Shown: one piece after another, positions 1 through 64,000 of the stretch
Numbering within the stretch: the first letter of the stretch is position 1
Layout: each line of letters begins with the position of its first letter
From: a virus
DNA: 64,000 nt
Direction: 5' to 3' (one strand)
Virus record (IMG/VR): IMGVR_UViG_3300030329_005959
Coordinates: 1-64,000 of that record
Program-made: the position numbers and the translations under genes
The notes under the pieces: generated by a model
Database searches by the model: none
What the model was told of the DNA's origin: nothing
The model's input: only the letters and a program-made list of their open reading frames with translations

Positions 1-292
1 CCCGCCATTCTACCGCCTTCTCAGCGGGGGTAGAACACCGCTCCCAGTGCGCCTCGTATGGGTCAGGCCCACCCGTGCTGGCATCGGTCAGCTCGGGATA
101 CGTCTCGACCGCCTCCTCACGGGAGGCGAAGCCGCTCACCATGCCAGCGACCTGCCGCTCCCCGATGGAGAGGGCAAGTTGCTCGCTCGCGGTGCCGCCC
201 ACGATCCACCGCTTCATGGTGTCCGACCGCTGGGCAGCGGTCACCACGTAGTAGTTGTCGGACGGGCGGGTCATGATGTCTGTCTCAGTCAT
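1..292 (-). CDS. Unknown small protein, 3' end outside window
   Basis: An open frame runs leftward from ATG at 292 to the window edge (97 codons, no stop), so the C-terminus is missing. The N-terminal part is polar, with a run of two Tyr after about residue 12 and an Arg/Trp-containing basic patch near residues 26-30; I recognise no domain. The start is chosen because a sigma70-like promoter ends exactly 6 bp upstream, which would put the transcript start on the A of the ATG. Codon use is GC-rich (41 of 60 bases in 61-120 are G or C), unlike genes after 1986. Function unknown. Confidence 0.6.
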   Translation of the reverse strand, partial: MTETDIMTRPSDNYYVVTAAQRSDTMKRWIVGGTASEQLALSIGERQVAGMVSGFASREEAVETYPELTDASTGGPDPYEAHWERCSTPAEKAVEWR

Positions 293-298
293 ATGTGT

Positions 299-326
299 AG
301 TATAGCAGGGTAGCGGCTAAACGCAA
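299..326 (-). promoter_or_regulatory. Sigma70-like promoter, leaderless type
   Basis: On the minus strand: TTGCGT (326-321), exactly 16 bp, TATACT (304-299), then 6 bp and the ATG at 292. The predicted start site falls on the A of the start codon. Same build as the promoters at 1048, 1384 and 1757. Confidence 0.75.
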
Positions 327-362
327 GCCCTAAATGCGTTTTTTATTCGTTTTTTTTACCCT

Positions 363-441
363 CGTAACTCATTGATTATCAACGACTTACGAAGGCGCGG
401 CGGGGCCGTCGCCGTAACTCGTTGACGCTTAACGAGTTACG
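363..441. repeat. Pair of hairpin-forming repeats
   Basis: Two 29-bp copies lie 50 bp apart (363-391 and 413-441). The second is a perfect inverted repeat with 11-bp arms CGTAACTCGTT / AACGAGTTACG around a 7-nt loop. The first has the same layout with two arm mismatches. They sit between the end of the leftward small-gene operon and the next promoter at 299-326. They could be repressor sites or end-of-operon hairpins; no T-run follows them on the minus strand, so an ordinary intrinsic terminator is not supported. Confidence 0.7.
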
Positions 442-466
442 ACTTGACTGAGGCTGTTAGATTCTG

Positions 467-529
467 TTAGCGGCTGTTAGAGAGGCCGACGAGGACAACG
501 GCGATGATGAGGTAGGTCAGTTCGATCAT
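467..529 (-). CDS. Possible 20-residue hydrophobic peptide
   Basis: ATG at 529 opens a 20-codon frame ending in TAA at 467. After four residues it is almost wholly hydrophobic (YLIIAVVLVGL core), long enough for one short membrane segment. It begins 14 nt after the stop of the 46-residue basic gene and reads in the same operon direction. The same CTAACA sequence seen at the other gene junctions flanks it. Too short for statistics, so real translation is uncertain. Confidence 0.4.
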   Translation of the reverse strand: MIELTYLIIAVVLVGLSNSR

Positions 530-542
530 ATGTTAGAGTCTG

Positions 543-683
543 TTAGAGAGTCGCCTTGGCTAGTCGCCTCTTGCGGTTCTTCTCATGCGTCCGCTGTAAC
601 CGAAGGGCTTTATTCTTGCGGTTGCGGCGTAGCTGCAAGCGGTGCTTGCGCTTCCCGTGTTGGATGGCTTGTGTCTTGGTCAT
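543..683 (-). CDS. 46-residue strongly basic protein
   Basis: ATG at 683 begins 4 nt after the TAA of the upstream gene (688-1038), a spacing typical of translational coupling. The product is 46 residues with about half Arg, Lys or His, and no acidic stretch apart from one Glu. It is likely to bind nucleic acid or an acidic protein surface, but no family is recognised. The opposite strand carries a longer open frame, a shadow of this Arg-rich coding sequence. Confidence 0.55.
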   Translation of the reverse strand: MTKTQAIQHGKRKHRLQLRRNRKNKALRLQRTHEKNRKRRLAKATL

Positions 684-687
684 AGTG

Positions 688-1038
688 TTAGAAGATGGTG
701 GGTTCCTTGGTGATGTCATTGTCTCTGGTCACCCAGCACTCATCACTCTTGAGCATGAGATCTGCCTTGACCAGTCTTACCTTGGTAGCAGTGGTGATGC
801 CAGTAGACTCTGCCATCCTGACCTCCTGCATACAGTTGAGCAGAACAGCGAAGATGCTTTCGGCGGTATCACGGAAGTGACGGATGTCACGCCTGTCTGC
901 TATAGCCTCCTCACAGAGATCAGAGAGAACGGAGCGAGCGTGATCGGGGAGCTTGATGATCCTTGCTGGGACCGCGCCACCCGTGCGCTTGGCCTTGAGC
1001 ATTTCGACAACGATGGAGTAGATGACTGCTGGTTTCAT
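688..1038 (-). CDS. Unknown 116-residue early-type protein
   Basis: First gene of a leftward operon (1038 to 467), preceded by its own sigma70-like promoter with ATG 9 nt after the -10 box. The 116-residue product starts with a hydrophobic segment (IYSIVVEML, about 5-13), then has mixed alpha-helical sequence with one central Cys. It shows no signal peptide and no motif I can name. Composition and promoter type suggest expression by host RNA polymerase soon after infection. Function unknown. Confidence 0.65.
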   Translation of the reverse strand: MKPAVIYSIVVEMLKAKRTGGAVPARIIKLPDHARSVLSDLCEEAIADRRDIRHFRDTAESIFAVLLNCMQEVRMAESTGITTATKVRLVKADLMLKSDECWVTRDNDITKEPTIF

Positions 1039-1047
1039 AGTGGTAGT

Positions 1048-1075
1048 AGTATAGTTTATTGAGAGAGAGATGCAA
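1048..1075 (-). promoter_or_regulatory. Sigma70-like promoter
   Basis: Minus strand: TTGCAT (1075-1070), 16 bp, TATACT (1053-1048), then 9 bp to the ATG at 1038. The predicted start site lies about 3 nt before the ATG, so the leader is nearly absent. It overlaps the 3' end of the upstream gene (1056-1193). Confidence 0.75.
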
Positions 1076-1193
1076 GTTCTTTTTTAAGTTTTTTTATTTC
1101 GTCCACAAGGTGTTGTGGCAGTTGACAGTTCCCTGCTGACCAGAGAAGTCTGCGAAGGCGTTTCCTTTTTGATTCTATGGATTCAGGCTTCAT
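1056..1193 (-). CDS. 45-residue protein with helical C-terminus
   Basis: ATG at 1193 lies inside the end of the upstream gene, whose TGA is 1183-1185, so the two overlap and are probably coupled. The 45-residue product has an Arg/Lys cluster (about 10-16) and an amphipathic, Lys/Leu-rich C-terminal helix (DEIKKLKKELASL), likely a short coiled coil. Longer upstream starts in this frame would overlap the 64-residue gene heavily and lack a promoter. Function unknown. Confidence 0.5.
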   Translation of the reverse strand: MKPESIESKRKRLRRLLWSAGNCQLPQHLVDEIKKLKKELASLSQ

Positions 1194-1377
1194 CGTTACA
1201 CTTGTGGCATACGCCATACTTGTCATGCTTGTCGCAGAACGCAACGGAATTGTTACGCAGGACATGGGAGGGAATGCGCTGCCTCTTGAACGCTTCCCAA
1301 TTCTCACGCCAGTTAGGGTCGGCGTGAGACTCAAAGAGAAAAAGTGAGGTCGTGGTGATTGGCTTTCCGAATGACAT
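1183..1377 (-). CDS. 64-residue protein with Cys/His cluster
   Basis: ATG at 1377 sits 6 nt after a sigma70-like -10 box, predicting a leaderless transcript. The C-terminal third holds CDKH, then CHKC seven residues on, a plausible small zinc-binding site. The centre has a Trp/Arg-rich segment. The next gene (1056-1193) overlaps its end. Small zinc proteins like this are frequent in phage early regions, but no family is assigned. Confidence 0.65.
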   Translation of the reverse strand: MSFGKPITTTSLFLFESHADPNWRENWEAFKRQRIPSHVLRNNSVAFCDKHDKYGVCHKCNDEA

Positions 1378-1383
1378 GAGAGT

Positions 1384-1411
1384 AGTATAGCAGAGATTGA
1401 GGGAAACGCAA
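1384..1411 (-). promoter_or_regulatory. Sigma70-like promoter, leaderless type
   Basis: Minus strand: TTGCGT (1411-1406), 16 bp, TATACT (1389-1384), 6 bp, ATG at 1377. The -10 and its flank (TATACTAC) match those of 299-304 and 1757-1762 almost letter for letter. Confidence 0.8.
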
Positions 1412-1420
1412 GGATTATTT

Positions 1421-1750
1421 TCAGTTTTTTCTCTCTTTTTTCACCCGCTCCTTGGCGGTTCTGATTGCCTCTTCACACGCTTTCGCGTAGGCTTCTCGGT
1501 TCTTCATTACCTCCGCGCTGCGGGGAGCGTTGATGGTGAAGCGAGCGACCCGCAACTCATGCTCTCTTCCCTCGGGAGAGGCAGAGTCAAGGATCGTGTC
1601 CACCCTGTTAAGGTCAACCCAATCCTCTCCACCGTCCTCATCCATGATCTGGACCTCGTTATTTTCGAGAGCCGTATCAGTTACCAATCCCCAAGTGTTA
1701 CCATCGAACACTACCTCGCTACCGTTGCAGATGCTTTCCTTAACTGTCAT
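1421..1750 (-). CDS. Unknown 109-residue acidic-to-basic protein
   Basis: The start is set at ATG 1750, not at in-frame ATGs farther upstream, because a sigma70-like -10 box ends 6 bp before it and the longer version would read through the promoter. The first 55 residues are acidic with beta-rich character (VFDGNTWGLVTD, then QIMDEDGGEDWVDL), suggesting a small SH3-like barrel. The last 30 residues form a basic helix ending in KERVKKERKN. First gene of the leftward block; function unknown. Confidence 0.65.
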   Translation of the reverse strand: MTVKESICNGSEVVFDGNTWGLVTDTALENNEVQIMDEDGGEDWVDLNRVDTILDSASPEGREHELRVARFTINAPRSAEVMKNREAYAKACEEAIRTAKERVKKERKN

Positions 1751-1756
1751 GCTAGT

Positions 1757-1784
1757 AGTATACCACAATCTCAGGAAACCGCAA
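1757..1784 (-). promoter_or_regulatory. Sigma70-like promoter, leaderless type
   Basis: Minus strand: TTGCGG (1784-1779), 16 bp, TATACT (1762-1757), 6 bp, ATG at 1750. This is the outermost promoter of the leftward block. Confidence 0.8.
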
Positions 1785-1985
1785 GAGAAAAAATGCATTT
1801 TTAACAATTTTATTTTCTAATTAAAAGCTTGACTAATTAACAAGACCCCCACCCATTTCTGAGAAATTTTAAGAGGTTTTCTGCGTTAATGTCGCGGGGG
1901 GAGCGTTTTCTCAATTTATCACCCCCATTTCTGTGGGGCGTGGGTGTTTTGGGGAGGTGGTTGTATTTATTGTTTAAAAAAAATA
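1785..1985. other. Divergent intergenic region and composition break
   Basis: About 200 bp without a gene separate the leftward GC-rich block from the rightward AT-rich phage genes. It begins AT-rich, then carries G/C runs: a CCCCCACCC-ATTTCTG stretch near 1846 is echoed by CACCCCCATTTCTGTGGGG near 1920, where CCCC/GGGG can form a hairpin. No promoter with good -35 and -10 boxes is visible for the rightward side. If the contig is chimeric, the join is probably here. Confidence 0.5.
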
Positions 1986-2165
1986 ATGGCAACATATAAT
2001 AAAAAAGTGCTGGACGTAATTACACGGTATGTTCCATTAGTGGCAGGAATAATGTATACGGTTGTGGGGGCGGCGTATATTATGAAGAAGGATTTTGGAT
2101 GGGGTGTGATATGGGTATCGTATGCGACTGCTAATTTTGGGTTAATGGTAGTGGGGAACCAGTGA
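1986..2165 (+). CDS. Small two-helix membrane protein
   Basis: The 59-residue product starts at ATG 1986; the upstream in-frame ATG at 1944 gives an unlikely Cys/Gly-rich extension. Two hydrophobic segments are visible (about residues 15-33 and 38-56) with a short charged turn MKKDFGW between them, the layout of a hairpin membrane protein. Holins have this size and topology, but no lysis gene is adjacent, so holin is only a guess. It precedes a tail-type structural gene. Confidence 0.55.
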   Translation: MATYNKKVLDVITRYVPLVAGIMYTVVGAAYIMKKDFGWGVIWVSYATANFGLMVVGNQ

Positions 2166-2170
2166 AACTG

Positions 2171-2179
2171 GTGTAATAT
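2171..2179 (+). promoter_or_regulatory. GTGTAAWAT motif, candidate phage late promoter
   Basis: GTGTAATAT followed by exactly 6 nt and ATG 2186. It has no sigma70 -35 box upstream, so it may be read by a phage-modified polymerase. The same element recurs before many transcription-unit first genes. Confidence 0.5.
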
Positions 2180-2185
2180 GAGTAA

Positions 2186-3058
2186 ATGAGTCTCTCATAC
2201 TCCAACACCCCCGTTTACATTGGGGATATAAACACATCCAGTGTGAACACAGGTTTTGCGGTGGGTTCGATAGATTATATACCTGCTCTTAATTCTAATG
2301 TTACTTTGGGGGCGTCAGTAAACCCCAAAAGAAACTTGGGAGTTAATGTAGTAGAGAGCGACCAATTTAATTTCGACTCTGCTCTTGAAGCGACTATATC
2401 CATTGAGTCTTTAATCCAAAGAGACCTAAGCGAAGGGTTTGGGTTTTTGAGTGGGACTACAGAGGCGCAAGAAGCTTTTGTTCCTATACAGATAGGAGAG
2501 AATCTATATAAGAAATGCTACCCCACAGATGTTAGTATAAGTGTGGCTCCCTTTGTTCCCGCGACCATAAGAGCTAATTTTGTTTGTTTGGACCCCCCTA
2601 CTGGGACAACATTATCTGGAGACAGCAGAACTTTAGTTCAAACCACTGGGATACCAATTAGCGGAGATGACATTATTTATGGGCATACTTGCACTGTAAC
2701 TAACATGACGGAAGTGGTGGGTAGTGTCCAATCGCAAGTGGATTTTACGAGAAACTACGCCCGAACCCCCGTTTACAATCTAGGGTCAGTCAATGCCTCT
2801 AGTATGTTGTTGGATGGCGTAGAAGAAGAGTTGTCTATAACATCTACAGGATTGAGTAATTTTATTGATTTAAGCGGACAATTACTAGCTGGTTCGGTGG
2901 GTGTTAGTCTACAAGATAAAGACAGTCTCTTTGATAATGGGGCGTTAGTGGAAATAATGACGATGCCAGTAGGAGCAAGAGTGGTTAATCAAACTTATGG
3001 CGTTGCAGGTGGAGAGACTGTGCAAACAAGCGTAACATTAAAAAATATTAAACTGTAA
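2186..3058 (+). CDS. Tail-tube-like structural protein (paralogue 1)
   Basis: The 290-residue product is Ser/Thr/Val-rich with repeated beta-strand patterns and few Lys. Its order of motifs resembles three other proteins in the window (16444-17568, 28714-29520, 30475-31569): an N-terminal strand pair, a segment like CYPTDVSISVAPFVPA around residues 110-125, and a TPVYNLGSVNASSML segment near 205. These match the VGxLP and RxPxxxLGS positions of the 16444 gene, which looks most like the tail tube. It is probably a virion protein of tail-tube fold. Relationship is judged by eye. A GTGTAATAT element stands 6 nt before its start. Confidence 0.5.
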   Translation: MSLSYSNTPVYIGDINTSSVNTGFAVGSIDYIPALNSNVTLGASVNPKRNLGVNVVESDQFNFDSALEATISIESLIQRDLSEGFGFLSGTTEAQEAFVPIQIGENLYKKCYPTDVSISVAPFVPATIRANFVCLDPPTGTTLSGDSRTLVQTTGIPISGDDIIYGHTCTVTNMTEVVGSVQSQVDFTRNYARTPVYNLGSVNASSMLLDGVEEELSITSTGLSNFIDLSGQLLAGSVGVSLQDKDSLFDNGALVEIMTMPVGARVVNQTYGVAGGETVQTSVTLKNIKL

Positions 3059-3063
3059 TTTAC

Positions 3064-3072
3064 GTGTAAATA
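3064..3072 (+). promoter_or_regulatory. GTGTAAWAT-type motif before PhoH gene
   Basis: GTGTAAATA, 6 nt, then ATG 3079. The spacing equals that at 2171 and 14925, and predicts a transcript starting at or next to the ATG if this is a -10-type element. Confidence 0.5.
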
Positions 3073-3078
3073 TAGATA

Positions 3079-3795
3079 ATGGCTCGCAAAGACCTGTCTA
3101 ATATTGAGTTGACTCCTCATTTTCACCACTCAGTCAAATTTAAAGAGAGAAAATTTAAGTTTACCGCTAAACAAAAGAGATTTCTTAGCATACTTTTAAA
3201 TTCTTCAGTTAAAATTCTTTTTGTGTCGGGGCCAGCAGGGTCCAGTAAAACCTACATGTCTCTTTATGGCTGTTTGCGCCTTTTGGCGGAAAATTCTGAA
3301 AAAGAGTTATTGTATGTAAGGAGTATAGCAGAAAGTGCGGATAAAGGATTGGGAAGCTTACCAGGGGATATAACAGATAAGTTTGATCCATTTTTAATGC
3401 CTTTGTATGATAAGTTGGATGAAATAATTTTCGAGGGCGATACAGCCTATTTGAAACAAGTTGGTCGCGTGTCTGCGGTTCCGATAAATTTCCTCCGAGG
3501 AGCTAACTGGAACAATAAGCTTATTGTTGCTGACGAAGCTCAGAATTTCACCTTTAAGGAACTGACTACGTTAATAACACGCATAGGAGAAGGAAGCAAG
3601 TTAATTATTTGCGGAGACTTCATGCAAAGTGACATTAACGGCAAAACAGGCTTTAGCGAAATGTTTGATTTGTTCTCTGATGATAGTTCTGTGGAGAATG
3701 GGATAAGCTCTTTTAAGTTTACTCGGAGTGATATCGTCCGTAGTAAGATTTTAAAATTTATTATTTCTAAATTAGAAACATATAAACCTGTGTAA
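3079..3795 (+). CDS. phoH: PhoH-like P-loop ATPase
   Basis: The 238-residue protein has a Walker A motif GPAGSSKT (51-58) and a Walker B with conserved flank, LIVADEAQNF (149-158), followed by a sensor-like GDFMQSD. This order is diagnostic of the PhoH family, cytoplasmic ATPases resembling superfamily 1 helicases and common in marine phages. Length fits the family's ATPase domain, with no added KH or PIN domain. The start lies 6 nt after a GTGTAAATA element. The cellular role of phage PhoH proteins is unsettled; RNA metabolism is the usual suggestion. Confidence 0.9.
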   Translation: MARKDLSNIELTPHFHHSVKFKERKFKFTAKQKRFLSILLNSSVKILFVSGPAGSSKTYMSLYGCLRLLAENSEKELLYVRSIAESADKGLGSLPGDITDKFDPFLMPLYDKLDEIIFEGDTAYLKQVGRVSAVPINFLRGANWNNKLIVADEAQNFTFKELTTLITRIGEGSKLIICGDFMQSDINGKTGFSEMFDLFSDDSSVENGISSFKFTRSDIVRSKILKFIISKLETYKPV

Positions 3796-3798
3796 TAT
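3790..3798 (+). promoter_or_regulatory. GTGTAATAT motif overlapping phoH stop
   Basis: GTGTAATAT contains the TAA stop of the phoH gene and precedes a tiny frame (ATG 3802, 3 nt away) and the zinc-ribbon gene at 3916. Spacing is shorter than the usual 5-7 nt. Confidence 0.35.
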
Positions 3799-3801
3799 CA
3801 T

Positions 3802-3867
3802 ATGTATATAACCAAGAGCGAACGTCAACGCGACAGCGGCGAACAGCTTATATACTCACAGGACTAA
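3802..3867 (+). CDS. Possible 21-residue peptide
   Basis: ATG 3802 opens 21 codons (hydrophilic, ending in YSQD) before TAA at 3865. The only support is position: it follows a GTGTAATAT element like those before real genes, in an otherwise empty 120-bp gap. It may instead be the leader of the 3916 gene or a short RNA. Confidence 0.25.
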   Translation: MYITKSERQRDSGEQLIYSQD

Positions 3868-3903
3868 GATCTTGTTTATTTTAGAAAAAGCCCGAATTTA
3901 ATA

Positions 3904-3911
3904 TATAAATA
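3904..3911 (+). promoter_or_regulatory. TATAAATA box before zinc-ribbon gene
   Basis: TATAAATA, identical to the T4 late promoter consensus, stands 4 nt before ATG 3916 in an AT-only stretch. Because the whole flank is A/T the match could be chance. Confidence 0.35.
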
Positions 3912-3915
3912 TATA

Positions 3916-4254
3916 ATGAGCCATCTATTTTGTCATAGCTGCGGAAGCAAGCTTTCTTATAGTCATGCCAAACCAAATTTTTGCGGCAAGTGTGGACAGC
4001 AATTAAATATGAGTGCGACGGCTAATATCGCTGGCGCGAGATCTACCGTTGAAAAATCAGTGGTCATATCACAAGACGAAACAGATGCGGAGTCGGTTCC
4101 TCATATCGAGGATTTTCAGGTTGAATACAGCACCGAAAAAAAATCTGTCACATTAGGTTCATTGCTGGGAGAGCAACGCTCACCCGATAACGAAAAGAGG
4201 AGAAGAACTCTCTCAGTTGATGAATTTATTGATGAAAAGAAAAAAGAAGGGTGA
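3916..4254 (+). CDS. Zinc-ribbon protein
   Basis: A 112-residue protein whose first 30 residues hold CHSC (6-9) and CGKC (23-26), a classic four-Cys zinc ribbon. The rest is polar and probably disordered, with Ser/Thr/Glu-rich sequence and a basic EKRRR segment before a C-terminal DEFIDEKKKE tail. The last 35 nt overlap the following sigma-factor gene. Pairing a zinc ribbon with a sigma factor suggests a transcription role, such as contacting RNA polymerase, but that is inference from position only. Confidence 0.65.
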   Translation: MSHLFCHSCGSKLSYSHAKPNFCGKCGQQLNMSATANIAGARSTVEKSVVISQDETDAESVPHIEDFQVEYSTEKKSVTLGSLLGEQRSPDNEKRRRTLSVDEFIDEKKKEG

Positions 4255-4936
4255 GTATACTTACGAGGATTTTTCGGACATCATAGACGCCGCTATAAAA
4301 AGGCAACAGTATAAATGGAGGCTAAATGCTGTTAAGTGGTTTGATTTTGAAGACGTATCTCAGATAATAAAATTACACATCGCCAAAAAATGGCACATGT
4401 GGGATCAAGAGCGTCCTTTAGAGCCGTGGATAGGTCGTATCATTTCTAATCAGATGCGAAACCTGATTAGGAATCATTATGGGAACTATGTAAAGCCTTG
4501 CACTAATTGCAAATTCTCGTTGGGGGATAAGTGTTCTGTGACAAGAACAGGAAGACAAGACTCCACATGCACTCTTTACGCTAAGTGGGAGAAGTCTAAA
4601 AAAGCAGGTTTAGAGCTTAAAACACCTTTATCGACCGAAGACTTCCCCAAAGAGGTCCAAGGTAGACCTTACGAAGATTTTGATTTTGATAGTTCTTTGA
4701 AAAAACTCAATATCCATATGGAGATTAGATTGAGTCAAGTTCACTACATTGCTTATCGCATGTTGTATTTCGAGGATAAAACAGAAGAAGATGTGGCTCG
4801 TTTTATGGGATACAAAATATCAGCACAAAAAAACAAGCTGGGGTATAGGCAAGTAAAGAATCTGAAGAAAAAGTTTCTGGAGATAGCTTTGGAAATCTTG
4901 AAAGACCAAGACATTATAGGAAATGGACCTGAGTGA
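4220..4936 (+). CDS. Phage sigma factor with inserted four-Cys zinc site
   Basis: The product (about 238 residues) resembles sigma70-family region 2: FEDVSQIIKLHIAKKW (43-58), then PWIGRIISNQMRNLIRNHYG (69-88), with spacing of phage late sigma factors. Region 4-like sequence follows near 180-230 (ALRMLYF-type helix, TEEDVARFMGYK helix-turn-helix, basic KNLKKKF end). Between them Cys 94, 97, 105 and 117 form a likely zinc site, unusual in sigma factors. ATG 4220 is used; ATG 4232 is an alternative. It overlaps the genes on both sides. Likely role: directing host polymerase to phage late promoters, perhaps the GTGTAAWAT element. Confidence 0.7.
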   Translation: MNLLMKRKKKGEYTYEDFSDIIDAAIKRQQYKWRLNAVKWFDFEDVSQIIKLHIAKKWHMWDQERPLEPWIGRIISNQMRNLIRNHYGNYVKPCTNCKFSLGDKCSVTRTGRQDSTCTLYAKWEKSKKAGLELKTPLSTEDFPKEVQGRPYEDFDFDSSLKKLNIHMEIRLSQVHYIAYRMLYFEDKTEEDVARFMGYKISAQKNKLGYRQVKNLKKKFLEIALEILKDQDIIGNGPE

Positions 4937-5972
4937 AAAACAAAAACAGTTTTTACGGGAAAACGCAGCTCGGGTTCCAAACTTAATTGATTTGACGAGA
5001 CAGTGTTTCGAAAGGGAGGACTTAGATGGTCGGTCCCGTGAAGGCAGGGCTGTTAGAAAATTTTTAGCCGATAACGCTATCGAATACCAGACGACAAACC
5101 GACCACCCGCCGAAGTGATAGAATTTACCGAGGAGCAAAGAGAATTTATACTAGACCAAGCGGAGAGCGGTTTGTCTTCATTGCATATCGCTAGGATTCT
5201 TTTTCCTGATCGTCAAATCAGACCGTTAAGTGCAGAGCAGAGAGCTGTGCTTGCGAAAATCCGCGAAGTAAACCCTGACATTTTGCCATCTCAAGATAGT
5301 GGAGCGCTCAATTCATACATTCCTCCGAAGGCTACCTCCCGAATCATCAAGAAAATCAATGATGCTACAGGAATTGGGTTAGAAGAATCTAAAATCAACA
5401 GACAAAAACAAATTTGTGTTGAGAAGTTGATGGTTAACCTATCGAATTCAAGATTTCTCAAAATTATTAATAATTACCTCAATGAAGAAGACAGGTTACT
5501 GTTTGAGCATGAGTTTATACGTTTGACATGGGATAAACCTGATTTAACAGCTGACGAAATTAATTTATATTTAAATGTTTGTAAGGAGGTAATTAATTTG
5601 GAGGTGGTGAGCGCCCACCTTAACAAGTTGAACGATATGTTCGATGTTGCTGACGAACAGGCGGAAATGTCTATACGTCTAGCAGAAATCATAAAAGCTA
5701 AGAGTTCGGAGTATCATCAATGCGAGACACGCATTGAAAACCTTACCAAGAAGCTTCAGGGTGATCGCGGGGAGAGAATGAAGAAGATGCAAAAAGAAAA
5801 CGCTTCGTTTCTTTCTATTGTCCAGCTTTTTCAAGAAGAGGAAGAAAGAAAGACAATGATAAGGATAGCAGAGATGCAAAAAGAAGCAGTCAAAGAAGAG
5901 GCCGAAAGATTAGAGGGGATGGCCGAGTGGAAAGCGAGAGTTTTAGGAATTGGTCAACAAGATGTCTTATGA
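4923..5972 (+). CDS. Helix-rich protein, candidate small terminase
   Basis: A 349-residue, mostly alpha-helical, charged protein. The N-terminal third holds repeated short helices with the pattern EKQKQFLRENA (about 5-15) and EEQREFILDQAESGLSSLHIARILF (about 69-93); the second looks like a helix-turn-helix. The C-terminal third is a long coiled coil (about 250-340). DNA-binding N-terminus, oligomerising helices and its place two genes before TerL suit a small terminase, but no family signature is recognised. It overlaps neighbours by 14 and 11 nt, so it belongs to the packaging operon. Confidence 0.4.
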   Translation: MDLSEKQKQFLRENAARVPNLIDLTRQCFEREDLDGRSREGRAVRKFLADNAIEYQTTNRPPAEVIEFTEEQREFILDQAESGLSSLHIARILFPDRQIRPLSAEQRAVLAKIREVNPDILPSQDSGALNSYIPPKATSRIIKKINDATGIGLEESKINRQKQICVEKLMVNLSNSRFLKIINNYLNEEDRLLFEHEFIRLTWDKPDLTADEINLYLNVCKEVINLEVVSAHLNKLNDMFDVADEQAEMSIRLAEIIKAKSSEYHQCETRIENLTKKLQGDRGERMKKMQKENASFLSIVQLFQEEEERKTMIRIAEMQKEAVKEEAERLEGMAEWKARVLGIGQQDVL

Positions 5973-6972
5973 TTGTAAAGAGTGTGGGGATTCATTTGAT
6001 TCTTTAAGGAGTCTACATGCACACATAAAAAAACATGGTAAATACCTTGGGGATTACTATGTGGAGAATTATGCCAGAAAAGATAGGCTAACAGGAGAGC
6101 TTATTCCATTTAAGAAATACAAGCAGTATTTCGATAGTGAATTTATCAACAAACGGAACATGAGAAAATGGTGCTCTACAGCACCCGTTGAGGAGGCAAA
6201 AGAATTTATTACAAAAAGCTTAAAAGAAAAAATAGAAGCCAAAGGGCTTTCGGGTGGTCCCCCCGCCCTATACCTACAAACATCAAAGCTGCCCGACTTA
6301 GAGATATGCAAAGACGTTTTTGGTAGCTACCGCGAAGCTTGTAACCAATTTGGTATGTTGCCCATGCTAGGCAAGCAACTGCCAAATGAATTTAAAAAAG
6401 ATTACTCAGACACTCCTATTCTTATAGATACGAGAGAGCAAAAGCCTCTTCATTTTAGTAACTCTGAGATTTTGAAGTTGGATGTGGGGGATTACGCAGT
6501 GGGGGGAGATTTATATGACTATACATTCGTGGATAGGAAATCATACCAGGACTTCTGTGCTACTGTAACAAATGGTTATAATAGATTTGTAAAAGAGTTA
6601 GAAAGATGCAGAACAATGGGCTGCTTCTTATTTATAGTGGTGGAAACAGCATTTGGTGACATGTGGGGAGAAAATCACAGGGGTTACAAAAAGTTCAACC
6701 TAGATTATGTGTTTCATAGGATGCGTGAAATCCAAGCTGAGTATTCAGATTGTTCACAATTTGTATTTAGCGGGTCGCGAGAAAAGAGTGAAGAGATCAT
6801 CCCTAAAATTCTTGTTTTAGGCAAACAGTTATGGGAAGTGGACGTTCAATACTTCTGGAATAAACAACTTAAAAAAAATGGCTTGGAAAGAAGGAAAGCA
6901 AAAGCTCCACCGAGAGCACAAGGATATAAACCAACTAATTCTAGGCAAAGAGGGATATTTAGAGGAAACTGA
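5962..6972 (+). CDS. C2H2 finger plus ERCC4-type nuclease
   Basis: Starting at ATG 5962 (a TTG at 5950 is possible), the 336-residue protein has an N-terminal C2H2-like finger (CKECGDSFDSLRSLHAHIKKH, about 4-24). A central FGSYREACNQFGM segment resembles the DNA-binding repeat found beside homing-type nucleases. The ERCC4/XPF nuclease fold follows: LIDTREQ, VGDYAVGGD and FVDRKS, which supply the acidic/ERK-type metal site. The family cuts branched or flap DNA. Between the candidate small terminase and TerL it may process replication intermediates before packaging. It overlaps TerL by 95 nt. Confidence 0.75.
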   Translation: MSYDCKECGDSFDSLRSLHAHIKKHGKYLGDYYVENYARKDRLTGELIPFKKYKQYFDSEFINKRNMRKWCSTAPVEEAKEFITKSLKEKIEAKGLSGGPPALYLQTSKLPDLEICKDVFGSYREACNQFGMLPMLGKQLPNEFKKDYSDTPILIDTREQKPLHFSNSEILKLDVGDYAVGGDLYDYTFVDRKSYQDFCATVTNGYNRFVKELERCRTMGCFLFIVVETAFGDMWGENHRGYKKFNLDYVFHRMREIQAEYSDCSQFVFSGSREKSEEIIPKILVLGKQLWEVDVQYFWNKQLKKNGLERRKAKAPPRAQGYKPTNSRQRGIFRGN

Positions 6973-8743
6973 AGCGAAAGTATTGCTTTATAAATTTCTA
7001 AAAGAAAATCCTTCATTTGCTTGTGAATTGTTTACTGGTGTTAAGTTATTCCCGTTTCAGCATATGGCTATTAAGGCTATGATGGAGTCCGACTACTTCT
7101 TGGGCATATGGAGTCGGGGGATGTCTAAAAGCTTCTCTACAGGCATTTTCGCGCTTCTAGACGCCATTCTAAATCAGGGGGTTCAGATAGGAATTTTGTC
7201 TAAGTCGTTTCGACAGTCTAAAATGATCTTCAAGAAAATTGAGGATATCTCAAAAAGCCCTAAAGCGACCTTCTTCTCTCAATGTATTACAAGAGTCTCT
7301 AAAATGAACGATGAGTGGATTATGGAGATCGGTCAAAGTAGTATACGAGCTTTGCCTTTGGGGGATGGTGAAAAACTCAGGGGGTTTCGTTTCCAGCGCA
7401 TGATTATTGATGAGTTGCTGCTGATGCCTGAAAAGATTTATAACGAGGTTATTATTCCTTTCTTATCTGTGGTGGAGAATCCTACTGAGCGCCAAGAGGT
7501 TTACGATCTAGAAACCCAGATGATTGAAAAGGGTAAAATGAAAGAGGAAGATAGAAGAAAGTGGCCGAACAACAAAATTATTGGCTTGTCATCTGCCTCA
7601 TACAAATTCGAATACCTTTATAAGATATATCAACAATATGAAAACCTCATTCTTAACGAAAACAAGCAGGATGGGGCGCATAGGACTATTATGCACTTTA
7701 GCTACGATTGTGCGCCCGAACAGCTCTATGACCAAAATCTAATTAGCCAGTCTAAAGCGACCATGAGCGACTCTCAGTTCGAAAGGGAATTTGGCGCTAT
7801 ATTTACAGACGACAGTTCAGGATATTTTAAAGTAAGTAAGATGGCAGCTTGCACAATACCAGACGGAGACGGTCAATGCGTCGAGGTGGTGGGCAACCCA
7901 AAAGATGAATATATTTTAGCTTTTGACCCCTCATGGTCTGAAAGCGAAAGTTCTGATGATTTTGCCATGCTGCTTATAAAGCTTAATAGGGACACAAGAA
8001 AGGGAACTGTTGTCCACAGTTATGCTTTATCAGGGGCTAATCTAAAAACCCATATAAAATATCTAGCCTACCTCTTAACCCACTTCAACATAGTAGCTAT
8101 TGTGGGTGATTACAATGGAGGAGTTCAATTTATAAACTCTTGCAATGAGAGTGATATATTTAAAAAAATAAATATTAAGCTGGGTGTTATAGAGGCGAAT
8201 TTAGATAAAGCTCAAGATTATGAAAAAGACCTTCGTAAGATAAAACACCAATATAACCAAAGCGAAAAAAACATTGTGTTTTTAAGGAAGCCTACTTCCG
8301 CGTGGATTAGAATAGCGAATGAGTCGTTACAATCTGCTTTCGATCATAAAAGAATATTTTTTGCAGGAGCCGCAATGAATGATGATTACAATATTCAGCG
8401 CAAAGCAAGGGTTCCTATTAAAGATTTAAAATTCCTTAGAAATGATCCTAACGAAAAGGGCGGGGCGGGGGCGCGAATGATTGATTTTGTGGAGCACCAG
8501 AAAGATATGATGGACTTAATAAAAGTCCAATGTGCTCTTATACAAATTACTACTTCTTTACAGGGAACACAAAGTTTTGATCTCCCCCCTAACTTGCGGA
8601 AACAAAAAGGTGCTGATAAGGCTAGAAAAGACTCCTACTCTGCCTTAGTTTTGGGGAATTGGGCGATGAATGTTTTTTATGATATGGAATCCGATGATGT
8701 GGGAAATGTGCAAACCACCTTTACTCCAATGTTCATTTCTTAA
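6878..8743 (+). CDS. terL: Terminase large subunit
   Basis: A 621-residue packaging motor. The ATPase domain has an SRGMSKS Walker A variant (79-85), a KSFRQSK segment and Walker B MIIDELLLM near 174. The nuclease domain begins at YILAFDPSWS (about 350), giving the first catalytic Asp of the RNase H-like fold, with later acidic residues around VGDYNGG. Length is normal. ATG 6878 lies 95 nt inside the nuclease gene; the next Met would delete the start of the ATPase domain, so the overlap is accepted. It docks on the portal vertex, translocates and cuts DNA. Confidence 0.9.
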   Translation: MAWKEGKQKLHREHKDINQLILGKEGYLEETEAKVLLYKFLKENPSFACELFTGVKLFPFQHMAIKAMMESDYFLGIWSRGMSKSFSTGIFALLDAILNQGVQIGILSKSFRQSKMIFKKIEDISKSPKATFFSQCITRVSKMNDEWIMEIGQSSIRALPLGDGEKLRGFRFQRMIIDELLLMPEKIYNEVIIPFLSVVENPTERQEVYDLETQMIEKGKMKEEDRRKWPNNKIIGLSSASYKFEYLYKIYQQYENLILNENKQDGAHRTIMHFSYDCAPEQLYDQNLISQSKATMSDSQFEREFGAIFTDDSSGYFKVSKMAACTIPDGDGQCVEVVGNPKDEYILAFDPSWSESESSDDFAMLLIKLNRDTRKGTVVHSYALSGANLKTHIKYLAYLLTHFNIVAIVGDYNGGVQFINSCNESDIFKKINIKLGVIEANLDKAQDYEKDLRKIKHQYNQSEKNIVFLRKPTSAWIRIANESLQSAFDHKRIFFAGAAMNDDYNIQRKARVPIKDLKFLRNDPNEKGGAGARMIDFVEHQKDMMDLIKVQCALIQITTSLQGTQSFDLPPNLRKQKGADKARKDSYSALVLGNWAMNVFYDMESDDVGNVQTTFTPMFIS

Positions 8744-8771
8744 CTTTTAAAAGTTGAAAGTTAACTTTGGG

Positions 8772-8780
8772 GTGTAATAT
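8772..8780 (+). promoter_or_regulatory. GTGTAATAT motif before portal gene
   Basis: GTGTAATAT in the 49-bp gap after terL, 12 nt before ATG 8793, longer than the usual 5-7. Identical to the copies at 2171 and 3790. Confidence 0.4.
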
Positions 8781-8792
8781 GAACTACATTCC

Positions 8793-10766
8793 ATGTCTAA
8801 AAGAAAATATACCAAGCGTTCAGAATATTGGAAGCAATTTGACCCGAATGAGCATCCTTCCCTCCCTCCTAATTCGGAAGTCACACCCGAGCTTTTAGGG
8901 GAGCCCTTTTACACCTCGACGGCTTCCTTTGATTTTGTTTCAAACGCTAGGAGGCAAGCCCTTACCGATCAAAGCTATAAGGGTTCCCGAACTAATAGAG
9001 TAGCTTTTAACAATCCAAAAGATAGATTTTCTAGCATCAGGGTCGGGTTGCTGCCATATGAGTATGCCTCGGATGGAGTTACGGCTAGGGATGCTATCGA
9101 GTTATGTCAAAAAGCTTACGCTAATGTAGCTGTTTTTAGAAACGCTATAGATATAATGTCAGAATTCACCAACACTGACATCTATCTTGAGGGGGGTAGC
9201 CGTAAAAGTAGAGAGTTCTTTTACGAGTGGTTTAAAAGGATTAATCTTATTAGCCTTAAAGATCAATATTTTCGCGAATATTACAGAAGTGGAAACATTT
9301 TTCTTTATAGAATAGACGGGAAATTTAAAGCTCAAGATTATGCTAAGATTATAAATCAAGTAGGGGCGATAGGTGAGTCCACTAATAAAATTCCATTACG
9401 CTATGTTTTGCTTAATCCTTTTGATGTGGTAGCTAAAAGAGCTACGACTTTTAGTTATAGTGGAGCCTATCAGAAAGTTTTATCTGAATACGAAATAGCG
9501 AGGCTTGCGAGCCCACAAACGGATGAAGATTTGGCTATTTTCCAAGGATTAACACCAGAAACCCAAGAACAGATACAAGATGGGTCTTATTCGGGGAGGG
9601 GCATCCATATGGATTTAGATCCACAAAGGCTATCGTATTCGTTTTACAAGAAGCAAGATTACGAACCTTTTTCTATTCCTTTTGGCTTTCCCGTTTTAGA
9701 AGATATAAATGCCAAGCTGGAATTAAAGAAAATGGATCAGGCTATTACCCGCACGGTAGAAAATGTTATCTTGCTTATAACTATGGGTGCTGATCCAGAA
9801 AAAGGGGGAATCAATCCCAATAACATGGCGGCGATGCAAAACCTTTTCAAAAATGAGAGTGTGGGGCGCGTATTGGTTTCAGATTATACCACCAAGGCTG
9901 AGTTTATAATCCCCGAGCTAAACTTGGTTCTGGGACCAGAAAAATATCAAATACTTAATGACGATATTAAACAAGGCTTGCAAAACATTGTGGTGGGAGA
10001 AGAGAAGTTTAACTCCACTCAGGTAAAGGCACAAATCTTTATTGATCGTTTGCAAGAATCTCGTTATGGATTTTTAAATGATTTTCTTAATCGTGAAATA
10101 AAAAGAATAGCGAAAGAGCTGGGTTTAAGGTCTTGGCCAGAGGCTAAAATGAAAGATATTGACATGAGGGATGAAGTTCAGCTTATGAGAGCGTCTACTC
10201 GTTTAATGGAGCTGGGAATTATTACTCCTAAGCAGGGTATGGAAATGTTCCATAATGGTCGTTTTCCAGAGCCTGATGATCTCAACGATGCTCAAAAGGA
10301 CTTCTTGGAAGAGAGGGAACAAGGTTACTATAACCCTATAGTCGGGGGGGTTCCTGTGGTCGCTCCTGCTGGCGGTAGCGGGAATGGCCCCCGCAAAGAA
10401 GCAGGAAGGCCAGAGGGGACAACAGATATTCCGCTTGCGAACGCAAAGTATTCTAGAGCTAATATTCAAAAAACTATCTATGATATTGATAACTTGATCT
10501 TCGAAGGTAAAGCTAAATTAATTGAAAAATTAAAAGCAAAAGAATTAACAAGTGATCAAGAAGAAATGGTGAGTAGTCTGTGTGAATCTATTGTTTGCTC
10601 GCAGCCCAAAGAATATTGGGGAGAAACGCTGCAATCATGTGTAAAGGATTTTAACGAAATTGAGAATTTAGAAACTTTGAAGGAAGTTTTAAACATCTCT
10701 GCCGAACATAGCTTGGAAGCATATCCAGCAGCAATTTTATATCATAGCCATGAAAAAGAAGCTTAA
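8793..10766 (+). CDS. Portal protein
   Basis: A 657-residue protein directly after TerL. An N-terminal disordered segment is followed by the portal-type core: AYANVAVFRNAIDIMSEF (helix near 110), a clip/wing region with FREYYRSGNIFLYR near 157-170, and a long stem region (EKYQILNDDIKQGLQNIVVGEEKFNS). The C-terminal 110 residues are helical and acidic, longer than a minimal portal and possibly a barrel extension. The dodecameric ring forms the DNA channel. The next gene overlaps its end by 17 nt. Confidence 0.85.
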   Translation: MSKRKYTKRSEYWKQFDPNEHPSLPPNSEVTPELLGEPFYTSTASFDFVSNARRQALTDQSYKGSRTNRVAFNNPKDRFSSIRVGLLPYEYASDGVTARDAIELCQKAYANVAVFRNAIDIMSEFTNTDIYLEGGSRKSREFFYEWFKRINLISLKDQYFREYYRSGNIFLYRIDGKFKAQDYAKIINQVGAIGESTNKIPLRYVLLNPFDVVAKRATTFSYSGAYQKVLSEYEIARLASPQTDEDLAIFQGLTPETQEQIQDGSYSGRGIHMDLDPQRLSYSFYKKQDYEPFSIPFGFPVLEDINAKLELKKMDQAITRTVENVILLITMGADPEKGGINPNNMAAMQNLFKNESVGRVLVSDYTTKAEFIIPELNLVLGPEKYQILNDDIKQGLQNIVVGEEKFNSTQVKAQIFIDRLQESRYGFLNDFLNREIKRIAKELGLRSWPEAKMKDIDMRDEVQLMRASTRLMELGIITPKQGMEMFHNGRFPEPDDLNDAQKDFLEEREQGYYNPIVGGVPVVAPAGGSGNGPRKEAGRPEGTTDIPLANAKYSRANIQKTIYDIDNLIFEGKAKLIEKLKAKELTSDQEEMVSSLCESIVCSQPKEYWGETLQSCVKDFNEIENLETLKEVLNISAEHSLEAYPAAILYHSHEKEA

Positions 10767-11514
10767 ATCCAATTATTCAATTAACGAAGACTCAGTTGAA
10801 GTCTCTATAACTAAAGAAGCGGAGGCTGGTTACGGCAAGCCTTACCCCGAGCTTCAAGAGGAAAAGAGAGAAATTACCTTAGATCAAGACAAAAGAGATA
10901 AGCAAGAGTTGCATCATGAGACGTTGAAAGAAATGTTAAAACATCACGAAGATGCCGTAAAAAATGTTAAAGCTGAGATCGCTGCCCTCGAAAAAGACAT
11001 GAGGGAGGACAAAGGAGATATTCGCAGAGAGGCTGATGCTGCCGAAAAAACCAAGAAGCAGTGGGACAAAATTGATAAGAAAGAGCTAAAGCAAGACACT
11101 AAAAAGCAGAAAGAGGAGCATGAAGAGGACGCTATCGAGGATGACAAGAGCAAAATCAAAAAATTAAACAAAGGTAAGCCTTCCGAGAAAAAAGAAGCGG
11201 AAAAAAAAGCTCTCAAGAAAGACATCCAATACGATAAAAAGTCAAAAAAGAGCTATGCTCAGATGTTGATTGATATTGCTGCTGAAAGATTTGGCGGGAA
11301 AAAACGCAGCGCTTTAAAGGATAGTGATTTTCTTGATCCCAAGAGGCGCTCTTTTCCTGTGATGTCTGCTCAAGATGTGAAAGACGCTGTTAGTAGCTGG
11401 GGTCGTTATAAAGGCTCAATGACTTTTGATGAGTTTAAAGCTAAATTAATCCGTAGAGCCAAGAAAATTGGAGCCGAAAGCGCTCTTCCCAAGAGTTGGA
11501 CTAATAAAAAGTGA
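10750..11514 (+). CDS. Lys/Glu-rich coiled-coil protein with small C-terminal domain
   Basis: A 254-residue protein in the head cluster. Residues about 35-165 are a highly charged Lys/Glu/Asp coiled coil with low sequence variety. The C-terminal 75 residues are ordered (RSALKDSDFLDPKRRSFPV, then a MTFDEFKAKLIRRAKKIG helix), resembling a small domain often found beside phage portal or protease genes (DUF6582-like, from memory). It lies between portal and protease-scaffold, with overlaps of 17 nt upstream and a 1-nt gap downstream. A head-assembly role is likely; function not known. Confidence 0.5.
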   Translation: MKKKLKSNYSINEDSVEVSITKEAEAGYGKPYPELQEEKREITLDQDKRDKQELHHETLKEMLKHHEDAVKNVKAEIAALEKDMREDKGDIRREADAAEKTKKQWDKIDKKELKQDTKKQKEEHEEDAIEDDKSKIKKLNKGKPSEKKEAEKKALKKDIQYDKKSKKSYAQMLIDIAAERFGGKKRSALKDSDFLDPKRRSFPVMSAQDVKDAVSSWGRYKGSMTFDEFKAKLIRRAKKIGAESALPKSWTNKK

Positions 11515-11515
11515 C

Positions 11516-13006
11516 ATGGATTATAAATACACCACCACTTTTGAATCCCCCCTTTTGGCTTGCGAGATTAATGAATCTTCATTGATTTCCAAGGCGTCTT
11601 TAGAGACTTTAGCCCCGCTTGTTCCTTCTGATATTGATTACGAAAGTAATATAGATTTACTTGGAGTAGCCTTTAATGCGGCAGTAGTAAACAAATTTAA
11701 CAAAAACGGGGATGGTATGGACGCGGCTACAGCCGTGGAATATACAAATAACTTTATTCATAAACCCACCAATATCGAACACGACAAGAATAAGATCGTG
11801 GGTCATATCGCAGCTGCGGGTTATAGTGAATTTGGGTCTAATAAATTATTAAGCGCAGAACAAGCTAAAAAGACTACAGGGCCATTTAATATCGCTCTGG
11901 GTGCCGTTCTTTATAAAACAGTTAATGAAAATTTTACTACTCTCGTAGAAAAATCTCTCGATCCCAATGACGCTGCTTTTGAAAAGGTGTCCGCTAGTTG
12001 GGAAGTAGGTTTCAATAACTATGTTTTGGCGGTGGGAAGCGATATGTTGAGTGAGGCTAGAATCGTTTCCGATCCTGATGAAATTTTAGAATTACAAGGG
12101 TTTTTAAGGAGTTGTGGTGGTAATGGCACAACCGATGATGGGGAAAGTGTTCACAGGTTGATTGTTGGGGATATTTATCCCTTGGGTATTGCATATACTC
12201 TTAATCCTGCTGCCCAAGTAAAAGGTCTCTATAGTCAAATACCTAAAAAGTCCCATGTTTTTATAAATGATAAAAGGGATAAAATTTCACAAAATAATAA
12301 TTTAAATGTAAACAACGAAAAGAACTTTATCGACATGGAAATGGAAAAGACTCTGAACGAACTTAAAGAACTTCTAATTGAGAAGAAATTCTCTAAAGAA
12401 GCAGTCGCCTCAATGACTGATACTTTTGACCAAGCTATCCGAGAGCGGGATGAACAATACCGCAAGGATATTGAGGAACAAAGGCTCGCCAAAGAGGGCG
12501 TAACGAAGGAATACGAGGAACTGAAGTCCTCCGTTTCTGAGTTGGAAGAAAAACTTAATTCCGCTAATGAGCGGATTTTAGTTTTTGAAAAAGAAAAGAA
12601 AGCTGAAGAGGCGGTTGCATCTTTCAATGAGCGTATGGACAAGCTGGACGAAAAGTTTGAACTTGACGACGAAGATCGCGGGTTTCTTGCTACTGAGCTT
12701 AAGACTGTGGAAAGCGACGAGGATTATGAGTCCTTTGCGTCCAAATTAGAAGTTCTTTGGAAGCATAAGAACAAAGAGGTTCAAGCAGAGTTTGATGCTC
12801 AAATCCAAGCACGGATTGACGAAGAGGTCGCCAAGAGGGTTTCTACAGCTTCTACCGAAGAGGTGAAGATCGAAGAGGCCCTTGATAGCGCCGAGCAAAC
12901 TGACCCAGCTGTTTCTAATGCTAACGAAGCTGTGGCGTCAGAGAAATCTAGCTTCCGCGATAAATTTAAAGCCGCGTTTTCCCGCGACAATATTGAAATT
13001 TCTTAA
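11516..13006 (+). CDS. Prohead protease fused to scaffold
   Basis: Starting at ATG 11516, one nt after the previous stop, the 496-residue protein has two parts. Residues 1-250 look like a capsid maturation protease: IEHDKNKIVGHI places His 89 and His 97, and KVSASWE supplies Ser 159/161 as nucleophile candidates. Residues 274-496 are an acidic coiled coil typical of internal scaffold, with a basic tail. An in-frame ATG at 12335 (residue 274) would make scaffold alone, as in other phages with nested genes. It shapes the procapsid and then clears the core before the decoration and capsid genes act. Confidence 0.75.
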   Translation: MDYKYTTTFESPLLACEINESSLISKASLETLAPLVPSDIDYESNIDLLGVAFNAAVVNKFNKNGDGMDAATAVEYTNNFIHKPTNIEHDKNKIVGHIAAAGYSEFGSNKLLSAEQAKKTTGPFNIALGAVLYKTVNENFTTLVEKSLDPNDAAFEKVSASWEVGFNNYVLAVGSDMLSEARIVSDPDEILELQGFLRSCGGNGTTDDGESVHRLIVGDIYPLGIAYTLNPAAQVKGLYSQIPKKSHVFINDKRDKISQNNNLNVNNEKNFIDMEMEKTLNELKELLIEKKFSKEAVASMTDTFDQAIRERDEQYRKDIEEQRLAKEGVTKEYEELKSSVSELEEKLNSANERILVFEKEKKAEEAVASFNERMDKLDEKFELDDEDRGFLATELKTVESDEDYESFASKLEVLWKHKNKEVQAEFDAQIQARIDEEVAKRVSTASTEEVKIEEALDSAEQTDPAVSNANEAVASEKSSFRDKFKAAFSRDNIEIS

Positions 13007-13026
13007 AAAACTAAACACAAAACATT

Positions 13027-13668
13027 ATGTCTTTACGAATTCTACCATTCAGACAATATTCTGACCATGATGTCGTGAACCTTTATGCACTGGAAAGTGA
13101 TGACGTTCTCGATAGCACTACTGGATCAGGCGGCGGCGATGCTGGCGTCTTTGTGACAGTATCCGCAGGTAACTTCGATGATGATCCGATTACTTACCAA
13201 ACAAACGCTTATCTGGGTGACACCAGCTATCCGTTTCTTGGGACTACGGAGATGTATCCTCAAGCTAACCTGAAGGTGACGGGCGCTGGATCTGGAGTTA
13301 TCCCCTTGGGAATTACTCTCTTCCAGACTGCAAAAAATGACGAGAACGGCGAAAAGCTTCTCTATCATCCAACCAAGCAAACTGAGCTACAGGCGATGCT
13401 TCCAGGGCAAGCTGTTCCTATTGCGACTAAAGGAGTCTTTACTTTAAGCAAGGACGCTATCGCGGGAGAAGCTTTACACGCTGATTTGGGTCTCGGAAGC
13501 GGAATCAGGATTGCGGACGCAACTGCTGATGTCGGCCAAATTACTGGCTGTCTTCCCACTCATGATAACGCTTTTGGAACCGTTCTTGGAACGGGCAATC
13601 GCGCTAACGTTGGAATAACCACTGACCAGTTCTCTGGCGATTACATCGTCGTGAAGATTGATTGCTAA
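13027..13668 (+). CDS. Head decoration protein candidate
   Basis: A 213-residue, Gly/Ala/Thr-rich, acidic protein immediately before the major capsid gene, the usual site of a capsid-stabilising decoration protein. It is beta-rich, with SYPFLGTTEMYP near 67-78 and an LPGQAVPIATKGVFTLSKDA segment near 121-140, like trimeric cement proteins. GC content and C-ending codons are higher than in the sugar island, as in the adjacent capsid gene, which suggests strong expression. Confidence 0.65.
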   Translation: MSLRILPFRQYSDHDVVNLYALESDDVLDSTTGSGGGDAGVFVTVSAGNFDDDPITYQTNAYLGDTSYPFLGTTEMYPQANLKVTGAGSGVIPLGITLFQTAKNDENGEKLLYHPTKQTELQAMLPGQAVPIATKGVFTLSKDAIAGEALHADLGLGSGIRIADATADVGQITGCLPTHDNAFGTVLGTGNRANVGITTDQFSGDYIVVKIDC

Positions 13669-13688
13669 TTTGAAAGGACTTTATAATC

Positions 13689-14855
13689 ATGAAAATTACT
13701 TTAAAAAGAACTCCAGAACAAGTCGAGCTTGTAAAAGCTATGGCTTCGCGGAATCGCGCTGTTGCTTATGAAGCGCAGGTAGCTCTTGCTGAATTCATCG
13801 GACCAGTTTTGGCCGAGGTTCTCAATAATGCTCCTACCGTAAGCAACCTGTTCCAGTCTCTTCAGTTTGATGCTGATGACAACCCCAGCATTCCGCTGGA
13901 TCTCTACTACAACATCGCTGACGAAGATTACGTTAGGGTGTGGACTCAGAGCCACGCAGGGGGTCTCCCCAGTAACCAAGTATTGCCTACCGCTTCTGAA
14001 TTGAAGCTGGCTACTTACAGCCTTGATACTGCGGTCGATTTTGATCGTCGTTACGCTGCTAAGAGCCGCATGGACGTTGTGAGCAAGACTTTCACTCGGG
14101 TGGCACAAGAGATTCTTCTTAAGCAGGAGCGCACTTCCGCGACTCTTCTTATGACTTCTCTCCAAGGGGCAGCGATTAAAACTTCGCCTAACTTCGAACA
14201 GAAGCAGGTTTTCCGTGGAGCGCTTGCTGGGTCTCTCCTTCTTGACGATATTAACAATCTGTTTACTCTTGGTAAGCGTATCAACAGTTCGTGGATTGCA
14301 GGAACTGCCACTACTCGCACTAGGGGGATTACCGATCTGATCGTTTCTCCTGAGATTGTGGGAAGTATCCGCGCTATGGCTTACAATCCTGTCAACACCC
14401 GTGGTGGTGATGGTGCGGGAGCCGCAGGAGATGCTACAACTGCTAATCCTATCGCAGCTACTGATGAGCTTCGCAACTCAATCTTCAACAATGCAGGTTT
14501 GACTAGCTTCATGGGTCTTAACATCTTGGAATATCAGGAGATGGGGCAGGGCCAGAAGTTCAACACTATTTTCGACACGGCGGCAGGTGGCACTACTTGG
14601 GACACCTTTGGTGACGCTGCTGGTGCTGGTGCTGCTGCTTTCAACGGTGATAACGAGGAAATCGTTGTTGGTGTTGATCGCAGTCGCGATTCACTTATCC
14701 GCGCCGTTGCTACGGACGCTGAAAGCGGAAGCGAGTTCAACCTGATCGCTGATGATCAGTATAGCATCCGTCAGAACAAGATCGGCTACTTCGGCTCTGT
14801 CGAAGAGGGCCGTGTGGTTCTCGATAACCGTGTTCTTATGGGAGTTATTTGCTAA
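13689..14855 (+). CDS. Major capsid protein
   Basis: A 388-residue protein with a good Shine-Dalgarno site (AAAGGA, 13674-13679) upstream. Position after the protease-scaffold and decoration genes, length, and the layout (N-terminal helix, VSNLFQSLQFDADDNPSIPLDLY extended segment, long spine helix near 125-150, beta-rich C-terminal part) fit an HK97-fold capsid subunit. The C-terminal part holds Gly/Ala-rich loops. Codon use is the least AT-biased in this part of the genome. A strong terminator follows. Confidence 0.85.
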   Translation: MKITLKRTPEQVELVKAMASRNRAVAYEAQVALAEFIGPVLAEVLNNAPTVSNLFQSLQFDADDNPSIPLDLYYNIADEDYVRVWTQSHAGGLPSNQVLPTASELKLATYSLDTAVDFDRRYAAKSRMDVVSKTFTRVAQEILLKQERTSATLLMTSLQGAAIKTSPNFEQKQVFRGALAGSLLLDDINNLFTLGKRINSSWIAGTATTRTRGITDLIVSPEIVGSIRAMAYNPVNTRGGDGAGAAGDATTANPIAATDELRNSIFNNAGLTSFMGLNILEYQEMGQGQKFNTIFDTAAGGTTWDTFGDAAGAGAAAFNGDNEEIVVGVDRSRDSLIRAVATDAESGSEFNLIADDQYSIRQNKIGYFGSVEEGRVVLDNRVLMGVIC

Positions 14856-14876
14856 TCAAAACCCTATATAAATTTA

Positions 14877-14906
14877 AAGCCGCTCTTTCGGGAGCGGCTT
14901 TTTTTT
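14877..14906 (+). terminator. Intrinsic terminator after capsid gene
   Basis: A perfect 9-bp stem AAGCCGCTC / GAGCGGCTT with a 6-nt loop (TTTCGG), followed by a run of T (8 consecutive from 14899). It ends the head-gene transcript. Confidence 0.93.
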
Positions 14907-14924
14907 GTGCAATTTTTGCTATAA

Positions 14925-14933
14925 GTGTATATA
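14925..14933 (+). promoter_or_regulatory. GTGTATATA motif after the terminator
   Basis: GTGTATATA lies just downstream of the capsid terminator and 6 nt before ATG 14940. A new start signal is required here because the terminator ends the upstream transcript. It also contains TATAAT (14930-14935), so a sigma70 reading is possible. Confidence 0.55.
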
Positions 14934-14939
14934 ATAGAT

Positions 14940-15386
14940 ATGGCTAAGAAGAAAGCAGCTAAGAAAAAAGCCCCCTTTAAAGAGGTAACCACAGGTCAAG
15001 AACAGCCTGTTAAAAAGGGACTTATTGAGGAATTGGAAGAGCTTAAGGAGAAGGGGGAGACGAGCACCGCCCGATATCAAGAACTATTGAAAGAGGTGGA
15101 AGTTATTTTCGGCACAGGTGAAACCAATACGTTTGGGACTAATGATATAAACGTCCTTAAAGAAAGGCTTAATAAAATGAGCAAAGCTGATCTTCAAGAG
15201 TTCTCTAGGAAGGTGGGAGTAAATCCCTATTATGACAGGGGGATTGTCTTAGATAATATTATTAAAGAATTTAATCGTTATCAAAGTCGTGGTAATATTC
15301 ACACAGCCCCCCAAGCTGTTCCTGCTTTAGAATTAGATCCTGATAATCCAAAGCATAAAGATCTTCTAGATTGGTTAAATAGCTAA
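14940..15386 (+). CDS. Basic protein with SAP/Rho-N-like domain
   Basis: 148 residues from ATG 14940 (a start at 14925 would use the promoter motif as coding sequence). The first 12 residues are a Lys/Ala tail like those of DNA-condensing proteins. Residues about 80-118 (LKERLNKMSKADLQEFSRKVGVN, then RGIVLDNIIKEF) form a helix-turn-helix arrangement resembling SAP or Rho N-terminal folds, which bind nucleic acid. It lies between capsid and connector genes, so a minor head or DNA-bound virion role is plausible. Confidence 0.5.
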   Translation: MAKKKAAKKKAPFKEVTTGQEQPVKKGLIEELEELKEKGETSTARYQELLKEVEVIFGTGETNTFGTNDINVLKERLNKMSKADLQEFSRKVGVNPYYDRGIVLDNIIKEFNRYQSRGNIHTAPQAVPALELDPDNPKHKDLLDWLNS

Positions 15387-15391
15387 ATAGT

Positions 15392-15400
15392 GTGTAATAC
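15392..15400 (+). promoter_or_regulatory. GTGTAATAC motif before connector gene
   Basis: GTGTAATAC, 5 nt, then ATG 15406, in the 19-bp gap between two genes. Confidence 0.45.
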
Positions 15401-15405
15401 ATTAT

Positions 15406-15900
15406 ATGGCCACCGTATTAGAAGATCTCGCTTCAGGAATTGTAGTCACCGAATTTGACGGAGATACAGGTATAGCAACTGTGGCTAATGTTAGTGGCTG
15501 GCTTTACGAAAACCTCGGCCAAGTTAACACTTATTTATATACTGATTTTAGCGGAGCTGGCGCTAGTGGCACTTATGGCGCAATGGATATAGAGGCTCAA
15601 AATGTCCTCAAAGAACTCTACCTTTGTAATTACTATAATAAGCAAGCGAGAAACGCCCTCAGAGGCATCGCGACCTCTACGGTTAGTGGAGATAACATTT
15701 TGTCTTTAAAGGACGGAGAAAGCTCTGTGACGTTCGTTAACCGCAATGAGGTGTCGAAGGTCTACAGGGGGCTCGCAAGCGATTGTATGGAGAAGGTGAC
15801 GCGATTAGCGGCTCAATACAATATCTATCAGGCGCAGCCGCGCCAGCTAGGAGGTATAGACGCAAGCGGGTATGCAACAAGTTATCCTAATCCCTATTAA
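15406..15900 (+). CDS. Head-tail connector (adaptor) candidate
   Basis: A 164-residue protein in the place of the head-completion adaptor that binds the portal. An N-terminal GWLYENLGQVNTYLYTDF segment and a central helical part (IEAQNVLKELYLCNYYNKQARNALRG, about 62-87) match the helical adaptor layout, but the assignment rests mainly on order and size. The next six genes are on the other strand. The gene ends 5 bp before the 3' end of the facing leftward gene. Confidence 0.5.
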   Translation: MATVLEDLASGIVVTEFDGDTGIATVANVSGWLYENLGQVNTYLYTDFSGAGASGTYGAMDIEAQNVLKELYLCNYYNKQARNALRGIATSTVSGDNILSLKDGESSVTFVNRNEVSKVYRGLASDCMEKVTRLAAQYNIYQAQPRQLGGIDASGYATSYPNPY

Positions 15901-15905
15901 AGTGA

Positions 15906-16139
15906 TTAGAGAGAGTCTTGGATAGCTTTTTTATTCTTAAGATATTCAGCGCGAAGAGCTTTTTCGTTTTTGGGAGAAGCTTTCCTGTCAGCGACGAATT
16001 TCTTTTTTAACTCTCCAAGGGTGAGAGGAGCAGCAGCCTTAGGTTGAGGGGTTTCCTTTTTAGGAGCGGGGGCCTCTTTTTTAGGCTCTTTTTTAGGCTC
16101 GTTTTTTTTAGCGCGAGTAGTCTTTTTAGAAGAAGGCAT
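15906..16139 (-). CDS. Lys/Pro/Ala-rich basic protein
   Basis: 77 residues, last gene of the leftward neck and tail-tube operon. The first 40 residues are low complexity (PKKEPKKEAPAPKKE-type repeats); the rest is a short helical segment (LTLGELKKKFVADRK, then EKALRAEYLKNKKAI). It shares its Lys/Pro/Glu-rich style with the next gene upstream (16142-16432), 2 nt away, suggesting duplication or a common role. Possibly a virion-associated nucleic-acid binder; not identified. Confidence 0.5.
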   Translation of the reverse strand: MPSSKKTTRAKKNEPKKEPKKEAPAPKKETPQPKAAAPLTLGELKKKFVADRKASPKNEKALRAEYLKNKKAIQDSL

Positions 16140-16141
16140 GA

Positions 16142-16432
16142 TTAAAAGTGGTTTGGTGCTTCATCAAAAATAGCCCCTATAAGAATCCCTACATCAGAGG
16201 TATATTCGATCCCAAAATGAGCGGCGGCTTCTTTCATGAAGTTTGGGTTTTCAAAATGTTTATTAACGTGGAAATATACCTCTTCAAGATTAGTCCATGG
16301 GGGAGTCCAAGAGGAAGATGGTGCCGTGACAGAGGCTTTCTCTGCCACGACTTTTTTCTTCGGAGATTCTTCTTTCTTAGGAGATTCTTCTTTTTTGCTA
16401 GGCTTACCCCAGCTGTGATGTTTAGAACTCAT
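16142..16432 (-). CDS. Protein with PKKEES repeats and small C-terminal domain
   Basis: 96 residues. The N-terminal third has PSKKEESPKKEESPKK repeats; the C-terminal 50 residues are ordered, with LEEVYFHVNKHFENPNFM and AAAHFGIEYTSDVGILIGAIF forming two probable helices. It lies 11 nt after the tail-tube gene in the same direction and 2 nt before the next small basic gene. Function unknown; co-transcription with tail genes suggests a structural or assembly role. Confidence 0.5.
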   Translation of the reverse strand: MSSKHHSWGKPSKKEESPKKEESPKKKVVAEKASVTAPSSSWTPPWTNLEEVYFHVNKHFENPNFMKEAAAHFGIEYTSDVGILIGAIFDEAPNHF

Positions 16433-16443
16433 GAAAAGTTATC

Positions 16444-17568
16444 TTAGTTTGTTAGTGGAGGATCAAAAACTTTACCAGTTCCAGCGCCACTAAGGTATAC
16501 TCCGTCATCAAGATCTTCAGGACCACCGATTTGAGTGGAAAATGTAAGGTCAACAGACTTATTAGCTCCTATGCTAGAACTCCAGCTTTCGCTTTCAACC
16601 AAAGCTCCTGAGAAGCCCCAGATTAACGCATCAGCGCCATTTTCGTCTTTCATGGTGATCGTCACATTCCGTTCGGCAGCGTTCAGTTGACTCGCAAGGT
16701 TAACTGCGTCAGTTTCGTTCATAAGAGCACTGACACTAAGAGTGGAAACCACGGGGAAATCCACAGTTCGTGCAAATGCGAAGGTGCTTCCTAAGCGATC
16801 CAGAGGAGTTCTGGAAAGAGGAATCGAAATAGTCGCACTTTGAACGTGGATTCCTGTAGTCGCACTAAGATCAGAAATAGTTTCGCCGTCGAATCCAGTA
16901 AGATCTAAGGTAATATCTCCTGGGCGCAATGCCTTAATTGTTTGGCCTGAGGCGTCCGATTTTCCATCAGGCAAGGTAACATTGTTGGAGGTAAACTCCG
17001 ATCCGTCCGATTGGTTAACAGCTGGGCTTTTGATTGCGTTACCCACCGAAGAGCGAACGTTAGCACCTTCCATGGAAACAGAGGCGGTCGGAAGTGATCC
17101 TACAGATAGATCAATAGAATAGTCAGTAAGATAACAATTACCGATACCGATAACTTTATCTAAGTGGTCAAAACTTTCTAACTTGTTTAAGTCTACTCCA
17201 GCAGGAGTTGTGGCGACGTAAACATTCACTCCAGATCCTTCACTAAGGTGGCCTGAGGCGAAGTTACCTTGCGGCTGGGTCGCAAGATCCCCAGTCCCTG
17301 TCTCAACGAAGAAGTCTAAAGCTCTTTCATTGAAGCCATCCGTAAGGTAATATGAAAAATCAACATTAACTGTCGGTGGTTCAAGAACCAAGGAATCAAT
17401 ACGGGCGAGTTCGCCGTATTGGTTTACGTCTTGACGGTTGATCGTATAACTGTAGTTAGCACTTTGTATGCGCGTCAGTTGTTCATGATCGCCCGATCCT
17501 GTGTCTGAGGCGTCCCTACTCACATACAGACCCTCTGATTGGTAAATTACTCTATTTCTGCTGGCCAT
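16444..17568 (-). CDS. Tail tube (major tail) protein candidate
   Basis: 374 residues, beta-rich. Diagnostic order: RDVNQYGELARID-type N-terminal strand (about 46-58), IGNCYLTDYSIDLSVGSLP near 142-160, and a C-terminal repeat of the same fold with SIPLSRTPLDRLGSTFAFAR near 252-271. The doubled architecture suits a tail-tube protein, which polymerises along the tape measure. It follows the neck genes in one leftward operon and has an AAAGGAAAG ribosome site (17588-17580). Three other genes (2186, 28714, 30475) share these motifs. Confidence 0.6.
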   Translation of the reverse strand: MASRNRVIYQSEGLYVSRDASDTGSGDHEQLTRIQSANYSYTINRQDVNQYGELARIDSLVLEPPTVNVDFSYYLTDGFNERALDFFVETGTGDLATQPQGNFASGHLSEGSGVNVYVATTPAGVDLNKLESFDHLDKVIGIGNCYLTDYSIDLSVGSLPTASVSMEGANVRSSVGNAIKSPAVNQSDGSEFTSNNVTLPDGKSDASGQTIKALRPGDITLDLTGFDGETISDLSATTGIHVQSATISIPLSRTPLDRLGSTFAFARTVDFPVVSTLSVSALMNETDAVNLASQLNAAERNVTITMKDENGADALIWGFSGALVESESWSSSIGANKSVDLTFSTQIGGPEDLDDGVYLSGAGTGKVFDPPLTN

Positions 17569-17617
17569 GATAAAAGATTCTTTCCTTTGTTTACAGTTTT
17601 ATTATTAAAATGTGAAA

Positions 17618-18454
17618 TTACTCAAAGCGATACCTGTATTTTACGATATCAAAATCAATAAATCCTATATATAGCTCGTTGGCTAATAACTTTCTGGTTC
17701 TGTCAGTTAATTTCGAAGTCGTCACTTTATTAATTATAAATTTATTGGTTCCAGTATAGCCTGTGTAGGAATATTCCCCATCTTTTAGGTCTCCGAGTTC
17801 CGTAATAGGATAACCACTCATAGGAATATCCGTTAAAGTTTCGTCAACCGAATCCATAAAAATAGACAACACTCCATCCAATTGGTATGTGTCTTCTGCA
17901 AGAATTACCGCGTTGGCGCTAATATTAGTGCTTTGCAGCCCACCCAAAGCAAGAGGGCTGTTTTGTCCGACCGTGGTAGAAAGGAAGATCGCGGGGACTA
18001 CATCGTCATAGGGTTCAATATAAGTTTCTGGTCCTGATGGCAAGCGAGAGTTGACTGTGTATTTGTTTTCTACGATTAAATCGTCTTCAGTGTCATTGGT
18101 GAGATAAACACTAAAATCCTTAACCGCGAACTCTCCTGTAACCGTAGAATCGGTAGCGCCTCCCGATATTAGCGCTCTACCATTGTCAAAATCAAAAACA
18201 ACTCCACTAGGTCTCCCCAAAGAATTCCCATCTATGTAAACGCCTGTAGGGATAGTCGCTCCTGTGATAGAGGAGTCTGTGACCCATTGCTTATAAGGGC
18301 TTCCGTATGCCACATAAGCGCTGTCGAGTCGGGGGTCAGAATAATAATAAAAACTTCCTGTTTTATTGCTATACGCCTCTCCTTTTTTTAATAAAAAATT
18401 ATCAAACCAAAGGAAAAACGAAGTGGTTACTTTGTGCTGGAATTGCTCAATCAT
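17618..18454 (-). CDS. Tail terminator or tail-junction candidate
   Basis: 278 residues, acidic and beta-rich, with FYYYSDPRLDSAYVAYG near 40-56 and TYQLDGVLSIFMDS near 188-201. The stop and start codons overlap the preceding neck gene by 4 nt. In this position (after the HK97-gp10-like gene and before the tail tube) siphophages encode the tail terminator, but this protein is nearly twice the usual length and may carry an added domain. Identification is positional. Confidence 0.4.
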   Translation of the reverse strand: MIEQFQHKVTTSFFLWFDNFLLKKGEAYSNKTGSFYYYSDPRLDSAYVAYGSPYKQWVTDSSITGATIPTGVYIDGNSLGRPSGVVFDFDNGRALISGGATDSTVTGEFAVKDFSVYLTNDTEDDLIVENKYTVNSRLPSGPETYIEPYDDVVPAIFLSTTVGQNSPLALGGLQSTNISANAVILAEDTYQLDGVLSIFMDSVDETLTDIPMSGYPITELGDLKDGEYSYTGYTGTNKFIINKVTTSKLTDRTRKLLANELYIGFIDFDIVKYRYRFE

Positions 18455-19038
18455 TTTAGTTCTTCAAACTTTTTTTTGTATTTGCGTAGAAACGCAGAGA
18501 TGTAAGGGGTGTTTTGAAATTTACCGCCCCTCACCTTTACACTGGTTTGAATAGCCGCGCCTGATCTGCCCTTATTTTTTCTCAACAAGTGACCTAAACC
18601 TGAAAGTCCGATCTCAATCCCTTGTGCCCAACTCCGTCCTGTCGCCCAAGGAAGAGGGGTTATAGCAAAAATATCTTCGGGGAGAGGTAAATTAACTTTA
18701 AAGTTCACCCCCAAGCTTGTGGTGGGGTTTTTTATGTCTGATCCATATTCCAGCCTTAGGCTTTCGAGAAGGGTTAAAATAGGGGTTATTGGGTCAGACC
18801 CTTGATCAAAACCAATAAAAGCAAAGAGATTGCTTACTCCTCCGAGGGTTCCGCTAATGTTGGTGCCTCCAGCTCCCGCCATAATTTCTTGTGTTACGGG
18901 GTGAGCCAGAAACTCACTTATCATTTCTTGCTTAATTTCTTTAAATTTTTTTCTAGCCTCTTTCTCTAGCCCTTTTCTGGTTAGTTTGGGGGTTTGGCGT
19001 TGAAGAGCTAAAACAACATCTGGTTCTAAAAAGGCCAT
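18451..19038 (-). CDS. Neck / tail-completion protein (HK97 gp10-like)
   Basis: 195 residues. A helical N-terminus (KLTRKGLEKEARKKFKEIKQEM) precedes a core with LPWATGRSWAQGIEIGLSGLGHLL (about 128-151), resembling the conserved turn of HK97 gp10-type tail-completion proteins. A basic C-terminus ends in LRKYKKKFEELK. It lies 2 nt after the head-closure candidate and overlaps the next gene by 4 nt, the normal gene order for the neck but on the opposite strand from the capsid genes. Confidence 0.5.
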   Translation of the reverse strand: MAFLEPDVVLALQRQTPKLTRKGLEKEARKKFKEIKQEMISEFLAHPVTQEIMAGAGGTNISGTLGGVSNLFAFIGFDQGSDPITPILTLLESLRLEYGSDIKNPTTSLGVNFKVNLPLPEDIFAITPLPWATGRSWAQGIEIGLSGLGHLLRKNKGRSGAAIQTSVKVRGGKFQNTPYISAFLRKYKKKFEELK

Positions 19039-19040
19039 TT

Positions 19041-19508
19041 TTAACTTACAGGGCTGAGAACGAAGGTGTAAAATTGATTAGAGGTAAACCCGCGTGGTTT
19101 TCCATCGCTTTCAATAATAAATTTTGTGCCGTCAAATTCAACCCTACGCGATTCGTTTAGGTAATCATACGCGGCTTCTTTAACTACAATTCTTACAGTG
19201 CCGTCAGGGACAACCACTTTGTTTTGAGTCCCTGCTTGTTCTGAGGGTCCGTCATCAGTAAGGTAAGAAGTATCCATGTTGTCATAGTAGATTCTCGCTT
19301 CAAAAGTCTGCGAGACAGTGGTATACTCTACGGGGCTATTAGATCCTGTATTGGTTCTTTTGTATAAGGAATTCCAAGAGTCGCTAGAAGCGATGAGGGT
19401 CTTTTTGGCCGTTTTGTATACAGTAATAGTTCTAGCGAAAGTGGTGTGGAGCGTATCCGCCAAATTCTGAACTTTTGCAATTTGGTCTGCTGATAAAAAT
19501 CCTGCCAT
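19041..19508 (-). CDS. Head-closure (neck) protein candidate
   Basis: 155 residues: an N-terminal helix (ADQIAKVQNLADTLHTTFART) followed by beta strands (TVYKTAKK; RIVVKEAAYDYLN; KFIIESDGKPR; YTFVLSP), the layout of SPP1 gp16-type head-closure proteins. First gene of a leftward operon of neck and tail-tube genes. A GTGTAAAAA element stands 5 nt before its ATG on the minus strand. It should seal the portal after packaging and receive the tail. Confidence 0.5.
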   Translation of the reverse strand: MAGFLSADQIAKVQNLADTLHTTFARTITVYKTAKKTLIASSDSWNSLYKRTNTGSNSPVEYTTVSQTFEARIYYDNMDTSYLTDDGPSEQAGTQNKVVVPDGTVRIVVKEAAYDYLNESRRVEFDGTKFIIESDGKPRGFTSNQFYTFVLSPVS

Positions 19509-19509
19509 A

Positions 19510-19537
19510 TTGATTTTTACACTTTTATTTATATAAT
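19510..19537 (+). promoter_or_regulatory. Sigma70-like promoter, rightward
   Basis: TTGATT (19510-19515), 16 bp, TATAAT (19532-19537), with a TTAAGG ribosome site just before ATG 19554. It overlaps the leftward motif at 19514-19522, so the two units are divergent from one 45-bp region. Confidence 0.5.
19514..19522 (-). promoter_or_regulatory. GTGTAAAAA motif on the minus strand
   Basis: GTGTAAAAA, 5 nt, then ATG at 19508, reading leftward. It shows that the motif follows gene orientation rather than genome strand. Confidence 0.5.
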
Positions 19538-19553
19538 AAGATAGGTTTAAGGT

Positions 19554-19841
19554 ATGGACGCTAAAAAAAATTTGCTTAAGACCTCTAATACTGAGGTTTC
19601 TAGGATCTATAAAACAATGTTAATAATGTTGGAAGACATGAAAATGGATCATGATTTCCATTATGCTAAACTATATGAACAAATCCCAAAGGAATATCAC
19701 CCCGTGATTGACACGGCTAACCACTTTACCCCAGAAAAGGTAAATTGGGTCCGAAAAAGAATTTTAGATGTAGGCAACGAATCAATTAGAAATATTAATT
19801 CTTGTTTAGATAATTATACTGTAAGATTTGTTTTTAACTAA
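19554..19841 (+). CDS. Unknown 95-residue helical protein
   Basis: First rightward gene of the tail cluster. The 95-residue product is mainly helical (KTSNTEVSRIYKTMLIMLEDMKMDHDFHYAKLYEQIP) with several Met and His and no recognised motif. It precedes the two tail-chaperone candidates by 11 nt, so a tail-assembly role is possible. The upstream region has both a sigma70-like promoter and a ribosome site. Confidence 0.55.
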   Translation: MDAKKNLLKTSNTEVSRIYKTMLIMLEDMKMDHDFHYAKLYEQIPKEYHPVIDTANHFTPEKVNWVRKRILDVGNESIRNINSCLDNYTVRFVFN

Positions 19842-19852
19842 GGAATAAGGAT

Positions 19853-20608
19853 ATGGAATTTAAAGAATTATACGCATTTACCGTCGATGAGGAAAGGGAG
19901 GTGGAAAAAAGCCACACTCGCAAAAATAAGAAAACGGGAGAAGAAACCACTGTGACCAAAAAAGTCAAGGAGGCTACTCCTGTCCAAGTTCGTTTGAAAC
20001 GCCCGTCTCGGAGGGAATTAGAAGACGCGGAGCTGGAATATTCTGTTGAAATGAGTCGTTGTGTTAAGCGGGGTATTTTGACAAAAGCGATGCTATACAA
20101 AAAATATAGCGATACGGGTGGGGTATGGAGCGAAGACGACGCCAAAGATTATGGTAAACTCTATAAAGAAATTTTTGACATCCAAAATGAATATGCTCGG
20201 TTGGAGACGGTAGACAAAAAAACCGAAAAACAAAAGAAGAAAATAGAGGATCTTAAGGAAAAATTAGCTTCTGCAAGGAGAAAAATTGTAGATGCGGAAT
20301 CAGCAATGCAATCTCTATTCGATCACACTGCTGATGTAAAAGCTCAAAATCGTCTTTTGCTCTGGTATACTTTAATGTTAACGCATATTCAGAAAGAGGA
20401 AGACGAAGATCCTGTTCCTTATTTTAAGGGTGATGATTTTGATCAAAAAGTGGAAGACTACTACTTAAAAGAAGACGCCTCTGATGACTTTTATCTTGCT
20501 GTGGTTAAAAAGGTCACCACCATTTTAGCTTTTTGGTTCTTTAACCAAGCCTCCACACCTGATGAGTTTAACAATCTCATTGAACAGGTGGAAAAAGGTG
20601 AGCTTTGA
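19853..20608 (+). CDS. Candidate tail assembly chaperone 1
   Basis: 251 residues, highly charged. An N-terminal part contains KNKKTGEETTVTKKVKEATPV (about 23-43) and RPSRRELEDAELEYS, then a coiled coil (KKTEKQKKKIEDLKEKLASARRK), then a helical C-terminus ending DEFNNLIEQVEKGEL. A GGVWSEDDAKDYGKLYKEIFDI segment is matched by EGIWTQEDDFKISSLELEIENL in the next gene, so the two look related. Position just before the tape measure is where tail chaperones lie. No slippery sequence links the two genes; they overlap as TTGA. Confidence 0.5.
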   Translation: MEFKELYAFTVDEEREVEKSHTRKNKKTGEETTVTKKVKEATPVQVRLKRPSRRELEDAELEYSVEMSRCVKRGILTKAMLYKKYSDTGGVWSEDDAKDYGKLYKEIFDIQNEYARLETVDKKTEKQKKKIEDLKEKLASARRKIVDAESAMQSLFDHTADVKAQNRLLLWYTLMLTHIQKEEDEDPVPYFKGDDFDQKVEDYYLKEDASDDFYLAVVKKVTTILAFWFFNQASTPDEFNNLIEQVEKGEL

Positions 20609-21588
20609 AAGATGAATTCTATATTTCTTTAGTAGGAGAGGCTTTCGATGGATATAGCGAAATTCTTTTAGATGATAAACCTGCTTATATTAAGCATGTG
20701 AGTCTTCAAGATCAAAGACATCTGCATAAGTATTACGAAAAATATAAAACACTAGCTTTATCTAAAGGATTAGAGACAGAAAAAGAAAGAACGGCTTATG
20801 TTATAGAAGAGGGAATTTGGACTCAAGAAGACGATTTTAAAATATCTTCTCTAGAGCTTGAGATAGAAAATCTTAAAAAAACCCAAACTCAGCTTCCGCT
20901 TCCTTCACAGCGCGAAGAAATGGGGAATACTATTGCTGAAAGATCCGCTGAGTTGGCTGAATTGACAAAGGATAGAAGAGAAGTGATAGGCAAAACTGCG
21001 GAAGAATACGCCATGTCAAGAAGCGGGGATGAAGTTTTAAGATTTTTATTGTTTAAAGACAAAAAATTAACTGAAAATTTATACACAGAAAAGGAGTTCG
21101 GGGAGCTAGAGGCGTGGGAGGTAGCTAAAATTAATTTGTTTCAAAGCCAAATAGGTGAACGTTTTTCTGATGCAAAAATTCAAGAAGCGGTATTGAGGCC
21201 GTTTTTTAGCATGTATTTATCTTTATGCGAAAACGTAGGGGCTTTTTACAGCAAGCCTATTACCGCTTTGAGTATCTATCAATTGCGAGTGGTTCTTTTT
21301 GGTAGAATGTTTTTTAATATTTTCCAAAACACCGACGATATTCCTGATAATATCAAACAAGACCCCGAAAAACTTCTAGCTTTCTCAGAAAGCCAGAACA
21401 ATAAAGACAAGAGAAAAACGGGGATAAGGGAAGACGCTGATGCATCTATGGTTTTTGGGGCAACAGCAGAAGATATGAAAACCTTGGATGCTCCACAAGG
21501 TAACGAAGAATTATCCGCAGAAGCCGAGAAGCATGGAGGTCAGCTGAATATGGAACAAATGATGAGATTAGCTGGGCATGATGTGTAA
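20605..21588 (+). CDS. Candidate tail assembly chaperone 2 (paralogue)
   Basis: 327 residues from a TTG start that overlaps the previous stop (TTGA, 20605-20608); an in-frame TGA at 20599 rules out a longer reading. It shares the W-S/T-E/Q-EDD motif followed by a coiled coil with chaperone 1 and adds a C-terminal helical part with LRPFFSMYLSLCENVGAFYSKP (about 197-218) and a disordered tail ending in EQMMRLAGHDV. Likely helps fold the tape measure, which follows. Confidence 0.5.
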   Translation: MKDEFYISLVGEAFDGYSEILLDDKPAYIKHVSLQDQRHLHKYYEKYKTLALSKGLETEKERTAYVIEEGIWTQEDDFKISSLELEIENLKKTQTQLPLPSQREEMGNTIAERSAELAELTKDRREVIGKTAEEYAMSRSGDEVLRFLLFKDKKLTENLYTEKEFGELEAWEVAKINLFQSQIGERFSDAKIQEAVLRPFFSMYLSLCENVGAFYSKPITALSIYQLRVVLFGRMFFNIFQNTDDIPDNIKQDPEKLLAFSESQNNKDKRKTGIREDADASMVFGATAEDMKTLDAPQGNEELSAEAEKHGGQLNMEQMMRLAGHDV

Positions 21589-21594
21589 ATCTTT

Positions 21595-21603
21595 GTGTAA
21601 ACA
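21595..21603 (+). promoter_or_regulatory. GTGTAAACA motif before tape measure
   Basis: GTGTAAACA lies 18 nt before ATG 21622, with an ACAAAGG ribosome site between. Spacing differs from the 5-7 nt class, so a normal leader would be made. Confidence 0.3.
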
Positions 21604-21621
21604 ATACAAAGGTTTACGGTT

Positions 21622-24600
21622 ATGCCATTAAGAGTTCCAGCAGTAGTAACAGGATTAGAGGCCAGCATTGAAGCTCAAGCCAAAAAAGCGGGTCGGAATC
21701 TTAAGTTAAATTTAGGCACTAGCGCCAAAAGCATCGAAGGTTTATCTCAACCTTTGGGACGCATTACTGGAAAGGCAGACCAGTTTACCAAGTCAATGGA
21801 AGCGGCCAACGCAAGGGTGTTGGCTTTCGGTGCTTCTGTGGGCGTCCTGTCCGCTGTCACCCAAGGCTTTAAAGAATTGGTAACTACTACCATTCAAGTA
21901 GAGAAACAACTAGCGAGTATTAACAGCATCTTAAGAGTAAGTAATGAGCAACTGGCTGGCTTTAAAAAAACAATTTTTGCAGTAGCGAGAGACACCGAGC
22001 AATCATTTGATACGGTTGCTACGGCGGCATTAGAATTAAGCCGCCAAGGATTAAAGGCTGAAGAGGTCGTAAAGAGATTAAATGATGCTATGATATTAAG
22101 CCGTTTATCGGGACTTGGAGCATCTGAAGCGGTGGCTGGTTTAACTGCGGCTATTAACTCTTTTGGTAAAGATACGACAACAAGCACGGAGGTGTTAAAC
22201 AAACTCTCTGCCGCATCTATTAAGGCCGCTGTTTCCGAAAGAGACCTAATTGAAGGTATTAAGCGATCAGGTTCGGTAGCAATTCAGGCGGGTGTGAGTC
22301 TGGACGAATTGGTCGGCGTAATTAGTGCAGTCCAAGAGAAAACTGCGCGGGGTGGAGCTGTTATCGGTAACTCGTTTAAAACTATTTTTACTCGTATTCA
22401 GAGTCTTGACAAACTTAAGACTATGCAAGATCTGGGGGTTCAAGTAACAGATGCCTCGGGAGCCGTATTAAGTGGAACTAAACTCATACAAAACTTAGCG
22501 AGGACTATAGAAACGCTGCCCGATGCTAAAAAGCTGCAAATAGCAGAGAATTTGGTGGGTAAATTTCAAATTGCTCCCTTCTTGGCTATCCTTGATGATT
22601 ATAATTCCAAAACATCTAAGGCTATTGAAATAACAGATGTAGCCGCGAATGCGACAAATGAAGCTTACACACGAAATGTGGCTTTAAACAAAACACTGTC
22701 GGCGGCTATTAATGAGGCTAATGTAAATCTTAAAGAGTTAGCCGAGACTCTTGGCAGCATTGGAATTACTGACAGTTTAAAAGGTGTTTTGGGTTTCTTT
22801 AATACCTTAGTAACAAATATTAAAGAGCTTTTAGAAGGAGAGGGTATTGGCTCAGATTTTGCCAAAGGAATTGTTAAAGGTATCGGCGGGGTGTTGGCTG
22901 GACCTGGGCTTGCTATTTTTGGGGCTATTATAGCCAAGTTAACTATTGATTTGGTAAAATTTGGAACGGGATCTTTAAAGACTTTCTTCGGGCTAAACAA
23001 GGCCGCAAAAGAACAAGCTACCCTTCAAGGGCAAATAGCATCAACCCTTTTAGGCAACAAAGGTATACAACAGCAAATTTTAGCTATTGAAAATAGCACA
23101 CTAAGCACCGAACAAAAACGGGCCGCTCAAATTAAATTCTTTACAACCGCTTTAAATGAGCAGTTGGGAGTAATGAGCAAAATGCAAGGTATTGCGTCTC
23201 GGATAGCTCCTGGGGTAGCAGCGGGGACCAGACGGCGGGGGAGGGCGGCAGGAGGATATATTCCTAATTTTAGCGCGAGCGGAAGTTATGGAAGTGAAAG
23301 CTCCGACATAAAGCGCGGTGTGGGAGGCGCTCCTTCTTCTGCGCGTCCCGTGGTTATACCAAACTTTAATTTTGGGGGTGGTAGGCGTGGGGCCATGGTA
23401 GCCAATAGCAGTGAATATATTGTTCCTAACTTCGCTGGGGGTAGTGGGTCGGCTATTTTTAATCAAAATATGGTGGCTTCGATGGGTTTGCCAACTGGGG
23501 CTAGAAAGATCAGAGCGGCCAGAGGGTATATTCCTAATTTTGTTGATGCAGATTTTCAGGGGACAGGATATAGCGAACAACAACTAGCAAACGCTAATCT
23601 TCTCATGGAAGGAAAAGATGGGAAAACTTTAAAGAACAGAAGCGACATTGCAAGAATAGCTAAAGGAGTAAGAAATCCAAAAGCAGCAGGTATAGCGGAG
23701 GGAGTTTTGAAGAAGTTAAAAGTAGCGGAGAAATTACCACTTCCACATATAAACAGGGGAGGGGGACTATATGGGATGTTGGTTAATGAGCCTGTAGGCA
23801 CTCCCATGACAAAAATGTTTGTGGGCGAAACTAAAAGGGGGGTATCTGCTAGTAAAAGTAAAACGCCGAATAGTAAAGCAATAGTCGATGTTCCTATTTT
23901 TGGTGTTAACCCATCGAAAGTAAAAGGAAAAACTAATGCACAGTTAGTGGACGAGTTGACTGAGCAGCTCCTTACAGAATCTTTAGATTTTGCTAGAATG
24001 GCTGGAGGGGGAGTGATCCCTAAAAAGGGGGTAAGGGCTAAAGATATTGAAAACAGCCTGAACGAAGGATCTGCGCGATCTGCGGCTGGCTCTGTTTTCG
24101 AGAGCGGATTAGCTGCTCTTCTTGATGCTGAAGCTTTTAAAGATTTCAAGGGAAGGGCTGCGACCTCTTTAATGGATTTTAAGACCGATCAAATTAAAAA
24201 TATTAAAAATGCTCCACTTTTTGATATCCCCAAGAGCAAAGCTAAAAAAGGATTAGAAGCTAAGGGGGGAGCTGGGGATTCTTTAATTGGTTCTACGGCA
24301 GAGAAAATATATAAAATTTTATTTAAAGGTAAAGAGGCGTTTACTTCAAAAAAGGGGAGTGCTGCTTCTGGCTATATCCCCAATTTCGCTGGTGCTTTAG
24401 AAGCCGCCGTAGCCAGAGAAAACGCTGCTGGTCTTCCCATCAGCCAAATTAGAATAAACCAAAGCGGCAAACTCCGCAATGCTGGCAACCCTATGGGGCT
24501 TGCTGTTACCAATACCAGAGATGAGCCTACTGGTGCCGTTCCGAATTTTGCTATTATATCCCCAGAAGCAAGAAAAGAGCATATGGCGAGAGACTCTAAC

Positions 24601-27600
24601 ACGAAAGCTCTAGACAGCAGCACGGAAGAAATAAAGAAAAACAAAAAAGCCCAAAGAGACTTGCTCGGTCCAATTTTCGCCGTTCAAGCTGGTTTAAGTT
24701 TTTTAAGTGCAGCTACCTCTGAAGCCGAAGGCGGGGTAGGAAGATTTACAAACCGTATAACTGAGGCTTTTTCTGGGGCTACTACCGCTGCTTTTGCTGG
24801 GGTAGCCATTAGTGATTTCGGAGAGTCCTTAAAAGAAGAAGGGGGCAAATTAGGCGAAGCGTTTGGTGGAGCGCTCGGCAAGATCGGAATGTGGGGCGCT
24901 GCTATAGGAGCGGGGGTTGCTATCTGGAAAGGGGCGGTCCAAGTATTTGAAGACGTTACAGGAATTACCGATAAAAGCAAAGATGCTCTTGATATATTAG
25001 CGGAGGCAACTAACCAAGCATCGCGCTCTATGGAGGAGCTTAACGTTGCTCAACAAAGACGATTGAAGCTAGAAACTGAAAACCTTATACCACAAAGGTC
25101 GGGGTTTTTTAGCAGACTAGGTGGGCCAAACCTAGCGGAAATGGCAACTGGGCTAAAAGGAGATCCAGATTTTGGAAATGTGCCTATACGCACACAATCA
25201 CCGCAAAAAAGATTTCAGGACAGATTCGTCACTACTAGTGGTTCTTGGGGTAAGAAGTTCGAAGAGCTTGAGTTCAAAGGGACTCAGACTCAGGATATAA
25301 TGAGGTCAGCTATGGAGTTTGGACTTCTACAAGGATTGAGTCCAAGGTTTTTAAGAGGGGAAAGAAGGAGGTTAGGTTTTCAACAAACATTTACCCCCTT
25401 CGCAGGAGGAGGGATTGACGACGATAAGTGGAACACGGGTCCACTTTTGGGGCGACAAACAGGACCAAATGCGAGGGTCATGACCAGCACATCTGTTGTT
25501 CCAGCTGGAGAAAGACTTGAATTTGCTATTGATATAGACGAAGCAAAGGCGTTCGCAGAGTTTATGCAAAGCGCTGGGGTAGGCAGAATAACGTCGGAGA
25601 TAAAAGAGGTTTTAAAAGATATAGATTTAAGACCCGAAGGTGGTATTGTTGATCCTAGAGCAATTGGTATTAGACGTTCAGATGAGTTCTGGGAGGACAT
25701 GCTGAAGATGAGTGACGAGGACCAAGCAAAAGTGGAAGCAAAACTGGGGCTAGGACAAGGATTGGCGGTAGAAACTCTTAAAGAAGTAGAGAAGAGGCTT
25801 AACTTAGAGGGTAAAATAGACCTAGAATATGTTAAACAATTAATTAGTCAGAAAGCACTAAACGACGAAAAAAAACGCGGAACCCAAAACGAAGAAGGAT
25901 TTAATAAAATACAACAAATTCGTGCAGAACAAGGAAAAGCGCTTATAAAGTTGGCTGTAGCAAGAAAAGAAGCAGAGCTAACTAATACAGACGCCCTTAA
26001 AAGTCAATTAAAAATAGCAGGTATTTTGGGGGACAAAACAACTGAAGAGTTAAGAATTATCAAAGAAACTATAGCTTTAAGGGACTTAGATAAAGAGCTT
26101 ATAAAAGAAAGACTTAATGTTTTAAACGAAGCGGCAGACTCATTGGAAGGAATAGCGATAGACGAAGAAAAAGTAAAGGATGTCGTAGCTTCGATTGTAG
26201 AGCTGTCAAAAGAAGATCTTATAACTAAGGATAGAGCTGTAGAGATTTTAAGAGAAACGCTGGATATAAATACCCTTACTGAAGACGGTATGGAGGCCCA
26301 GCTTACCAAAATTCTTAAACTAAATGCGGAAAAATTAAAGGGTTTAGGATTAGACAAAGAAGCTTTGCAGGTGCTTTTAGAGTCTGAGTTTGCCGCTGAA
26401 AGGAGAAATCAAGCGATTTTAAATGCAAACCAGCAGCTATCTAATTTAGCTGCGAGAGAAAAATTCGGTGTAGATCTTACCCAAACTCAAAACCTTAATG
26501 CTTTAAGGGCTACCCAAACGAACCTCACAAGAGAAAAAGAGGCTGGAATAACTACTCCCGAAAGAAGAGACGAGGTAGAACGACAACTAAGAAGAATTAG
26601 AACTCAAATTTTGCGAGGCGAAAGAACACAGCGCGAGGCTGGCTTTTTAGAGCAAGCGCGGGGCCTTTCGAGAGCTAAAGGAGTAGGATTGGCTGGTGCT
26701 GTTCAGGGAGATAATTTAAGAGCACAACTAGAAGGAGCGGGTGATTTTGATGCGGCTATTAGCTTTCTTCGCATGTTTAAGGAGTCGCTTCCTGATAATG
26801 CAGAAGGGAATGCTCTTAGAAAACAAATAGATGATCTAGATAGAAAGGTAAAACTAGAAAGACTAAATAGCGATGCGACAATTAAAACGGCTGAAGCAGA
26901 AGAACAACTAATAACAGAGAGGGTTAAAGCTTTTAATGAATTAGAAAAACAAATTATTCAATTACAAAGACAAGGAGGTTTGGGACTTCGGTTTGCAGAG
27001 CCCTCGAAAATTAGGGCGGCGAGAAGGAGGCAGGAAGCAGTTGATGAAACTAGAGAGGGTGGCAGGTTTGAAGGATTAAGGCCCGATGTCGCAATATCAG
27101 TAAGCGACCGACAAAGAAGCGTTTTCCAAAGGTTAAGTGAAAGGGCAGAGTTTGATCCTTTAACACAATACGACACTCTTGCCACTAATATTGAAAACGC
27201 GGCTATAAACTTTAAAGATACGATCTCCGATGCGATGGTTGATGCCATAATTCAAGGAGGAAGCTTAAAAGACATTCTCACCAGCGCTGCTACTGAGTTT
27301 TTCACCACCATGTCAAAAGCGTTCATGCGTAGCGCTGTGGATCAAATTGTTGGATCAGGATTAGGCGCTTTTGCTGATCAGAAGAATAGCGGCGGTCTTA
27401 TTACAGGAGGATCGGGCAAGAAAGATGATGTTCCCACATTGCTTACGGGTGGTGAATTTGTGATTAGAAAAGGTTCTGTGCTGAGATATGGAAGGGATTT
27501 CTTAGAGGATCTTAATGCTGGGCGCGTTCCCCAAATGCAAAGAGGGGGTTACTTTACCGCCCCAGGAACTTTTGGACAGGGCGCAATCACAGGAAAGGAA

Positions 27601-28710
27601 AATCTTTTAAGGTATACGACACAATCTCATACAGGGTCTCAATTTGATAAGGTTATGGGCGGGTCTGGTTTTGCCTCAGTAGCGCTAGGACCGCAAAGTG
27701 CCCAAATGACCATGTTTGCTAGACGGACAAGTCCACAGTTCCAGACAGAACAAGAGTCGAAAAGAGAATCTCTTAATCTTTATCTTCGTCAGCTTAATTA
27801 TGAAGAAGAGTTAAGAAGACAAGAAGAGGAGCGGAAGAGGGCTTTAAAGGGAGCTATTTTGTCGGCGGTTGTGTCGGTGGGCATGAATCAATTTGCCACG
27901 GGCTTCGGTGAGTCAATGAAAGCTGGCCAAGGATTTGGAAAATCATTGGGGGCTGGCTTTACTGGCTTTGAGCAAGGTGGGGAAAGGTTCGGAGGGTTGC
28001 TTAATTTCAATCCTAGCACAGAGGCTCTTCCTTCCACGCGAGAGGGATTTAAACCCGCAAAATACAAAAACTTGGGTCAATTCTGGAGCGGCACTGGCGT
28101 TGGAGGTGGCACTGGCGTTGGCGGTGGCGGTTTCGGTAGTTCTTTTATACAGGGTATTCAAAACGTCACACAACAAGGCGTTAGGGCAATAGAAGGAGCT
28201 ACAACAGCAGCTCTTGAGATGTTGGGCTTTACAGATGTCGCTGGAAACCCTGGAGTTCTTCCTCCAAAGAGAGCATTCAAAGGTTTTTGGAAATGGGGGC
28301 CAAGAGGAAGTAATAACTTTGTAAGGGACATGGCCACTGGTGGATATATCTCTCCCGCTGCTGGAATAGATACAGTCCCCATCAATGCCACGGGGGGAGA
28401 ATTTATGATGAACGCTGCTGCTACCCAACGCATCGGGCGTGGGAATCTCGCTGCGCTTAATTCGGGAGGAGGTCAAGAGGGAGGAGGCGACGAGGCGATA
28501 GTCTCTAGACTTGACGAGCTTATTGCTGTGACTAATGGAAGCGGAGAAACCATTATTAACATCACTATTAATTCTGACGGAACCGAAACTCAAACCCAAC
28601 AAGGAAACGGAGAAGAAGAGCAGCGTAATTTGGCTGGAAGAATCAGAGATGTGGTGAGACAAACAATTGAAGAAGAAAAAAGATTGGGAGGTTCATTAAG
28701 AAGGGTTTAA
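21622..28710 (+). CDS. Tape measure protein with embedded nuclease-like domain
   Basis: 2362 residues, by far the longest gene, setting tail length. Residues about 1-330 are the conserved TP901-type tape measure domain (LSRQGLKAEEVVKRLNDA; ARGGAVIGNSFKTIFTRIQSLD). Membrane-like helices lie near 410-450 and 1020-1120. Residues 540-980 hold six PNF motifs (P548, 580, 602, 638, 920, 974) that punctuate inserted modules. One of these has E827, D868 and E879-A-K881, the layout of a PD-(D/E)XK nuclease. Long coiled coils fill 1350-1800. The C-terminus has two TGGEF segments (about 1950 and 2256). It lies after the chaperones and before tail-tip genes. Confidence 0.9.
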   Translation: MPLRVPAVVTGLEASIEAQAKKAGRNLKLNLGTSAKSIEGLSQPLGRITGKADQFTKSMEAANARVLAFGASVGVLSAVTQGFKELVTTTIQVEKQLASINSILRVSNEQLAGFKKTIFAVARDTEQSFDTVATAALELSRQGLKAEEVVKRLNDAMILSRLSGLGASEAVAGLTAAINSFGKDTTTSTEVLNKLSAASIKAAVSERDLIEGIKRSGSVAIQAGVSLDELVGVISAVQEKTARGGAVIGNSFKTIFTRIQSLDKLKTMQDLGVQVTDASGAVLSGTKLIQNLARTIETLPDAKKLQIAENLVGKFQIAPFLAILDDYNSKTSKAIEITDVAANATNEAYTRNVALNKTLSAAINEANVNLKELAETLGSIGITDSLKGVLGFFNTLVTNIKELLEGEGIGSDFAKGIVKGIGGVLAGPGLAIFGAIIAKLTIDLVKFGTGSLKTFFGLNKAAKEQATLQGQIASTLLGNKGIQQQILAIENSTLSTEQKRAAQIKFFTTALNEQLGVMSKMQGIASRIAPGVAAGTRRRGRAAGGYIPNFSASGSYGSESSDIKRGVGGAPSSARPVVIPNFNFGGGRRGAMVANSSEYIVPNFAGGSGSAIFNQNMVASMGLPTGARKIRAARGYIPNFVDADFQGTGYSEQQLANANLLMEGKDGKTLKNRSDIARIAKGVRNPKAAGIAEGVLKKLKVAEKLPLPHINRGGGLYGMLVNEPVGTPMTKMFVGETKRGVSASKSKTPNSKAIVDVPIFGVNPSKVKGKTNAQLVDELTEQLLTESLDFARMAGGGVIPKKGVRAKDIENSLNEGSARSAAGSVFESGLAALLDAEAFKDFKGRAATSLMDFKTDQIKNIKNAPLFDIPKSKAKKGLEAKGGAGDSLIGSTAEKIYKILFKGKEAFTSKKGSAASGYIPNFAGALEAAVARENAAGLPISQIRINQSGKLRNAGNPMGLAVTNTRDEPTGAVPNFAIISPEARKEHMARDSNTKALDSSTEEIKKNKKAQRDLLGPIFAVQAGLSFLSAATSEAEGGVGRFTNRITEAFSGATTAAFAGVAISDFGESLKEEGGKLGEAFGGALGKIGMWGAAIGAGVAIWKGAVQVFEDVTGITDKSKDALDILAEATNQASRSMEELNVAQQRRLKLETENLIPQRSGFFSRLGGPNLAEMATGLKGDPDFGNVPIRTQSPQKRFQDRFVTTSGSWGKKFEELEFKGTQTQDIMRSAMEFGLLQGLSPRFLRGERRRLGFQQTFTPFAGGGIDDDKWNTGPLLGRQTGPNARVMTSTSVVPAGERLEFAIDIDEAKAFAEFMQSAGVGRITSEIKEVLKDIDLRPEGGIVDPRAIGIRRSDEFWEDMLKMSDEDQAKVEAKLGLGQGLAVETLKEVEKRLNLEGKIDLEYVKQLISQKALNDEKKRGTQNEEGFNKIQQIRAEQGKALIKLAVARKEAELTNTDALKSQLKIAGILGDKTTEELRIIKETIALRDLDKELIKERLNVLNEAADSLEGIAIDEEKVKDVVASIVELSKEDLITKDRAVEILRETLDINTLTEDGMEAQLTKILKLNAEKLKGLGLDKEALQVLLESEFAAERRNQAILNANQQLSNLAAREKFGVDLTQTQNLNALRATQTNLTREKEAGITTPERRDEVERQLRRIRTQILRGERTQREAGFLEQARGLSRAKGVGLAGAVQGDNLRAQLEGAGDFDAAISFLRMFKESLPDNAEGNALRKQIDDLDRKVKLERLNSDATIKTAEAEEQLITERVKAFNELEKQIIQLQRQGGLGLRFAEPSKIRAARRRQEAVDETREGGRFEGLRPDVAISVSDRQRSVFQRLSERAEFDPLTQYDTLATNIENAAINFKDTISDAMVDAIIQGGSLKDILTSAATEFFTTMSKAFMRSAVDQIVGSGLGAFADQKNSGGLITGGSGKKDDVPTLLTGGEFVIRKGSVLRYGRDFLEDLNAGRVPQMQRGGYFTAPGTFGQGAITGKENLLRYTTQSHTGSQFDKVMGGSGFASVALGPQSAQMTMFARRTSPQFQTEQESKRESLNLYLRQLNYEEELRRQEEERKRALKGAILSAVVSVGMNQFATGFGESMKAGQGFGKSLGAGFTGFEQGGERFGGLLNFNPSTEALPSTREGFKPAKYKNLGQFWSGTGVGGGTGVGGGGFGSSFIQGIQNVTQQGVRAIEGATTAALEMLGFTDVAGNPGVLPPKRAFKGFWKWGPRGSNNFVRDMATGGYISPAAGIDTVPINATGGEFMMNAAATQRIGRGNLAALNSGGGQEGGGDEAIVSRLDELIAVTNGSGETIINITINSDGTETQTQQGNGEEEQRNLAGRIRDVVRQTIEEEKRLGGSLRRV

Positions 28711-28713
28711 AAA

Positions 28714-29520
28714 GTGTTTGAAACAAAACTAAATTATGATTCCCATTTTTTTGTAGATGGGGAAGAAATATCGGGAGTTGATGCGATAGATATTGGTTAT
28801 CAAAATTCCGCCAATACAACCAATCCTCTTGGTTATCATGCGGGAGTTGTAACGGTGGGAGGAGCCACCCAACAAACCTTATCTGTTTCTAGATCTTTAA
28901 TTTCCAGCACACCCTTAGAGGAGGTAGCGGCTGGACAAAGAATGTCAGGAAGCTTAAATTATGGAGGAGAATCTTATGGATTTGACAATGGTTATATCGT
29001 AGATGTTTCTGTTAATTGTGCCGTAGGTGCCATCCCCAAAACAAATTATAATTTTATTATTTATGATGAGCTAAAAACAGGAGTAGACGCTTCTGGAAGC
29101 GCGACTAGCTCTATACATATACCAAGTCAAGGATCTATTTCTATTACGTGTGATGGTTCAAGCACCAATAGGGTATTAGGATTTGATTATAGAACCGAAG
29201 TTCCGATAGCTCCATATTATACAATTGGTTCAGAAATACCCGCTGGAGTTAAGTATGTGGGACCAACGAAGTATACGGCATCCGTTCAGTTAGAAGTAGA
29301 TGATATTTTTCCTGAAAGCGGATACACATTTTTGACTTCTGGCAAGGACGGCAGAGGCGGAAAGTTCTCTAGCAGCAGTGTTAGCTTAACCGTAGCTGGA
29401 AGAGATGGAACAAGTATACAAACTTATGGCATACCCTCTGCGGTTCTAGTCGGAGAACAGCTCAATGCAACTGCTGATGGATCTTTGAGATTAACTTTAA
29501 ATTATATAGGACATCTATAA
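28714..29520 (+). CDS. Tail-tube-like protein (paralogue 3)
   Basis: 268 residues from a GTG start 3 nt after the tape measure stop; no ATG is near. Beta-rich, with GYIVDVSVNCAVGAIPKTNYNFIIYD near 92-117 (the CxxxxSxxxxVGxLP position of its relatives) and two later strand blocks. Together with 29520 and 30475 it forms the tail-tip cluster; a distal-tail or minor tail role is expected. It overlaps the next gene by one base. Confidence 0.5.
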   Translation: MFETKLNYDSHFFVDGEEISGVDAIDIGYQNSANTTNPLGYHAGVVTVGGATQQTLSVSRSLISSTPLEEVAAGQRMSGSLNYGGESYGFDNGYIVDVSVNCAVGAIPKTNYNFIIYDELKTGVDASGSATSSIHIPSQGSISITCDGSSTNRVLGFDYRTEVPIAPYYTIGSEIPAGVKYVGPTKYTASVQLEVDDIFPESGYTFLTSGKDGRGGKFSSSSVSLTVAGRDGTSIQTYGIPSAVLVGEQLNATADGSLRLTLNYIGHL

Positions 29521-30473
29521 TGGGAGAAAGCTTATTCTATAACAGAGATGAAAACTTCTCAGGAATAACAGTTCCAAGCGAGCTGTCGGGGATGAATTTT
29601 ACCCCTGTTTATGGCTCTCTGGTTACCTTTTCTTCTACCAACCATAAATATAATACTGATGATTTTTATTATAATTTAATACCAATGTCAGTAGATAGTT
29701 TAACGGCTCGGTTTGATGTTAGGTATGATGTTAATGAAAGCGGAGCACAAAAACTAGGAGCTTTTTTTGAAAGTAAAGAGGGTTTTGATCCTTTGGAATT
29801 TACTCCTGATAATTCGGGCATTTATAAAACCGTTTCAGGATATTGTGATAATTATGCTGTTAACTTTATAAACAACCAACACTTTGAAGTGGCGGCTAGC
29901 GTTAATGTTGATCGCGCCCCTACATTGTTAAATTGGTCGGGTGGTAATTTTTCTAATGTTCCATTTCAAGATTGGGTTCCATCTACAAACTTTAAAAAAT
30001 ATGATGTGGTTTATACTGGTATAAGCACAAACAAATTAAACAACTTTTATTATTGCACTGGTGACCACTTCGCCTCCCATAAGACTAGTCCCACAGGTGC
30101 CCATTCCATGTGGTCTCAGAAATTTTTCTTTGAACCAGATGTTGGAGTAAAAAATGATGTTAAAATTAAAGCGGATATCTTACAATATAAAAATTCTTTT
30201 ACAGAGCGTTTGAAAACTAATGACAATATATCGACATTTGATATGTCATATACTTATACCAATATTACAGACCACCAACTAAAGTGTATGTTACATTTTC
30301 TCGAAAGAAAAGGTGGCTACCGACGATTTGAACATCAAATCCCTTCTGTTTATAATAGACCCAAGGTTTATTACTGCCCTACATGGACTCATACATGGAA
30401 TTCTTTTAATTCTAATAATTTAACGGTTGATCTTATCGAAGATCCACTAGGCGTAATCCCAACAGGAACATAA
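29520..30473 (+). CDS. Minor tail protein
   Basis: 317 residues. The last 90 residues contain LKCMLHFLERKGGYRRFEHQ and PKVYYCPTWTHTWNS, a pattern common in minor tail proteins near the tip (lambda gpM-like region). The N-terminal two thirds are beta-rich with many aromatic residues. ATG 29520 shares its A with the previous TAA stop. It probably links the tube to the tip or baseplate hub. Confidence 0.55.
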   Translation: MGESLFYNRDENFSGITVPSELSGMNFTPVYGSLVTFSSTNHKYNTDDFYYNLIPMSVDSLTARFDVRYDVNESGAQKLGAFFESKEGFDPLEFTPDNSGIYKTVSGYCDNYAVNFINNQHFEVAASVNVDRAPTLLNWSGGNFSNVPFQDWVPSTNFKKYDVVYTGISTNKLNNFYYCTGDHFASHKTSPTGAHSMWSQKFFFEPDVGVKNDVKIKADILQYKNSFTERLKTNDNISTFDMSYTYTNITDHQLKCMLHFLERKGGYRRFEHQIPSVYNRPKVYYCPTWTHTWNSFNSNNLTVDLIEDPLGVIPTGT

Positions 30474-30474
30474 A

Positions 30475-31569
30475 ATGGCTAAAAATATTTTAAGAAGTAA
30501 CAATGCCGCCGTTCTAATAGGAAACGGAACGGGTTTTTCTACTTCAGACTTAGGTGTCGAATTATATAGGCTTGTTCAGGATTTTGATTATTCAATTCAA
30601 CTTCCTCGCCAAGAGTCAAAAGAATTGGGGAGTCAAGATTTTGTTTTTAGAGGGTTAATGCAACAGCCTGATGTGTCGTTAAATTTTTCATATATTCCAG
30701 AACCTGCTCTAGCTAATGAGCAGTTATCTCATTTTCTAGACAATACCGCGACTTCTACTTTTGTTAACATGTTTTCTGGTCAGGAAAACTTTAACAATAA
30801 TTTTTATGTAATATCTGCCCCAAGTGGAAATCAAAACGCAATTGACTCGTTATCTTTCGATGAAGATTTTTTTGATCTTAGTGGTTTTGATTGTATTGCT
30901 TTTGGGAATTGCTTTCCTCAGTCTTACGGCATAAGTTATGGGGTAGGAACTCTCCCGATGGTTTCTGCTGGTTATATTTGTTCAAATGCGGTATTTGAAA
31001 ACCTAACGGGAGAATCTATGTTGATGCCATCTATCAACCTTACGGGAGGAAACAACGACAATGTGGGAAGATGTTTATTCCAAATAGACCCAGCGTATGG
31101 AACTGATCCAGCAAACTGCCCCATCGTTAATCCCACCAACACGGGGAGCAGCATTGTTTTGCAAAATTTAGAAGTGGGTGGGCAAAACCTGTCTGGAGTT
31201 CACTTTGTCCAATCTTTAGATATGTCTGTAGAACTCCCAAGGATTTCTAGTTATGGGTTGGGTAATGACTTTGCTTATAACAGAAAAGCCCAGTTCCCAG
31301 CCCGAGGATCTTTCAACGTATCTTCCTTGGTTTCAGGAATGGACAGCGGAATAATGACGGGGCTTTTAAACCAAACAGAAGATATAAATTATAGCTTTGA
31401 ACTAGCTTTGGAAGTGAGCGGTTACAAAATGATTTATCAGATTGAAGACGCCAAATTAAATTCTTACAATTATGCGATGACAGTAAACAATATGATGTCT
31501 TTTAGTGCGGGTTTTGGTTTTGAGGTAACTGAAACAAAAGGGCTAAAAATGAGTGGGACTCTTTATTAA
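30475..31569 (+). CDS. Tail-tube-like protein (paralogue 4)
   Basis: 364 residues. The motif order follows the 16444 protein closely: FGNCFPQSYGISYGVGTLPMVSAGY near 142-166, then HFVQSLDMSVELPRISSYGLG and FPARGSFNVSSLVSG near 242-285. It is therefore a doubled tail-tube-fold protein, either a second tube subunit or a tip adaptor. Its start is preceded by an ACAGGAAC ribosome site overlapping the previous gene's end. It ends convergently with the leftward gene at 31566 (4-nt overlap). Confidence 0.55.
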   Translation: MAKNILRSNNAAVLIGNGTGFSTSDLGVELYRLVQDFDYSIQLPRQESKELGSQDFVFRGLMQQPDVSLNFSYIPEPALANEQLSHFLDNTATSTFVNMFSGQENFNNNFYVISAPSGNQNAIDSLSFDEDFFDLSGFDCIAFGNCFPQSYGISYGVGTLPMVSAGYICSNAVFENLTGESMLMPSINLTGGNNDNVGRCLFQIDPAYGTDPANCPIVNPTNTGSSIVLQNLEVGGQNLSGVHFVQSLDMSVELPRISSYGLGNDFAYNRKAQFPARGSFNVSSLVSGMDSGIMTGLLNQTEDINYSFELALEVSGYKMIYQIEDAKLNSYNYAMTVNNMMSFSAGFGFEVTETKGLKMSGTLY

Positions 31570-31952
31570 TCGTAGTCAATTTTAACGTTCTTGCTTTCGT
31601 AACCCTTTTCTTTAATTCTGTTAGGGTGTTCTGCTCCTCCCCTCTCTTTGGCATAATTGTTGTAGAATTTTTCCTTAACAGGGTCTTCTCCCCCTCTTTT
31701 TTCTGCTCGTTTATGACTTAGTTCTTGAGAGAGATCCATCATATCTCCCACTGTCCCTTTTTTGTTATAGGTCGCGTCTATAAACTGTTGGCTGCTAAAA
31801 GGATCTATCGAATTATCAATGGAGGCGTTGGGAGAAAGAAAAACTCTCTTCCACTTCACGCCGTCCTCTGAATAAATGTGTTTATCATTCATCCCTTGCA
31901 ATACCTCGCGGTATTCTTCTTTGTCGGGATGTTTGTAAACATAGATCGGCAT
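31566..31952 (-). CDS. FmdB-like protein lacking zinc cysteines
   Basis: 128 residues starting MPIYVYKHPDKEEYREVLQGM, which matches the opening of FmdB-family proteins (MPIYEY...), but the two CxxC pairs of that family are absent. The C-terminal 60 residues are charged and disordered, ending KNVKIDYD. Its start overlaps the Hsp20 stop by one base. FmdB-like genes are frequent in phages of marine bacteria near structural genes; function unknown. Loss of zinc ligands suggests a changed role. Confidence 0.5.
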   Translation of the reverse strand: MPIYVYKHPDKEEYREVLQGMNDKHIYSEDGVKWKRVFLSPNASIDNSIDPFSSQQFIDATYNKKGTVGDMMDLSQELSHKRAEKRGGEDPVKEKFYNNYAKERGGAEHPNRIKEKGYESKNVKIDYD

Positions 31953-32278
31953 TATGTTTCAATAGGAATAACTTTTCCTTCAGAGACTTCTTTTTTCGGC
32001 ATCGTAATAGTCAGCAATCCATTTTCCAATTTAGAAAAAATACACTCTTCGGCAACGTCTTTTGTTAAATGTATTTTAAATTTTTTACGACGTTTCTTAT
32101 TTTCGGCACAAACACTTAAAGCTCCGTTGAGAGAGGTAAGTTTAATTTCTTTTTTAGAAAACCCAGCCAGCTCCAATTCTGCTGTATACACATCTCCCAT
32201 GTCTGCCACAGATACATCTGAAGCTAATGTAAAGGGATAGGTAGGGTTTTCAAATAGTTTTTCGAATAAAGGATTCAT
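31952..32278 (-). CDS. hsp20: Hsp20 / alpha-crystallin small heat-shock protein
   Basis: 108 residues forming an alpha-crystallin domain: YTAELELAGFSKKEIKLTSLNGALSV (about 30-55), then a basic strand and LENGLLTITMPKKE (about 84-97), which match the family's core strands. N- and C-terminal extensions are short. Such proteins hold unfolded client proteins; phage copies, known from cyanophages, are proposed to protect or aid folding of capsid and tail proteins. It overlaps the FmdB-like gene by one base. Confidence 0.85.
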   Translation of the reverse strand: MNPLFEKLFENPTYPFTLASDVSVADMGDVYTAELELAGFSKKEIKLTSLNGALSVCAENKKRRKKFKIHLTKDVAEECIFSKLENGLLTITMPKKEVSEGKVIPIET

Positions 32279-32315
32279 GGTTATTTAATAGCAAACGTTA
32301 TACCAAGGCTAAATT

Positions 32316-33389
32316 TTAGAAAATAGCCTTTAAAATAGCATCTACGGTTTTAGCGTAGGTCATTTCTTCCGCTAACTTTTGTCCCTCTGAGTTAACTTGT
32401 CCCACTTTTTCTTCCGCGTTTTCCATAGCAGAAATGGCTTCGTCTTCGGTCCAAGTGTAGAAAGTTCCCTTATTAAACGGAGATTGTTCATTAAAGAACA
32501 GTCCGTCAATTACGGGCATTTCTCCTGAGGGCTCGATTAAGATTGAATTTTTTTCATTAGCCCAGTCTTTATGTGAGGTGGCATTTAATACAATGCTCCA
32601 CTTGCCCAAGCAGGTAGCGTTGAAGGCGGGTAGATTCCATCCTTCTCCTCCTGACAGACCAGTTAAATCAATATCAATTGCGTTTAAAAGCTCATTAACC
32701 TCGCTATTTTTTTCCAAGGGGGGAATTATATTAATATTATTAAAATGTTTTCCCTCTAAGGTTTGAGCTATCATTCCTTGCATTTGCTCTGGCTTAAAAA
32801 ACGGGTTATTTATACAGCAAGAGAGCTGGTATTTGTTGTTGTTCCCATATTTTTTAAGCCAAGTCTTAATGATCTTCTGGGTGTGTTTTCTATTTTCATA
32901 TTTCCCCATTAACCCAAAATGGATGACATCCGTAAGATAATCTTTTTTGGTGGGATAAAAATCTTCATCTAGACCCAAAGGAATGGCTTTTGTATTTGTG
33001 GCTCCCTTAGAATCAAAATGTTTTTTAGCTTCTGTAGAGCTGAAAAAGGTTGTATCTTGATGAGAACATAAGGCCATCTCCGTTTTCGTTGGCTGATTAC
33101 ATTCGTAGAAAGTGAAAAGATGTTGATCTTTTGTTTTTCTATTTTCACTTCCATTCAAGTGCCACAATCTTAAGCATGGAATTTCTGCTTTTAGAAAATC
33201 CCATCTCCGATTAATGCCCGTTTCTATATATTTTTTAAGTTCTTCAGAAACATCAAAAGCGCTAAGATCGACATCTCCCGTAGGGAAGATGCCTATCTCA
33301 ACGTTTAGCTTATATAATTCCCTAAGAAAATTATAAGAAACGTTTCCAAAGCTTAATCTATTAAGCGGGATTTCTAAAAGAAGCTTCAT
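32316..33389 (-). CDS. Glycosyltransferase (GT-B type)
   Basis: 357 residues with GT4-type order: an N-terminal Rossmann part (MKLLLEIPLNRLSFGNVSYN) followed by a C-terminal nucleotide-sugar part with FGLMGKYENRKH (about 175-186) and GLSGGEGWNLPAFNATCLGK (about 246-265), the acidic GEGW/P loop that holds the donor sugar. Its ATG shares bases with the SSB stop. Separate from the sugar island at 37639, but it could use products of that pathway or modify phage DNA or proteins. Confidence 0.7.
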   Translation of the reverse strand: MKLLLEIPLNRLSFGNVSYNFLRELYKLNVEIGIFPTGDVDLSAFDVSEELKKYIETGINRRWDFLKAEIPCLRLWHLNGSENRKTKDQHLFTFYECNQPTKTEMALCSHQDTTFFSSTEAKKHFDSKGATNTKAIPLGLDEDFYPTKKDYLTDVIHFGLMGKYENRKHTQKIIKTWLKKYGNNNKYQLSCCINNPFFKPEQMQGMIAQTLEGKHFNNINIIPPLEKNSEVNELLNAIDIDLTGLSGGEGWNLPAFNATCLGKWSIVLNATSHKDWANEKNSILIEPSGEMPVIDGLFFNEQSPFNKGTFYTWTEDEAISAMENAEEKVGQVNSEGQKLAEEMTYAKTVDAILKAIF

Positions 33390-33754
33390 TAAAAGGGAAC
33401 AAGATCTTCAGATTCCTCAGATTTTTCGCTTTCGGAGTCAGAGTCTGACTTCTTGCCAGAACTTAAAAACTGGAGATCCTTTCCGCGAATATAATATTTA
33501 CTAAAGGTCTTTCCATCCTTCTCCCAAGAAGACATGCAAAGTTCGCCTTGAACCATAAATTCGCGCCCCTTTGTGAGATATTGTTCCGCGATTTCTGCCG
33601 TCTTATTCCAAAACTCTACGTCGATAAAACATTTGGTTTTGGCGTTGGCTGTAGAGATCCCAACTCTCAGATTGGCTACCTTGTTGCCTGTATCAGTGGT
33701 TCGGACTTCGGGGTCTTTTACCAGATATGCTGCGGCTGTAATTGAATTAAACAT
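33389..33754 (-). CDS. ssb: Single-stranded DNA-binding protein
   Basis: 121 residues: an OB fold (NSITAAAYLVKDPEVRTTDTGN, FWNKTAEIAEQYLTKG, FMVQGELCMSSW) followed by a Ser/Glu-rich linker and the acidic tip EDLVPF, the SSB tail that recruits replication partners. Slightly shorter than bacterial SSB (about 178). It has an AAGGAA ribosome site before ATG. The 8-nt overlap with the upstream sigma-factor gene ties SSB production to it. Confidence 0.93.
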   Translation of the reverse strand: MFNSITAAAYLVKDPEVRTTDTGNKVANLRVGISTANAKTKCFIDVEFWNKTAEIAEQYLTKGREFMVQGELCMSSWEKDGKTFSKYYIRGKDLQFLSSGKKSDSDSESEKSEESEDLVPF

Positions 33755-34328
33755 AATTTCCTTCTTTTTTTACTTTGTTAATGAACCTGTTGTGGATATT
33801 TATACATCCTTGAATACTCATGTCAAGATCTTCTGCAATTTTTCTCCACGGAGTGAGTTTATTATTATCCACCCCATATCTTAAGTCAATTATTTTTTTG
33901 ACCCTTGCGTCCTTTTCTCTTTTTAGACATTTTTTAAACAAAATAAAAGCCTCTTCTTTATTTATTTCCCCTACAAAGCTCTCACACGAAGGCTCTATAT
34001 AGTTAGAAGCTCCGTCGATAAAAACCTCCCTGTTTTTTTTCTTCTTGTTAAGAATATTTAAACATTTCCATTTTGTCTGATTAGCTAAATGAGTGGAGAA
34101 TTTAGTATTTCTGTTAGGGTCGTAATTTAAAGCAGCAGAATAAATCGTAGAATCCTTTTCGCCCACTAATTGTTTTTTATCCACTGAACATTGAGGGTGA
34201 GACATAAACTGATTTACCATCGTGTGAAAAATGCCTGAGTGCCTGTCTATAATTTCTAGGAGGCTGTCCTCGTCGTTTGTTTTTTGGATATTAGAGATTA
34301 AAGTGTAGTCGCTTTGCACTGCACTCAT
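33747..34328 (-). CDS. Second phage sigma factor (sigma70 family)
   Basis: 193 residues from ATG 34328 (a TTG at 34355 is the only farther start). Region 2: NYDPNRNTKFSTHLANQTKWKCLNIL (about 78-103). Region 4: KIIDLRYGVDNNKLTPWRKIAEDLDMSIQGCINIHNRF (about 148-185), with a clear helix-turn-helix. Region 3 is reduced, as in small alternative sigma factors. It heads a leftward operon with ssb, driven by a strong sigma70 promoter at 34471-34498, so it is probably made early or in middle time and then redirects polymerase. Confidence 0.8.
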   Translation of the reverse strand: MSAVQSDYTLISNIQKTNDEDSLLEIIDRHSGIFHTMVNQFMSHPQCSVDKKQLVGEKDSTIYSAALNYDPNRNTKFSTHLANQTKWKCLNILNKKKKNREVFIDGASNYIEPSCESFVGEINKEEAFILFKKCLKREKDARVKKIIDLRYGVDNNKLTPWRKIAEDLDMSIQGCINIHNRFINKVKKEGNYV

Positions 34329-34470
34329 CTTACGGCCTGACTTGTCTTTTTCCAAAAGAATTCTCTGATTATTTATAATATATTTACAAAAACGTTTTAC
34401 ATAAAGAATAACGTTATCCTTTACTATTACGTTAAAGGATTAAGAATCGTTTTAGAACCGTTTCACGGTA
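34329..34470 (-). promoter_or_regulatory. Leader of sigma/ssb operon with hairpin and palindromes
   Basis: About 135 nt of untranslated leader. It contains an 8-bp perfect stem ATCCTTTA (34416-34423) / TAAAGGAT (34433-34440) around 9 nt, and two 10-bp palindromes built on ACGT: AAAACGTTTT (34389-34398) and ATAACGTTAT (34408-34417). Further TTACGTTA- and TAACGT-like copies lie at 34427 and 34473. The spacing suggests operator sites or an RNA regulatory element. Confidence 0.5.
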
Positions 34471-34498
34471 ATTGTAACGTGAAGTCTGATTCTGTCAA
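34471..34498 (-). promoter_or_regulatory. Strong sigma70 promoter for sigma/ssb operon
   Basis: Minus strand: perfect TTGACA (34498-34493), 16 bp, TACAAT (34476-34471). One of the best consensus matches in the window. Unlike the leaderless promoters it is followed by a long leader. Confidence 0.8.
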
Positions 34499-34550
34499 CT
34501 AAAATTTTTCGGAAATTTCTTGATTGACGGTGGACACTGTGTTCCCCTAA

Positions 34551-34559
34551 GTGTAAATT
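34551..34559 (+). promoter_or_regulatory. GTGTAAATT motif before nrdB
   Basis: GTGTAAATT, 9 nt, then ATG 34569. It is preceded by TTGACG (34524-34529), which is not followed by a good -10 box. Confidence 0.4.
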
Positions 34560-34568
34560 CATTTGACC

Positions 34569-35543
34569 ATGATTTTTGAAGAACAAATATCCAGAAAGCC
34601 CGATCACTATCCTTGGGCACAAGAGTTTATTGAGGCAATGCATACTGGGTTTTGGACCGACAAAGAATTCAGTTTTAGCAGTGATATACAGGACTTTAAT
34701 GTCAATTTAGACGAAAATGAACGGGAGATGATTATTCGAACTCTGTCCGCGATTGGTCAAATTGAAGTAGCTGTAAAAAAATTCTGGAGCAAGCTTGGAG
34801 ATAACCTACCCCACCCCAGTTTAACCGATCTCGGCTATGTCATGGCTAACGTGGAAGTGATTCACAATAATGCTTACGAAAGACTCCTACAGATTCTGGG
34901 CCTAGAGGATATTTTCGAAGAAAATTTAAAGTTGGATTTTATCGAGGGTCGCGTCAATTATCTGAGGAAGTATACCCACAGGTTTTATAAAGATTCAAAG
35001 AAACAATATGTTTATGCTCTTATTTTGTTTACTTTGTTTGTGGAGAATGTCTCCTTATTTAGTCAGTTTTATGTAATCAATTGGTTTAACCGATATAGAA
35101 ACGTTCTTAAGGATACTGGTCAGCAAGTTAAATATACACGAAACGAAGAAAATATTCATGCTCTTGCAGGAATCAAGATCATCAACACCATCCGAAGTGA
35201 ACACCCAGAACTTTTTGATGAAGAATTAGAACAAAGAATAACCACTGAAGCTAAGGCTGCTTTTTTAGCAGAAAGCAACATTGTAGACTGGATGGTAAAT
35301 GGATTTAATGAAAAAGGACTCAGCGCCGAGATATTAAAAGAGTTTATTAAAAATAGAATAAATGATTCTCTGGAAAAAATCGGCTTTTCTACAGCGTTTG
35401 ATGTTGACACTTCAGTGTTGGAGGATACAATGTGGTTCGAAGAGGAATTGATTGGCAACAATGCCACAGATTTCTTTCACTCTCGTCCCGTAGAGTATTC
35501 TAAAAATTCTCAAACATTCGATGCTGACGACCTTTTTGAATGA
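34569..35543 (+). CDS. nrdB: Ribonucleotide reductase small subunit (class Ia/b)
   Basis: 324 residues from ATG 34569 (TTG 34563 rejected). The di-iron site is intact: E66, E96 and H99 (EVIH), E159, E194 and H197 (ENIH). Tyr 103, four residues after H99, is in the position of the E. coli radical tyrosine Y122. With NrdA it makes deoxyribonucleotides for phage DNA synthesis. ATGA overlap with nrdA (35540-35543) ensures equal production. Confidence 0.95.
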   Translation: MIFEEQISRKPDHYPWAQEFIEAMHTGFWTDKEFSFSSDIQDFNVNLDENEREMIIRTLSAIGQIEVAVKKFWSKLGDNLPHPSLTDLGYVMANVEVIHNNAYERLLQILGLEDIFEENLKLDFIEGRVNYLRKYTHRFYKDSKKQYVYALILFTLFVENVSLFSQFYVINWFNRYRNVLKDTGQQVKYTRNEENIHALAGIKIINTIRSEHPELFDEELEQRITTEAKAAFLAESNIVDWMVNGFNEKGLSAEILKEFIKNRINDSLEKIGFSTAFDVDTSVLEDTMWFEEELIGNNATDFFHSRPVEYSKNSQTFDADDLFE

Positions 35544-37186
35544 AAAGATATAAGTGGCTCAACAAAGACTCTCGCGATTTTTTAAAGAGAGGATATCTTA
35601 AAGAGGGGGAATCGGCAGAACAGCGAGGCCACGACATTGCTGTAGCCGCAGAAAAACTACTTAAAATTAAGGGCTTTTCTGAAAAATTCGAAGAATATTT
35701 GTTTAGGGGATTTTATTCCTTAGCTAGTCCAGTCTGGGCTAATTTTGGAAGAGAGAGAGGTCTTCCTATTTCCTGTAATGGAGTCTTTATTGAAGATAGA
35801 ATGGACGCGATCCTCGACAAACAAGCCGAGGTGGGGATGCAAACAAAACACGGTTCTGGCACATCTGGATATTTTGGTGAATTAAGATCAAGAGGAGCAG
35901 ATATCTCAGCAGGGGGGACATCTAGCGGCCCCGTCCATTTTATGGAGCTTTTTGATAAGGTTTCTTCTGTTGTTTCTCAAAGCAATGTTAGAAGGGGTTC
36001 TTTTGCCGCATATTTACCTGTAGAGCACCCCGACATTAGCGAGTTCTTAAGAATACGGAGCGAAGGAAATCCAATACAAGAAATGTCTTTTGCTGTTTGC
36101 ATCACAGACGAATGGATGCGATCCATGATAGAAGGAGACAGAAAAAAACGATCAATATGGGCATCTATTATAAGAAAAAGATTTGAAACAGGCTATCCTT
36201 ATATTTTCTTTACAGATACAGCAAACAAAGAGGCCCCAAAACCATATAAAGACAAAAAACTTAAAATTAGTGCATCTAATCTCTGTAGCGAAATATTTCT
36301 ACACTCTTCAGAAGACGAGTCTTTTGTTTGCTGTTTATCTTCCCTAAACCTTCTTATGTGGGATGATATTGTAAAGACAGACGCTATAGAGACCCTTGTT
36401 TATTTTCTTGATGCTGTGATGGAGGAATATATTTTAAAAACAAAAAATATTCCTTTTATGGAAGCATCTCACAACTTTGCAAAAAGACAAAGAGCTTTAG
36501 GAGTCGGGGTTTTAGGCTGGCATTCTTTTTTGCAATCTAAAATGATTCCATTTGAAGGCATGGAGGCCAAGTTTTTAAACACTGAAATTCATAAGACTAT
36601 AAGAGAGAAGGCAGATAACGCCACCGAAGAATTAGCTGTGTTACTCGGAGAACCCACGCACCTTGAGGGGTATGGGAGGAGAAATATGACTACAATGGCA
36701 ATTGCTCCCACGACTTCTAGCTCTTTTATATTAGGCCAAGTGTCCCCATCAATAGAGCCTCTTAACAGTAATTATTTTACAAAGGATTTAGCTAAGGGTA
36801 AATTTACTTACAAAAACCCATATCTAGAAGAACTTTTGGAAGATAAAAAGAAAAATACACAAACCACTTGGAAGTCAATTCTCAGCAAAGGTGGTTCTGT
36901 TCAACACTTAGATTTTTTAACTAATGAAGAAAAAGATGTATTTAAAACCTTTGGCGAGACATCTCAAAAGGAGATCGTCATCCAAGCTTCTCAGCGACAA
37001 AAGTTTATAGATCAAGGCCAAAGTCTTAATTTGATGATTTCTCCCAAATGTCCTCCCAAACAAGCCAGCGAACTTCTTATTTTTGGATGGGAGCAGGGAA
37101 TTAAGAGCTTTTACTACCAGCGTAGCGCCAACCCGAGCCAAGAACTAGCTCGCTCTATTTTAAATTGTTCGTCGTGTGAAGGGTAG
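35540..37186 (+). CDS. nrdA: Ribonucleotide reductase large subunit, short form
   Basis: 548 residues against about 760 in E. coli. The shortfall is N-terminal: the ATP-cone allosteric domain is absent. Active-site Cys positions remain: SCNG near residue 80, NLCSEI near 250 and CCLSSLN near 272. SFYYQRS near 520 keeps the Tyr pair of the radical path, and the last residues CSSCEG give the redox Cys pair. TTSSS-type loops are present. Without an ATP cone, overall dATP inhibition should be lost, useful for a phage. Confidence 0.92.
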   Translation: MKRYKWLNKDSRDFLKRGYLKEGESAEQRGHDIAVAAEKLLKIKGFSEKFEEYLFRGFYSLASPVWANFGRERGLPISCNGVFIEDRMDAILDKQAEVGMQTKHGSGTSGYFGELRSRGADISAGGTSSGPVHFMELFDKVSSVVSQSNVRRGSFAAYLPVEHPDISEFLRIRSEGNPIQEMSFAVCITDEWMRSMIEGDRKKRSIWASIIRKRFETGYPYIFFTDTANKEAPKPYKDKKLKISASNLCSEIFLHSSEDESFVCCLSSLNLLMWDDIVKTDAIETLVYFLDAVMEEYILKTKNIPFMEASHNFAKRQRALGVGVLGWHSFLQSKMIPFEGMEAKFLNTEIHKTIREKADNATEELAVLLGEPTHLEGYGRRNMTTMAIAPTTSSSFILGQVSPSIEPLNSNYFTKDLAKGKFTYKNPYLEELLEDKKKNTQTTWKSILSKGGSVQHLDFLTNEEKDVFKTFGETSQKEIVIQASQRQKFIDQGQSLNLMISPKCPPKQASELLIFGWEQGIKSFYYQRSANPSQELARSILNCSSCEG

Positions 37187-37195
37187 GTGTAAATT
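37187..37195 (+). promoter_or_regulatory. GTGTAAATT motif
   Basis: GTGTAAATT, 7 nt, then ATG 37203. It begins just after the nrdA stop TAG (37184-37186). Confidence 0.45.
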
Positions 37196-37202
37196 TAATA
37201 AT

Positions 37203-37619
37203 ATGAAATCTAGCTTTTCAGAAAAAATTTATACCTGCCTTGTAGCTAAGGTTATAAAATATAATGAAGAGCAAAAATCTCCTATTACGGTTGATCAATT
37301 AATCAGGGTATATAAAAGAGGAGAAAAAACCTCTAGAGTTTTCTTTTCTTTCGACAAAAGCACCGCGCAGTGGGCTATGGCCCGAGTAAATATGTTTTTG
37401 CGTCTTAGCTCAGACCGCCGCGTATGTGACTCTTACCGATTCCAAGACTTAGACATATCTAAAGGCATAGACCGAACCTATCATCAAGAGGAAGCGGAAC
37501 CTTTCTGGAAGTTTTCTGAGTTAGATTTTACCATGGCTCGTTCTGATTTGCTATTGGCTCATATCACCGACAAAGAGGCAGAAAATACGTTTTTCCCTCC
37601 CGTTCTTGAAGAAGATTAG
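37203..37619 (+). CDS. Unknown 138-residue protein
   Basis: ATG 37203 is preferred over a GTG-like longer start because a GTGTAAATT element ends 7 nt before it. The product is mixed alpha/beta: a helical N-terminus (FSEKIYTCLVAKVIKYNEEQ), a basic KRGEKTSRVFFSF segment and an acidic C-terminus ending LEED. No motif is recognised. It separates the ribonucleotide reductase pair from the sugar island, and the promoter of the island lies within its last codons. Confidence 0.6.
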   Translation: MKSSFSEKIYTCLVAKVIKYNEEQKSPITVDQLIRVYKRGEKTSRVFFSFDKSTAQWAMARVNMFLRLSSDRRVCDSYRFQDLDISKGIDRTYHQEEAEPFWKFSELDFTMARSDLLLAHITDKEAENTFFPPVLEED

Positions 37620-37633
37620 TTTTCGGTTATAAT
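37606..37633 (+). promoter_or_regulatory. Sigma70-like promoter of the sugar island
   Basis: TTGAAG (37606-37611), 16 bp, perfect TATAAT (37628-37633), 5 nt, ATG 37639. The predicted start is at or next to the ATG, the same near-leaderless build as the left-block promoters. All thirteen island genes downstream overlap or nearly touch. Confidence 0.65.
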
Positions 37634-37638
37634 CACCG

Positions 37639-39276
37639 ATGTCTAGTAAAAAGATCTCTGTGTGCGCTTTATGGCGCGATAGCGAATCCCATATTAATAG
37701 AACTTTAAATCAATTTGAAGATTTAGAAGAGTTGGATTTTGATTTTGAATATTATTTTTATGAAAATGACTCTAAAGATAATACTTCTACTTTGCTCCAA
37801 GCGTGGCTTAAGGACAGAGAGGGCATATTAAAAACTGAGACTTTGGGTGCTACAAAATTTGGCAGCACTCATGATCTGGAACGTATGCAGCTTCTGTCTG
37901 ACTGTAGAAACAAATGCAAAGATTTACTGTGTGATACTGAATCAGAATATACACTACTTGTTGATTCGGATATTATTTTTAATAAAGAAAATTTATTAGC
38001 CCATTTTGAGACCATCAAATCACTGGATGATTGTGTTATGTTAACTCCTAATGTGAGACAAAACATACCTGATCTTATCCAACATAATTCGCAAGATTCT
38101 TATTACGACATTTTACCTTTCTGGGACAGCGAAAAGAAAAATGCTTTAGGCTGGTCAAATTGCCCCTTCAGGAATGGCATCGACATTATGAATTGGAACC
38201 TTGGTAAACCCATTAAATGTTTTTCAGCCTTTGGTGGCTTCGCTTTAATAAAGACAGAGGTTCTTAAAAAAATCAATTGGTCTACAATAGGGGCTAGCGA
38301 GCATGTTAATTTTTGCCAAGAAATTAATGATTACGGCTCTATTTATATTGATCCCAAAAATAAAGTTTATGCCGAAGTAGAATTAGATTATTTACATTTA
38401 GAGGCTTTTAAAGAGACTGCTGTGGATAGGAGCAGGAAACCAATAACAATTGATCATGAAATTTTTACGAGTCAGAACTATAAAAAATTAAACTCTATAA
38501 AAAACCCAAAGGAGAAATCTAAGTATATTAAAGATTTGTTTTTGGAAAAAACAACCACCCAAACTGAAAAGCTTAAATTTCTTAAAAATTGTTTTCAAGG
38601 AGAAAAGGCTGTCCTAGTCTCCTGCGGCCCCTCTATTACTGAGCAAGATGAAGAAAAATTAAAATCCATCTTGGAAACCCGATTAGTTCTATCAATTAAA
38701 CAAAGCTTTGATCTTTTCTCCGAATATGTGGACATCCACTTCTATAATTGTGCTAACTATAAAAAATATGATTATTCTATACATAAGCCAATTGTATTTG
38801 AGGCTTCTACGGTTTATGGAAAGCTAGGGGAGTGTGATTTACTCTTTAAAATACCACAAGGAATGGATTATGATAACTCTTTATGTTCTCACAAAGACTT
38901 GGATTCTTGGACTTTAGAAAAGCAACCTTTTGAGAGGTGCTATGGCCCAGGAATCGAGTATGAAATAGTGTTATTTGCTGTAGAACATTTAGGCATATCC
39001 GAGTTAGTTACAATAGGTTGGGACAATAAACTTATAAACAACGGTGACGCTGATAGACAACATTTTTACGATAAAAACACAGGTTCGAACGAACAATGGA
39101 TTCAGGCGAACAAGGTTTCTAGCTCAGAGTTTTCTGTTAGCAAACTAAGCACAGAAGAAGAAATGACATCTGGCTTTATAATGGATTTTTATAATTGGCT
39201 TAAATCTAAAGGATGCGAGTTAAAAATAGTTTCTGAAATCAGCCCCGCTCCAAACGAAATTAAAACAACCTTATGA
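37639..39276 (+). CDS. GT-A glycosyltransferase fused to Maf/DUF115-like domain
   Basis: 545 residues in two halves. Residues 1-250 are GT-A-like: ISVCALWRDSESHINRTL start, YYFYENDSKDNT, and LLVDSDIIF (about 110-118) as the DxD-type metal site. Residues about 315-530 resemble the DUF115/Maf family: GEKAVLVSCGPSITEQDEEKL, then LVLSIKQSFDLF. Maf proteins transfer nonulosonic acids to Ser/Thr of flagellin. First gene of the island; ATGA overlap with the next. A bifunctional enzyme adding the pathway's sugar to a protein or glycan is likely. Confidence 0.65.
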   Translation: MSSKKISVCALWRDSESHINRTLNQFEDLEELDFDFEYYFYENDSKDNTSTLLQAWLKDREGILKTETLGATKFGSTHDLERMQLLSDCRNKCKDLLCDTESEYTLLVDSDIIFNKENLLAHFETIKSLDDCVMLTPNVRQNIPDLIQHNSQDSYYDILPFWDSEKKNALGWSNCPFRNGIDIMNWNLGKPIKCFSAFGGFALIKTEVLKKINWSTIGASEHVNFCQEINDYGSIYIDPKNKVYAEVELDYLHLEAFKETAVDRSRKPITIDHEIFTSQNYKKLNSIKNPKEKSKYIKDLFLEKTTTQTEKLKFLKNCFQGEKAVLVSCGPSITEQDEEKLKSILETRLVLSIKQSFDLFSEYVDIHFYNCANYKKYDYSIHKPIVFEASTVYGKLGECDLLFKIPQGMDYDNSLCSHKDLDSWTLEKQPFERCYGPGIEYEIVLFAVEHLGISELVTIGWDNKLINNGDADRQHFYDKNTGSNEQWIQANKVSSSEFSVSKLSTEEEMTSGFIMDFYNWLKSKGCELKIVSEISPAPNEIKTTL

Positions 39277-40295
39277 AGACTTTTTTCAAAAACAAAAAAG
39301 TGTTAGTAACTGGAGGAACAGGCTCTCTCGGACAAAAACTTGTAGAAAGATTGCAGTCTTATGATGCTTTACCTATAGTTTACAGCAGAGATGAAGGCAA
39401 ACAGGCTCTCAACTTTAAAAACAATAACAACTTAATCAAAATTATTGGGGATGTGAGAGATTTTGACAAACTTAATACATCTCTCAAAATTCACAAACCC
39501 GATTTTATTATACATGCTGCGGCCTTAAAGAGAATTGATGATATGGAGTTTTATCCTGATGAATGTGTCAAAACAAATGTATCAGGATCGGAAAACGTGG
39601 CGAGAGCCGCCCTGCAAAACGAGATTCAGAAATGTATATTAGTATCCACCGATAAAGCCTGTAAGCCAATTAATGTTTATGGGTCTTCTAAATTTTTAGC
39701 GGAAAGATTTTTTACTAACTATGATTACAATTCGGATACGACAATCTTTTCGTCAGTTAGATATGGAAATGTGATTGCCTCCCGAGGTTCTTTTATACCA
39801 CTATGGGTTGATGCCATACAAAAAAACGAGAGTATAAAAATTACATCTACTGAATGCACCAGATTTCTGTTCACCTTAAAAGATTCTGTAGATACAGTTT
39901 TAAGCTCACTCCAAAACAGTGTGGGAGGGGAGGTATTTGTTCCCCAGATCAACTCTTATACACTTCCTGTTTGCGTTAAAGCTCTTGAATATTTGTTTGA
40001 TAAAAAAGCCAAGACTCACATTATCGGACTGAGACCTGGAGAAAAGCTGCACGAAGATATGTTAGCTGAAACAGAACTTCCGTTTACTTATAAGGTCGAG
40101 GACCATGATTTTTTGCAATTATTTAATGAAGAGCCTACCGAGCGTGTTGATTTATTGCAAATAAGACCCCAATATACCAAAAAAACATATCAAACTTTTT
40201 CGAAATATGAGGGTCCGCACTTCAACTCAGAACTTTGGGTTAAGGAGGATGTCGAAGAATTATCACGATTGATTGAGTCAGGCTTAAAATGTTAA
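39273..40295 (+). CDS. pseB: UDP-sugar 4,6-dehydratase (PseB/FlaA1-like)
   Basis: 340 residues. NAD-binding VTGGTGSLG (about 11-19), IVYSRDEGKQ, HAAALKRIDDMEFYPDE, STDKACKPINVYGSSK (about 128-143, YxxxK site) and RPGEKLHEDM are the order of inverting UDP-GlcNAc 4,6-dehydratases such as PseB. These begin pseudaminic acid and related sugar synthesis by making a 4-keto-6-deoxy sugar. Overlaps neighbours by 4 and 7 nt. Confidence 0.8.
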   Translation: MKTFFKNKKVLVTGGTGSLGQKLVERLQSYDALPIVYSRDEGKQALNFKNNNNLIKIIGDVRDFDKLNTSLKIHKPDFIIHAAALKRIDDMEFYPDECVKTNVSGSENVARAALQNEIQKCILVSTDKACKPINVYGSSKFLAERFFTNYDYNSDTTIFSSVRYGNVIASRGSFIPLWVDAIQKNESIKITSTECTRFLFTLKDSVDTVLSSLQNSVGGEVFVPQINSYTLPVCVKALEYLFDKKAKTHIIGLRPGEKLHEDMLAETELPFTYKVEDHDFLQLFNEEPTERVDLLQIRPQYTKKTYQTFSKYEGPHFNSELWVKEDVEELSRLIESGLKC

Positions 40296-41545
40296 CATCA
40301 GAAGAAATATTATGGCAAAACGCCATTAGACTAATGCCGCGAGGGACGCAAACAATGAGTAAGTGTCCCGATCAGTTTGTAGAGGGGGTCTATCCCAAGT
40401 TCGCTAAAAAATCTAAAGGAGCTTATATCCAAGCTCTAGACAACAAGTGGTATTTGGACTACATGTGTGGGTTGGGTCCAATTATTTTAGGCTTTAATCA
40501 CAAGAAAACAAACAAGGCTATATCCAACCAACTCAAAAAAGGAATTATTCATTCTCTCCCTACGCTGTTGGAGCAAGAACTGGCTGCTTTAATATGTGAT
40601 AGTGTTCCGTGTGCGGAGCAGGTTAGATTTGCTAAAAATGGAACTGATGTAGATCTCGCTGCGGTGCGAATAGCCCGTTCATACACTGGTAGAGAACATA
40701 TTGTTAAGTGTGGATATCATGGATGGGGAGACTGGCACGGCATCACTCTTCGTCCCCACGGCATACCTAAGTGTCTAGAAGAATGTGTTTCTGAGTTTGA
40801 ATACAACAACCTCGCCAGTTTAGAGAGCGAACTTTCTAAGCGCCCTGTGGCGGGGGTAATAATGGAAGCTCAAGCTCTGACAAAACCACAAGAAGGCTTC
40901 TTGCAGGGGGTTAAGGACTTATGTAGGAAGCATGGAGCGGTGTTGATATTTGATGAAGTAGTCACAGGGTTTCGTTGGGCACTGGGGGGCGCTCAAGAAC
41001 ATTATGGAGTCACTCCTGACTTATGTTGTTTAGGGAAAGGAATGGCTAACGGAATGCCTCTTAGTGCCATCGCTGGAAAAAAAGAATATATGCAAGAACT
41101 TAATCATGCATTTTTTTCTATGACTTTTGGAGGAGAATGTTTATCTTTAGCCGCGTCTATAGAAACAATAAAAGAGCTTAAAAATAAAAACTATAAACAT
41201 ATTTGGGATCTAGGAAACAAGCTGGACAAAGGAATAAAAGAAGCCGCCAAAAAGCACGGGTTAGAAATTAATTTTAGTGGAAGCGCCCCTCGACACAATC
41301 TATCATTTAGCGACAAATACGATGATCCTCAAGGCATGAAAGCTCTTTTTTATCAAGAAATGTTCAGAGAGGGTGTTCTTTTCCCTAATGTCATTTATAT
41401 ACAATTTTCTCACACTTTGAAAGACATAGAAAAAACTATAACAGCAGCAGACAAATCTTTTTCTTTTCTGAAAAAAAATCTCAATAAAATAGATTTAGTT
41501 TTGAGAGGAAAAAGGAGCATTAACATTTTTAGAAAAAACACTTAA
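40289..41545 (+). CDS. Class-III PLP aminotransferase (GSA-aminomutase-like)
   Basis: 418 residues, close in layout to glutamate-1-semialdehyde aminomutases: MPRGTQTMSKCP near the start, YHGWGDWH (about 145), IFDEVVTGFRWALGG (about 220-235) and the PLP lysine in CLGKGMANGMPLSA (about 250-263). In sugar islands such proteins take the place of DegT-type aminotransferases (PseC). It should aminate the keto-sugar made by the preceding enzyme. It overlaps both neighbours. Confidence 0.75.
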   Translation: MLTSEEILWQNAIRLMPRGTQTMSKCPDQFVEGVYPKFAKKSKGAYIQALDNKWYLDYMCGLGPIILGFNHKKTNKAISNQLKKGIIHSLPTLLEQELAALICDSVPCAEQVRFAKNGTDVDLAAVRIARSYTGREHIVKCGYHGWGDWHGITLRPHGIPKCLEECVSEFEYNNLASLESELSKRPVAGVIMEAQALTKPQEGFLQGVKDLCRKHGAVLIFDEVVTGFRWALGGAQEHYGVTPDLCCLGKGMANGMPLSAIAGKKEYMQELNHAFFSMTFGGECLSLAASIETIKELKNKNYKHIWDLGNKLDKGIKEAAKKHGLEINFSGSAPRHNLSFSDKYDDPQGMKALFYQEMFREGVLFPNVIYIQFSHTLKDIEKTITAADKSFSFLKKNLNKIDLVLRGKRSINIFRKNT

Positions 41546-42486
41546 TGAAAGAAAAAATTAAAGAAATAGAACAGGCTCTTGATGCCCTTTTGCTCGATCA
41601 AGAAAACAGAGTAGATAGGTTTGATGCAAATTACATTGATGACTTTCACTTTATTCTGAAAGAAACCCATTCAATTAAAAAAACCGAAGACGAACACAAC
41701 GACAGTTTCAACAAACTTAAAAAGCTCGTTGGTGGGAATTCAAAATCTGTTAAAGAACTAGGCGAAACTATAAAAACCATAGAAGGATTAAACATATCTA
41801 AATATAAGCCAAAGGAATCTGACTCATCTACTAAATCTGAGCATAAGTATGATCAAACTTCTAGTTGGGACTCAGCTAAAGACCTCAAAGTTAATGACCA
41901 AAATAAAGATAAACTTAATCAACTTCAGGTCGATTATTCGGTTCTTAGTCATGCTAATCAAAAAGTCGCCCCTTCAGTTTTTTGGAGGCGCGACGGTTTA
42001 ACTGATGAAAAAAACCAGCTATTTAAGGATTTTTGTGCTGGAAAAAAAGTCCTATGCATAGGGCCAAGATGGGCCGAAGAGGTTTCATATATATCTAACA
42101 CCTTTAAGTGTGAAGCTCTTGGGTTAGATCTTTTTTCGAATAACAAAGATCTAGTAAAAGTCGGTGATATGCACGATATGCCTTTTGAGGATAACACCTT
42201 CGATGTAGTATATCAAAAGAACACTTTTAACAAATCTTACGACATTAGAAAATGTTTAGACGAGTGCGTGAGGGTTTTAGTCAATGGTGGCGTTATAATT
42301 TCTGACGAACTATTAGGATATAATATTGGAGTCAATGAAATTGCCCGAACGAGTATAAACAGGAATTCTTGGTATACCTCCTATCTTGATAAAACAGTAG
42401 ATGAGATTTTGTGTGACAAAGAAGTGTCCATAAACGCAAGCTGGGTGGATCTTGTTGGACTATATGCTGTTAAAATAAAAAAATAG
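41545..42486 (+). CDS. SAM methyltransferase with coiled-coil N-terminus
   Basis: 313 residues. The first 130 are charged and helical with no fold assigned. The C-terminal 160 are a class I methyltransferase: KKVLCIGPRWAEEVSYIS (motif I region, G-rich loop altered to GPRWAEE), LGLDLF, GDMHDMPFEDNTFDVVYQKN (motif II/III region) and a GGVIISDE strand. The acceptor is unknown; sugar O-methylation is suggested by context. ATG shares its A with the previous TAA. Confidence 0.65.
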   Translation: MKEKIKEIEQALDALLLDQENRVDRFDANYIDDFHFILKETHSIKKTEDEHNDSFNKLKKLVGGNSKSVKELGETIKTIEGLNISKYKPKESDSSTKSEHKYDQTSSWDSAKDLKVNDQNKDKLNQLQVDYSVLSHANQKVAPSVFWRRDGLTDEKNQLFKDFCAGKKVLCIGPRWAEEVSYISNTFKCEALGLDLFSNNKDLVKVGDMHDMPFEDNTFDVVYQKNTFNKSYDIRKCLDECVRVLVNGGVIISDELLGYNIGVNEIARTSINRNSWYTSYLDKTVDEILCDKEVSINASWVDLVGLYAVKIKK

Positions 42487-42488
42487 CT

Positions 42489-43178
42489 ATGAAGTCTATA
42501 GAAAACACTCTTTTTTTTATTCAAGCGAGGACTCAATCGACAAGAGTGCCTAACAAAATGTTAAGGCCGTTTGCTGATTCGAACTTATTTGAAATAGCTG
42601 TTAAAAAACTACTCAAGTCAGAGGTCATACCTAAAGATAATTTTTATTTATCTATAATGGATGAGGAGTTGATTAAAATAGCAGAAAAGTATAATGTAAA
42701 CTATTTTACGAGAAGCGAAGAGTCTACTCAAGAACCAGTTACTTTACCGAAAGTGTTTGAGTGGCACGACAAGCTACCGTTTACACACTATGTGAATGTA
42801 AACGCTTGCAATCCACTTCTTAAAATAGAAACCATAGACAGTTTTATCCAAAAATTTTTACAAACCAAATCAAGGGGACTGTTTGGTGTCTTTGAGAAAA
42901 AAACTTTTCTTTTTGGGTGTAATCACTCAATGTTAAATGAGTTTTATGGAGGCGAAAGACATTTATCCACACTGGAAACCAAGTTTGTGGAGACCTGTTA
43001 TGAGGCAGCTCATTCTTTGTATGCTGGTTGCGTAGAAGATATCAAAAAGCACATTTATATGGGCTCATTTACTAGCGAAAATGATCCTGAGTTCTTTATT
43101 CTTGATGAAAAAGAGTGTCTAGACATTGATTGGCCTTGGCAATTTGAAATGGCGGAAAAACTTTATTCAAATTCATGA
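42489..43178 (+). CDS. CMP-sugar / cytidylyltransferase-like protein (NeuA/SpsF type)
   Basis: 229 residues. IQARTQSTRVPNKML (about 11-25) is the nucleotide-binding signature of NeuA, KdsB and SpsF-type cytidylyltransferases. VNVNACNPLLKIETID near 104-119 is the second conserved stretch, and DIDWPWQFEMAE near the end resembles the metal-binding DxDxxxD region. It should activate the nonulosonic acid made by the NeuB homologue as a CMP-sugar. Gene ends 4 nt into the next. Confidence 0.75.
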   Translation: MKSIENTLFFIQARTQSTRVPNKMLRPFADSNLFEIAVKKLLKSEVIPKDNFYLSIMDEELIKIAEKYNVNYFTRSEESTQEPVTLPKVFEWHDKLPFTHYVNVNACNPLLKIETIDSFIQKFLQTKSRGLFGVFEKKTFLFGCNHSMLNEFYGGERHLSTLETKFVETCYEAAHSLYAGCVEDIKKHIYMGSFTSENDPEFFILDEKECLDIDWPWQFEMAEKLYSNS

Positions 43179-43984
43179 AAGCAGTAATAATTGGTGGAGG
43201 CTCCATTGGTCAGCGACATGCGGGGAACTTAAAAGGTTTGGGTGTTAATACTAGAATTGTAGATATTGATGAAATAGAAACCATAGACTCTATCTTAAAT
43301 AATGGCTTTGATTTTGGTTTGGTTTGCTCACCGAATCTATATCATATAGAACATTGCACAAAATTAGCGGAATATAACATTCCAACCTTCTGTGAAAAAC
43401 CTTTTTATTCTGACGTTGACGGAGTGGCTTCTCTTTTAAAAACTGTTGAAGAAAAAAAATTAATCACAATGGTAGCGGCGAACTTAAGATTCGCGGACGA
43501 GGTGAAATCTATTGATTCTACAGCTAGCTATATTAATGTCCACTTTGGCTATGACCTAAAAAAATGGAGACCAGATTCGGACCACTTGCTTTCTTATAGT
43601 GCCAATAAAGCTTTAGGTGGAGGCATTCTCCTAGACGCTATACACGAACTAGATTACCTTTATTTTAAATTTGGTAAAATACAAGACATTTTTTATAACA
43701 AAAGCAAGTTAACAAATATCACAAATGATACCGAAGATTTGGTTGTCGGGCGCATTTATTTCGAAAGCGGAACTATAGCTGATTTTTCTCTTAACTATCT
43801 CTCGGAGGATTATCAAAGATATTACGATATTTTAGAGGACGGCGTTTTAAAAAGAAAAAACATAAATATCAGCAACCAGATGTATATAGACGAAATGACT
43901 TATTTTATTGATTGCGTGGTATCAAATACCCAAGGTATGAATAGTTTTAATGAGGCAAACACACTGTTAACTACAATTATTTAA
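43175..43984 (+). CDS. Gfo/Idh/MocA-type oxidoreductase
   Basis: 269 residues, shorter than the usual 330-370. N-terminal Rossmann fold GGGSIGQRHAGNL (about 7-19), then CSPNLYHIEHC and CEKPFYSD (the conserved EKP) near 63-85. The C-terminal part has LSYSANKALGGGILLDAIHELDYL (about 138-161) with catalytic-type HELD. It probably reduces or oxidises a sugar intermediate with NAD(P). Located between cytidylyltransferase and methyltransferase in the island. Confidence 0.8.
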   Translation: MKAVIIGGGSIGQRHAGNLKGLGVNTRIVDIDEIETIDSILNNGFDFGLVCSPNLYHIEHCTKLAEYNIPTFCEKPFYSDVDGVASLLKTVEEKKLITMVAANLRFADEVKSIDSTASYINVHFGYDLKKWRPDSDHLLSYSANKALGGGILLDAIHELDYLYFKFGKIQDIFYNKSKLTNITNDTEDLVVGRIYFESGTIADFSLNYLSEDYQRYYDILEDGVLKRKNINISNQMYIDEMTYFIDCVVSNTQGMNSFNEANTLLTTII

Positions 43985-44809
43985 ATGGAAAATTGGGTCG
44001 AAAATAAAAAAGTGCATGATGCAGAATGGGGTATGCTCTATGCTTATTGTATGGCTAATGCTGCCAAATATACCAACATAAAAGAAGAGTGGGCGAATTT
44101 ATTCAGTTTTGAAATGGGGCACCCCCTTACCTTGAGATATATTTCAGAAGGTAAGCATAAGATTAACGGGAAGGAAGGATATTTTAAAAGCAAAAATAAA
44201 CATCTGCAAAACAGAATTGATAAATATATCACCCCAACGACTGATGCTATACTAGACTTAGGCGCTGGCTGGGGAAGGCACAGCATTCAGTTGGCCTTTA
44301 ATAATCCCGATTACAATATAATCTCGGGCGAACTATCAGATACAGGGAAGGCTATCCTAGAATATTTTATCGAAAAATATGATTTGTCTATCACAATCGT
44401 TGATTTTAATTGGCATGACCATAAATCTATAATTGATTTTTTGTCTCAGCAGTTTAGCTACGACGAAGGCAAAACTTGGTCTAACTTTAAAGAGATAATT
44501 ATTTTTACTAGCAATGCTATAGAGCAGATACCCAACATTAAGTTGGAATTCTTTACAGATTTATTGAGTTTGCCTATTAAAAAAATTAGCGCTATTCACA
44601 TCGAGCCTGTGAAGTTTCAATATGATAATGCTGATTTTCCCTTCTCCGAGGAAAATGCTCATTACAACCGAAACCTTAAAACGGTATTAGATAGTTTAGT
44701 ATCTTTGGGTCTTATTAAGATCAAAGATGTGATACCGCTCTATTGGGGGCACAGTTTAAATATAGCATCACAAAACAACACTCTAATAGAATGGGTAAAA
44801 CTTTTATAA
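43985..44809 (+). CDS. SAM-dependent methyltransferase
   Basis: 274 residues. ILDLGAGWGRHSIQL (about 94-108) is a standard motif I, followed by an acidic end of strand 2 (ISGELSDTGK) and IIIFTSNAIEQIPN (motif-IV-like). The N-terminal 85 residues are a helical cap. A methyltransferase with a HIEPVKFQYD segment near the end suggests a small substrate. The last 19 nt overlap the neuB-like gene. Confidence 0.65.
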   Translation: MENWVENKKVHDAEWGMLYAYCMANAAKYTNIKEEWANLFSFEMGHPLTLRYISEGKHKINGKEGYFKSKNKHLQNRIDKYITPTTDAILDLGAGWGRHSIQLAFNNPDYNIISGELSDTGKAILEYFIEKYDLSITIVDFNWHDHKSIIDFLSQQFSYDEGKTWSNFKEIIIFTSNAIEQIPNIKLEFFTDLLSLPIKKISAIHIEPVKFQYDNADFPFSEENAHYNRNLKTVLDSLVSLGLIKIKDVIPLYWGHSLNIASQNNTLIEWVKLL

Positions 44810-45786
44810 TAGCTGAAGCAGGGGCAAATCACAATAGAAATTTTGACCAAGCGCTTTCTTTAATAGATGTAGCAAAAGAATCAGGGGCAACTGCGGTAAA
44901 GTTCCAAACTTATTCTTCAGAAACCCTCTATGCAGCAAGCACCCCAGATTTTGCGGGTTACAAAAACATAAGCAAACTAATAAAAGATATAGAGCTTCCC
45001 AGATCTTGGCAAAAAGATCTGAAGGATTACTGTGATGAGAGTGGGATTGAGTTTATGTCTACGCCTTTTGACGAGAAAGCTGTAGAAGAGCTTGTTGATT
45101 TAGGGGTTAAAAGACTTAAAATCTCAGGCTTTGAATCTACAGATCCTCGCTTTGTAAAATTAGTGGCGTCTACGGGTTTGCCAATTATAATGAGCATTGG
45201 AATAGGGTTTGACCTTAAATACGTAGAGTCTTTTTTAGAAATTTTTTCAGCGTATAACAATCACCTAACATTACTACACTGTAACAACGCTTACCCCACC
45301 CCCATGCAAGATGCAAACCTGCGGCAGATGGGGGTTTTATCGACGTATAAAGGTGTTGACGCAGTAGGTTTTTCTGACCATACAATTTCGACCCTAACCC
45401 CTTCTTGGGCGGTTGCTTTAGGAGCAACTGTTATTGAAAAACATTTTACTATAAGCCGCAAACTACGAGGACCAGACCACCCTTTTGCTCTTGAGCCTCT
45501 TGAACTTAAAGAAATGGTGGACAACATCCACTTGGCTGAACTAGCAATTAAAAACAAAGGTTCTGGCTTTACAAAATCTGAGAGGCCGTTTTCTAAAGCA
45601 ATGAGATCGGTGGTCTCTCTAGGGTCTATAAAAAAAGGAGAGGTTTTAACAGTTACTAACACTACTACCAAAAGGCCGTTTTTGGAGAATTCGGTTCCTG
45701 CATTTGATTATTTTAAGGTATTAGGTAAAATAGTTACAGAAGATATAGAAGACGACCAAATCTTAAACAAAAATCAAATCAAATGA
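44791..45786 (+). CDS. neuB: Nonulosonic acid synthase (NeuB/PseI/LegI family)
   Basis: 331 residues from ATG 44791; an earlier in-frame start is rejected because the family begins with TFIIAEAGANHN. TIM-barrel motifs in order: FQTYSSE, MSTPFDE, LKISGFEST, LLHCNNAYPTP, VGFSDHT and GPDHPFALEP. A SAF domain follows (RSVVSLGSIKKGEVLT, about 267-282). The enzyme condenses phosphoenolpyruvate with a six-carbon amino sugar to form a nine-carbon acid. GPDHPFALEP is nearer NeuB/LegI than PseI sequences, by eye. Confidence 0.88.
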   Translation: MGKTFIIAEAGANHNRNFDQALSLIDVAKESGATAVKFQTYSSETLYAASTPDFAGYKNISKLIKDIELPRSWQKDLKDYCDESGIEFMSTPFDEKAVEELVDLGVKRLKISGFESTDPRFVKLVASTGLPIIMSIGIGFDLKYVESFLEIFSAYNNHLTLLHCNNAYPTPMQDANLRQMGVLSTYKGVDAVGFSDHTISTLTPSWAVALGATVIEKHFTISRKLRGPDHPFALEPLELKEMVDNIHLAELAIKNKGSGFTKSERPFSKAMRSVVSLGSIKKGEVLTVTNTTTKRPFLENSVPAFDYFKVLGKIVTEDIEDDQILNKNQIK

Positions 45787-46610
45787 GCGACTTACAAAAA
45801 AGAATTGTAGAAGAATTAAAAGAAGACGGGATTTCTATCACTCATGTAGACGAATTATTTGGAGATACCTCTCGAAACTATTTTTCTAATTCTTTGTTGT
45901 ATTTTAATGAATTTCTATCCTCTCCACACATTAAAGAAAGATGTGATAGGATATCTTCAGGAAATCCCATCCAAGACAAGAATAAATGGTTTGAGGTAAC
46001 GGTTTATGAGTATTTGAACAGGGGCCTGAGTCTGGATGACGGAGATGTAATAAGAATGAACTTGTCTCCCGAAATTCTTTCTATCGCGGAAGCTTTTTAC
46101 GGGACTCTCCCTAAAGTTAGGAACATTCTTACTTGGGTTCACCCACAAAACCCCTCTACATCAGAAATTGGATCGCAGCGTTGGCACCGAGACAAAGAAG
46201 ATGAATCCATTTTAAAAGTTTTTATTTTATTTTCTGAAGTTGGCCCTAAAAACGGTCCCACGCAATTTATCAAGAAGTCGCAAGCGGGTGGAAAATATCA
46301 AGATATTTCATCTTTAGGAGGCGACGGATATGGGGGGTTAAACTATGAAATTCCAGAGGGAGAGCTTGTCTCTTGTGAGGGGACGGTAGGGACAATAATT
46401 TTTATGAACAACAATGGGGTTCATAAAGGAGGGTTGGTAAAAGACGGTATCAGAAGCCTAACTCACGCTTGTTTTCTAAAGCCTACAGCTCCCTTTCTCA
46501 ATAATGGAGTGTTGCCCTGTTTTGAATATGATTCCCAAGTTAATCTTTTAGACAGAGAGGGTGAGTCCTATCAAAATTTAAGCGATACCCAAAAATTTGT
46601 TCTCTCATGA
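45783..46610 (+). CDS. Phytanoyl-CoA dioxygenase-like Fe(II)/2OG oxygenase
   Basis: 275 residues with the PhyH-type iron site: H and D in QRWHRDKED (about 136-144) and distal H in GVHKGGLV, followed by a GIRSLTHACF segment with the 2-oxoglutarate Arg. Substrate unknown; a hydroxylation of the sugar or its acyl group is plausible in this island. ATGA-type overlaps join it to the genes on both sides. Confidence 0.7.
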   Translation: MSDLQKRIVEELKEDGISITHVDELFGDTSRNYFSNSLLYFNEFLSSPHIKERCDRISSGNPIQDKNKWFEVTVYEYLNRGLSLDDGDVIRMNLSPEILSIAEAFYGTLPKVRNILTWVHPQNPSTSEIGSQRWHRDKEDESILKVFILFSEVGPKNGPTQFIKKSQAGGKYQDISSLGGDGYGGLNYEIPEGELVSCEGTVGTIIFMNNNGVHKGGLVKDGIRSLTHACFLKPTAPFLNNGVLPCFEYDSQVNLLDREGESYQNLSDTQKFVLS

Positions 46611-47269
46611 CCGCTTTGGTAATATCGCAAGATAGACCTTGGACTCGCCAACTAATTAATAGTCTGGATAACGAGGAACATGAGATTTTTTATTCTTCTT
46701 TAATATCTCAGGAGTTAATTGAAAATATCGGCCCTGATTGGATATTTTTCTTTCACTGGTCCGAAATTGTTCCTAAAACTATATACAAAAATTATAAGTG
46801 TTGCGTAATCCACACTGGCAATTTACCTAAGGCGAGAGGAGGAAGTCCTCTGCAAAATCAAATATTAGAGGGCGTGACCGACACCCAAGTAAATATTATT
46901 GAAATGTCAGGTGAGATAGATGCTGGCGGGATATATTGCTCTGCTCCTATTTCTTTACAAGGGAGTATTACTGATATATGGCTTTCAATAGCTGATGTAA
47001 CCTCTAATTTAATAAACTTTTGTATGTCTGCAAACCCGAAAGCGGCTCCACAAAGGGGGAAGTCCCAAACATATAAACGCATTAAAAATAATAGTGTTAA
47101 CTTTAATATTGAAAAGCCACTTTCCTTCGTTTATGATCAGATTAGAATGGTGGATGATGATTTTTATCCTAAATGCCATTTGGACATCAATGGTTTTAGG
47201 TTAGAGTTTAGCAGGGCAAAACTGAAAACAGATAAAATTTTAGCCGATGTTACAATTACCAAAAAATAG
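46607..47269 (+). CDS. Sugar N-formyltransferase-like protein
   Basis: 220 residues. CVIHTGNLPKARGGSPLQNQIL (about 66-87) matches the catalytic segment of methionyl-tRNA/sugar formyltransferases, and IDAGGIYC supplies the Asp. The canonical Asn two residues before the catalytic His reads as Val, as in a formyltransferase subfamily I recall from sugar islands. Size equals a single catalytic domain. It should transfer formyl from N10-formyl-THF to an amino sugar. It overlaps the deacetylase gene by 23 nt. Confidence 0.65.
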   Translation: MTALVISQDRPWTRQLINSLDNEEHEIFYSSLISQELIENIGPDWIFFFHWSEIVPKTIYKNYKCCVIHTGNLPKARGGSPLQNQILEGVTDTQVNIIEMSGEIDAGGIYCSAPISLQGSITDIWLSIADVTSNLINFCMSANPKAAPQRGKSQTYKRIKNNSVNFNIEKPLSFVYDQIRMVDDDFYPKCHLDINGFRLEFSRAKLKTDKILADVTITKK

Positions 47270-47912
47270 CGACATATTAATTTTAGCTGCTCATCCCGAT
47301 GATGAAACATTAGGGTGTGGCGCTACTGCGGCTAAACTCTCAGAGGAAGGTCACAATATCCACTTAATGACATTCACTGACGGGGTTGATGCCAGAGACG
47401 AAAAAGGAAAGGAAAACAGAAACAACAGGCTGGGCCGTATCTCCGAGATACTAGGAATTAATTCGTTTAATCATGGAGATTTTCCCGATAACAGCATGGA
47501 CGTTGTTCCCTTGTTAAAACTTTGCAAATACATAGAAAATCACTGTCCTTTTGCACCTGATTTAATTTTTACCCACCACCCCGATTGTCTTAATATAGAT
47601 CATGAAATGGTTTACCGAGCCACTTTAACCGCCTTTAGGCCGCAGTTTGGGTTAAGACAAACAATTTTGTCTTATTTTGTCCCGTCTTCAACCGATTACA
47701 ATCCTCAGGCTAACTTTAACGGGAATGTCTATGTTGACATCAAAGGCTATGTGGATAAAAAGCTAAAAGCGTTATCGGTTTATGACGAAGAGATGAGAGA
47801 ACACCCTCACAGCAGAAGCTACACTAATGTAAAAAATTTGTCTTCTACATGGGGAAGCGAAGTCGGCTTAGAGTCTGCTGAGAAATTTCAACTAATAAGA
47901 TCTGTTTCTTAA
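47247..47912 (+). CDS. PIG-L (LmbE-like) sugar deacetylase
   Basis: 221 residues. The zinc site AHPDDE (about 14-19) and the second ligand in THHPDCLNIDH (about 111-121) are clear. The family removes N-acetyl from sugars such as GlcNAc. Coupled by overlap to the formyltransferase, the pair could replace an N-acetyl by N-formyl on the nonulosonic acid precursor. Start at ATG 47247; no later Met precedes the zinc motif. Confidence 0.85.
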   Translation: MLQLPKNSDILILAAHPDDETLGCGATAAKLSEEGHNIHLMTFTDGVDARDEKGKENRNNRLGRISEILGINSFNHGDFPDNSMDVVPLLKLCKYIENHCPFAPDLIFTHHPDCLNIDHEMVYRATLTAFRPQFGLRQTILSYFVPSSTDYNPQANFNGNVYVDIKGYVDKKLKALSVYDEEMREHPHSRSYTNVKNLSSTWGSEVGLESAEKFQLIRSVS

Positions 47913-47913
47913 A

Positions 47914-48444
47914 ATGATAGAAGGCAAGAAAGTAAATTTAACTAAAGTTGACAGAGAGAATATCGAACAACTTAGGGAATGGAGAAACAACCCGTTGTTG
48001 AGAAAATATTTTAGAGAACACCGAGAGATCAACAAAGATAATCAATCTTGTTGGTATGAAAGCAAGGTGTTGGGAGATCCTAATCAATATAACTTTGAAA
48101 TAAGGGCCAACAAAAACTCTGAACTAATCGGGCATTGCGGCCTTTATTATATTAATTGGATTAGCAGGACTGCTGAGTTTGGCATTTATATTGGAGATAG
48201 AGCCTATAGAAATGGAGGTTATGGTTCGGACACCCTTAGAACTTTAATTGGTTATGGATTTAAAGATTTAAATTTAAATAGAATTTGGTGCGAAGTTTAC
48301 GACAACAATAAATCCATTGAAGTATATAAGCATATTGGCTTTAAATACGAGGGCACATTAAGACAAAACTATTACAACGAAGGCCGCTATTGGGATGCTC
48401 ATGTTCTCGGTATGCTGAAAAGTGAATATGAATCAATCTCTTAA
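47914..48444 (+). CDS. GNAT N-acetyltransferase (PseH/RimJ-like)
   Basis: 176 residues. Features of the GNAT fold in order: LREWRNNPLLRKYF (about 17-30), GHCGLYYINWISRTAEFGIYIGD, the acetyl-CoA loop RNGGYGSDTLR (about 101-111), and a terminal IGFKYEGTLRQNYYNEGRYWDAHVLGML segment typical of RimJ/PseH. PseH acetylates the 4-amino sugar in pseudaminic acid synthesis, a role that fits here. Next gene overlaps by 17 nt. Confidence 0.8.
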   Translation: MIEGKKVNLTKVDRENIEQLREWRNNPLLRKYFREHREINKDNQSCWYESKVLGDPNQYNFEIRANKNSELIGHCGLYYINWISRTAEFGIYIGDRAYRNGGYGSDTLRTLIGYGFKDLNLNRIWCEVYDNNKSIEVYKHIGFKYEGTLRQNYYNEGRYWDAHVLGMLKSEYESIS

Positions 48445-49195
48445 AGACAGCAAAGTATTAATTGTAGGGACTTCCAGTTCGGTAGCCCAATACGATAAAA
48501 AATTCCTCCAAGAAAAACGAGAAAACGGATATAAGATATTATCTTATTCTGGCAACTCTCTTATTTATTTATACGACATTGGATTTAAGCCTGATTTTTT
48601 CATTTTTTTCGACCCTTTTGCCTATACTATTGGAATAGGAAATATGGGGGAGCGATGCAAAGATTGGCTAAAGGAAACGACATATATAGGGTATGAAAAC
48701 AGCTCCTTTGAGTCTTTGTTGGCTACTAATAAATTCTTAAACGGAAGCGAAAGTTTTGGATTCACTGATTTTTTAAGAAACGACTCTTTGGTTAACCTCT
48801 ATAAAGACAATCCTCCTTCAGAAATCTTTAAAGAGTGTTTGTGTGAAAATCCCACAACCGTAAATTTTGATCAGATAGAAAATTTAAACTTGTCAGACAG
48901 GCTTTACATGATAAGAAACTATGGTAATGAATTAGACAAATTTACCTATTATCTTCTGCCAGTAATTTTTAATTTCTTCAAAAACCTTTCGACTTTAGAG
49001 TGTTTGGGTTTTGGGACATTTGGGTTCGACCGATACAGGGGAACATCAGGGTCTTATTCCGAATATGTAAGAGCATATGATCAAATCTTACCTCATTTGA
49101 ATAATGTCAAAATAAACCAAAATGTTGACATTAAATTAGAGGATGATAGTTATTTCAAAAAAGTCGAAACTCTCTTTTCTAAAGATATTTCATGA
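48428..49195 (+). CDS. Maf/DUF115-like protein, stand-alone
   Basis: 255 residues from ATG 48428 (GTG 48422 possible). KVLIVGTSSSVAQYDKKFL (about 8-26) parallels VLVSCGPSITEQDEEKL in the C-terminal half of the 37639 gene, and GFKPDFFIFFDPFAY resembles the SxDPxxxE-type core of DUF115 proteins. A second copy of this domain suggests a transferase or donor-binding partner. It overlaps the GDP-mannose dehydratase by 4 nt. Confidence 0.45.
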   Translation: MNQSLKDSKVLIVGTSSSVAQYDKKFLQEKRENGYKILSYSGNSLIYLYDIGFKPDFFIFFDPFAYTIGIGNMGERCKDWLKETTYIGYENSSFESLLATNKFLNGSESFGFTDFLRNDSLVNLYKDNPPSEIFKECLCENPTTVNFDQIENLNLSDRLYMIRNYGNELDKFTYYLLPVIFNFFKNLSTLECLGFGTFGFDRYRGTSGSYSEYVRAYDQILPHLNNVKINQNVDIKLEDDSYFKKVETLFSKDIS

Positions 49196-50238
49196 AAAAA
49201 ATAATTATAACAGGGGTGACAGGTCAAGATGGTAGCCATATGGCAGACTATTTACTCCAGAATACAGAGCACACCGTCATTGGTGGAGTAAGAAGGTTAA
49301 GTGTTGAAAACCACAAGAACATCAAGCATTTAGAAAAAAACCCTCGTTTTTATCTTATTGATTTAGATGTAACGGATGCTCATAACACTGATAATGTAAT
49401 TTCTAGGGAAAAACCCGATTATTTTATTAATTTTGCTGCGAATTCTTTTGTGGGCAGCAGTTGGGATATGCCTGTAAATCACATGCAGACTAATTGCATG
49501 GCGGTTCTCTACCAGTTAGAAGCGCTTCGAAAGCATACCCCTCACTGCCGTTATTACAACGCAGGTAGCTCTGAGGAGTTTGGGAACGTTGTGACGACTC
49601 CGCAAGCAGAAGATCATCCCTTGCGCCCCAGAAGCCCATATGGAGCCTCTAAATGCGCTGCCCGACATTTGGTAAAAGTTTACCGAGACTCTTACAAACT
49701 TTACGCGGTTCAGGGTTGGTTATTTAATCACGAAGGTGTTCGCAGAGGGGAAGAATTTGTTACTAGGAAGATCACAAAAAATGTCGCCAAAATTTTAGCA
49801 CAATATGAAACGGGCAAAGTTGTGGTCCCGATGCAATTAGGCAATTTAGACGCGAAGAGGGACTGGAGCGATGCGGAAGATTTTATTAGAGGCGTCTGGT
49901 TGATGTTAAATCAAGATAGAGAAAACCCGAAGGACTACGTTCTTTCCTCTAATGAAACACACACTATAAGAGAATTTATTGAGGAAGCTTTTAATTTTGT
50001 AGGTTTCCACAGAAACGCTTGTGAATGGAAAGGGGAAGGTCTTGAAGAAAAATACATGCACGGTCGAGATTGTTTTGTGGAAATTAATTCAGATTTTTAT
50101 AGGCCAGCAGAGGTTGACTTGCTTTTGGGCGACTCAACAAAAGCGCGTGATGAGCTTGGGTGGAAACCAAAAACCACATTTATCCAGCTTATCAAAAAAA
50201 TGGTTGACAAGGATGTGGCGTCAGTTATTACTGGGTAG
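49192..50238 (+). CDS. gmd: GDP-mannose 4,6-dehydratase
   Basis: 348 residues, near normal length. VTGQDGSHMADYLL (about 9-22) is the NADP site; NAGSSEEFG (about 124-132) and YGASKCAARHLV (about 150-161) form the Thr/Ser-Glu-Tyr-Lys catalytic set; NHEGVRRGEEFVTRKIT is diagnostic of Gmd. The product, GDP-4-keto-6-deoxymannose, leads to fucose, rhamnose or perosamine. No second enzyme for those is in the window, so the host may finish the sugar. Last gene of the island. Confidence 0.9.
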   Translation: MKKIIITGVTGQDGSHMADYLLQNTEHTVIGGVRRLSVENHKNIKHLEKNPRFYLIDLDVTDAHNTDNVISREKPDYFINFAANSFVGSSWDMPVNHMQTNCMAVLYQLEALRKHTPHCRYYNAGSSEEFGNVVTTPQAEDHPLRPRSPYGASKCAARHLVKVYRDSYKLYAVQGWLFNHEGVRRGEEFVTRKITKNVAKILAQYETGKVVVPMQLGNLDAKRDWSDAEDFIRGVWLMLNQDRENPKDYVLSSNETHTIREFIEEAFNFVGFHRNACEWKGEGLEEKYMHGRDCFVEINSDFYRPAEVDLLLGDSTKARDELGWKPKTTFIQLIKKMVDKDVASVITG

Positions 50239-50585
50239 TGCCGAAGTCTAAAGGCCCGAATAAACGGGATATCATTTTTCGTCTTATAGAAGTTCCCGAC
50301 AAAGGGAGGCGACCATTTTTCGCGAGGGAAATGAAGTTGCTTAACGATCTTTGTGATCGCTATTCTTTGGAGTTTATGAATATTGTAAACTTTGGGAAAA
50401 AGTTTGATTCTCTGGCTTATCTTGTTAGCCCGAAACTTAAGAACTCTCTTGATGAAAAGTTTAGAGCCTTCAATTTTAAGGTTGATTTATCCAAGTATGA
50501 AACCTATGATATAGGGGAAAAAATAGGTGACGATGCGGTCATTTCACAAACCCCCAAAACAGTAAAAGATTTTTTAGATGAGTAA
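50238..50585 (+). CDS. Unknown 115-residue protein
   Basis: Starts at GTG 50238, sharing its G with the TAG stop of gmd, and ends 8 nt inside the recA-like gene. Basic N-terminus (MPKSKGPNKR), central FFAREMKLLNDLCDRYSLEFMN helix, acidic C-terminus ending VKDFLDE. No family recognised. Position at the junction between sugar and replication genes suggests a replication accessory role, by neighbourhood only. Confidence 0.5.
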   Translation: MPKSKGPNKRDIIFRLIEVPDKGRRPFFAREMKLLNDLCDRYSLEFMNIVNFGKKFDSLAYLVSPKLKNSLDEKFRAFNFKVDLSKYETYDIGEKIGDDAVISQTPKTVKDFLDE

Positions 50586-51690
50586 AGAGATTCAACCACA
50601 AGAACTTCTTGGCAATTATTTGAAAGCGCACAAGGAAGATCACTATAATTTCGAAGATAGCATAGATTATAAAATCTCCAGCGGCTCTCTTCAATTTGAC
50701 ATGCATCTGGAGGGTGGCTTTGGGCCTGGGTTGCATCGTTTCACAGGAGTCAACGAAGGCGGCAAAACTTCAGAGTCTTTACAGGTTATGAAAAACTTTC
50801 TTAAGGGACTCCCCAAATCACGGGGGCTATATGTAAAAGCGGAAGGACGATTAGGGCCAGAGGTTCAAAAGCGCTCTGGTGTTAAGTTTGTTTTTTCTCC
50901 TGAAGAGTGGGTAGACGGAACTTGTTTTGTTTTTGAAAGCAATATTTATGAAACAGTAATGGGACTAATACGACAACTCATTACTAATAACGAGGACAAG
51001 GTTAAATATTGTTTTATTTTAGATTCTGTGGACGGTTTAATCCGCAAAGATGACCTAGACAAAAACTTCGAAGAGAGCACTAAAGTCGCTGGGGGTGCGG
51101 TTGTTGCCTCTAATTTCTGCAAAAAAACGAGCACCGCTCTGGGCAAGCGAGGGCACATGGCTATCTTCATTAGTCAAGTCCGTGCGGACATTAAACTCGA
51201 CCCTTATTCCAAGGCTCCTGTTCGCCAAACCACAGCTACAGGGGGGAACGCTCTCTTGCATTTTGCGAACAACATTTTAGAGTTCGAACCTCGCTTTAAA
51301 GGAGATTTAATTTTGAAAAACCCTTCCGTCAAAACAATGGATGCGAAGAAGAATCCAATTATTGGACACCATGCCAAGGTTACTATTAAAAAATCCGCTC
51401 ACGAAAACACCAACACAACCCTTTCTTATCCTATTCGTTATGGGCGCATAGACGGCAACTCAATATGGGTGGAGAAGGAAATCGTAGATCTCCTCTATGC
51501 GTGGGAATTTGTGGAAAAGAAAGGCGCGTGGATTAAGCCTAGCGATGACTTTAAAGAGTTAGTTGACTCCAAAGGATTTGGTTTTCCTGATAAAATTCAG
51601 GGCGATAACAATCTCTTTAAAACTATAGAAGATAACAAAGAATTGTCTGCATTTCTAATAGACTATTTCAAGGAACAGATAAATGCATGA
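50578..51690 (+). CDS. recA: RecA/UvsX-like recombinase
   Basis: 370 residues. Walker A GVNEGGKTS (57-65) lies after a short N-terminal helix; the core continues with LYVKAEGRLGPEV, FILDSVDGL (Walker B-like, about 143-151) and ISQVRADIK with RQTTATGGNALLHFAN (about 213-228), the L1/L2 DNA-binding region. The P-loop is unusual (NEGG rather than ESSG). Phage RecA homologues drive recombination-dependent replication and repair. It overlaps the next nuclease gene by 4 nt. Confidence 0.88.
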   Translation: MSKEIQPQELLGNYLKAHKEDHYNFEDSIDYKISSGSLQFDMHLEGGFGPGLHRFTGVNEGGKTSESLQVMKNFLKGLPKSRGLYVKAEGRLGPEVQKRSGVKFVFSPEEWVDGTCFVFESNIYETVMGLIRQLITNNEDKVKYCFILDSVDGLIRKDDLDKNFEESTKVAGGAVVASNFCKKTSTALGKRGHMAIFISQVRADIKLDPYSKAPVRQTTATGGNALLHFANNILEFEPRFKGDLILKNPSVKTMDAKKNPIIGHHAKVTIKKSAHENTNTTLSYPIRYGRIDGNSIWVEKEIVDLLYAWEFVEKKGAWIKPSDDFKELVDSKGFGFPDKIQGDNNLFKTIEDNKELSAFLIDYFKEQINA

Positions 51691-52094
51691 AGTTTATTGA
51701 CTCATATGGCAAACAGAGAAATCTAAAGAACGCAAAGAAGTATTTAATAGATTGGGACAAGCCTAGCCGCAGCAAGTTCCAAACCCAAGTTAAAAGGTTT
51801 CTAAGAAGGTATTGGAAGAATGATATTGTGTTCGAAGAGTTTAGGGTCGTAGGCACTCGCCTTACCTTAGACTTTTATAATGCCAATAAAAAGATAGCAG
51901 TTGAAGTTCAAGGGGCACAGCACACAAAATTTGTTAAGTTTTTCCATAAAAATCGTTTCAAGTATAGAGAGCAACTCAAAAGGGATGAAAAAAAGCTCGA
52001 CTTTTGTAAAGCTAATGATATAAAGTTGGCAGAAGTTTATCCACAGGACAAAATAGTAGCCTCATTATTTAAAAAACAGGATATTTATTTATGA
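51687..52094 (+). CDS. PD-(D/E)XK endonuclease (VSR/DUF559-like)
   Basis: 135 residues. FEEFRVVGTRLTLDFYNANKKIAVEVQGAQH (about 49-79) gives D63 and E-V-Q 73-75, the metal site of VSR-type nucleases in which Lys is replaced by Gln, followed by HTKFVKFF and a helical REQLKRDEKKLDFC. Such small nucleases in replication clusters can resolve junctions or nick mismatches. Overlaps of 4 nt join it to recA and to the next gene. Confidence 0.75.
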   Translation: MKFIDSYGKQRNLKNAKKYLIDWDKPSRSKFQTQVKRFLRRYWKNDIVFEEFRVVGTRLTLDFYNANKKIAVEVQGAQHTKFVKFFHKNRFKYREQLKRDEKKLDFCKANDIKLAEVYPQDKIVASLFKKQDIYL

Positions 52095-52324
52095 ATTTAG
52101 AAGAAAATGACGAATTCTCTATCCCGTCTGAGATGGTAGAAAAAATTTACGAGCTGTCAGGGGGCGTGGATAAATATAAAGGTGTGATATTGGCGGTTTC
52201 TTCTGAAAATGGCAAACCTTTAATATATTGTAAATTTGATTGTGGGATGACTGAGTTTGCTTTGACTAAAGCTCTTGAAAACCACTTTACATCCCCTCTT
52301 GAAAGAAGGGAAGAAGACCGATGA
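52091..52324 (+). CDS. Unknown 77-residue acidic protein
   Basis: Lies between nuclease and helicase with 4-nt overlaps on both sides. Acidic N-terminus, a VILAVSSENGKPLIYCKFD beta-rich core (about 33-51), and a charged tail ending ERREEDR. No motif recognised; probably an accessory replication protein, for example a helicase loader-like or modulator, but this is inferred from place only. Confidence 0.5.
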   Translation: MNLEENDEFSIPSEMVEKIYELSGGVDKYKGVILAVSSENGKPLIYCKFDCGMTEFALTKALENHFTSPLERREEDR

Positions 52325-53838
52325 TTTATAACTTTGAACTAGAAAAGCAGCTATTGGCGGGTTTGATTAAAGAGCCTGACACTTTAGCAGAAATATCCAA
52401 TTTTATTGGCACTTCTGATTTTTACTCCAAGCAAAGCTCTTTGCACTCAGCCATTTTCAGGATTGTTAAACAAGCTATAGATGCAGGAGACGAGGTAGAC
52501 GAAGTTATTATAGCTCAAAGGGTTAACGACGTAGGGTTGTCATTCGAAGATAATTTAAACCCCTCGGATTATATTAAATCCTTAGCTCTCAGAAAAGTCC
52601 CCAAAGGCAACACCCTCAAAACAGCTAAGGAATTAAAAAAATATTCAATTAGGCGTGAAATCTTGGATTCTTCTCAAGATATCGCCAAAAAGATGAAAAA
52701 CATGGCTCCTGAGGCGTCCTATAGAGCCATTATAGAAGCCGCTGATTCCGCATACAATTCCCGCATTAACCTCTACGAGATGGGCAATGACACGCCTGAA
52801 AATATTTATGAGGAAATGGAGGCTCTTATAGAAGAGCGCGGCAACAATCCCGTTACAGAGTTCGGGATGATGGGTCCGCACCCTAAAGTCAACGAAATTT
52901 ACGGCTCATTGCTCCGCGCAGGAAATATTACCGTTATAGTAGCCAGATCGGGAGTTGGTAAAACAAATTTCTGCATGGATTACAGCACGAAGGTGAGTCT
53001 TAAGTATGATGTCCCAGTTTTGCATTTTGATAACGGCGAGATGAGCAAAGAAGAGCTTATTATGCGCCAGTGCGCTGCCCTTTCAGGGGTTTCCATGCAT
53101 CTACTGGAGAGTGGTAAATGGAGGCAAGCTGGCGAGAAAGTGGTAGATAAAGTCCGCTCGGTTTGGCCAGTGGTTAAAAACTTAAAATTTTATTATTATA
53201 ATGTGGGAGGAATGGACGTAGACTCTATGGTCAACACTCTTAAAAGATTTTATTATTCCAAGGTAGGTCGAGGCAAATCAATGGTATTTTCCTTTGATTA
53301 CATTAAAACCACCTCAGAAAATATCGCCAACAAGTCAGAGTGGCAGGTAGTGGGGGAGATGGTGGACAAGTTTAAGAAGTGTGTGCAGAAGGAAATTCTT
53401 CATGACGGTAATCCCGTTATTCCTATGATCACTTCTGTCCAGTCCAACAGATACGGCATCACCAATAACAGAAACTCTCAAAACATTGTAGATGACGAGT
53501 CTATTGTTTCTCTTTCAGATCGCATTACCCAATTCTGTTCCCACATGTTTATTTTGCGGAACAAGACCACTGATGAGATAGAGACTGAAGGGGGTAGATT
53601 TGGCACTCATAAGCTGATTAACGTCAAATCTCGACATTTAGGAAGTGATATTGCTGGTGCTATTGAACCAGTTAGGATTGGAGACGCGCTGCGTAAAAAT
53701 TCTATAAACTTAGAATTTAATAACTTTAATATCGCGGAAAGGGGAGACTTGAGAGATATCGCTAGAATGCTAGATGGCGAAGAAGATTTAGATGGTGATG
53801 GAGTCCAACAAACAATCCCAGATTTCGATGAGTTCTGA
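52321..53838 (+). CDS. dnaB: DnaB-like replicative helicase
   Basis: 505 residues. The DnaB N-terminal domain opens with ELEKQLLAGLIKEPDTLAEI and DFYSKQSSLHSAIF (about 5-47); the RecA-like motor has Walker A ARSGVGKTNF (about 204-213), LHFDNGEMSKEEL, and Walker B FSFDYIKTT (about 322-330). The C-terminal tail is acidic, ending TIPDFDEF. It unwinds DNA at the fork with the primase that follows; the two genes overlap by 11 nt. Confidence 0.93.
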   Translation: MIYNFELEKQLLAGLIKEPDTLAEISNFIGTSDFYSKQSSLHSAIFRIVKQAIDAGDEVDEVIIAQRVNDVGLSFEDNLNPSDYIKSLALRKVPKGNTLKTAKELKKYSIRREILDSSQDIAKKMKNMAPEASYRAIIEAADSAYNSRINLYEMGNDTPENIYEEMEALIEERGNNPVTEFGMMGPHPKVNEIYGSLLRAGNITVIVARSGVGKTNFCMDYSTKVSLKYDVPVLHFDNGEMSKEELIMRQCAALSGVSMHLLESGKWRQAGEKVVDKVRSVWPVVKNLKFYYYNVGGMDVDSMVNTLKRFYYSKVGRGKSMVFSFDYIKTTSENIANKSEWQVVGEMVDKFKKCVQKEILHDGNPVIPMITSVQSNRYGITNNRNSQNIVDDESIVSLSDRITQFCSHMFILRNKTTDEIETEGGRFGTHKLINVKSRHLGSDIAGAIEPVRIGDALRKNSINLEFNNFNIAERGDLRDIARMLDGEEDLDGDGVQQTIPDFDEF

Positions 53839-54862
53839 AGACTTCCAAGGTGTTTTGGAGTCGATAGGATACAATCTAATTGACTGCGGGGACCATTGGA
53901 GAACACAAGCTCTATATCGAGATGGCGACAACAAAACTGCTGTAAAAATTTATAAGAATACAGGAGTATGGATGGACTTTGTAGAGAACAAAGGGTCGAT
54001 GCCTTTTGAAGCATTGATCCGCTTAACAGTCAAAGACGACAAACAAGTAAAAGAGATCATTGGTGACACCAAACTAGAAACCTCTACGCTTTACTCCCCT
54101 AAAGAAACAATAGAAATGGAAAAAATTTACCCCCCATCTTCCTTAGACCGACTTTTCCCAAATTATCATTTTTATGAGAAAAGGGGTATTTCTAAGCAGA
54201 CACAGCAAGCCTTCCAAGCTGGCTTGGCTGGGGTGGGTAAAATGTATAGAAGGATGGTTTTTCCTGTTTTCAACGAACACGATCAGATAATTGGCTTTTC
54301 TGGCAGGAAAGTGGACTCAAATAACGATTACCCCAAGTGGAAACACATCGGGAGGCGCAACAACTGGGTTTATCCCGCTTACAATAAAAAGACAGGTGTA
54401 GACGAAGAAATAACAGCCCAAGAGCAAGTGGTTCTAGTAGAAAGCATAGGAGATGCAATGGCATTATATGAACAAGGTATTAAAAACGTTTTGGTTATTT
54501 TTGGTCTCTCTGTTAACAATAATATCGTTAACTATCTTAGTGGTAAGCCTATTAATCATATTTTTATTTCGACTAACAATGACGCGGCTAGTCAAGAAAA
54601 TAGGGGCTTTATTGCGGCCATCAAAAGCTTCATAAAGCTTTCTAAGTATTTCGACCTAGACAGGTTGACTGTAAAATTCCCCCCGAAACCCTATAATGAT
54701 TTTGGTGACGCTCATTTGTCGGAATACGACCTTACTGCTTGGCTTGGCAAAGACATAGATAAAGCTGCACAACTAGATTACATCTTAGAGTTTGTTAGAA
54801 ACAACCCATCTTGCTTCACTAAGAAAGAAATAAAAACATCCTTAATACTTAGTGATGCCTGA
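53828..54862 (+). CDS. DNA primase with Toprim domain
   Basis: 344 residues from ATG 53828. The N-terminal part (about 12-60) resembles a degenerate zinc-binding or RNA-polymerase-like entry (VWMDFVENKGSMPFEALIRL). The Toprim domain contains VVLVESIGDAMAL (about 199-211, catalytic E) and IFISTNNDAASQENRG (about 238-253), in which the second site reads NND rather than DxD. No four-Cys zinc site is present. Placed after the helicase, it makes RNA primers. The next gene overlaps by 8 nt. Confidence 0.85.
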   Translation: MSSEDFQGVLESIGYNLIDCGDHWRTQALYRDGDNKTAVKIYKNTGVWMDFVENKGSMPFEALIRLTVKDDKQVKEIIGDTKLETSTLYSPKETIEMEKIYPPSSLDRLFPNYHFYEKRGISKQTQQAFQAGLAGVGKMYRRMVFPVFNEHDQIIGFSGRKVDSNNDYPKWKHIGRRNNWVYPAYNKKTGVDEEITAQEQVVLVESIGDAMALYEQGIKNVLVIFGLSVNNNIVNYLSGKPINHIFISTNNDAASQENRGFIAAIKSFIKLSKYFDLDRLTVKFPPKPYNDFGDAHLSEYDLTAWLGKDIDKAAQLDYILEFVRNNPSCFTKKEIKTSLILSDA

Positions 54863-55880
54863 ACTCCAAACGCCGTTATCTGCTAGTAGAATAAAAACGG
54901 CGCAGTCGTGTTCGTGGCTCTATTGGTGCAAGTATAAGTTAAAGCTGCCCGATAAAAGCAATGATGGAGCCCGAAGAGGCTCCATTTGCCATTTAGTTTT
55001 TGAAGTGCTTGGGGCAAAGGGAAGGAAGAAATATTATAATAAAATAATAAAAAGTCAAGATGTTTTTGCTGTCCCTTCGATAGAGCGATTAATTCTTAAA
55101 CATGCTACTAGAGAGGGTATAGATGACCCTGAGAATGTAGAGCTAATGAAAGACATGATCTTCAATGGTCTTTCGTATGATTTTTTTGGCTGTGATCTAG
55201 GAAAGCCCACAGAGGAATACTCAGAGAAGGATTTTGATATCATAAAAAATGATGGCAATATAAAATACAAAATAAGAGGCTTTATAGATAAGTTATTTTT
55301 GTATAAAAAAAAGAAATTTGCTATCATACGAGACTTCAAGACGAGCAAAGAAGTTTTTAAAGGTAAAGACCAAACCGACAACCTGCAAGACCTTATGTAT
55401 AGCCTTGCGGTTAAAAACCTGTTCCCCGAGTATTCTGAGAGAGTTAGCGAATTTCTCTTCCTTAAGTTCGACCTAGACCCCGATGCAGCAAAATCAGGTG
55501 TTGTCCGCATGAAGGCCCTTGACGAGAACGAGCTAGAGGGTTTTGAAATGCAGTTATCTGAAATACAAAAATATTTAGACAACTTTTCTGAAAAAGATGC
55601 CAAGAAAAACTATGCCGCTCATCAAGGTTTTCCCAAAGACAACTCCTTTAGCGGAAAACTTCTATGTGGATTTGCGACAAAGAAAGGAGAACTAAAGTTG
55701 GATGGCAGTCCCAAATGGCATTGCCCCATGAAGTTTGATTTCTTTTATTATCAAGTCACAAATTCAGAAGGAAAATTTGTGGCCTCATATTTTGAAGATG
55801 AGTTTTCCGAGGACTTGGTGCCTGAGGATTGCAGCTACGAAATGATGTATTATCAGGGTTGTCCCGCACATTCTTCTTGA
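54855..55880 (+). CDS. RecB/Cas4-type PD-(D/E)XK nuclease
   Basis: 341 residues from ATG 54855. SASRIKTAQSCSWLYWCKYKLKLP (about 8-31) is the opening of PDDEXK_1 nucleases; GFIDKLF and AIIRDFKTSK (about 134-155) provide D and D-x-K, and NLQDLMYSLAVKN the QxxxY-type motif. Cys at the N-terminus and CPMKF and CPAHSS at the end could hold an iron-sulfur cluster as in AddB/Cas4, by analogy. It probably acts as a 5'-3' exonuclease in recombination or DNA turnover. Confidence 0.8.
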   Translation: MPELQTPLSASRIKTAQSCSWLYWCKYKLKLPDKSNDGARRGSICHLVFEVLGAKGRKKYYNKIIKSQDVFAVPSIERLILKHATREGIDDPENVELMKDMIFNGLSYDFFGCDLGKPTEEYSEKDFDIIKNDGNIKYKIRGFIDKLFLYKKKKFAIIRDFKTSKEVFKGKDQTDNLQDLMYSLAVKNLFPEYSERVSEFLFLKFDLDPDAAKSGVVRMKALDENELEGFEMQLSEIQKYLDNFSEKDAKKNYAAHQGFPKDNSFSGKLLCGFATKKGELKLDGSPKWHCPMKFDFFYYQVTNSEGKFVASYFEDEFSEDLVPEDCSYEMMYYQGCPAHSS

Positions 55881-55898
55881 CCTTTCAAGGAAAAGGTC
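55879..55898 (+). repeat. Short hairpin between nuclease stop and polymerase genes
   Basis: GACCTT / AAGGTC arms with an 8-nt loop start inside the TGA stop of the nuclease gene. No T-run follows. A CAGGAG ribosome site and ATG 55912 come next, so it may modulate translation of the PHP-domain gene. Confidence 0.4.
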
Positions 55899-55911
55899 CA
55901 ATATACAGGAG

Positions 55912-56649
55912 ATGACTCCAGTATTCAAGTCAACCTACTCTATAGGGAAGAGCATTCTAACTCTCGATAAGGAAGAGACAGAGGGCGGTCCAGATAGTAT
56001 AATTGAAATATGCAAAGAAAACTCCATCAAGTCTCTTGTTCTTGTGGAAGATTCAATGACAGGATTTGTTACTGCCCACAATCGCTGCAAAGAGGCTGGT
56101 ATTGATCTAGTCTTCGGCTTGAGAATTACCTGCTGCAATGATACTTATGAAGACGATGATTCTGATCACAAGATTATAATTTTTGCTAAGAACGATGAGG
56201 GTTGCCGTTTACTCTACCGAATTTATTCATACGCTTACACAGGACAAAACGGTAAAGTAGATTTTGGGTTTCTGTTCGGTATTTGGGACGACAATATTGA
56301 ATTAGTTATTCCTTTTTATGATTCTTTTATATATAATAATAACTTTCACTTTAAAAAGTGTGTCCCCGATTTTTCCACAATACTCCCGACTTTTTGGCTG
56401 GAAGCGAACGACTTACCCTTCGATGGCTTGTTAGCTGAGAAGGTATTAAAGTTTGCCCAAGGAATGATGAGGCCAGTTAAGCGGGTAAAAACTATTCTAT
56501 ATAAAAACAGAGACGATGCTGAAGCTCTTCAAACTTACAAGATTCTCTGTAACCGAAATTTTGGCCGAGCCGCCTCTTTAAGTAGTCCTAACCTTAATCA
56601 CTTCGGCAGTAAGGAGTTCTGCCTTGAATCTTATTTGCAATATGAATGA
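55912..56649 (+). CDS. DNA polymerase III alpha, PHP-domain part
   Basis: 245 residues with the fold order of the DnaE/PolC N-terminal PHP domain: STYSIGKSILTLDK (about 7-20), LVLVEDSMTGFVTAHNRCKEAGI, VFGLRIT and HKIIIFAKNDEGCRLLYRIYS. The His-x-His and other metal ligands of active PHP domains are missing, so it is probably only structural. It ends with HFGSKEFCLESYLQ, the usual joint to the polymerase core, but the core is a separate gene after an exonuclease. ATG 55912 has a CAGGAG site. It overlaps the exonuclease gene by 8 nt. Confidence 0.75.
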   Translation: MTPVFKSTYSIGKSILTLDKEETEGGPDSIIEICKENSIKSLVLVEDSMTGFVTAHNRCKEAGIDLVFGLRITCCNDTYEDDDSDHKIIIFAKNDEGCRLLYRIYSYAYTGQNGKVDFGFLFGIWDDNIELVIPFYDSFIYNNNFHFKKCVPDFSTILPTFWLEANDLPFDGLLAEKVLKFAQGMMRPVKRVKTILYKNRDDAEALQTYKILCNRNFGRAASLSSPNLNHFGSKEFCLESYLQYE

Positions 56650-57274
56650 GTCATTACTTAGATTTAACAAAAAGCAAAGATATCTTGTTTTTGACACTGA
56701 GACGGAGGGGCTGAATTTAGTTACCTCTAGGCCGTGGCAAATCGCTTGGTTGGTAGTGGAGGGAGATACAATTCTTTCCCGTCATGACAAGTTTATAGAT
56801 TGGCCTGACTTAAACGTTTCTGAAGGTGCAGCCAAAGTCACAGGCTTTTCTCGCAAAGAGTATGAAAAGAAAGCTGAAGCTCCCGACCAAGTGTGGTGCC
56901 AATTTTCTGCCCAACTTTATAATGAAGACAACTTAGTTATCGGGCAAAACCTTTTAGGTTTTGATGTTTACATAATTAATGTGTGGCGCAAATTGATGGG
57001 TATGCAAAGTGATTACTCTTTTGTAAACCGAATCATAGATACTAAATCCTTGGCGACAGCTATTGCTAAACAAATCCCCGTAGAGAAGCAGAACTTTCTA
57101 CCTTGGCAGTATAGGTTGCTGAACTACAGAGAAAGAGGCTTAAAAACCTCTCAAGCCACCCTTCTAAAAAAATACAGCATCCCCCACGATCCGAAGAGGC
57201 TCCACGATGCCCTTTATGATATTGAAATGAATTTTAAAGTTTTTCGTAAGCAACTTTTTGAGCTGGAGATATGA
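56642..57274 (+). CDS. DEDDh proofreading exonuclease (epsilon-like)
   Basis: 210 residues from ATG 56642. Exo I LVFDTETEGLN (about 14-24), exo II NLVIGQNLLGFDVYIIN (about 101-117) and exo III HDALYDIEMN (about 190-199, His-x4-Asp) complete the DEDDh set. It is the 3'-5' proofreading activity of the phage polymerase. Lying between the PHP part and the polymerase core with short overlaps, it mirrors PolC, where the exonuclease is inserted in the PHP domain. Confidence 0.88.
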   Translation: MNESLLRFNKKQRYLVFDTETEGLNLVTSRPWQIAWLVVEGDTILSRHDKFIDWPDLNVSEGAAKVTGFSRKEYEKKAEAPDQVWCQFSAQLYNEDNLVIGQNLLGFDVYIINVWRKLMGMQSDYSFVNRIIDTKSLATAIAKQIPVEKQNFLPWQYRLLNYRERGLKTSQATLLKKYSIPHDPKRLHDALYDIEMNFKVFRKQLFELEI

Positions 57275-59826
57275 ATTCCACTAAATATACAGGCTATAAA
57301 ACCCCCTTTCCTGTAGGGGTTAAGCTGCCAAAAATCAAAATCGAAAAAAAATATTACGAAGAAGTCTCTTGCGTAGACCTGGAAGATAACTTCCAATTCC
57401 TTAGAAAGCTGTGTTTTAAAAAGGTCAAAGAAAAAGGTATAGACCAACAGGACAATGCTCAAATCTATTATGACCGTATTAAAGAAGAGTTGGCGATCTT
57501 CCAAGACTTAGGGTTTGTTGATTATATTCTTCTGAACTGGGACATCCTTAACTATTGCAAGGAAAACGATATCCCCACGGGTGCGGGTCGCGGCAGTGCG
57601 GCGGGGTCTCTAGTTTTGTATGTTATAGGAGTCACTAACATTGACCCTATCGAGCATGATTTATTTTTTGAGCGCTTTGTGTCTAAGAGCAGAGCCAAAA
57701 AGATAGAACATGAAGGTGAAACTTATTTAGACGGCAGCTTGCTCGCTGATGTAGATAATGACATCTCTTATGATCGACGCGCCGAGGTCATTAAATATAT
57801 TGAGAAAAAATTCGAAGGGCGAACTTCCAAGATTCTCACTTTAAACACTTTAAGCAGTAAGCTCTGCATGAAAGAGTGTGGTAAAATAGTTGAAGAATTA
57901 AGCGAGGGAGAGGTGAACCAAATCAGTGATACAATTCCCAAACACTTTGGGATAGTCGCCAAGCTAGACACAGCCTATGAGGAAAGTGAGACTTTTAAGG
58001 CTTATGCTGATAAATACCCCAAAGTCTTTAGGATAGCGCAGAAGCTCCAAGGACTAAACAAAAATACAGGGGTTCACCCTTCAGGTATTTGCATTTCTTA
58101 TTATGATTTAGATGATATCATGCCGTTACAAACCACTAATGACGGGGCGTTGGTTTCTGGTTATGACATGAATGATGTGGCTAGCCTAAGCGTTAAGTTT
58201 GATATCCTTGGTTTAAGGACTTTATCTGTAGTTCATGATGTCTGTAAGCAAATAGGGATAGATGCCTCTGAGATCGACCCCCATCACCATTCCATCTATG
58301 CAGCCTTGTCTTGTCTGCGGTCTCCGCAAGGGCTTTTTCAGATCGAAGCAGACACTAACTTCAAGGTATGCCAACAAATAGCTCCACGCGATCTTGAGCA
58401 ACTTTCTGCGGTGGTCGCTATTGCTAGACCTGGGGCACTAGACTTTAAGGATAGATATGCAGAATATGCGCGAACAGGTGAATCTCAGTCGGTTCATGAA
58501 TTTTTTGATGACATTCTTAGTTATACGGGTGGCATCCCCTTGTATCAGGAGCAGTTAATGAAAATGGCTGTTAAAGTAGGATTCAGTCTGGATGAATCCG
58601 AGCAGCTTCGACGCATCGTGGGCAAGAAAAAGGTGGATCAAATGCCAGCGTGGAAAGCGAAGATCGAAGAGAAGATAGAAAAGAATAATCTCGATCCAGC
58701 CATCGGAGACGTTTTATGGAGCGTGGCAGAAGACTCTGCTAATTACTCTTTTAACAAATCTCACTCTATTAGTTACGCTTATCTTGCAGCTTGCACGGTG
58801 TATCTTAAATTTAACTACCCCAAGGAGTTCTTTTTAAGTCTTTTAAAATACACTAAATATGAGCCTAATTCTCATGAAGAGATAGCTAAAATTACCCAAG
58901 AATTAGGTAATTTTGGCATAAAGCTTTTACCTCCCGATCTTAATAAGTCTGATATTGATTTTAAGATTGAAGAAGACAACATAAGATATGGCCTTAATTC
59001 TATCAAAGGCGTTTCCACCAAGGTTTTGGAGTCTTTATTAGAATTTAGAGAGGACTCGTTTGCTAACAAGTATGAAGTATTTTTATCCGCGAAGCAAGCT
59101 GGGTTAAACATAGGGACTCTCTCTGCCTTAATACAAGCAGGACTTCTTGATTCATTTGTTTCTAGCAATCGGTGTCGATTAGTTTTAGAGGCTCAAACTT
59201 TTAACATTCTTACTGACCGAGAGAAGAGAAACCTGATTGCGTTAGGCCCTAAATACGACTACGACATTATCACAGCCATTCATGAGGCTAGGAAAGAGGA
59301 GATGGTGGGCGATGACAACCGCCAAATGTTTACAGAGAAGCGTTTCGGGACATTCCGCAAAAAATTTAATCCATATAAAGAAATATATGAGATGAATTCA
59401 AAACACATCAAATATGCTAATTGGTATTTTGAAGAGAAACTTCTGGGCTATAGCTACTCTCACAACATAAGGCAGGTTTTTAGTTACGAAGATGATTTTC
59501 ACTCATCTGCGGTCGTGAGAGATTTACCTGATAGAGCAAACGTTAAGTTTGTGGGTATTCTGACTGACATTATCCGCAGGACTAGTAGAAATGGCAACAA
59601 ATATGCCCGTCTGGACTTGCAAGACGAAGCGGGAAAAGTAGATGGTTTATTTCTTGACAGTCAACGCGCACCGCGCCTCACTAATTATCTAGATTCTGGT
59701 AAGAAATTACCCAAAAAAGGGGAAATTATGATAATTTATGGCTCAAAGGGTGATGATGTTGTTTTTGTTGACAAACTCTTTCCATTAAAGGATAAAATCT
59801 ACATGAAGTTATCTGAACTTAAATAG
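57271..59826 (+). CDS. dnaE: DNA polymerase III alpha, polymerase core
   Basis: 851 residues beginning at the core; no PHP domain. GAGRGSAAGSLVLYVIGVTNIDPIEHDLFFERF-type palm sequence starts near 105, ADVDNDISYDRR (about 171-182) gives two catalytic Asp, and VKFDILGLRTLSVV (about 309-322) follows. PLYQEQLMKMA (about 426-436) and the NKSHSISYAYLA segment are standard. The C-terminus has a helix-hairpin-helix and OB domain. It probably assembles with the preceding PHP and exonuclease proteins; together they equal one PolC/DnaE chain. Confidence 0.92.
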   Translation: MNSTKYTGYKTPFPVGVKLPKIKIEKKYYEEVSCVDLEDNFQFLRKLCFKKVKEKGIDQQDNAQIYYDRIKEELAIFQDLGFVDYILLNWDILNYCKENDIPTGAGRGSAAGSLVLYVIGVTNIDPIEHDLFFERFVSKSRAKKIEHEGETYLDGSLLADVDNDISYDRRAEVIKYIEKKFEGRTSKILTLNTLSSKLCMKECGKIVEELSEGEVNQISDTIPKHFGIVAKLDTAYEESETFKAYADKYPKVFRIAQKLQGLNKNTGVHPSGICISYYDLDDIMPLQTTNDGALVSGYDMNDVASLSVKFDILGLRTLSVVHDVCKQIGIDASEIDPHHHSIYAALSCLRSPQGLFQIEADTNFKVCQQIAPRDLEQLSAVVAIARPGALDFKDRYAEYARTGESQSVHEFFDDILSYTGGIPLYQEQLMKMAVKVGFSLDESEQLRRIVGKKKVDQMPAWKAKIEEKIEKNNLDPAIGDVLWSVAEDSANYSFNKSHSISYAYLAACTVYLKFNYPKEFFLSLLKYTKYEPNSHEEIAKITQELGNFGIKLLPPDLNKSDIDFKIEEDNIRYGLNSIKGVSTKVLESLLEFREDSFANKYEVFLSAKQAGLNIGTLSALIQAGLLDSFVSSNRCRLVLEAQTFNILTDREKRNLIALGPKYDYDIITAIHEARKEEMVGDDNRQMFTEKRFGTFRKKFNPYKEIYEMNSKHIKYANWYFEEKLLGYSYSHNIRQVFSYEDDFHSSAVVRDLPDRANVKFVGILTDIIRRTSRNGNKYARLDLQDEAGKVDGLFLDSQRAPRLTNYLDSGKKLPKKGEIMIIYGSKGDDVVFVDKLFPLKDKIYMKLSELK

Positions 59827-59834
59827 TGTAATTA
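59826..59834 (+). promoter_or_regulatory. GTGTAATTA motif before clpA-like gene
   Basis: GTGTAATTA overlaps the TAG stop of the polymerase gene. It is 6 nt from ATG 59841 and 3 nt from ATG 59838; the second start fits the usual spacing. Confidence 0.45.
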
Positions 59835-59840
59835 ATTATG

Positions 59841-62267
59841 ATGGGTCTAACTGATTTCAATTTAACACCAAAAGCAAAAAAAGGGTTAAAAGACGCCAAA
59901 AAATTCGCAGAAGCCAACGGACACGCGCTTGTAACTACCGAGCACCTAATTTACGGGTGCTTAGTTAATTTATCAGATAGCTGTGCCTTAAAACTTAAAG
60001 GATATGGGGTTCCTCTTGAACAAAAGGAATTTGTTAAAATCTTCAAAGATTACGCCTCTAAAAATACAAAGATTTTTGAATCTACAAAGGGGCAAGGAGG
60101 CTGGCACGAAGATGTTAACGAAGTAATTCTTTTCGCCAAAGAGTTTTCCGACCAGTTTGACAGTTACTTTATTGGTGTTGAGCACATTTTGTATGTGATT
60201 TTAGACATGGAAGGCCCGTTTATCGCGCATTTGCGGGAAAACGCCATTGATCCCCTTCACGCAAAAGATGTAATAGAAACTCATGTTTTAGAAAGTAGCA
60301 TCCCCCCCACAGACCAAATAAAAAATATTTTACAGATTCAGGGTAAAAGAAATTTTTCCCTCCAAGAAGAGGAGCAGCGCCCCGTAAGCCACTTAAGCAA
60401 GTATTGCATCAATCTTAATGAACGCTTTCTAGATAAACAATCCTCTAAAATTTCAGGTAGAGACGATGAGACTAACGAACTAATAGAAATCCTCTCCAAA
60501 AAAAATAAAAGTAACGCTATTTTGGTCGGGGAGGCTGGAGTCGGTAAAACTGCGATTGTGGAGGGGTTAGCCCAACGTATAGTTTCCCAAACGGTGCCTC
60601 CCCACATGTCCCTAATGCAAATCTGTGGGGTTGATATCAGCGCTATGGTTGCTGGCACTAAATACAGGGGAGAGTTTGAGGAGAGATTCAAGTCCCTTAT
60701 CTCAGAAGCAGAAAAAGAACCTAATATAATTTTATTTTTTGACGAAATACACACAATCATCGGAGCGGGTAATTCGGAAGGGGCCGTAGACGCATCTAAT
60801 ATGTTAAAACCTGCTTTAGCAAGGGGCGACATAAAATGCATAGGCGCTACTACCTCCCAAGAGTATAAGAAGTTTTTTGAGAAGGATACAGCCATGAAAA
60901 GAAGGTTTGACAAAATCGTGGTGGAGGAACCTTCCAAAGCAGATACTAAAAAAATAGTAATGGAGGCTCTTCCTTTTTATGAGGATTTTCACCACGTTGA
61001 TTACAAAGAAGAAGATATCGACACCATCCTAGATCTGGCTGAAAAATTTTTAAGCAATAAAAGGTTTCCCGATAAAGCTTTTGATTTAGTGGATCAAATC
61101 GGAGCGAGGACTAGAATCAAGTATGTCCCCGTTTCCTCTCAAATGGCTTCTGCGAGGAAAAAATTCTGTGACTTCTTAGTCAAGAACGGGGAGGACAAAG
61201 AATTAAATGAGGAACAATTTACCGTTCTCTTAAAAGATTACCTGCAAGAACTCGCGGCGAGCGGGAAACCAAAAGGACGTAAGCAAAAAATACGACAGAA
61301 GGATATAATCGCTGTCTTTACTGAAAAAACAGGCTTGTCGCCCAAGACTATTGCTAAAAACAATTCAGCGTTTATCAATTTCCCCAAACACATGAATAGT
61401 GAGATATTTGGTCAAGAAGAGAATATCGAGACCATCCATAATGCTTTGTCTTGCGCTAAAGCGGGGCTGAATGACCCCCAGAAACCACTTTCTAACTTTT
61501 TGTTTATAGGGGGCACCAGTGTAGGTAAAACTTTCACTGCTAAGAAAATAGCTAAATATTTTTATGGCAATGAAAAGTCCTTTTTACAACTTAACATGAG
61601 CGAATACCAAGATAAAACAGCTATCTCTAAGCTTATAGGAGCCAACGCAGGTTATGTGGGTTACGAGGACGGAGGACTTTTGACAGAGTTTGTTCGTAAT
61701 AACCCCAACTGTGTCGTTCTATTTGATGAGGTGGAAAAATGCGACCCTAAAATCTTGGACTTATTACTACATATTTTGGATGAAGGTTATGCCACAGACA
61801 ACTTAAATAGAGAAATTGATTTTCGAAGAACAGTTATTGTTATGACCTCTAATATTGGTCACAGCGAAAAATCTAAACGAAGTATGGGATTCGTTCCTAC
61901 CCAAGAAACAGACTCGGACATTTACAAAAAATCTCTAGAAAAGCATTTGCGTCCTGAATTACTAGCCCGATTAGACGAAATACTTTTCTTTAACGAGTTA
62001 AATGATAGCCACCTTCTTAAGATTATTAACCAAGAACTTAAGCATATTGCGACTCGTCTCTTAGATAGAGGTATCGAACTAAGCTATAACTCCAGTGTAA
62101 AAAAACTTATTTTTAATAAAGCGAAAAGGAAAAACAGTCATGCTAGGCAGATTAAAAACCTAGTTAAAAGCACTATTCAAGTTCCTCTGTCTGAGTTTAT
62201 TGTAAAAAATCGCAAAATAGAGAAAATTTCTCTTAAAGTAGTTGACAAATCGCTAGCATTTATATAA
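59841..62267 (+). CDS. clpA: ClpA/ClpC-type AAA+ unfoldase
   Basis: 808 residues with two AAA+ rings and an N-domain (ALVTTEHLIYGCL and YFIGVEHILYVIL, about 30-42 and 110-122). D1: Walker A GEAGVGKT, Walker B ILFFDEIH, GATTSQEY. D2: GGTSVGKTFTA, VVLFDEVEK, MTSNIG, RPELLARLDEILFF. The MGF tripeptide in SKRSMGFVPT lies where ClpA has IGL, the loop that docks ClpP. No M-domain is present, so it is ClpA-like rather than ClpB. ATG 59838 is an alternative start. No clpP is in the window; the host protease may be used. Confidence 0.9.
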   Translation: MGLTDFNLTPKAKKGLKDAKKFAEANGHALVTTEHLIYGCLVNLSDSCALKLKGYGVPLEQKEFVKIFKDYASKNTKIFESTKGQGGWHEDVNEVILFAKEFSDQFDSYFIGVEHILYVILDMEGPFIAHLRENAIDPLHAKDVIETHVLESSIPPTDQIKNILQIQGKRNFSLQEEEQRPVSHLSKYCINLNERFLDKQSSKISGRDDETNELIEILSKKNKSNAILVGEAGVGKTAIVEGLAQRIVSQTVPPHMSLMQICGVDISAMVAGTKYRGEFEERFKSLISEAEKEPNIILFFDEIHTIIGAGNSEGAVDASNMLKPALARGDIKCIGATTSQEYKKFFEKDTAMKRRFDKIVVEEPSKADTKKIVMEALPFYEDFHHVDYKEEDIDTILDLAEKFLSNKRFPDKAFDLVDQIGARTRIKYVPVSSQMASARKKFCDFLVKNGEDKELNEEQFTVLLKDYLQELAASGKPKGRKQKIRQKDIIAVFTEKTGLSPKTIAKNNSAFINFPKHMNSEIFGQEENIETIHNALSCAKAGLNDPQKPLSNFLFIGGTSVGKTFTAKKIAKYFYGNEKSFLQLNMSEYQDKTAISKLIGANAGYVGYEDGGLLTEFVRNNPNCVVLFDEVEKCDPKILDLLLHILDEGYATDNLNREIDFRRTVIVMTSNIGHSEKSKRSMGFVPTQETDSDIYKKSLEKHLRPELLARLDEILFFNELNDSHLLKIINQELKHIATRLLDRGIELSYNSSVKKLIFNKAKRKNSHARQIKNLVKSTIQVPLSEFIVKNRKIEKISLKVVDKSLAFI

Positions 62268-62270
62268 TAT
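62242..62270 (+). promoter_or_regulatory. Sigma70 promoter, leaderless type
   Basis: Perfect TTGACA (62242-62247), 17 bp, TAATAT (62265-62270), 6 nt, ATG 62277. It lies in the end of the clpA-like gene. The predicted start is the A of the ATG. Confidence 0.75.
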
Positions 62271-62276
62271 ACCCAT

Positions 62277-62501
62277 ATGAAACGAGTAAACACTAGAGTC
62301 ATGAGAGCGATCCGCAACACCAAAGGTAGGTTTTTCGGTCTCTACACTTCGCAGGGTGAAACCTTGAATGCCCAGCTGTCAGGAGAAACCGATAACTACG
62401 TTAAGGTCTATGATCGCAATGCTCGCGAAGATCGCACTTTTGCTAAGACCAGCATTTGTGGGGTGCGTATCGCAGAACAAAATTTCGGCAAGGTATTTTA
62501 A
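62277..62501 (+). CDS. 74-residue basic beta-rich protein
   Basis: A short protein with many Arg/Lys and five short strands (GRFFGLYTSQGETLNAQLSGET, then YVKVYDRNAREDRTFAKTSICGVRI), which looks like an SH3-like or Sm-like barrel. It has its own sigma70 promoter and its own terminator, so it is a single-gene unit, probably strongly expressed. A regulator binding nucleic acid or host protein is likely; identity unknown. Confidence 0.7.
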   Translation: MKRVNTRVMRAIRNTKGRFFGLYTSQGETLNAQLSGETDNYVKVYDRNAREDRTFAKTSICGVRIAEQNFGKVF

Positions 62502-62525
62502 CCTCTGTCATACCTTACCGATATA

Positions 62526-62590
62526 AGAAGAAGTTGTTGCATCCTTCTTCTAAGAGTCAACCCCCTTGAAAAAGGGGGTTGATTTATTAT
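62526..62590 (+). terminator. Double hairpin terminator
   Basis: A first hairpin AGAAGAAG / CTTCTTCT (62526-62551) is followed by a strong one: TCAACCCCCTT / AAGGGGGTTGA (62557-62582) closed by a GAAA tetraloop, then T-rich TTTATTATT. The second is a clear intrinsic terminator for gene 62277. Confidence 0.85.
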
Positions 62591-62598
62591 TATAAGTA

Positions 62599-63663
62599 GT
62601 GAAACTCTCTTCTTTATTTAAAGACAAGGCTTATGCCTTTGCTCAGTCAGGCGACCCTGAAGACGATTGTAAGTTCGCTACAGCTCTTCTCAAAAAAACC
62701 AACCCTGAACTTAACATAAAACATCTCGCCCTGTGGTCAGTCACGGATTATTACGATGTTTTCATGATTTTAACTGCTAATCAAGAGCTTTTAAAATTAA
62801 AAATTTCTTTAAGTGATCCCGATCACGTTTTGGAAAAAGAAAGTGTTGTTTTAAGAAGAAGCCATTGTCCTGCTCTCCCTATTTTGGTGGATTACGGAAC
62901 AAGCAAAATAGGAGAAGAGGTTACTTATTTGTTGGCGCGTGTTCCTGCGGGAGAAAACGTGAGAAGTCAGGGCAGATCATGCTTAATAAATAATTTAGAT
63001 TTATTTCTTAAGAGTTATTGGGTGTTTGCTAAAAGCCACAACGTTAAACCCACTTATAAAAAAGTCATAACTTATTTTACAAAAAATTTAATACCTCAGA
63101 ATGTTTTAGGAAAAGAGTCTCTGGAGGCTTTAGAAGATTATACTGATTCTGATTTGTGCGAAAAATTTCTCTTAGATCTCCGTGCAGATATTCTATCTCG
63201 CTTTAAAGACATACAGAAAAAACTAAACAAAAAATGTCATGCGGCCTTGTCCCTTGATTCAATTTTTTATTATGGTGGGGGTTTTTATTTTGATGAACTG
63301 CATAATGTTTGTATGGGTCATCCTTATATAGACTTTTGTGATATGGTGATTGAATCAGGCAGTCCTCCCGAAAATGATATTTATTTATGGAAACAATTTT
63401 GTGACAGCGGCTCTTTCCCGCAGGACAGAGATCTGTATGATAAGATTTATCAACTATGCCTAAGAAAAAAGCTCGCTGATTTATTAATTTCATACATCAA
63501 AGAGGTTTATGTTTATGATTCTTTTCGATACGAAGAAATCTTCCATGTAGCTGATAGCTTTTCCCATGCCTATACTCGATTCCAAGAGATAGAATCTTTC
63601 TCAGAAAACAAAGATTTCATCATGAAAACGATTTGCGAGCCTATTTTTGGTGTAAAAGCATAG
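62599..63663 (+). CDS. Kinase-fold (APH-like) protein, probable pseudokinase
   Basis: 354 residues from GTG 62599, just after the terminator. The order resembles aminoglycoside-phosphotransferase folds: LLKLKISLSD (ATP-lysine strand, about 63-72), YLLARVPAGENV hinge (about 111-122), and a C-terminal HAALSLDSIFYYGGGFYFDELHNV segment (about 214-237) followed by GHPYIDFCDMV. Compared with HGDLxxxNIL, the catalytic Asp reads Ala and the Mg-binding Asn reads Ser, so activity is doubtful. The late DEL may keep a metal site. Role unknown, perhaps binding rather than phosphorylation. Confidence 0.45.
   Translation: MKLSSLFKDKAYAFAQSGDPEDDCKFATALLKKTNPELNIKHLALWSVTDYYDVFMILTANQELLKLKISLSDPDHVLEKESVVLRRSHCPALPILVDYGTSKIGEEVTYLLARVPAGENVRSQGRSCLINNLDLFLKSYWVFAKSHNVKPTYKKVITYFTKNLIPQNVLGKESLEALEDYTDSDLCEKFLLDLRADILSRFKDIQKKLNKKCHAALSLDSIFYYGGGFYFDELHNVCMGHPYIDFCDMVIESGSPPENDIYLWKQFCDSGSFPQDRDLYDKIYQLCLRKKLADLLISYIKEVYVYDSFRYEEIFHVADSFSHAYTRFQEIESFSENKDFIMKTICEPIFGVKA
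63650..63658 (+). promoter_or_regulatory. GTGTAAAAG motif
   Basis: GTGTAAAAG overlaps the last codons of the kinase-fold gene and is 7 nt before ATG 63666, within the usual spacing. Confidence 0.4.
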
Positions 63664-63665
63664 GT

Positions 63666-63878
63666 ATGCCCCTCCCCTCTCCAAGAGACAAAGAGAAACG
63701 TTCTGACTTTATGAACAGATGTATGCTTGATCTTGCGGGTAAAGAGGAGTTTAAGGACAACAAACAAAGAGCCGCTGTCTGCTATTCTCAGTTTAAGAAA
63801 GGGGCCAGTAAAGCCTCTGCAATAGTTGACGATGATGATGAGACTTTTTATTGTTTTTTAAAGGAGCCAAACAAATAA
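63666..63878 (+). CDS. Small phage protein with RAAVCYSQF motif
   Basis: 70 residues from ATG 63666. The layout PLPSPRDKEKRSDFMNRCM, then NKQRAAVCYSQF is found in many phage proteins, either alone or fused to head proteases and portals (K-x-S/D-x-F-x-x-C-M ... QR-A-AVC-Y-SQ). The two Cys could bind metal. It may be virion-associated. A GTGTAAAAG element precedes it. Confidence 0.65.
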   Translation: MPLPSPRDKEKRSDFMNRCMLDLAGKEEFKDNKQRAAVCYSQFKKGASKASAIVDDDDETFYCFLKEPNK

Positions 63879-63888
63879 CCAAAGAAAA

Positions 63889-64000
63889 ATGCCCGAAAAC
63901 AAAGAAACCAAATCAATTGACAGCAAGTTCTTAATCTCTTTAGGTATCGGGCTTGCTGTTCAAGCAGCGGGAATTGTATGGTGGGCTAGCAACTTACAAA
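63889..64000 (+). CDS. Small membrane protein, 3' end outside window
   Basis: ATG 63889, 37 codons to the window edge. A polar N-terminus (MPENKETKSIDSKF) is followed by a hydrophobic segment (LISLGIGLAVQAAGIVWWAS, about 15-34), probably one membrane helix with N-terminus inside. Similar small proteins with a following coiled coil are common in phages near lysis or structural genes; function unknown. Confidence 0.6.
   Translation, partial: MPENKETKSIDSKFLISLGIGLAVQAAGIVWWASNLQ

Follow-up and report, generated by a model that had tools for sequence, protein, structure and literature searches.

The longest open reading frame in the tail region of the window, by which we mean the whole 64,000-nucleotide stretch that was analysed (positions 1 to 64,000 of the IMG/VR virus record IMGVR_UViG_3300030329_005959), is continuous, occupies 21622..28710 on the plus strand, as do the features of the gene described below, and encodes a protein of 2362 amino acids. 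Its identification as a tape measure protein (TMP) is based on this length and on the homology of its N-terminal domain, with matches to Pfam PF10145 (PhageMin_Tail, E=7e-27) and to several PHROG tape measure families. Within the TMP lies a module of 288 residues (aa 635-922, 23524..24387), hereafter the cassette, whose length includes the two GYIPNF motifs that bound it, the upstream one at aa 635-640 (23524..23541) and the downstream one at aa 917-922 (24370..24387), the latter followed by an alanine. The sequence holds an additional GYIPNF upstream of the cassette, at aa 545-550 (23254..23271), and the logo of 700 copies of the motif gives a consensus of roughly A-A-[GS]-G-[YF]-[IV]-P-N-[FY]-A. 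The block directly 3' of the cassette (24388-24550, aa 923-976; LEAAVARENAAGLPISQIRIN...NPMGLAVTNTRDEPTGAVPNFA) ends with another PNF, and many relatives have the same block. The window TMP contains one cassette, and some relatives several, for example L146 and L325. Elsewhere in the window, a phage-borne sugar-nucleotide operon at 39273-50235 encodes Polysacc_synt_2, a class III aminotransferase, a methyltransferase, CTP_transf_3, a GFO_IDH_MocA oxidoreductase, NeuB, PhyH, a formyltransferase and a GDP-mannose dehydratase, and looks like a pathway for nonulosonic acid or a similar glycan; an 809-aa Clp-type double AAA ATPase is encoded at 59838-62264, adjoining the gene of the DNA polymerase III alpha subunit.

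The motif scans were seeded by the motif itself or by the window TMP, and the share of TMPs that carry no motif lies outside their reach. Among the matches listed, 150 ORFs had two or more motifs and a stretch of over 350 residues ahead of the first one; the TMP N-terminus was present in 148 of them, so that in this sample the GYIPNF motif belongs to TMPs. A scan of bacterial genomes for GYIPNFA returned 107 loci, with long multi-motif ORFs at just four of them (L210, L222, L259 and L276), and most of these loci are therefore chance occurrences; the four contigs, binned to MAGs of Verrucomicrobiales, Flavobacteriaceae (two) and Woesebacteria, possibly give hints about hosts or are mis-binned phage contigs.

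The proposal of the first-pass annotation that the region forms a separable module with PNF motifs at its borders, here at aa 638 and 920, is borne out by the variable modules of relatives and by swaps that occur at the motifs. Over 820 pairs of TMPs, mean identity was 71% in the N-terminal part, 25% in the module, 31% in the next 400 residues and 44% at the C-terminal end; since low identity extends beyond the module to the rest of the TMP, it is the swaps, and not divergence as such, that mark the module. The TMPs of L024 and L027 share 90% identity in the N-terminal part and 84% in the 400 residues that follow the module, but 12% in the module itself, while the L027 module shares 90% with that of L020. 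At the DNA level L024 and L027 align collinearly along about 22 kb with 73-86% identity, the main unmatched block being the cassette (about 730 bp in L024), with three smaller gaps elsewhere (about 250, 260 and 135 bp in L024). On both sides the matches stop within the GYIPNFA codons, and the same holds for L030 and L049. As judged from these comparisons of sequences, a cassette slot exists and is swapped at the motifs among relatives.

A search of viral contigs with the complete TMP as query found 50 loci, in which the inter-motif modules are about 170-370 residues long. A first alignment (A1) comprises 36 distinct modules from these TMP relatives, picked by TMP homology, the active-site motif playing no part; it omits the first slot of L037 and that of L039, whose modules are unlike the others, and includes the second slot of each of these TMPs. 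The module sought in other tape measures was thus found, with an identity to the window module of 16-31%. In A1, D852 and K881 are invariant, E827 is E save for one D, position 879 is E or D, and K895 is nearly invariant. Two motif pattern scans and two module searches yielded at least 275 non-redundant inter-motif segments, nearly all of those scanned having no match to a known family. A profile of the module core, from which the motif ends had been trimmed because a profile that included them matched nearly everything, was matched by at least 146 of these segments, and 141 with good coverage form the second alignment (A2). A1 is the less biased evidence, since A2 was picked with a profile that contains the conserved columns. 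Among the 141 modules, the predicted metal-site glutamate E827 (24100..24102) is 96% E and 3% D, the predicted metal-site aspartate D852 (24175..24177) is 99% D, the (D/E)xK element E879-A-K881 (24256..24264) has 57% D and 43% E at its first position and 99% K at its last, the supporting residue K895 (24304..24306) is 89% K and 11% Q, and G823 is 100% conserved.

The first-pass annotation had read E827, D868 and E879-A-K881 as the E...D...ExK metal site of a PD-(D/E)XK nuclease. All of these residues are present (first nucleotides of the codons at 24100, 24223, 24256 and, for K881, 24262), and E827, K881 and an acidic residue at 879 are kept in relatives. D868 (24223..24225) varies, being 65% G and 3% D in the 141 modules, so that it is ruled out as the catalytic aspartate; the conserved aspartate is D852, which had been overlooked. 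The spacing of the pattern is no argument either: E-(30..50)-D-(6..16)-ExK occurs five times in the TMP, where shuffled sequences average 3.5, and it turns up in 34% of modules after shuffling, counts so near to the observed that the pattern alone proves nothing. What exceeds chance by far is conservation among relatives at E827, K881 and E/D at 879, as estimated from the alignments, and not at D868. PD-(D/E)XK sites typically show D and E replacing each other in the (D/E)xK element, and K and Q doing so in the helix that follows. In both sets of modules E, D and (D/E)xK are conserved in this order, and the helix that comes next (model helix 169-184) bears K or Q at the position of K895; at the level of primary structure this set has the signature of a PD-(D/E)XK metal site. 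The dN/dS values of 0.22-0.58 in close pairs of modules indicate, again from coding sequence, that these pairs are under purifying selection.

The fold had been named beforehand as a point on which the nuclease assignment could fail. A first structure model built on 36 sequences was too poor to be of use (pLDDT 57, no matches) and was discarded. The AlphaFold2 model of aa 718-916 (23773..24369) on the 141 sequences of A2 reached a pLDDT of 79.7 and a pTM of 0.72. It begins with three strands and some helices, places E827 on a helix and D852 next to an isolated bridge, and continues through another helix to a strand that carries E879-K881 and then a helix that carries K895. The strand order of this model differs from the alpha-beta-beta-beta-alpha-beta core, and Foldseek retrieved no PD-(D/E)XK structure from the PDB and nothing significant from BFVD, a negative result that is provisional, given a model of moderate confidence. 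The 141 modules gave four single, chance-level matches in Pfam, none of them to a nuclease, and no match to PHROG profiles; the module profile found no nuclease among PDB sequences, and a tblastn search of isolated phages, with the window module and with ten modules joined together, gave no match. The hhalign comparisons with Mrr and Hjc, made with small alignments, were not significant, E, D and K falling in register with Mrr but at a probability of 1.6%. A profile search that covered 297 bacterial genomes from a single phylum, run without a positive control, was empty. When the slot families were ranked by profile against the window core, ranks 2 to 6 looked PD-(D/E)XK-like by eye, with weak scores, rank 1 being probably artefactual and due to a single long joined segment. 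Since the residue signature is present and a corresponding fold and profile were not found, we describe the module as one that would work like a PD-(D/E)XK site, and do not file it as a member of that superfamily; the original assignment is thereby retained for its residues, with D852 in place of D868, and is so far unsupported for its fold.

Other slots hold different cargo. In L146 (8742-9362, minus strand) a staphylococcal nuclease domain (PF00565, E=2e-9) lies between two GYIPNF-type motifs of the TMP, and a slot of L102 holds a GNAT acetyltransferase (E=7e-5), both above the Pfam cut-off. Leads below the cut-off or recognised by eye are P-loop (L039 and others), HAD-like DxDGT, kinase-like, HExxH, ParB_N-like and SLT-like cassettes. 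The P-loop cassette (GPSGAGKST; L039:11879-12385 and about 19 related segments, among them L067, L068 and L072) sits in a separate slot upstream of the nuclease-like one. Two related-looking cassettes with an FE helix and a D occur in L280 (9068-9619, minus strand) and at aa 173-366 of the L104 TMP, both with DAH at the place expected for (D/E)xK. The exchange of unrelated enzymes in one type of slot suggests a conflict with hosts or rivals.

We propose that the TMP bears an interchangeable enzyme cassette between two GYIPNFA motifs, and that the cassette of the window is a divergent metal-dependent nuclease, acting in the manner of PD-(D/E)XK enzymes through E827, D852, E879 and K881 with the support of K895, a reading that on balance we lean towards accepting. 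It draws on the conserved residue set, the dN/dS values, the clean swap, the staphylococcal nuclease and GNAT in like slots, the TMP N-termini of 148 of 150 multi-motif ORFs, and two precedents: a TMP-related effector from an injection system of bacteria carries a proven endonuclease domain (PMC11126660), and the TMP of lambda, in the course of injection, was labelled close to ManZ at the inner membrane (PMC13190303). Against it stand the lack of a Foldseek, BFVD, Pfam, PHROG or PDB match, the hhalign results, and the divergence of the C-terminal TMP. The TMP would then probably have a second function, that of bringing enzymes into the host cell, and the cargo of the slots would most likely be interchangeable enzymes delivered with the phage DNA; both catalysis and delivery we infer. 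As part of the TMP, the cassette most likely rides in the tail tube and, by analogy, would most likely be exposed to the host at DNA injection, arriving together with the phage DNA. The site formed by E827, D852, E879 and K881 would cut DNA or RNA, and the delivered cassette would attack nucleic acid of the host or of rivals, or counter host defence. The GYIPNFA motif may be a linker for docking, release or cleavage of the cargo, and its DNA could also supply shared sequence for recombination.

The cassette could also be a delivered enzyme other than a nuclease, in which the E/D/K set serves another metal- or phosphate-handling activity on an undescribed fold. We consider this unlikely but worth weighing, for neither the fold nor the family has a match and clearly different enzymes occupy other slots; the D/E exchange at 879 and the K/Q exchange at 895 nevertheless follow the typical PD-(D/E)XK pattern, and PD-(D/E)XK-looking families, if with weak scores, rank beside the module in the profile comparison. 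It is improbable that the module is a non-catalytic, structural or regulatory part of the tail, concerned with length, assembly or the DNA channel, whose conserved residues hold the fold: its place inside a structural protein and a model without a known enzyme fold would suit such a part, but in a family whose mean column identity is 13%, the very few columns that are conserved include charged residues, and slots of the same type in other TMPs contain SNase and GNAT domains. We give very little credence to a nuclease that serves the phage's own DNA, for instance in end processing or packaging, as do T4-like virion nucleases with an REase fold that act in packaging (PMC7824862), since modules that are unrelated, or 12% identical, would not replace one another in otherwise collinear phages if their role were housekeeping. 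Least credible of all is a selfish element in the TMP gene, either a homing endonuclease or an insertion of the intein type, for although homing endonuclease genes often interrupt TMP genes (PMC10448857) and the insertion borders are sharp, the frame is unbroken and without an intron, the motif has no intein splice-junction residues, almost every full-length TMP among the first relatives has a filled slot, and non-nucleases also occupy the slot.

If the nuclease-cassette reading is correct, many uncultured phages from the environment would use their longest structural protein as an effector carrier, the GYIPNFA motif would provide a simple handle for listing its cargo, and the delivery of enzymes through the tail tube by long-tailed phages, with the host targets that they counter, would become open to test. 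A wider proposition, which we advance tentatively and with somewhat more doubt than belief, is that of a widespread, unnamed delivery system in which TMPs carry swappable enzymes, GYIPNFA marks the boundaries as a site of docking, release or cleavage, and the cargo met most often belongs to a new family of nucleases whose PD-(D/E)XK-like site sits on another fold. The letters of the motif had no occurrence in the literature searched, the scope of which excluded most subscription papers and preprints, and the novelty of the cassette system is accordingly provisional. With PD-(D/E)XK nucleases such as Mrr, Hjc and others, the module has in common the order and kind of its residues (E, D, (D/E)xK, K/Q), and it differs in having no fold or profile match and, as modelled, a helix between D and (D/E)xK and three strands before the E helix. 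Polymorphic toxins, including the MuF toxins of temperate phages (PMC3482391, PMC5576092), likewise combine a constant carrier with a variable enzyme part, but theirs is C-terminal and the TMP slot is internal; nor was an adjacent immunity gene or other neighbour that changes with the cassette found in L024 and L027, the one pair examined closely, which are otherwise collinear around it. The Tme protein of a Streptomyces contractile injection system (PMC11126660) is similarly a TMP-related protein with an endonuclease domain, where ours is a predicted nuclease; that domain is EndA-like (DRGH / H-N-N), C-terminal and part of a bacterial injection system, whereas here an internal, swappable slot of phages holds a PD-(D/E)XK-like residue set. 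The closest concept is that of polyvalent proteins, described from phages and conjugative elements (Iyer et al, 2017; PMC5512222): large proteins, presumably injected along with the DNA, that combine unrelated enzyme domains, among which GNATs, protein kinases, peptidases and DNases are reported; the term 'tape measure' is absent from that work. The TMPs described here would resemble them as large, presumably injected carriers of unrelated enzyme domains, with one cassette in the window TMP and several in some relatives, and differ from them in that the TMP itself is the carrier and the repeated GYIPNFA motif bounds its cassettes.
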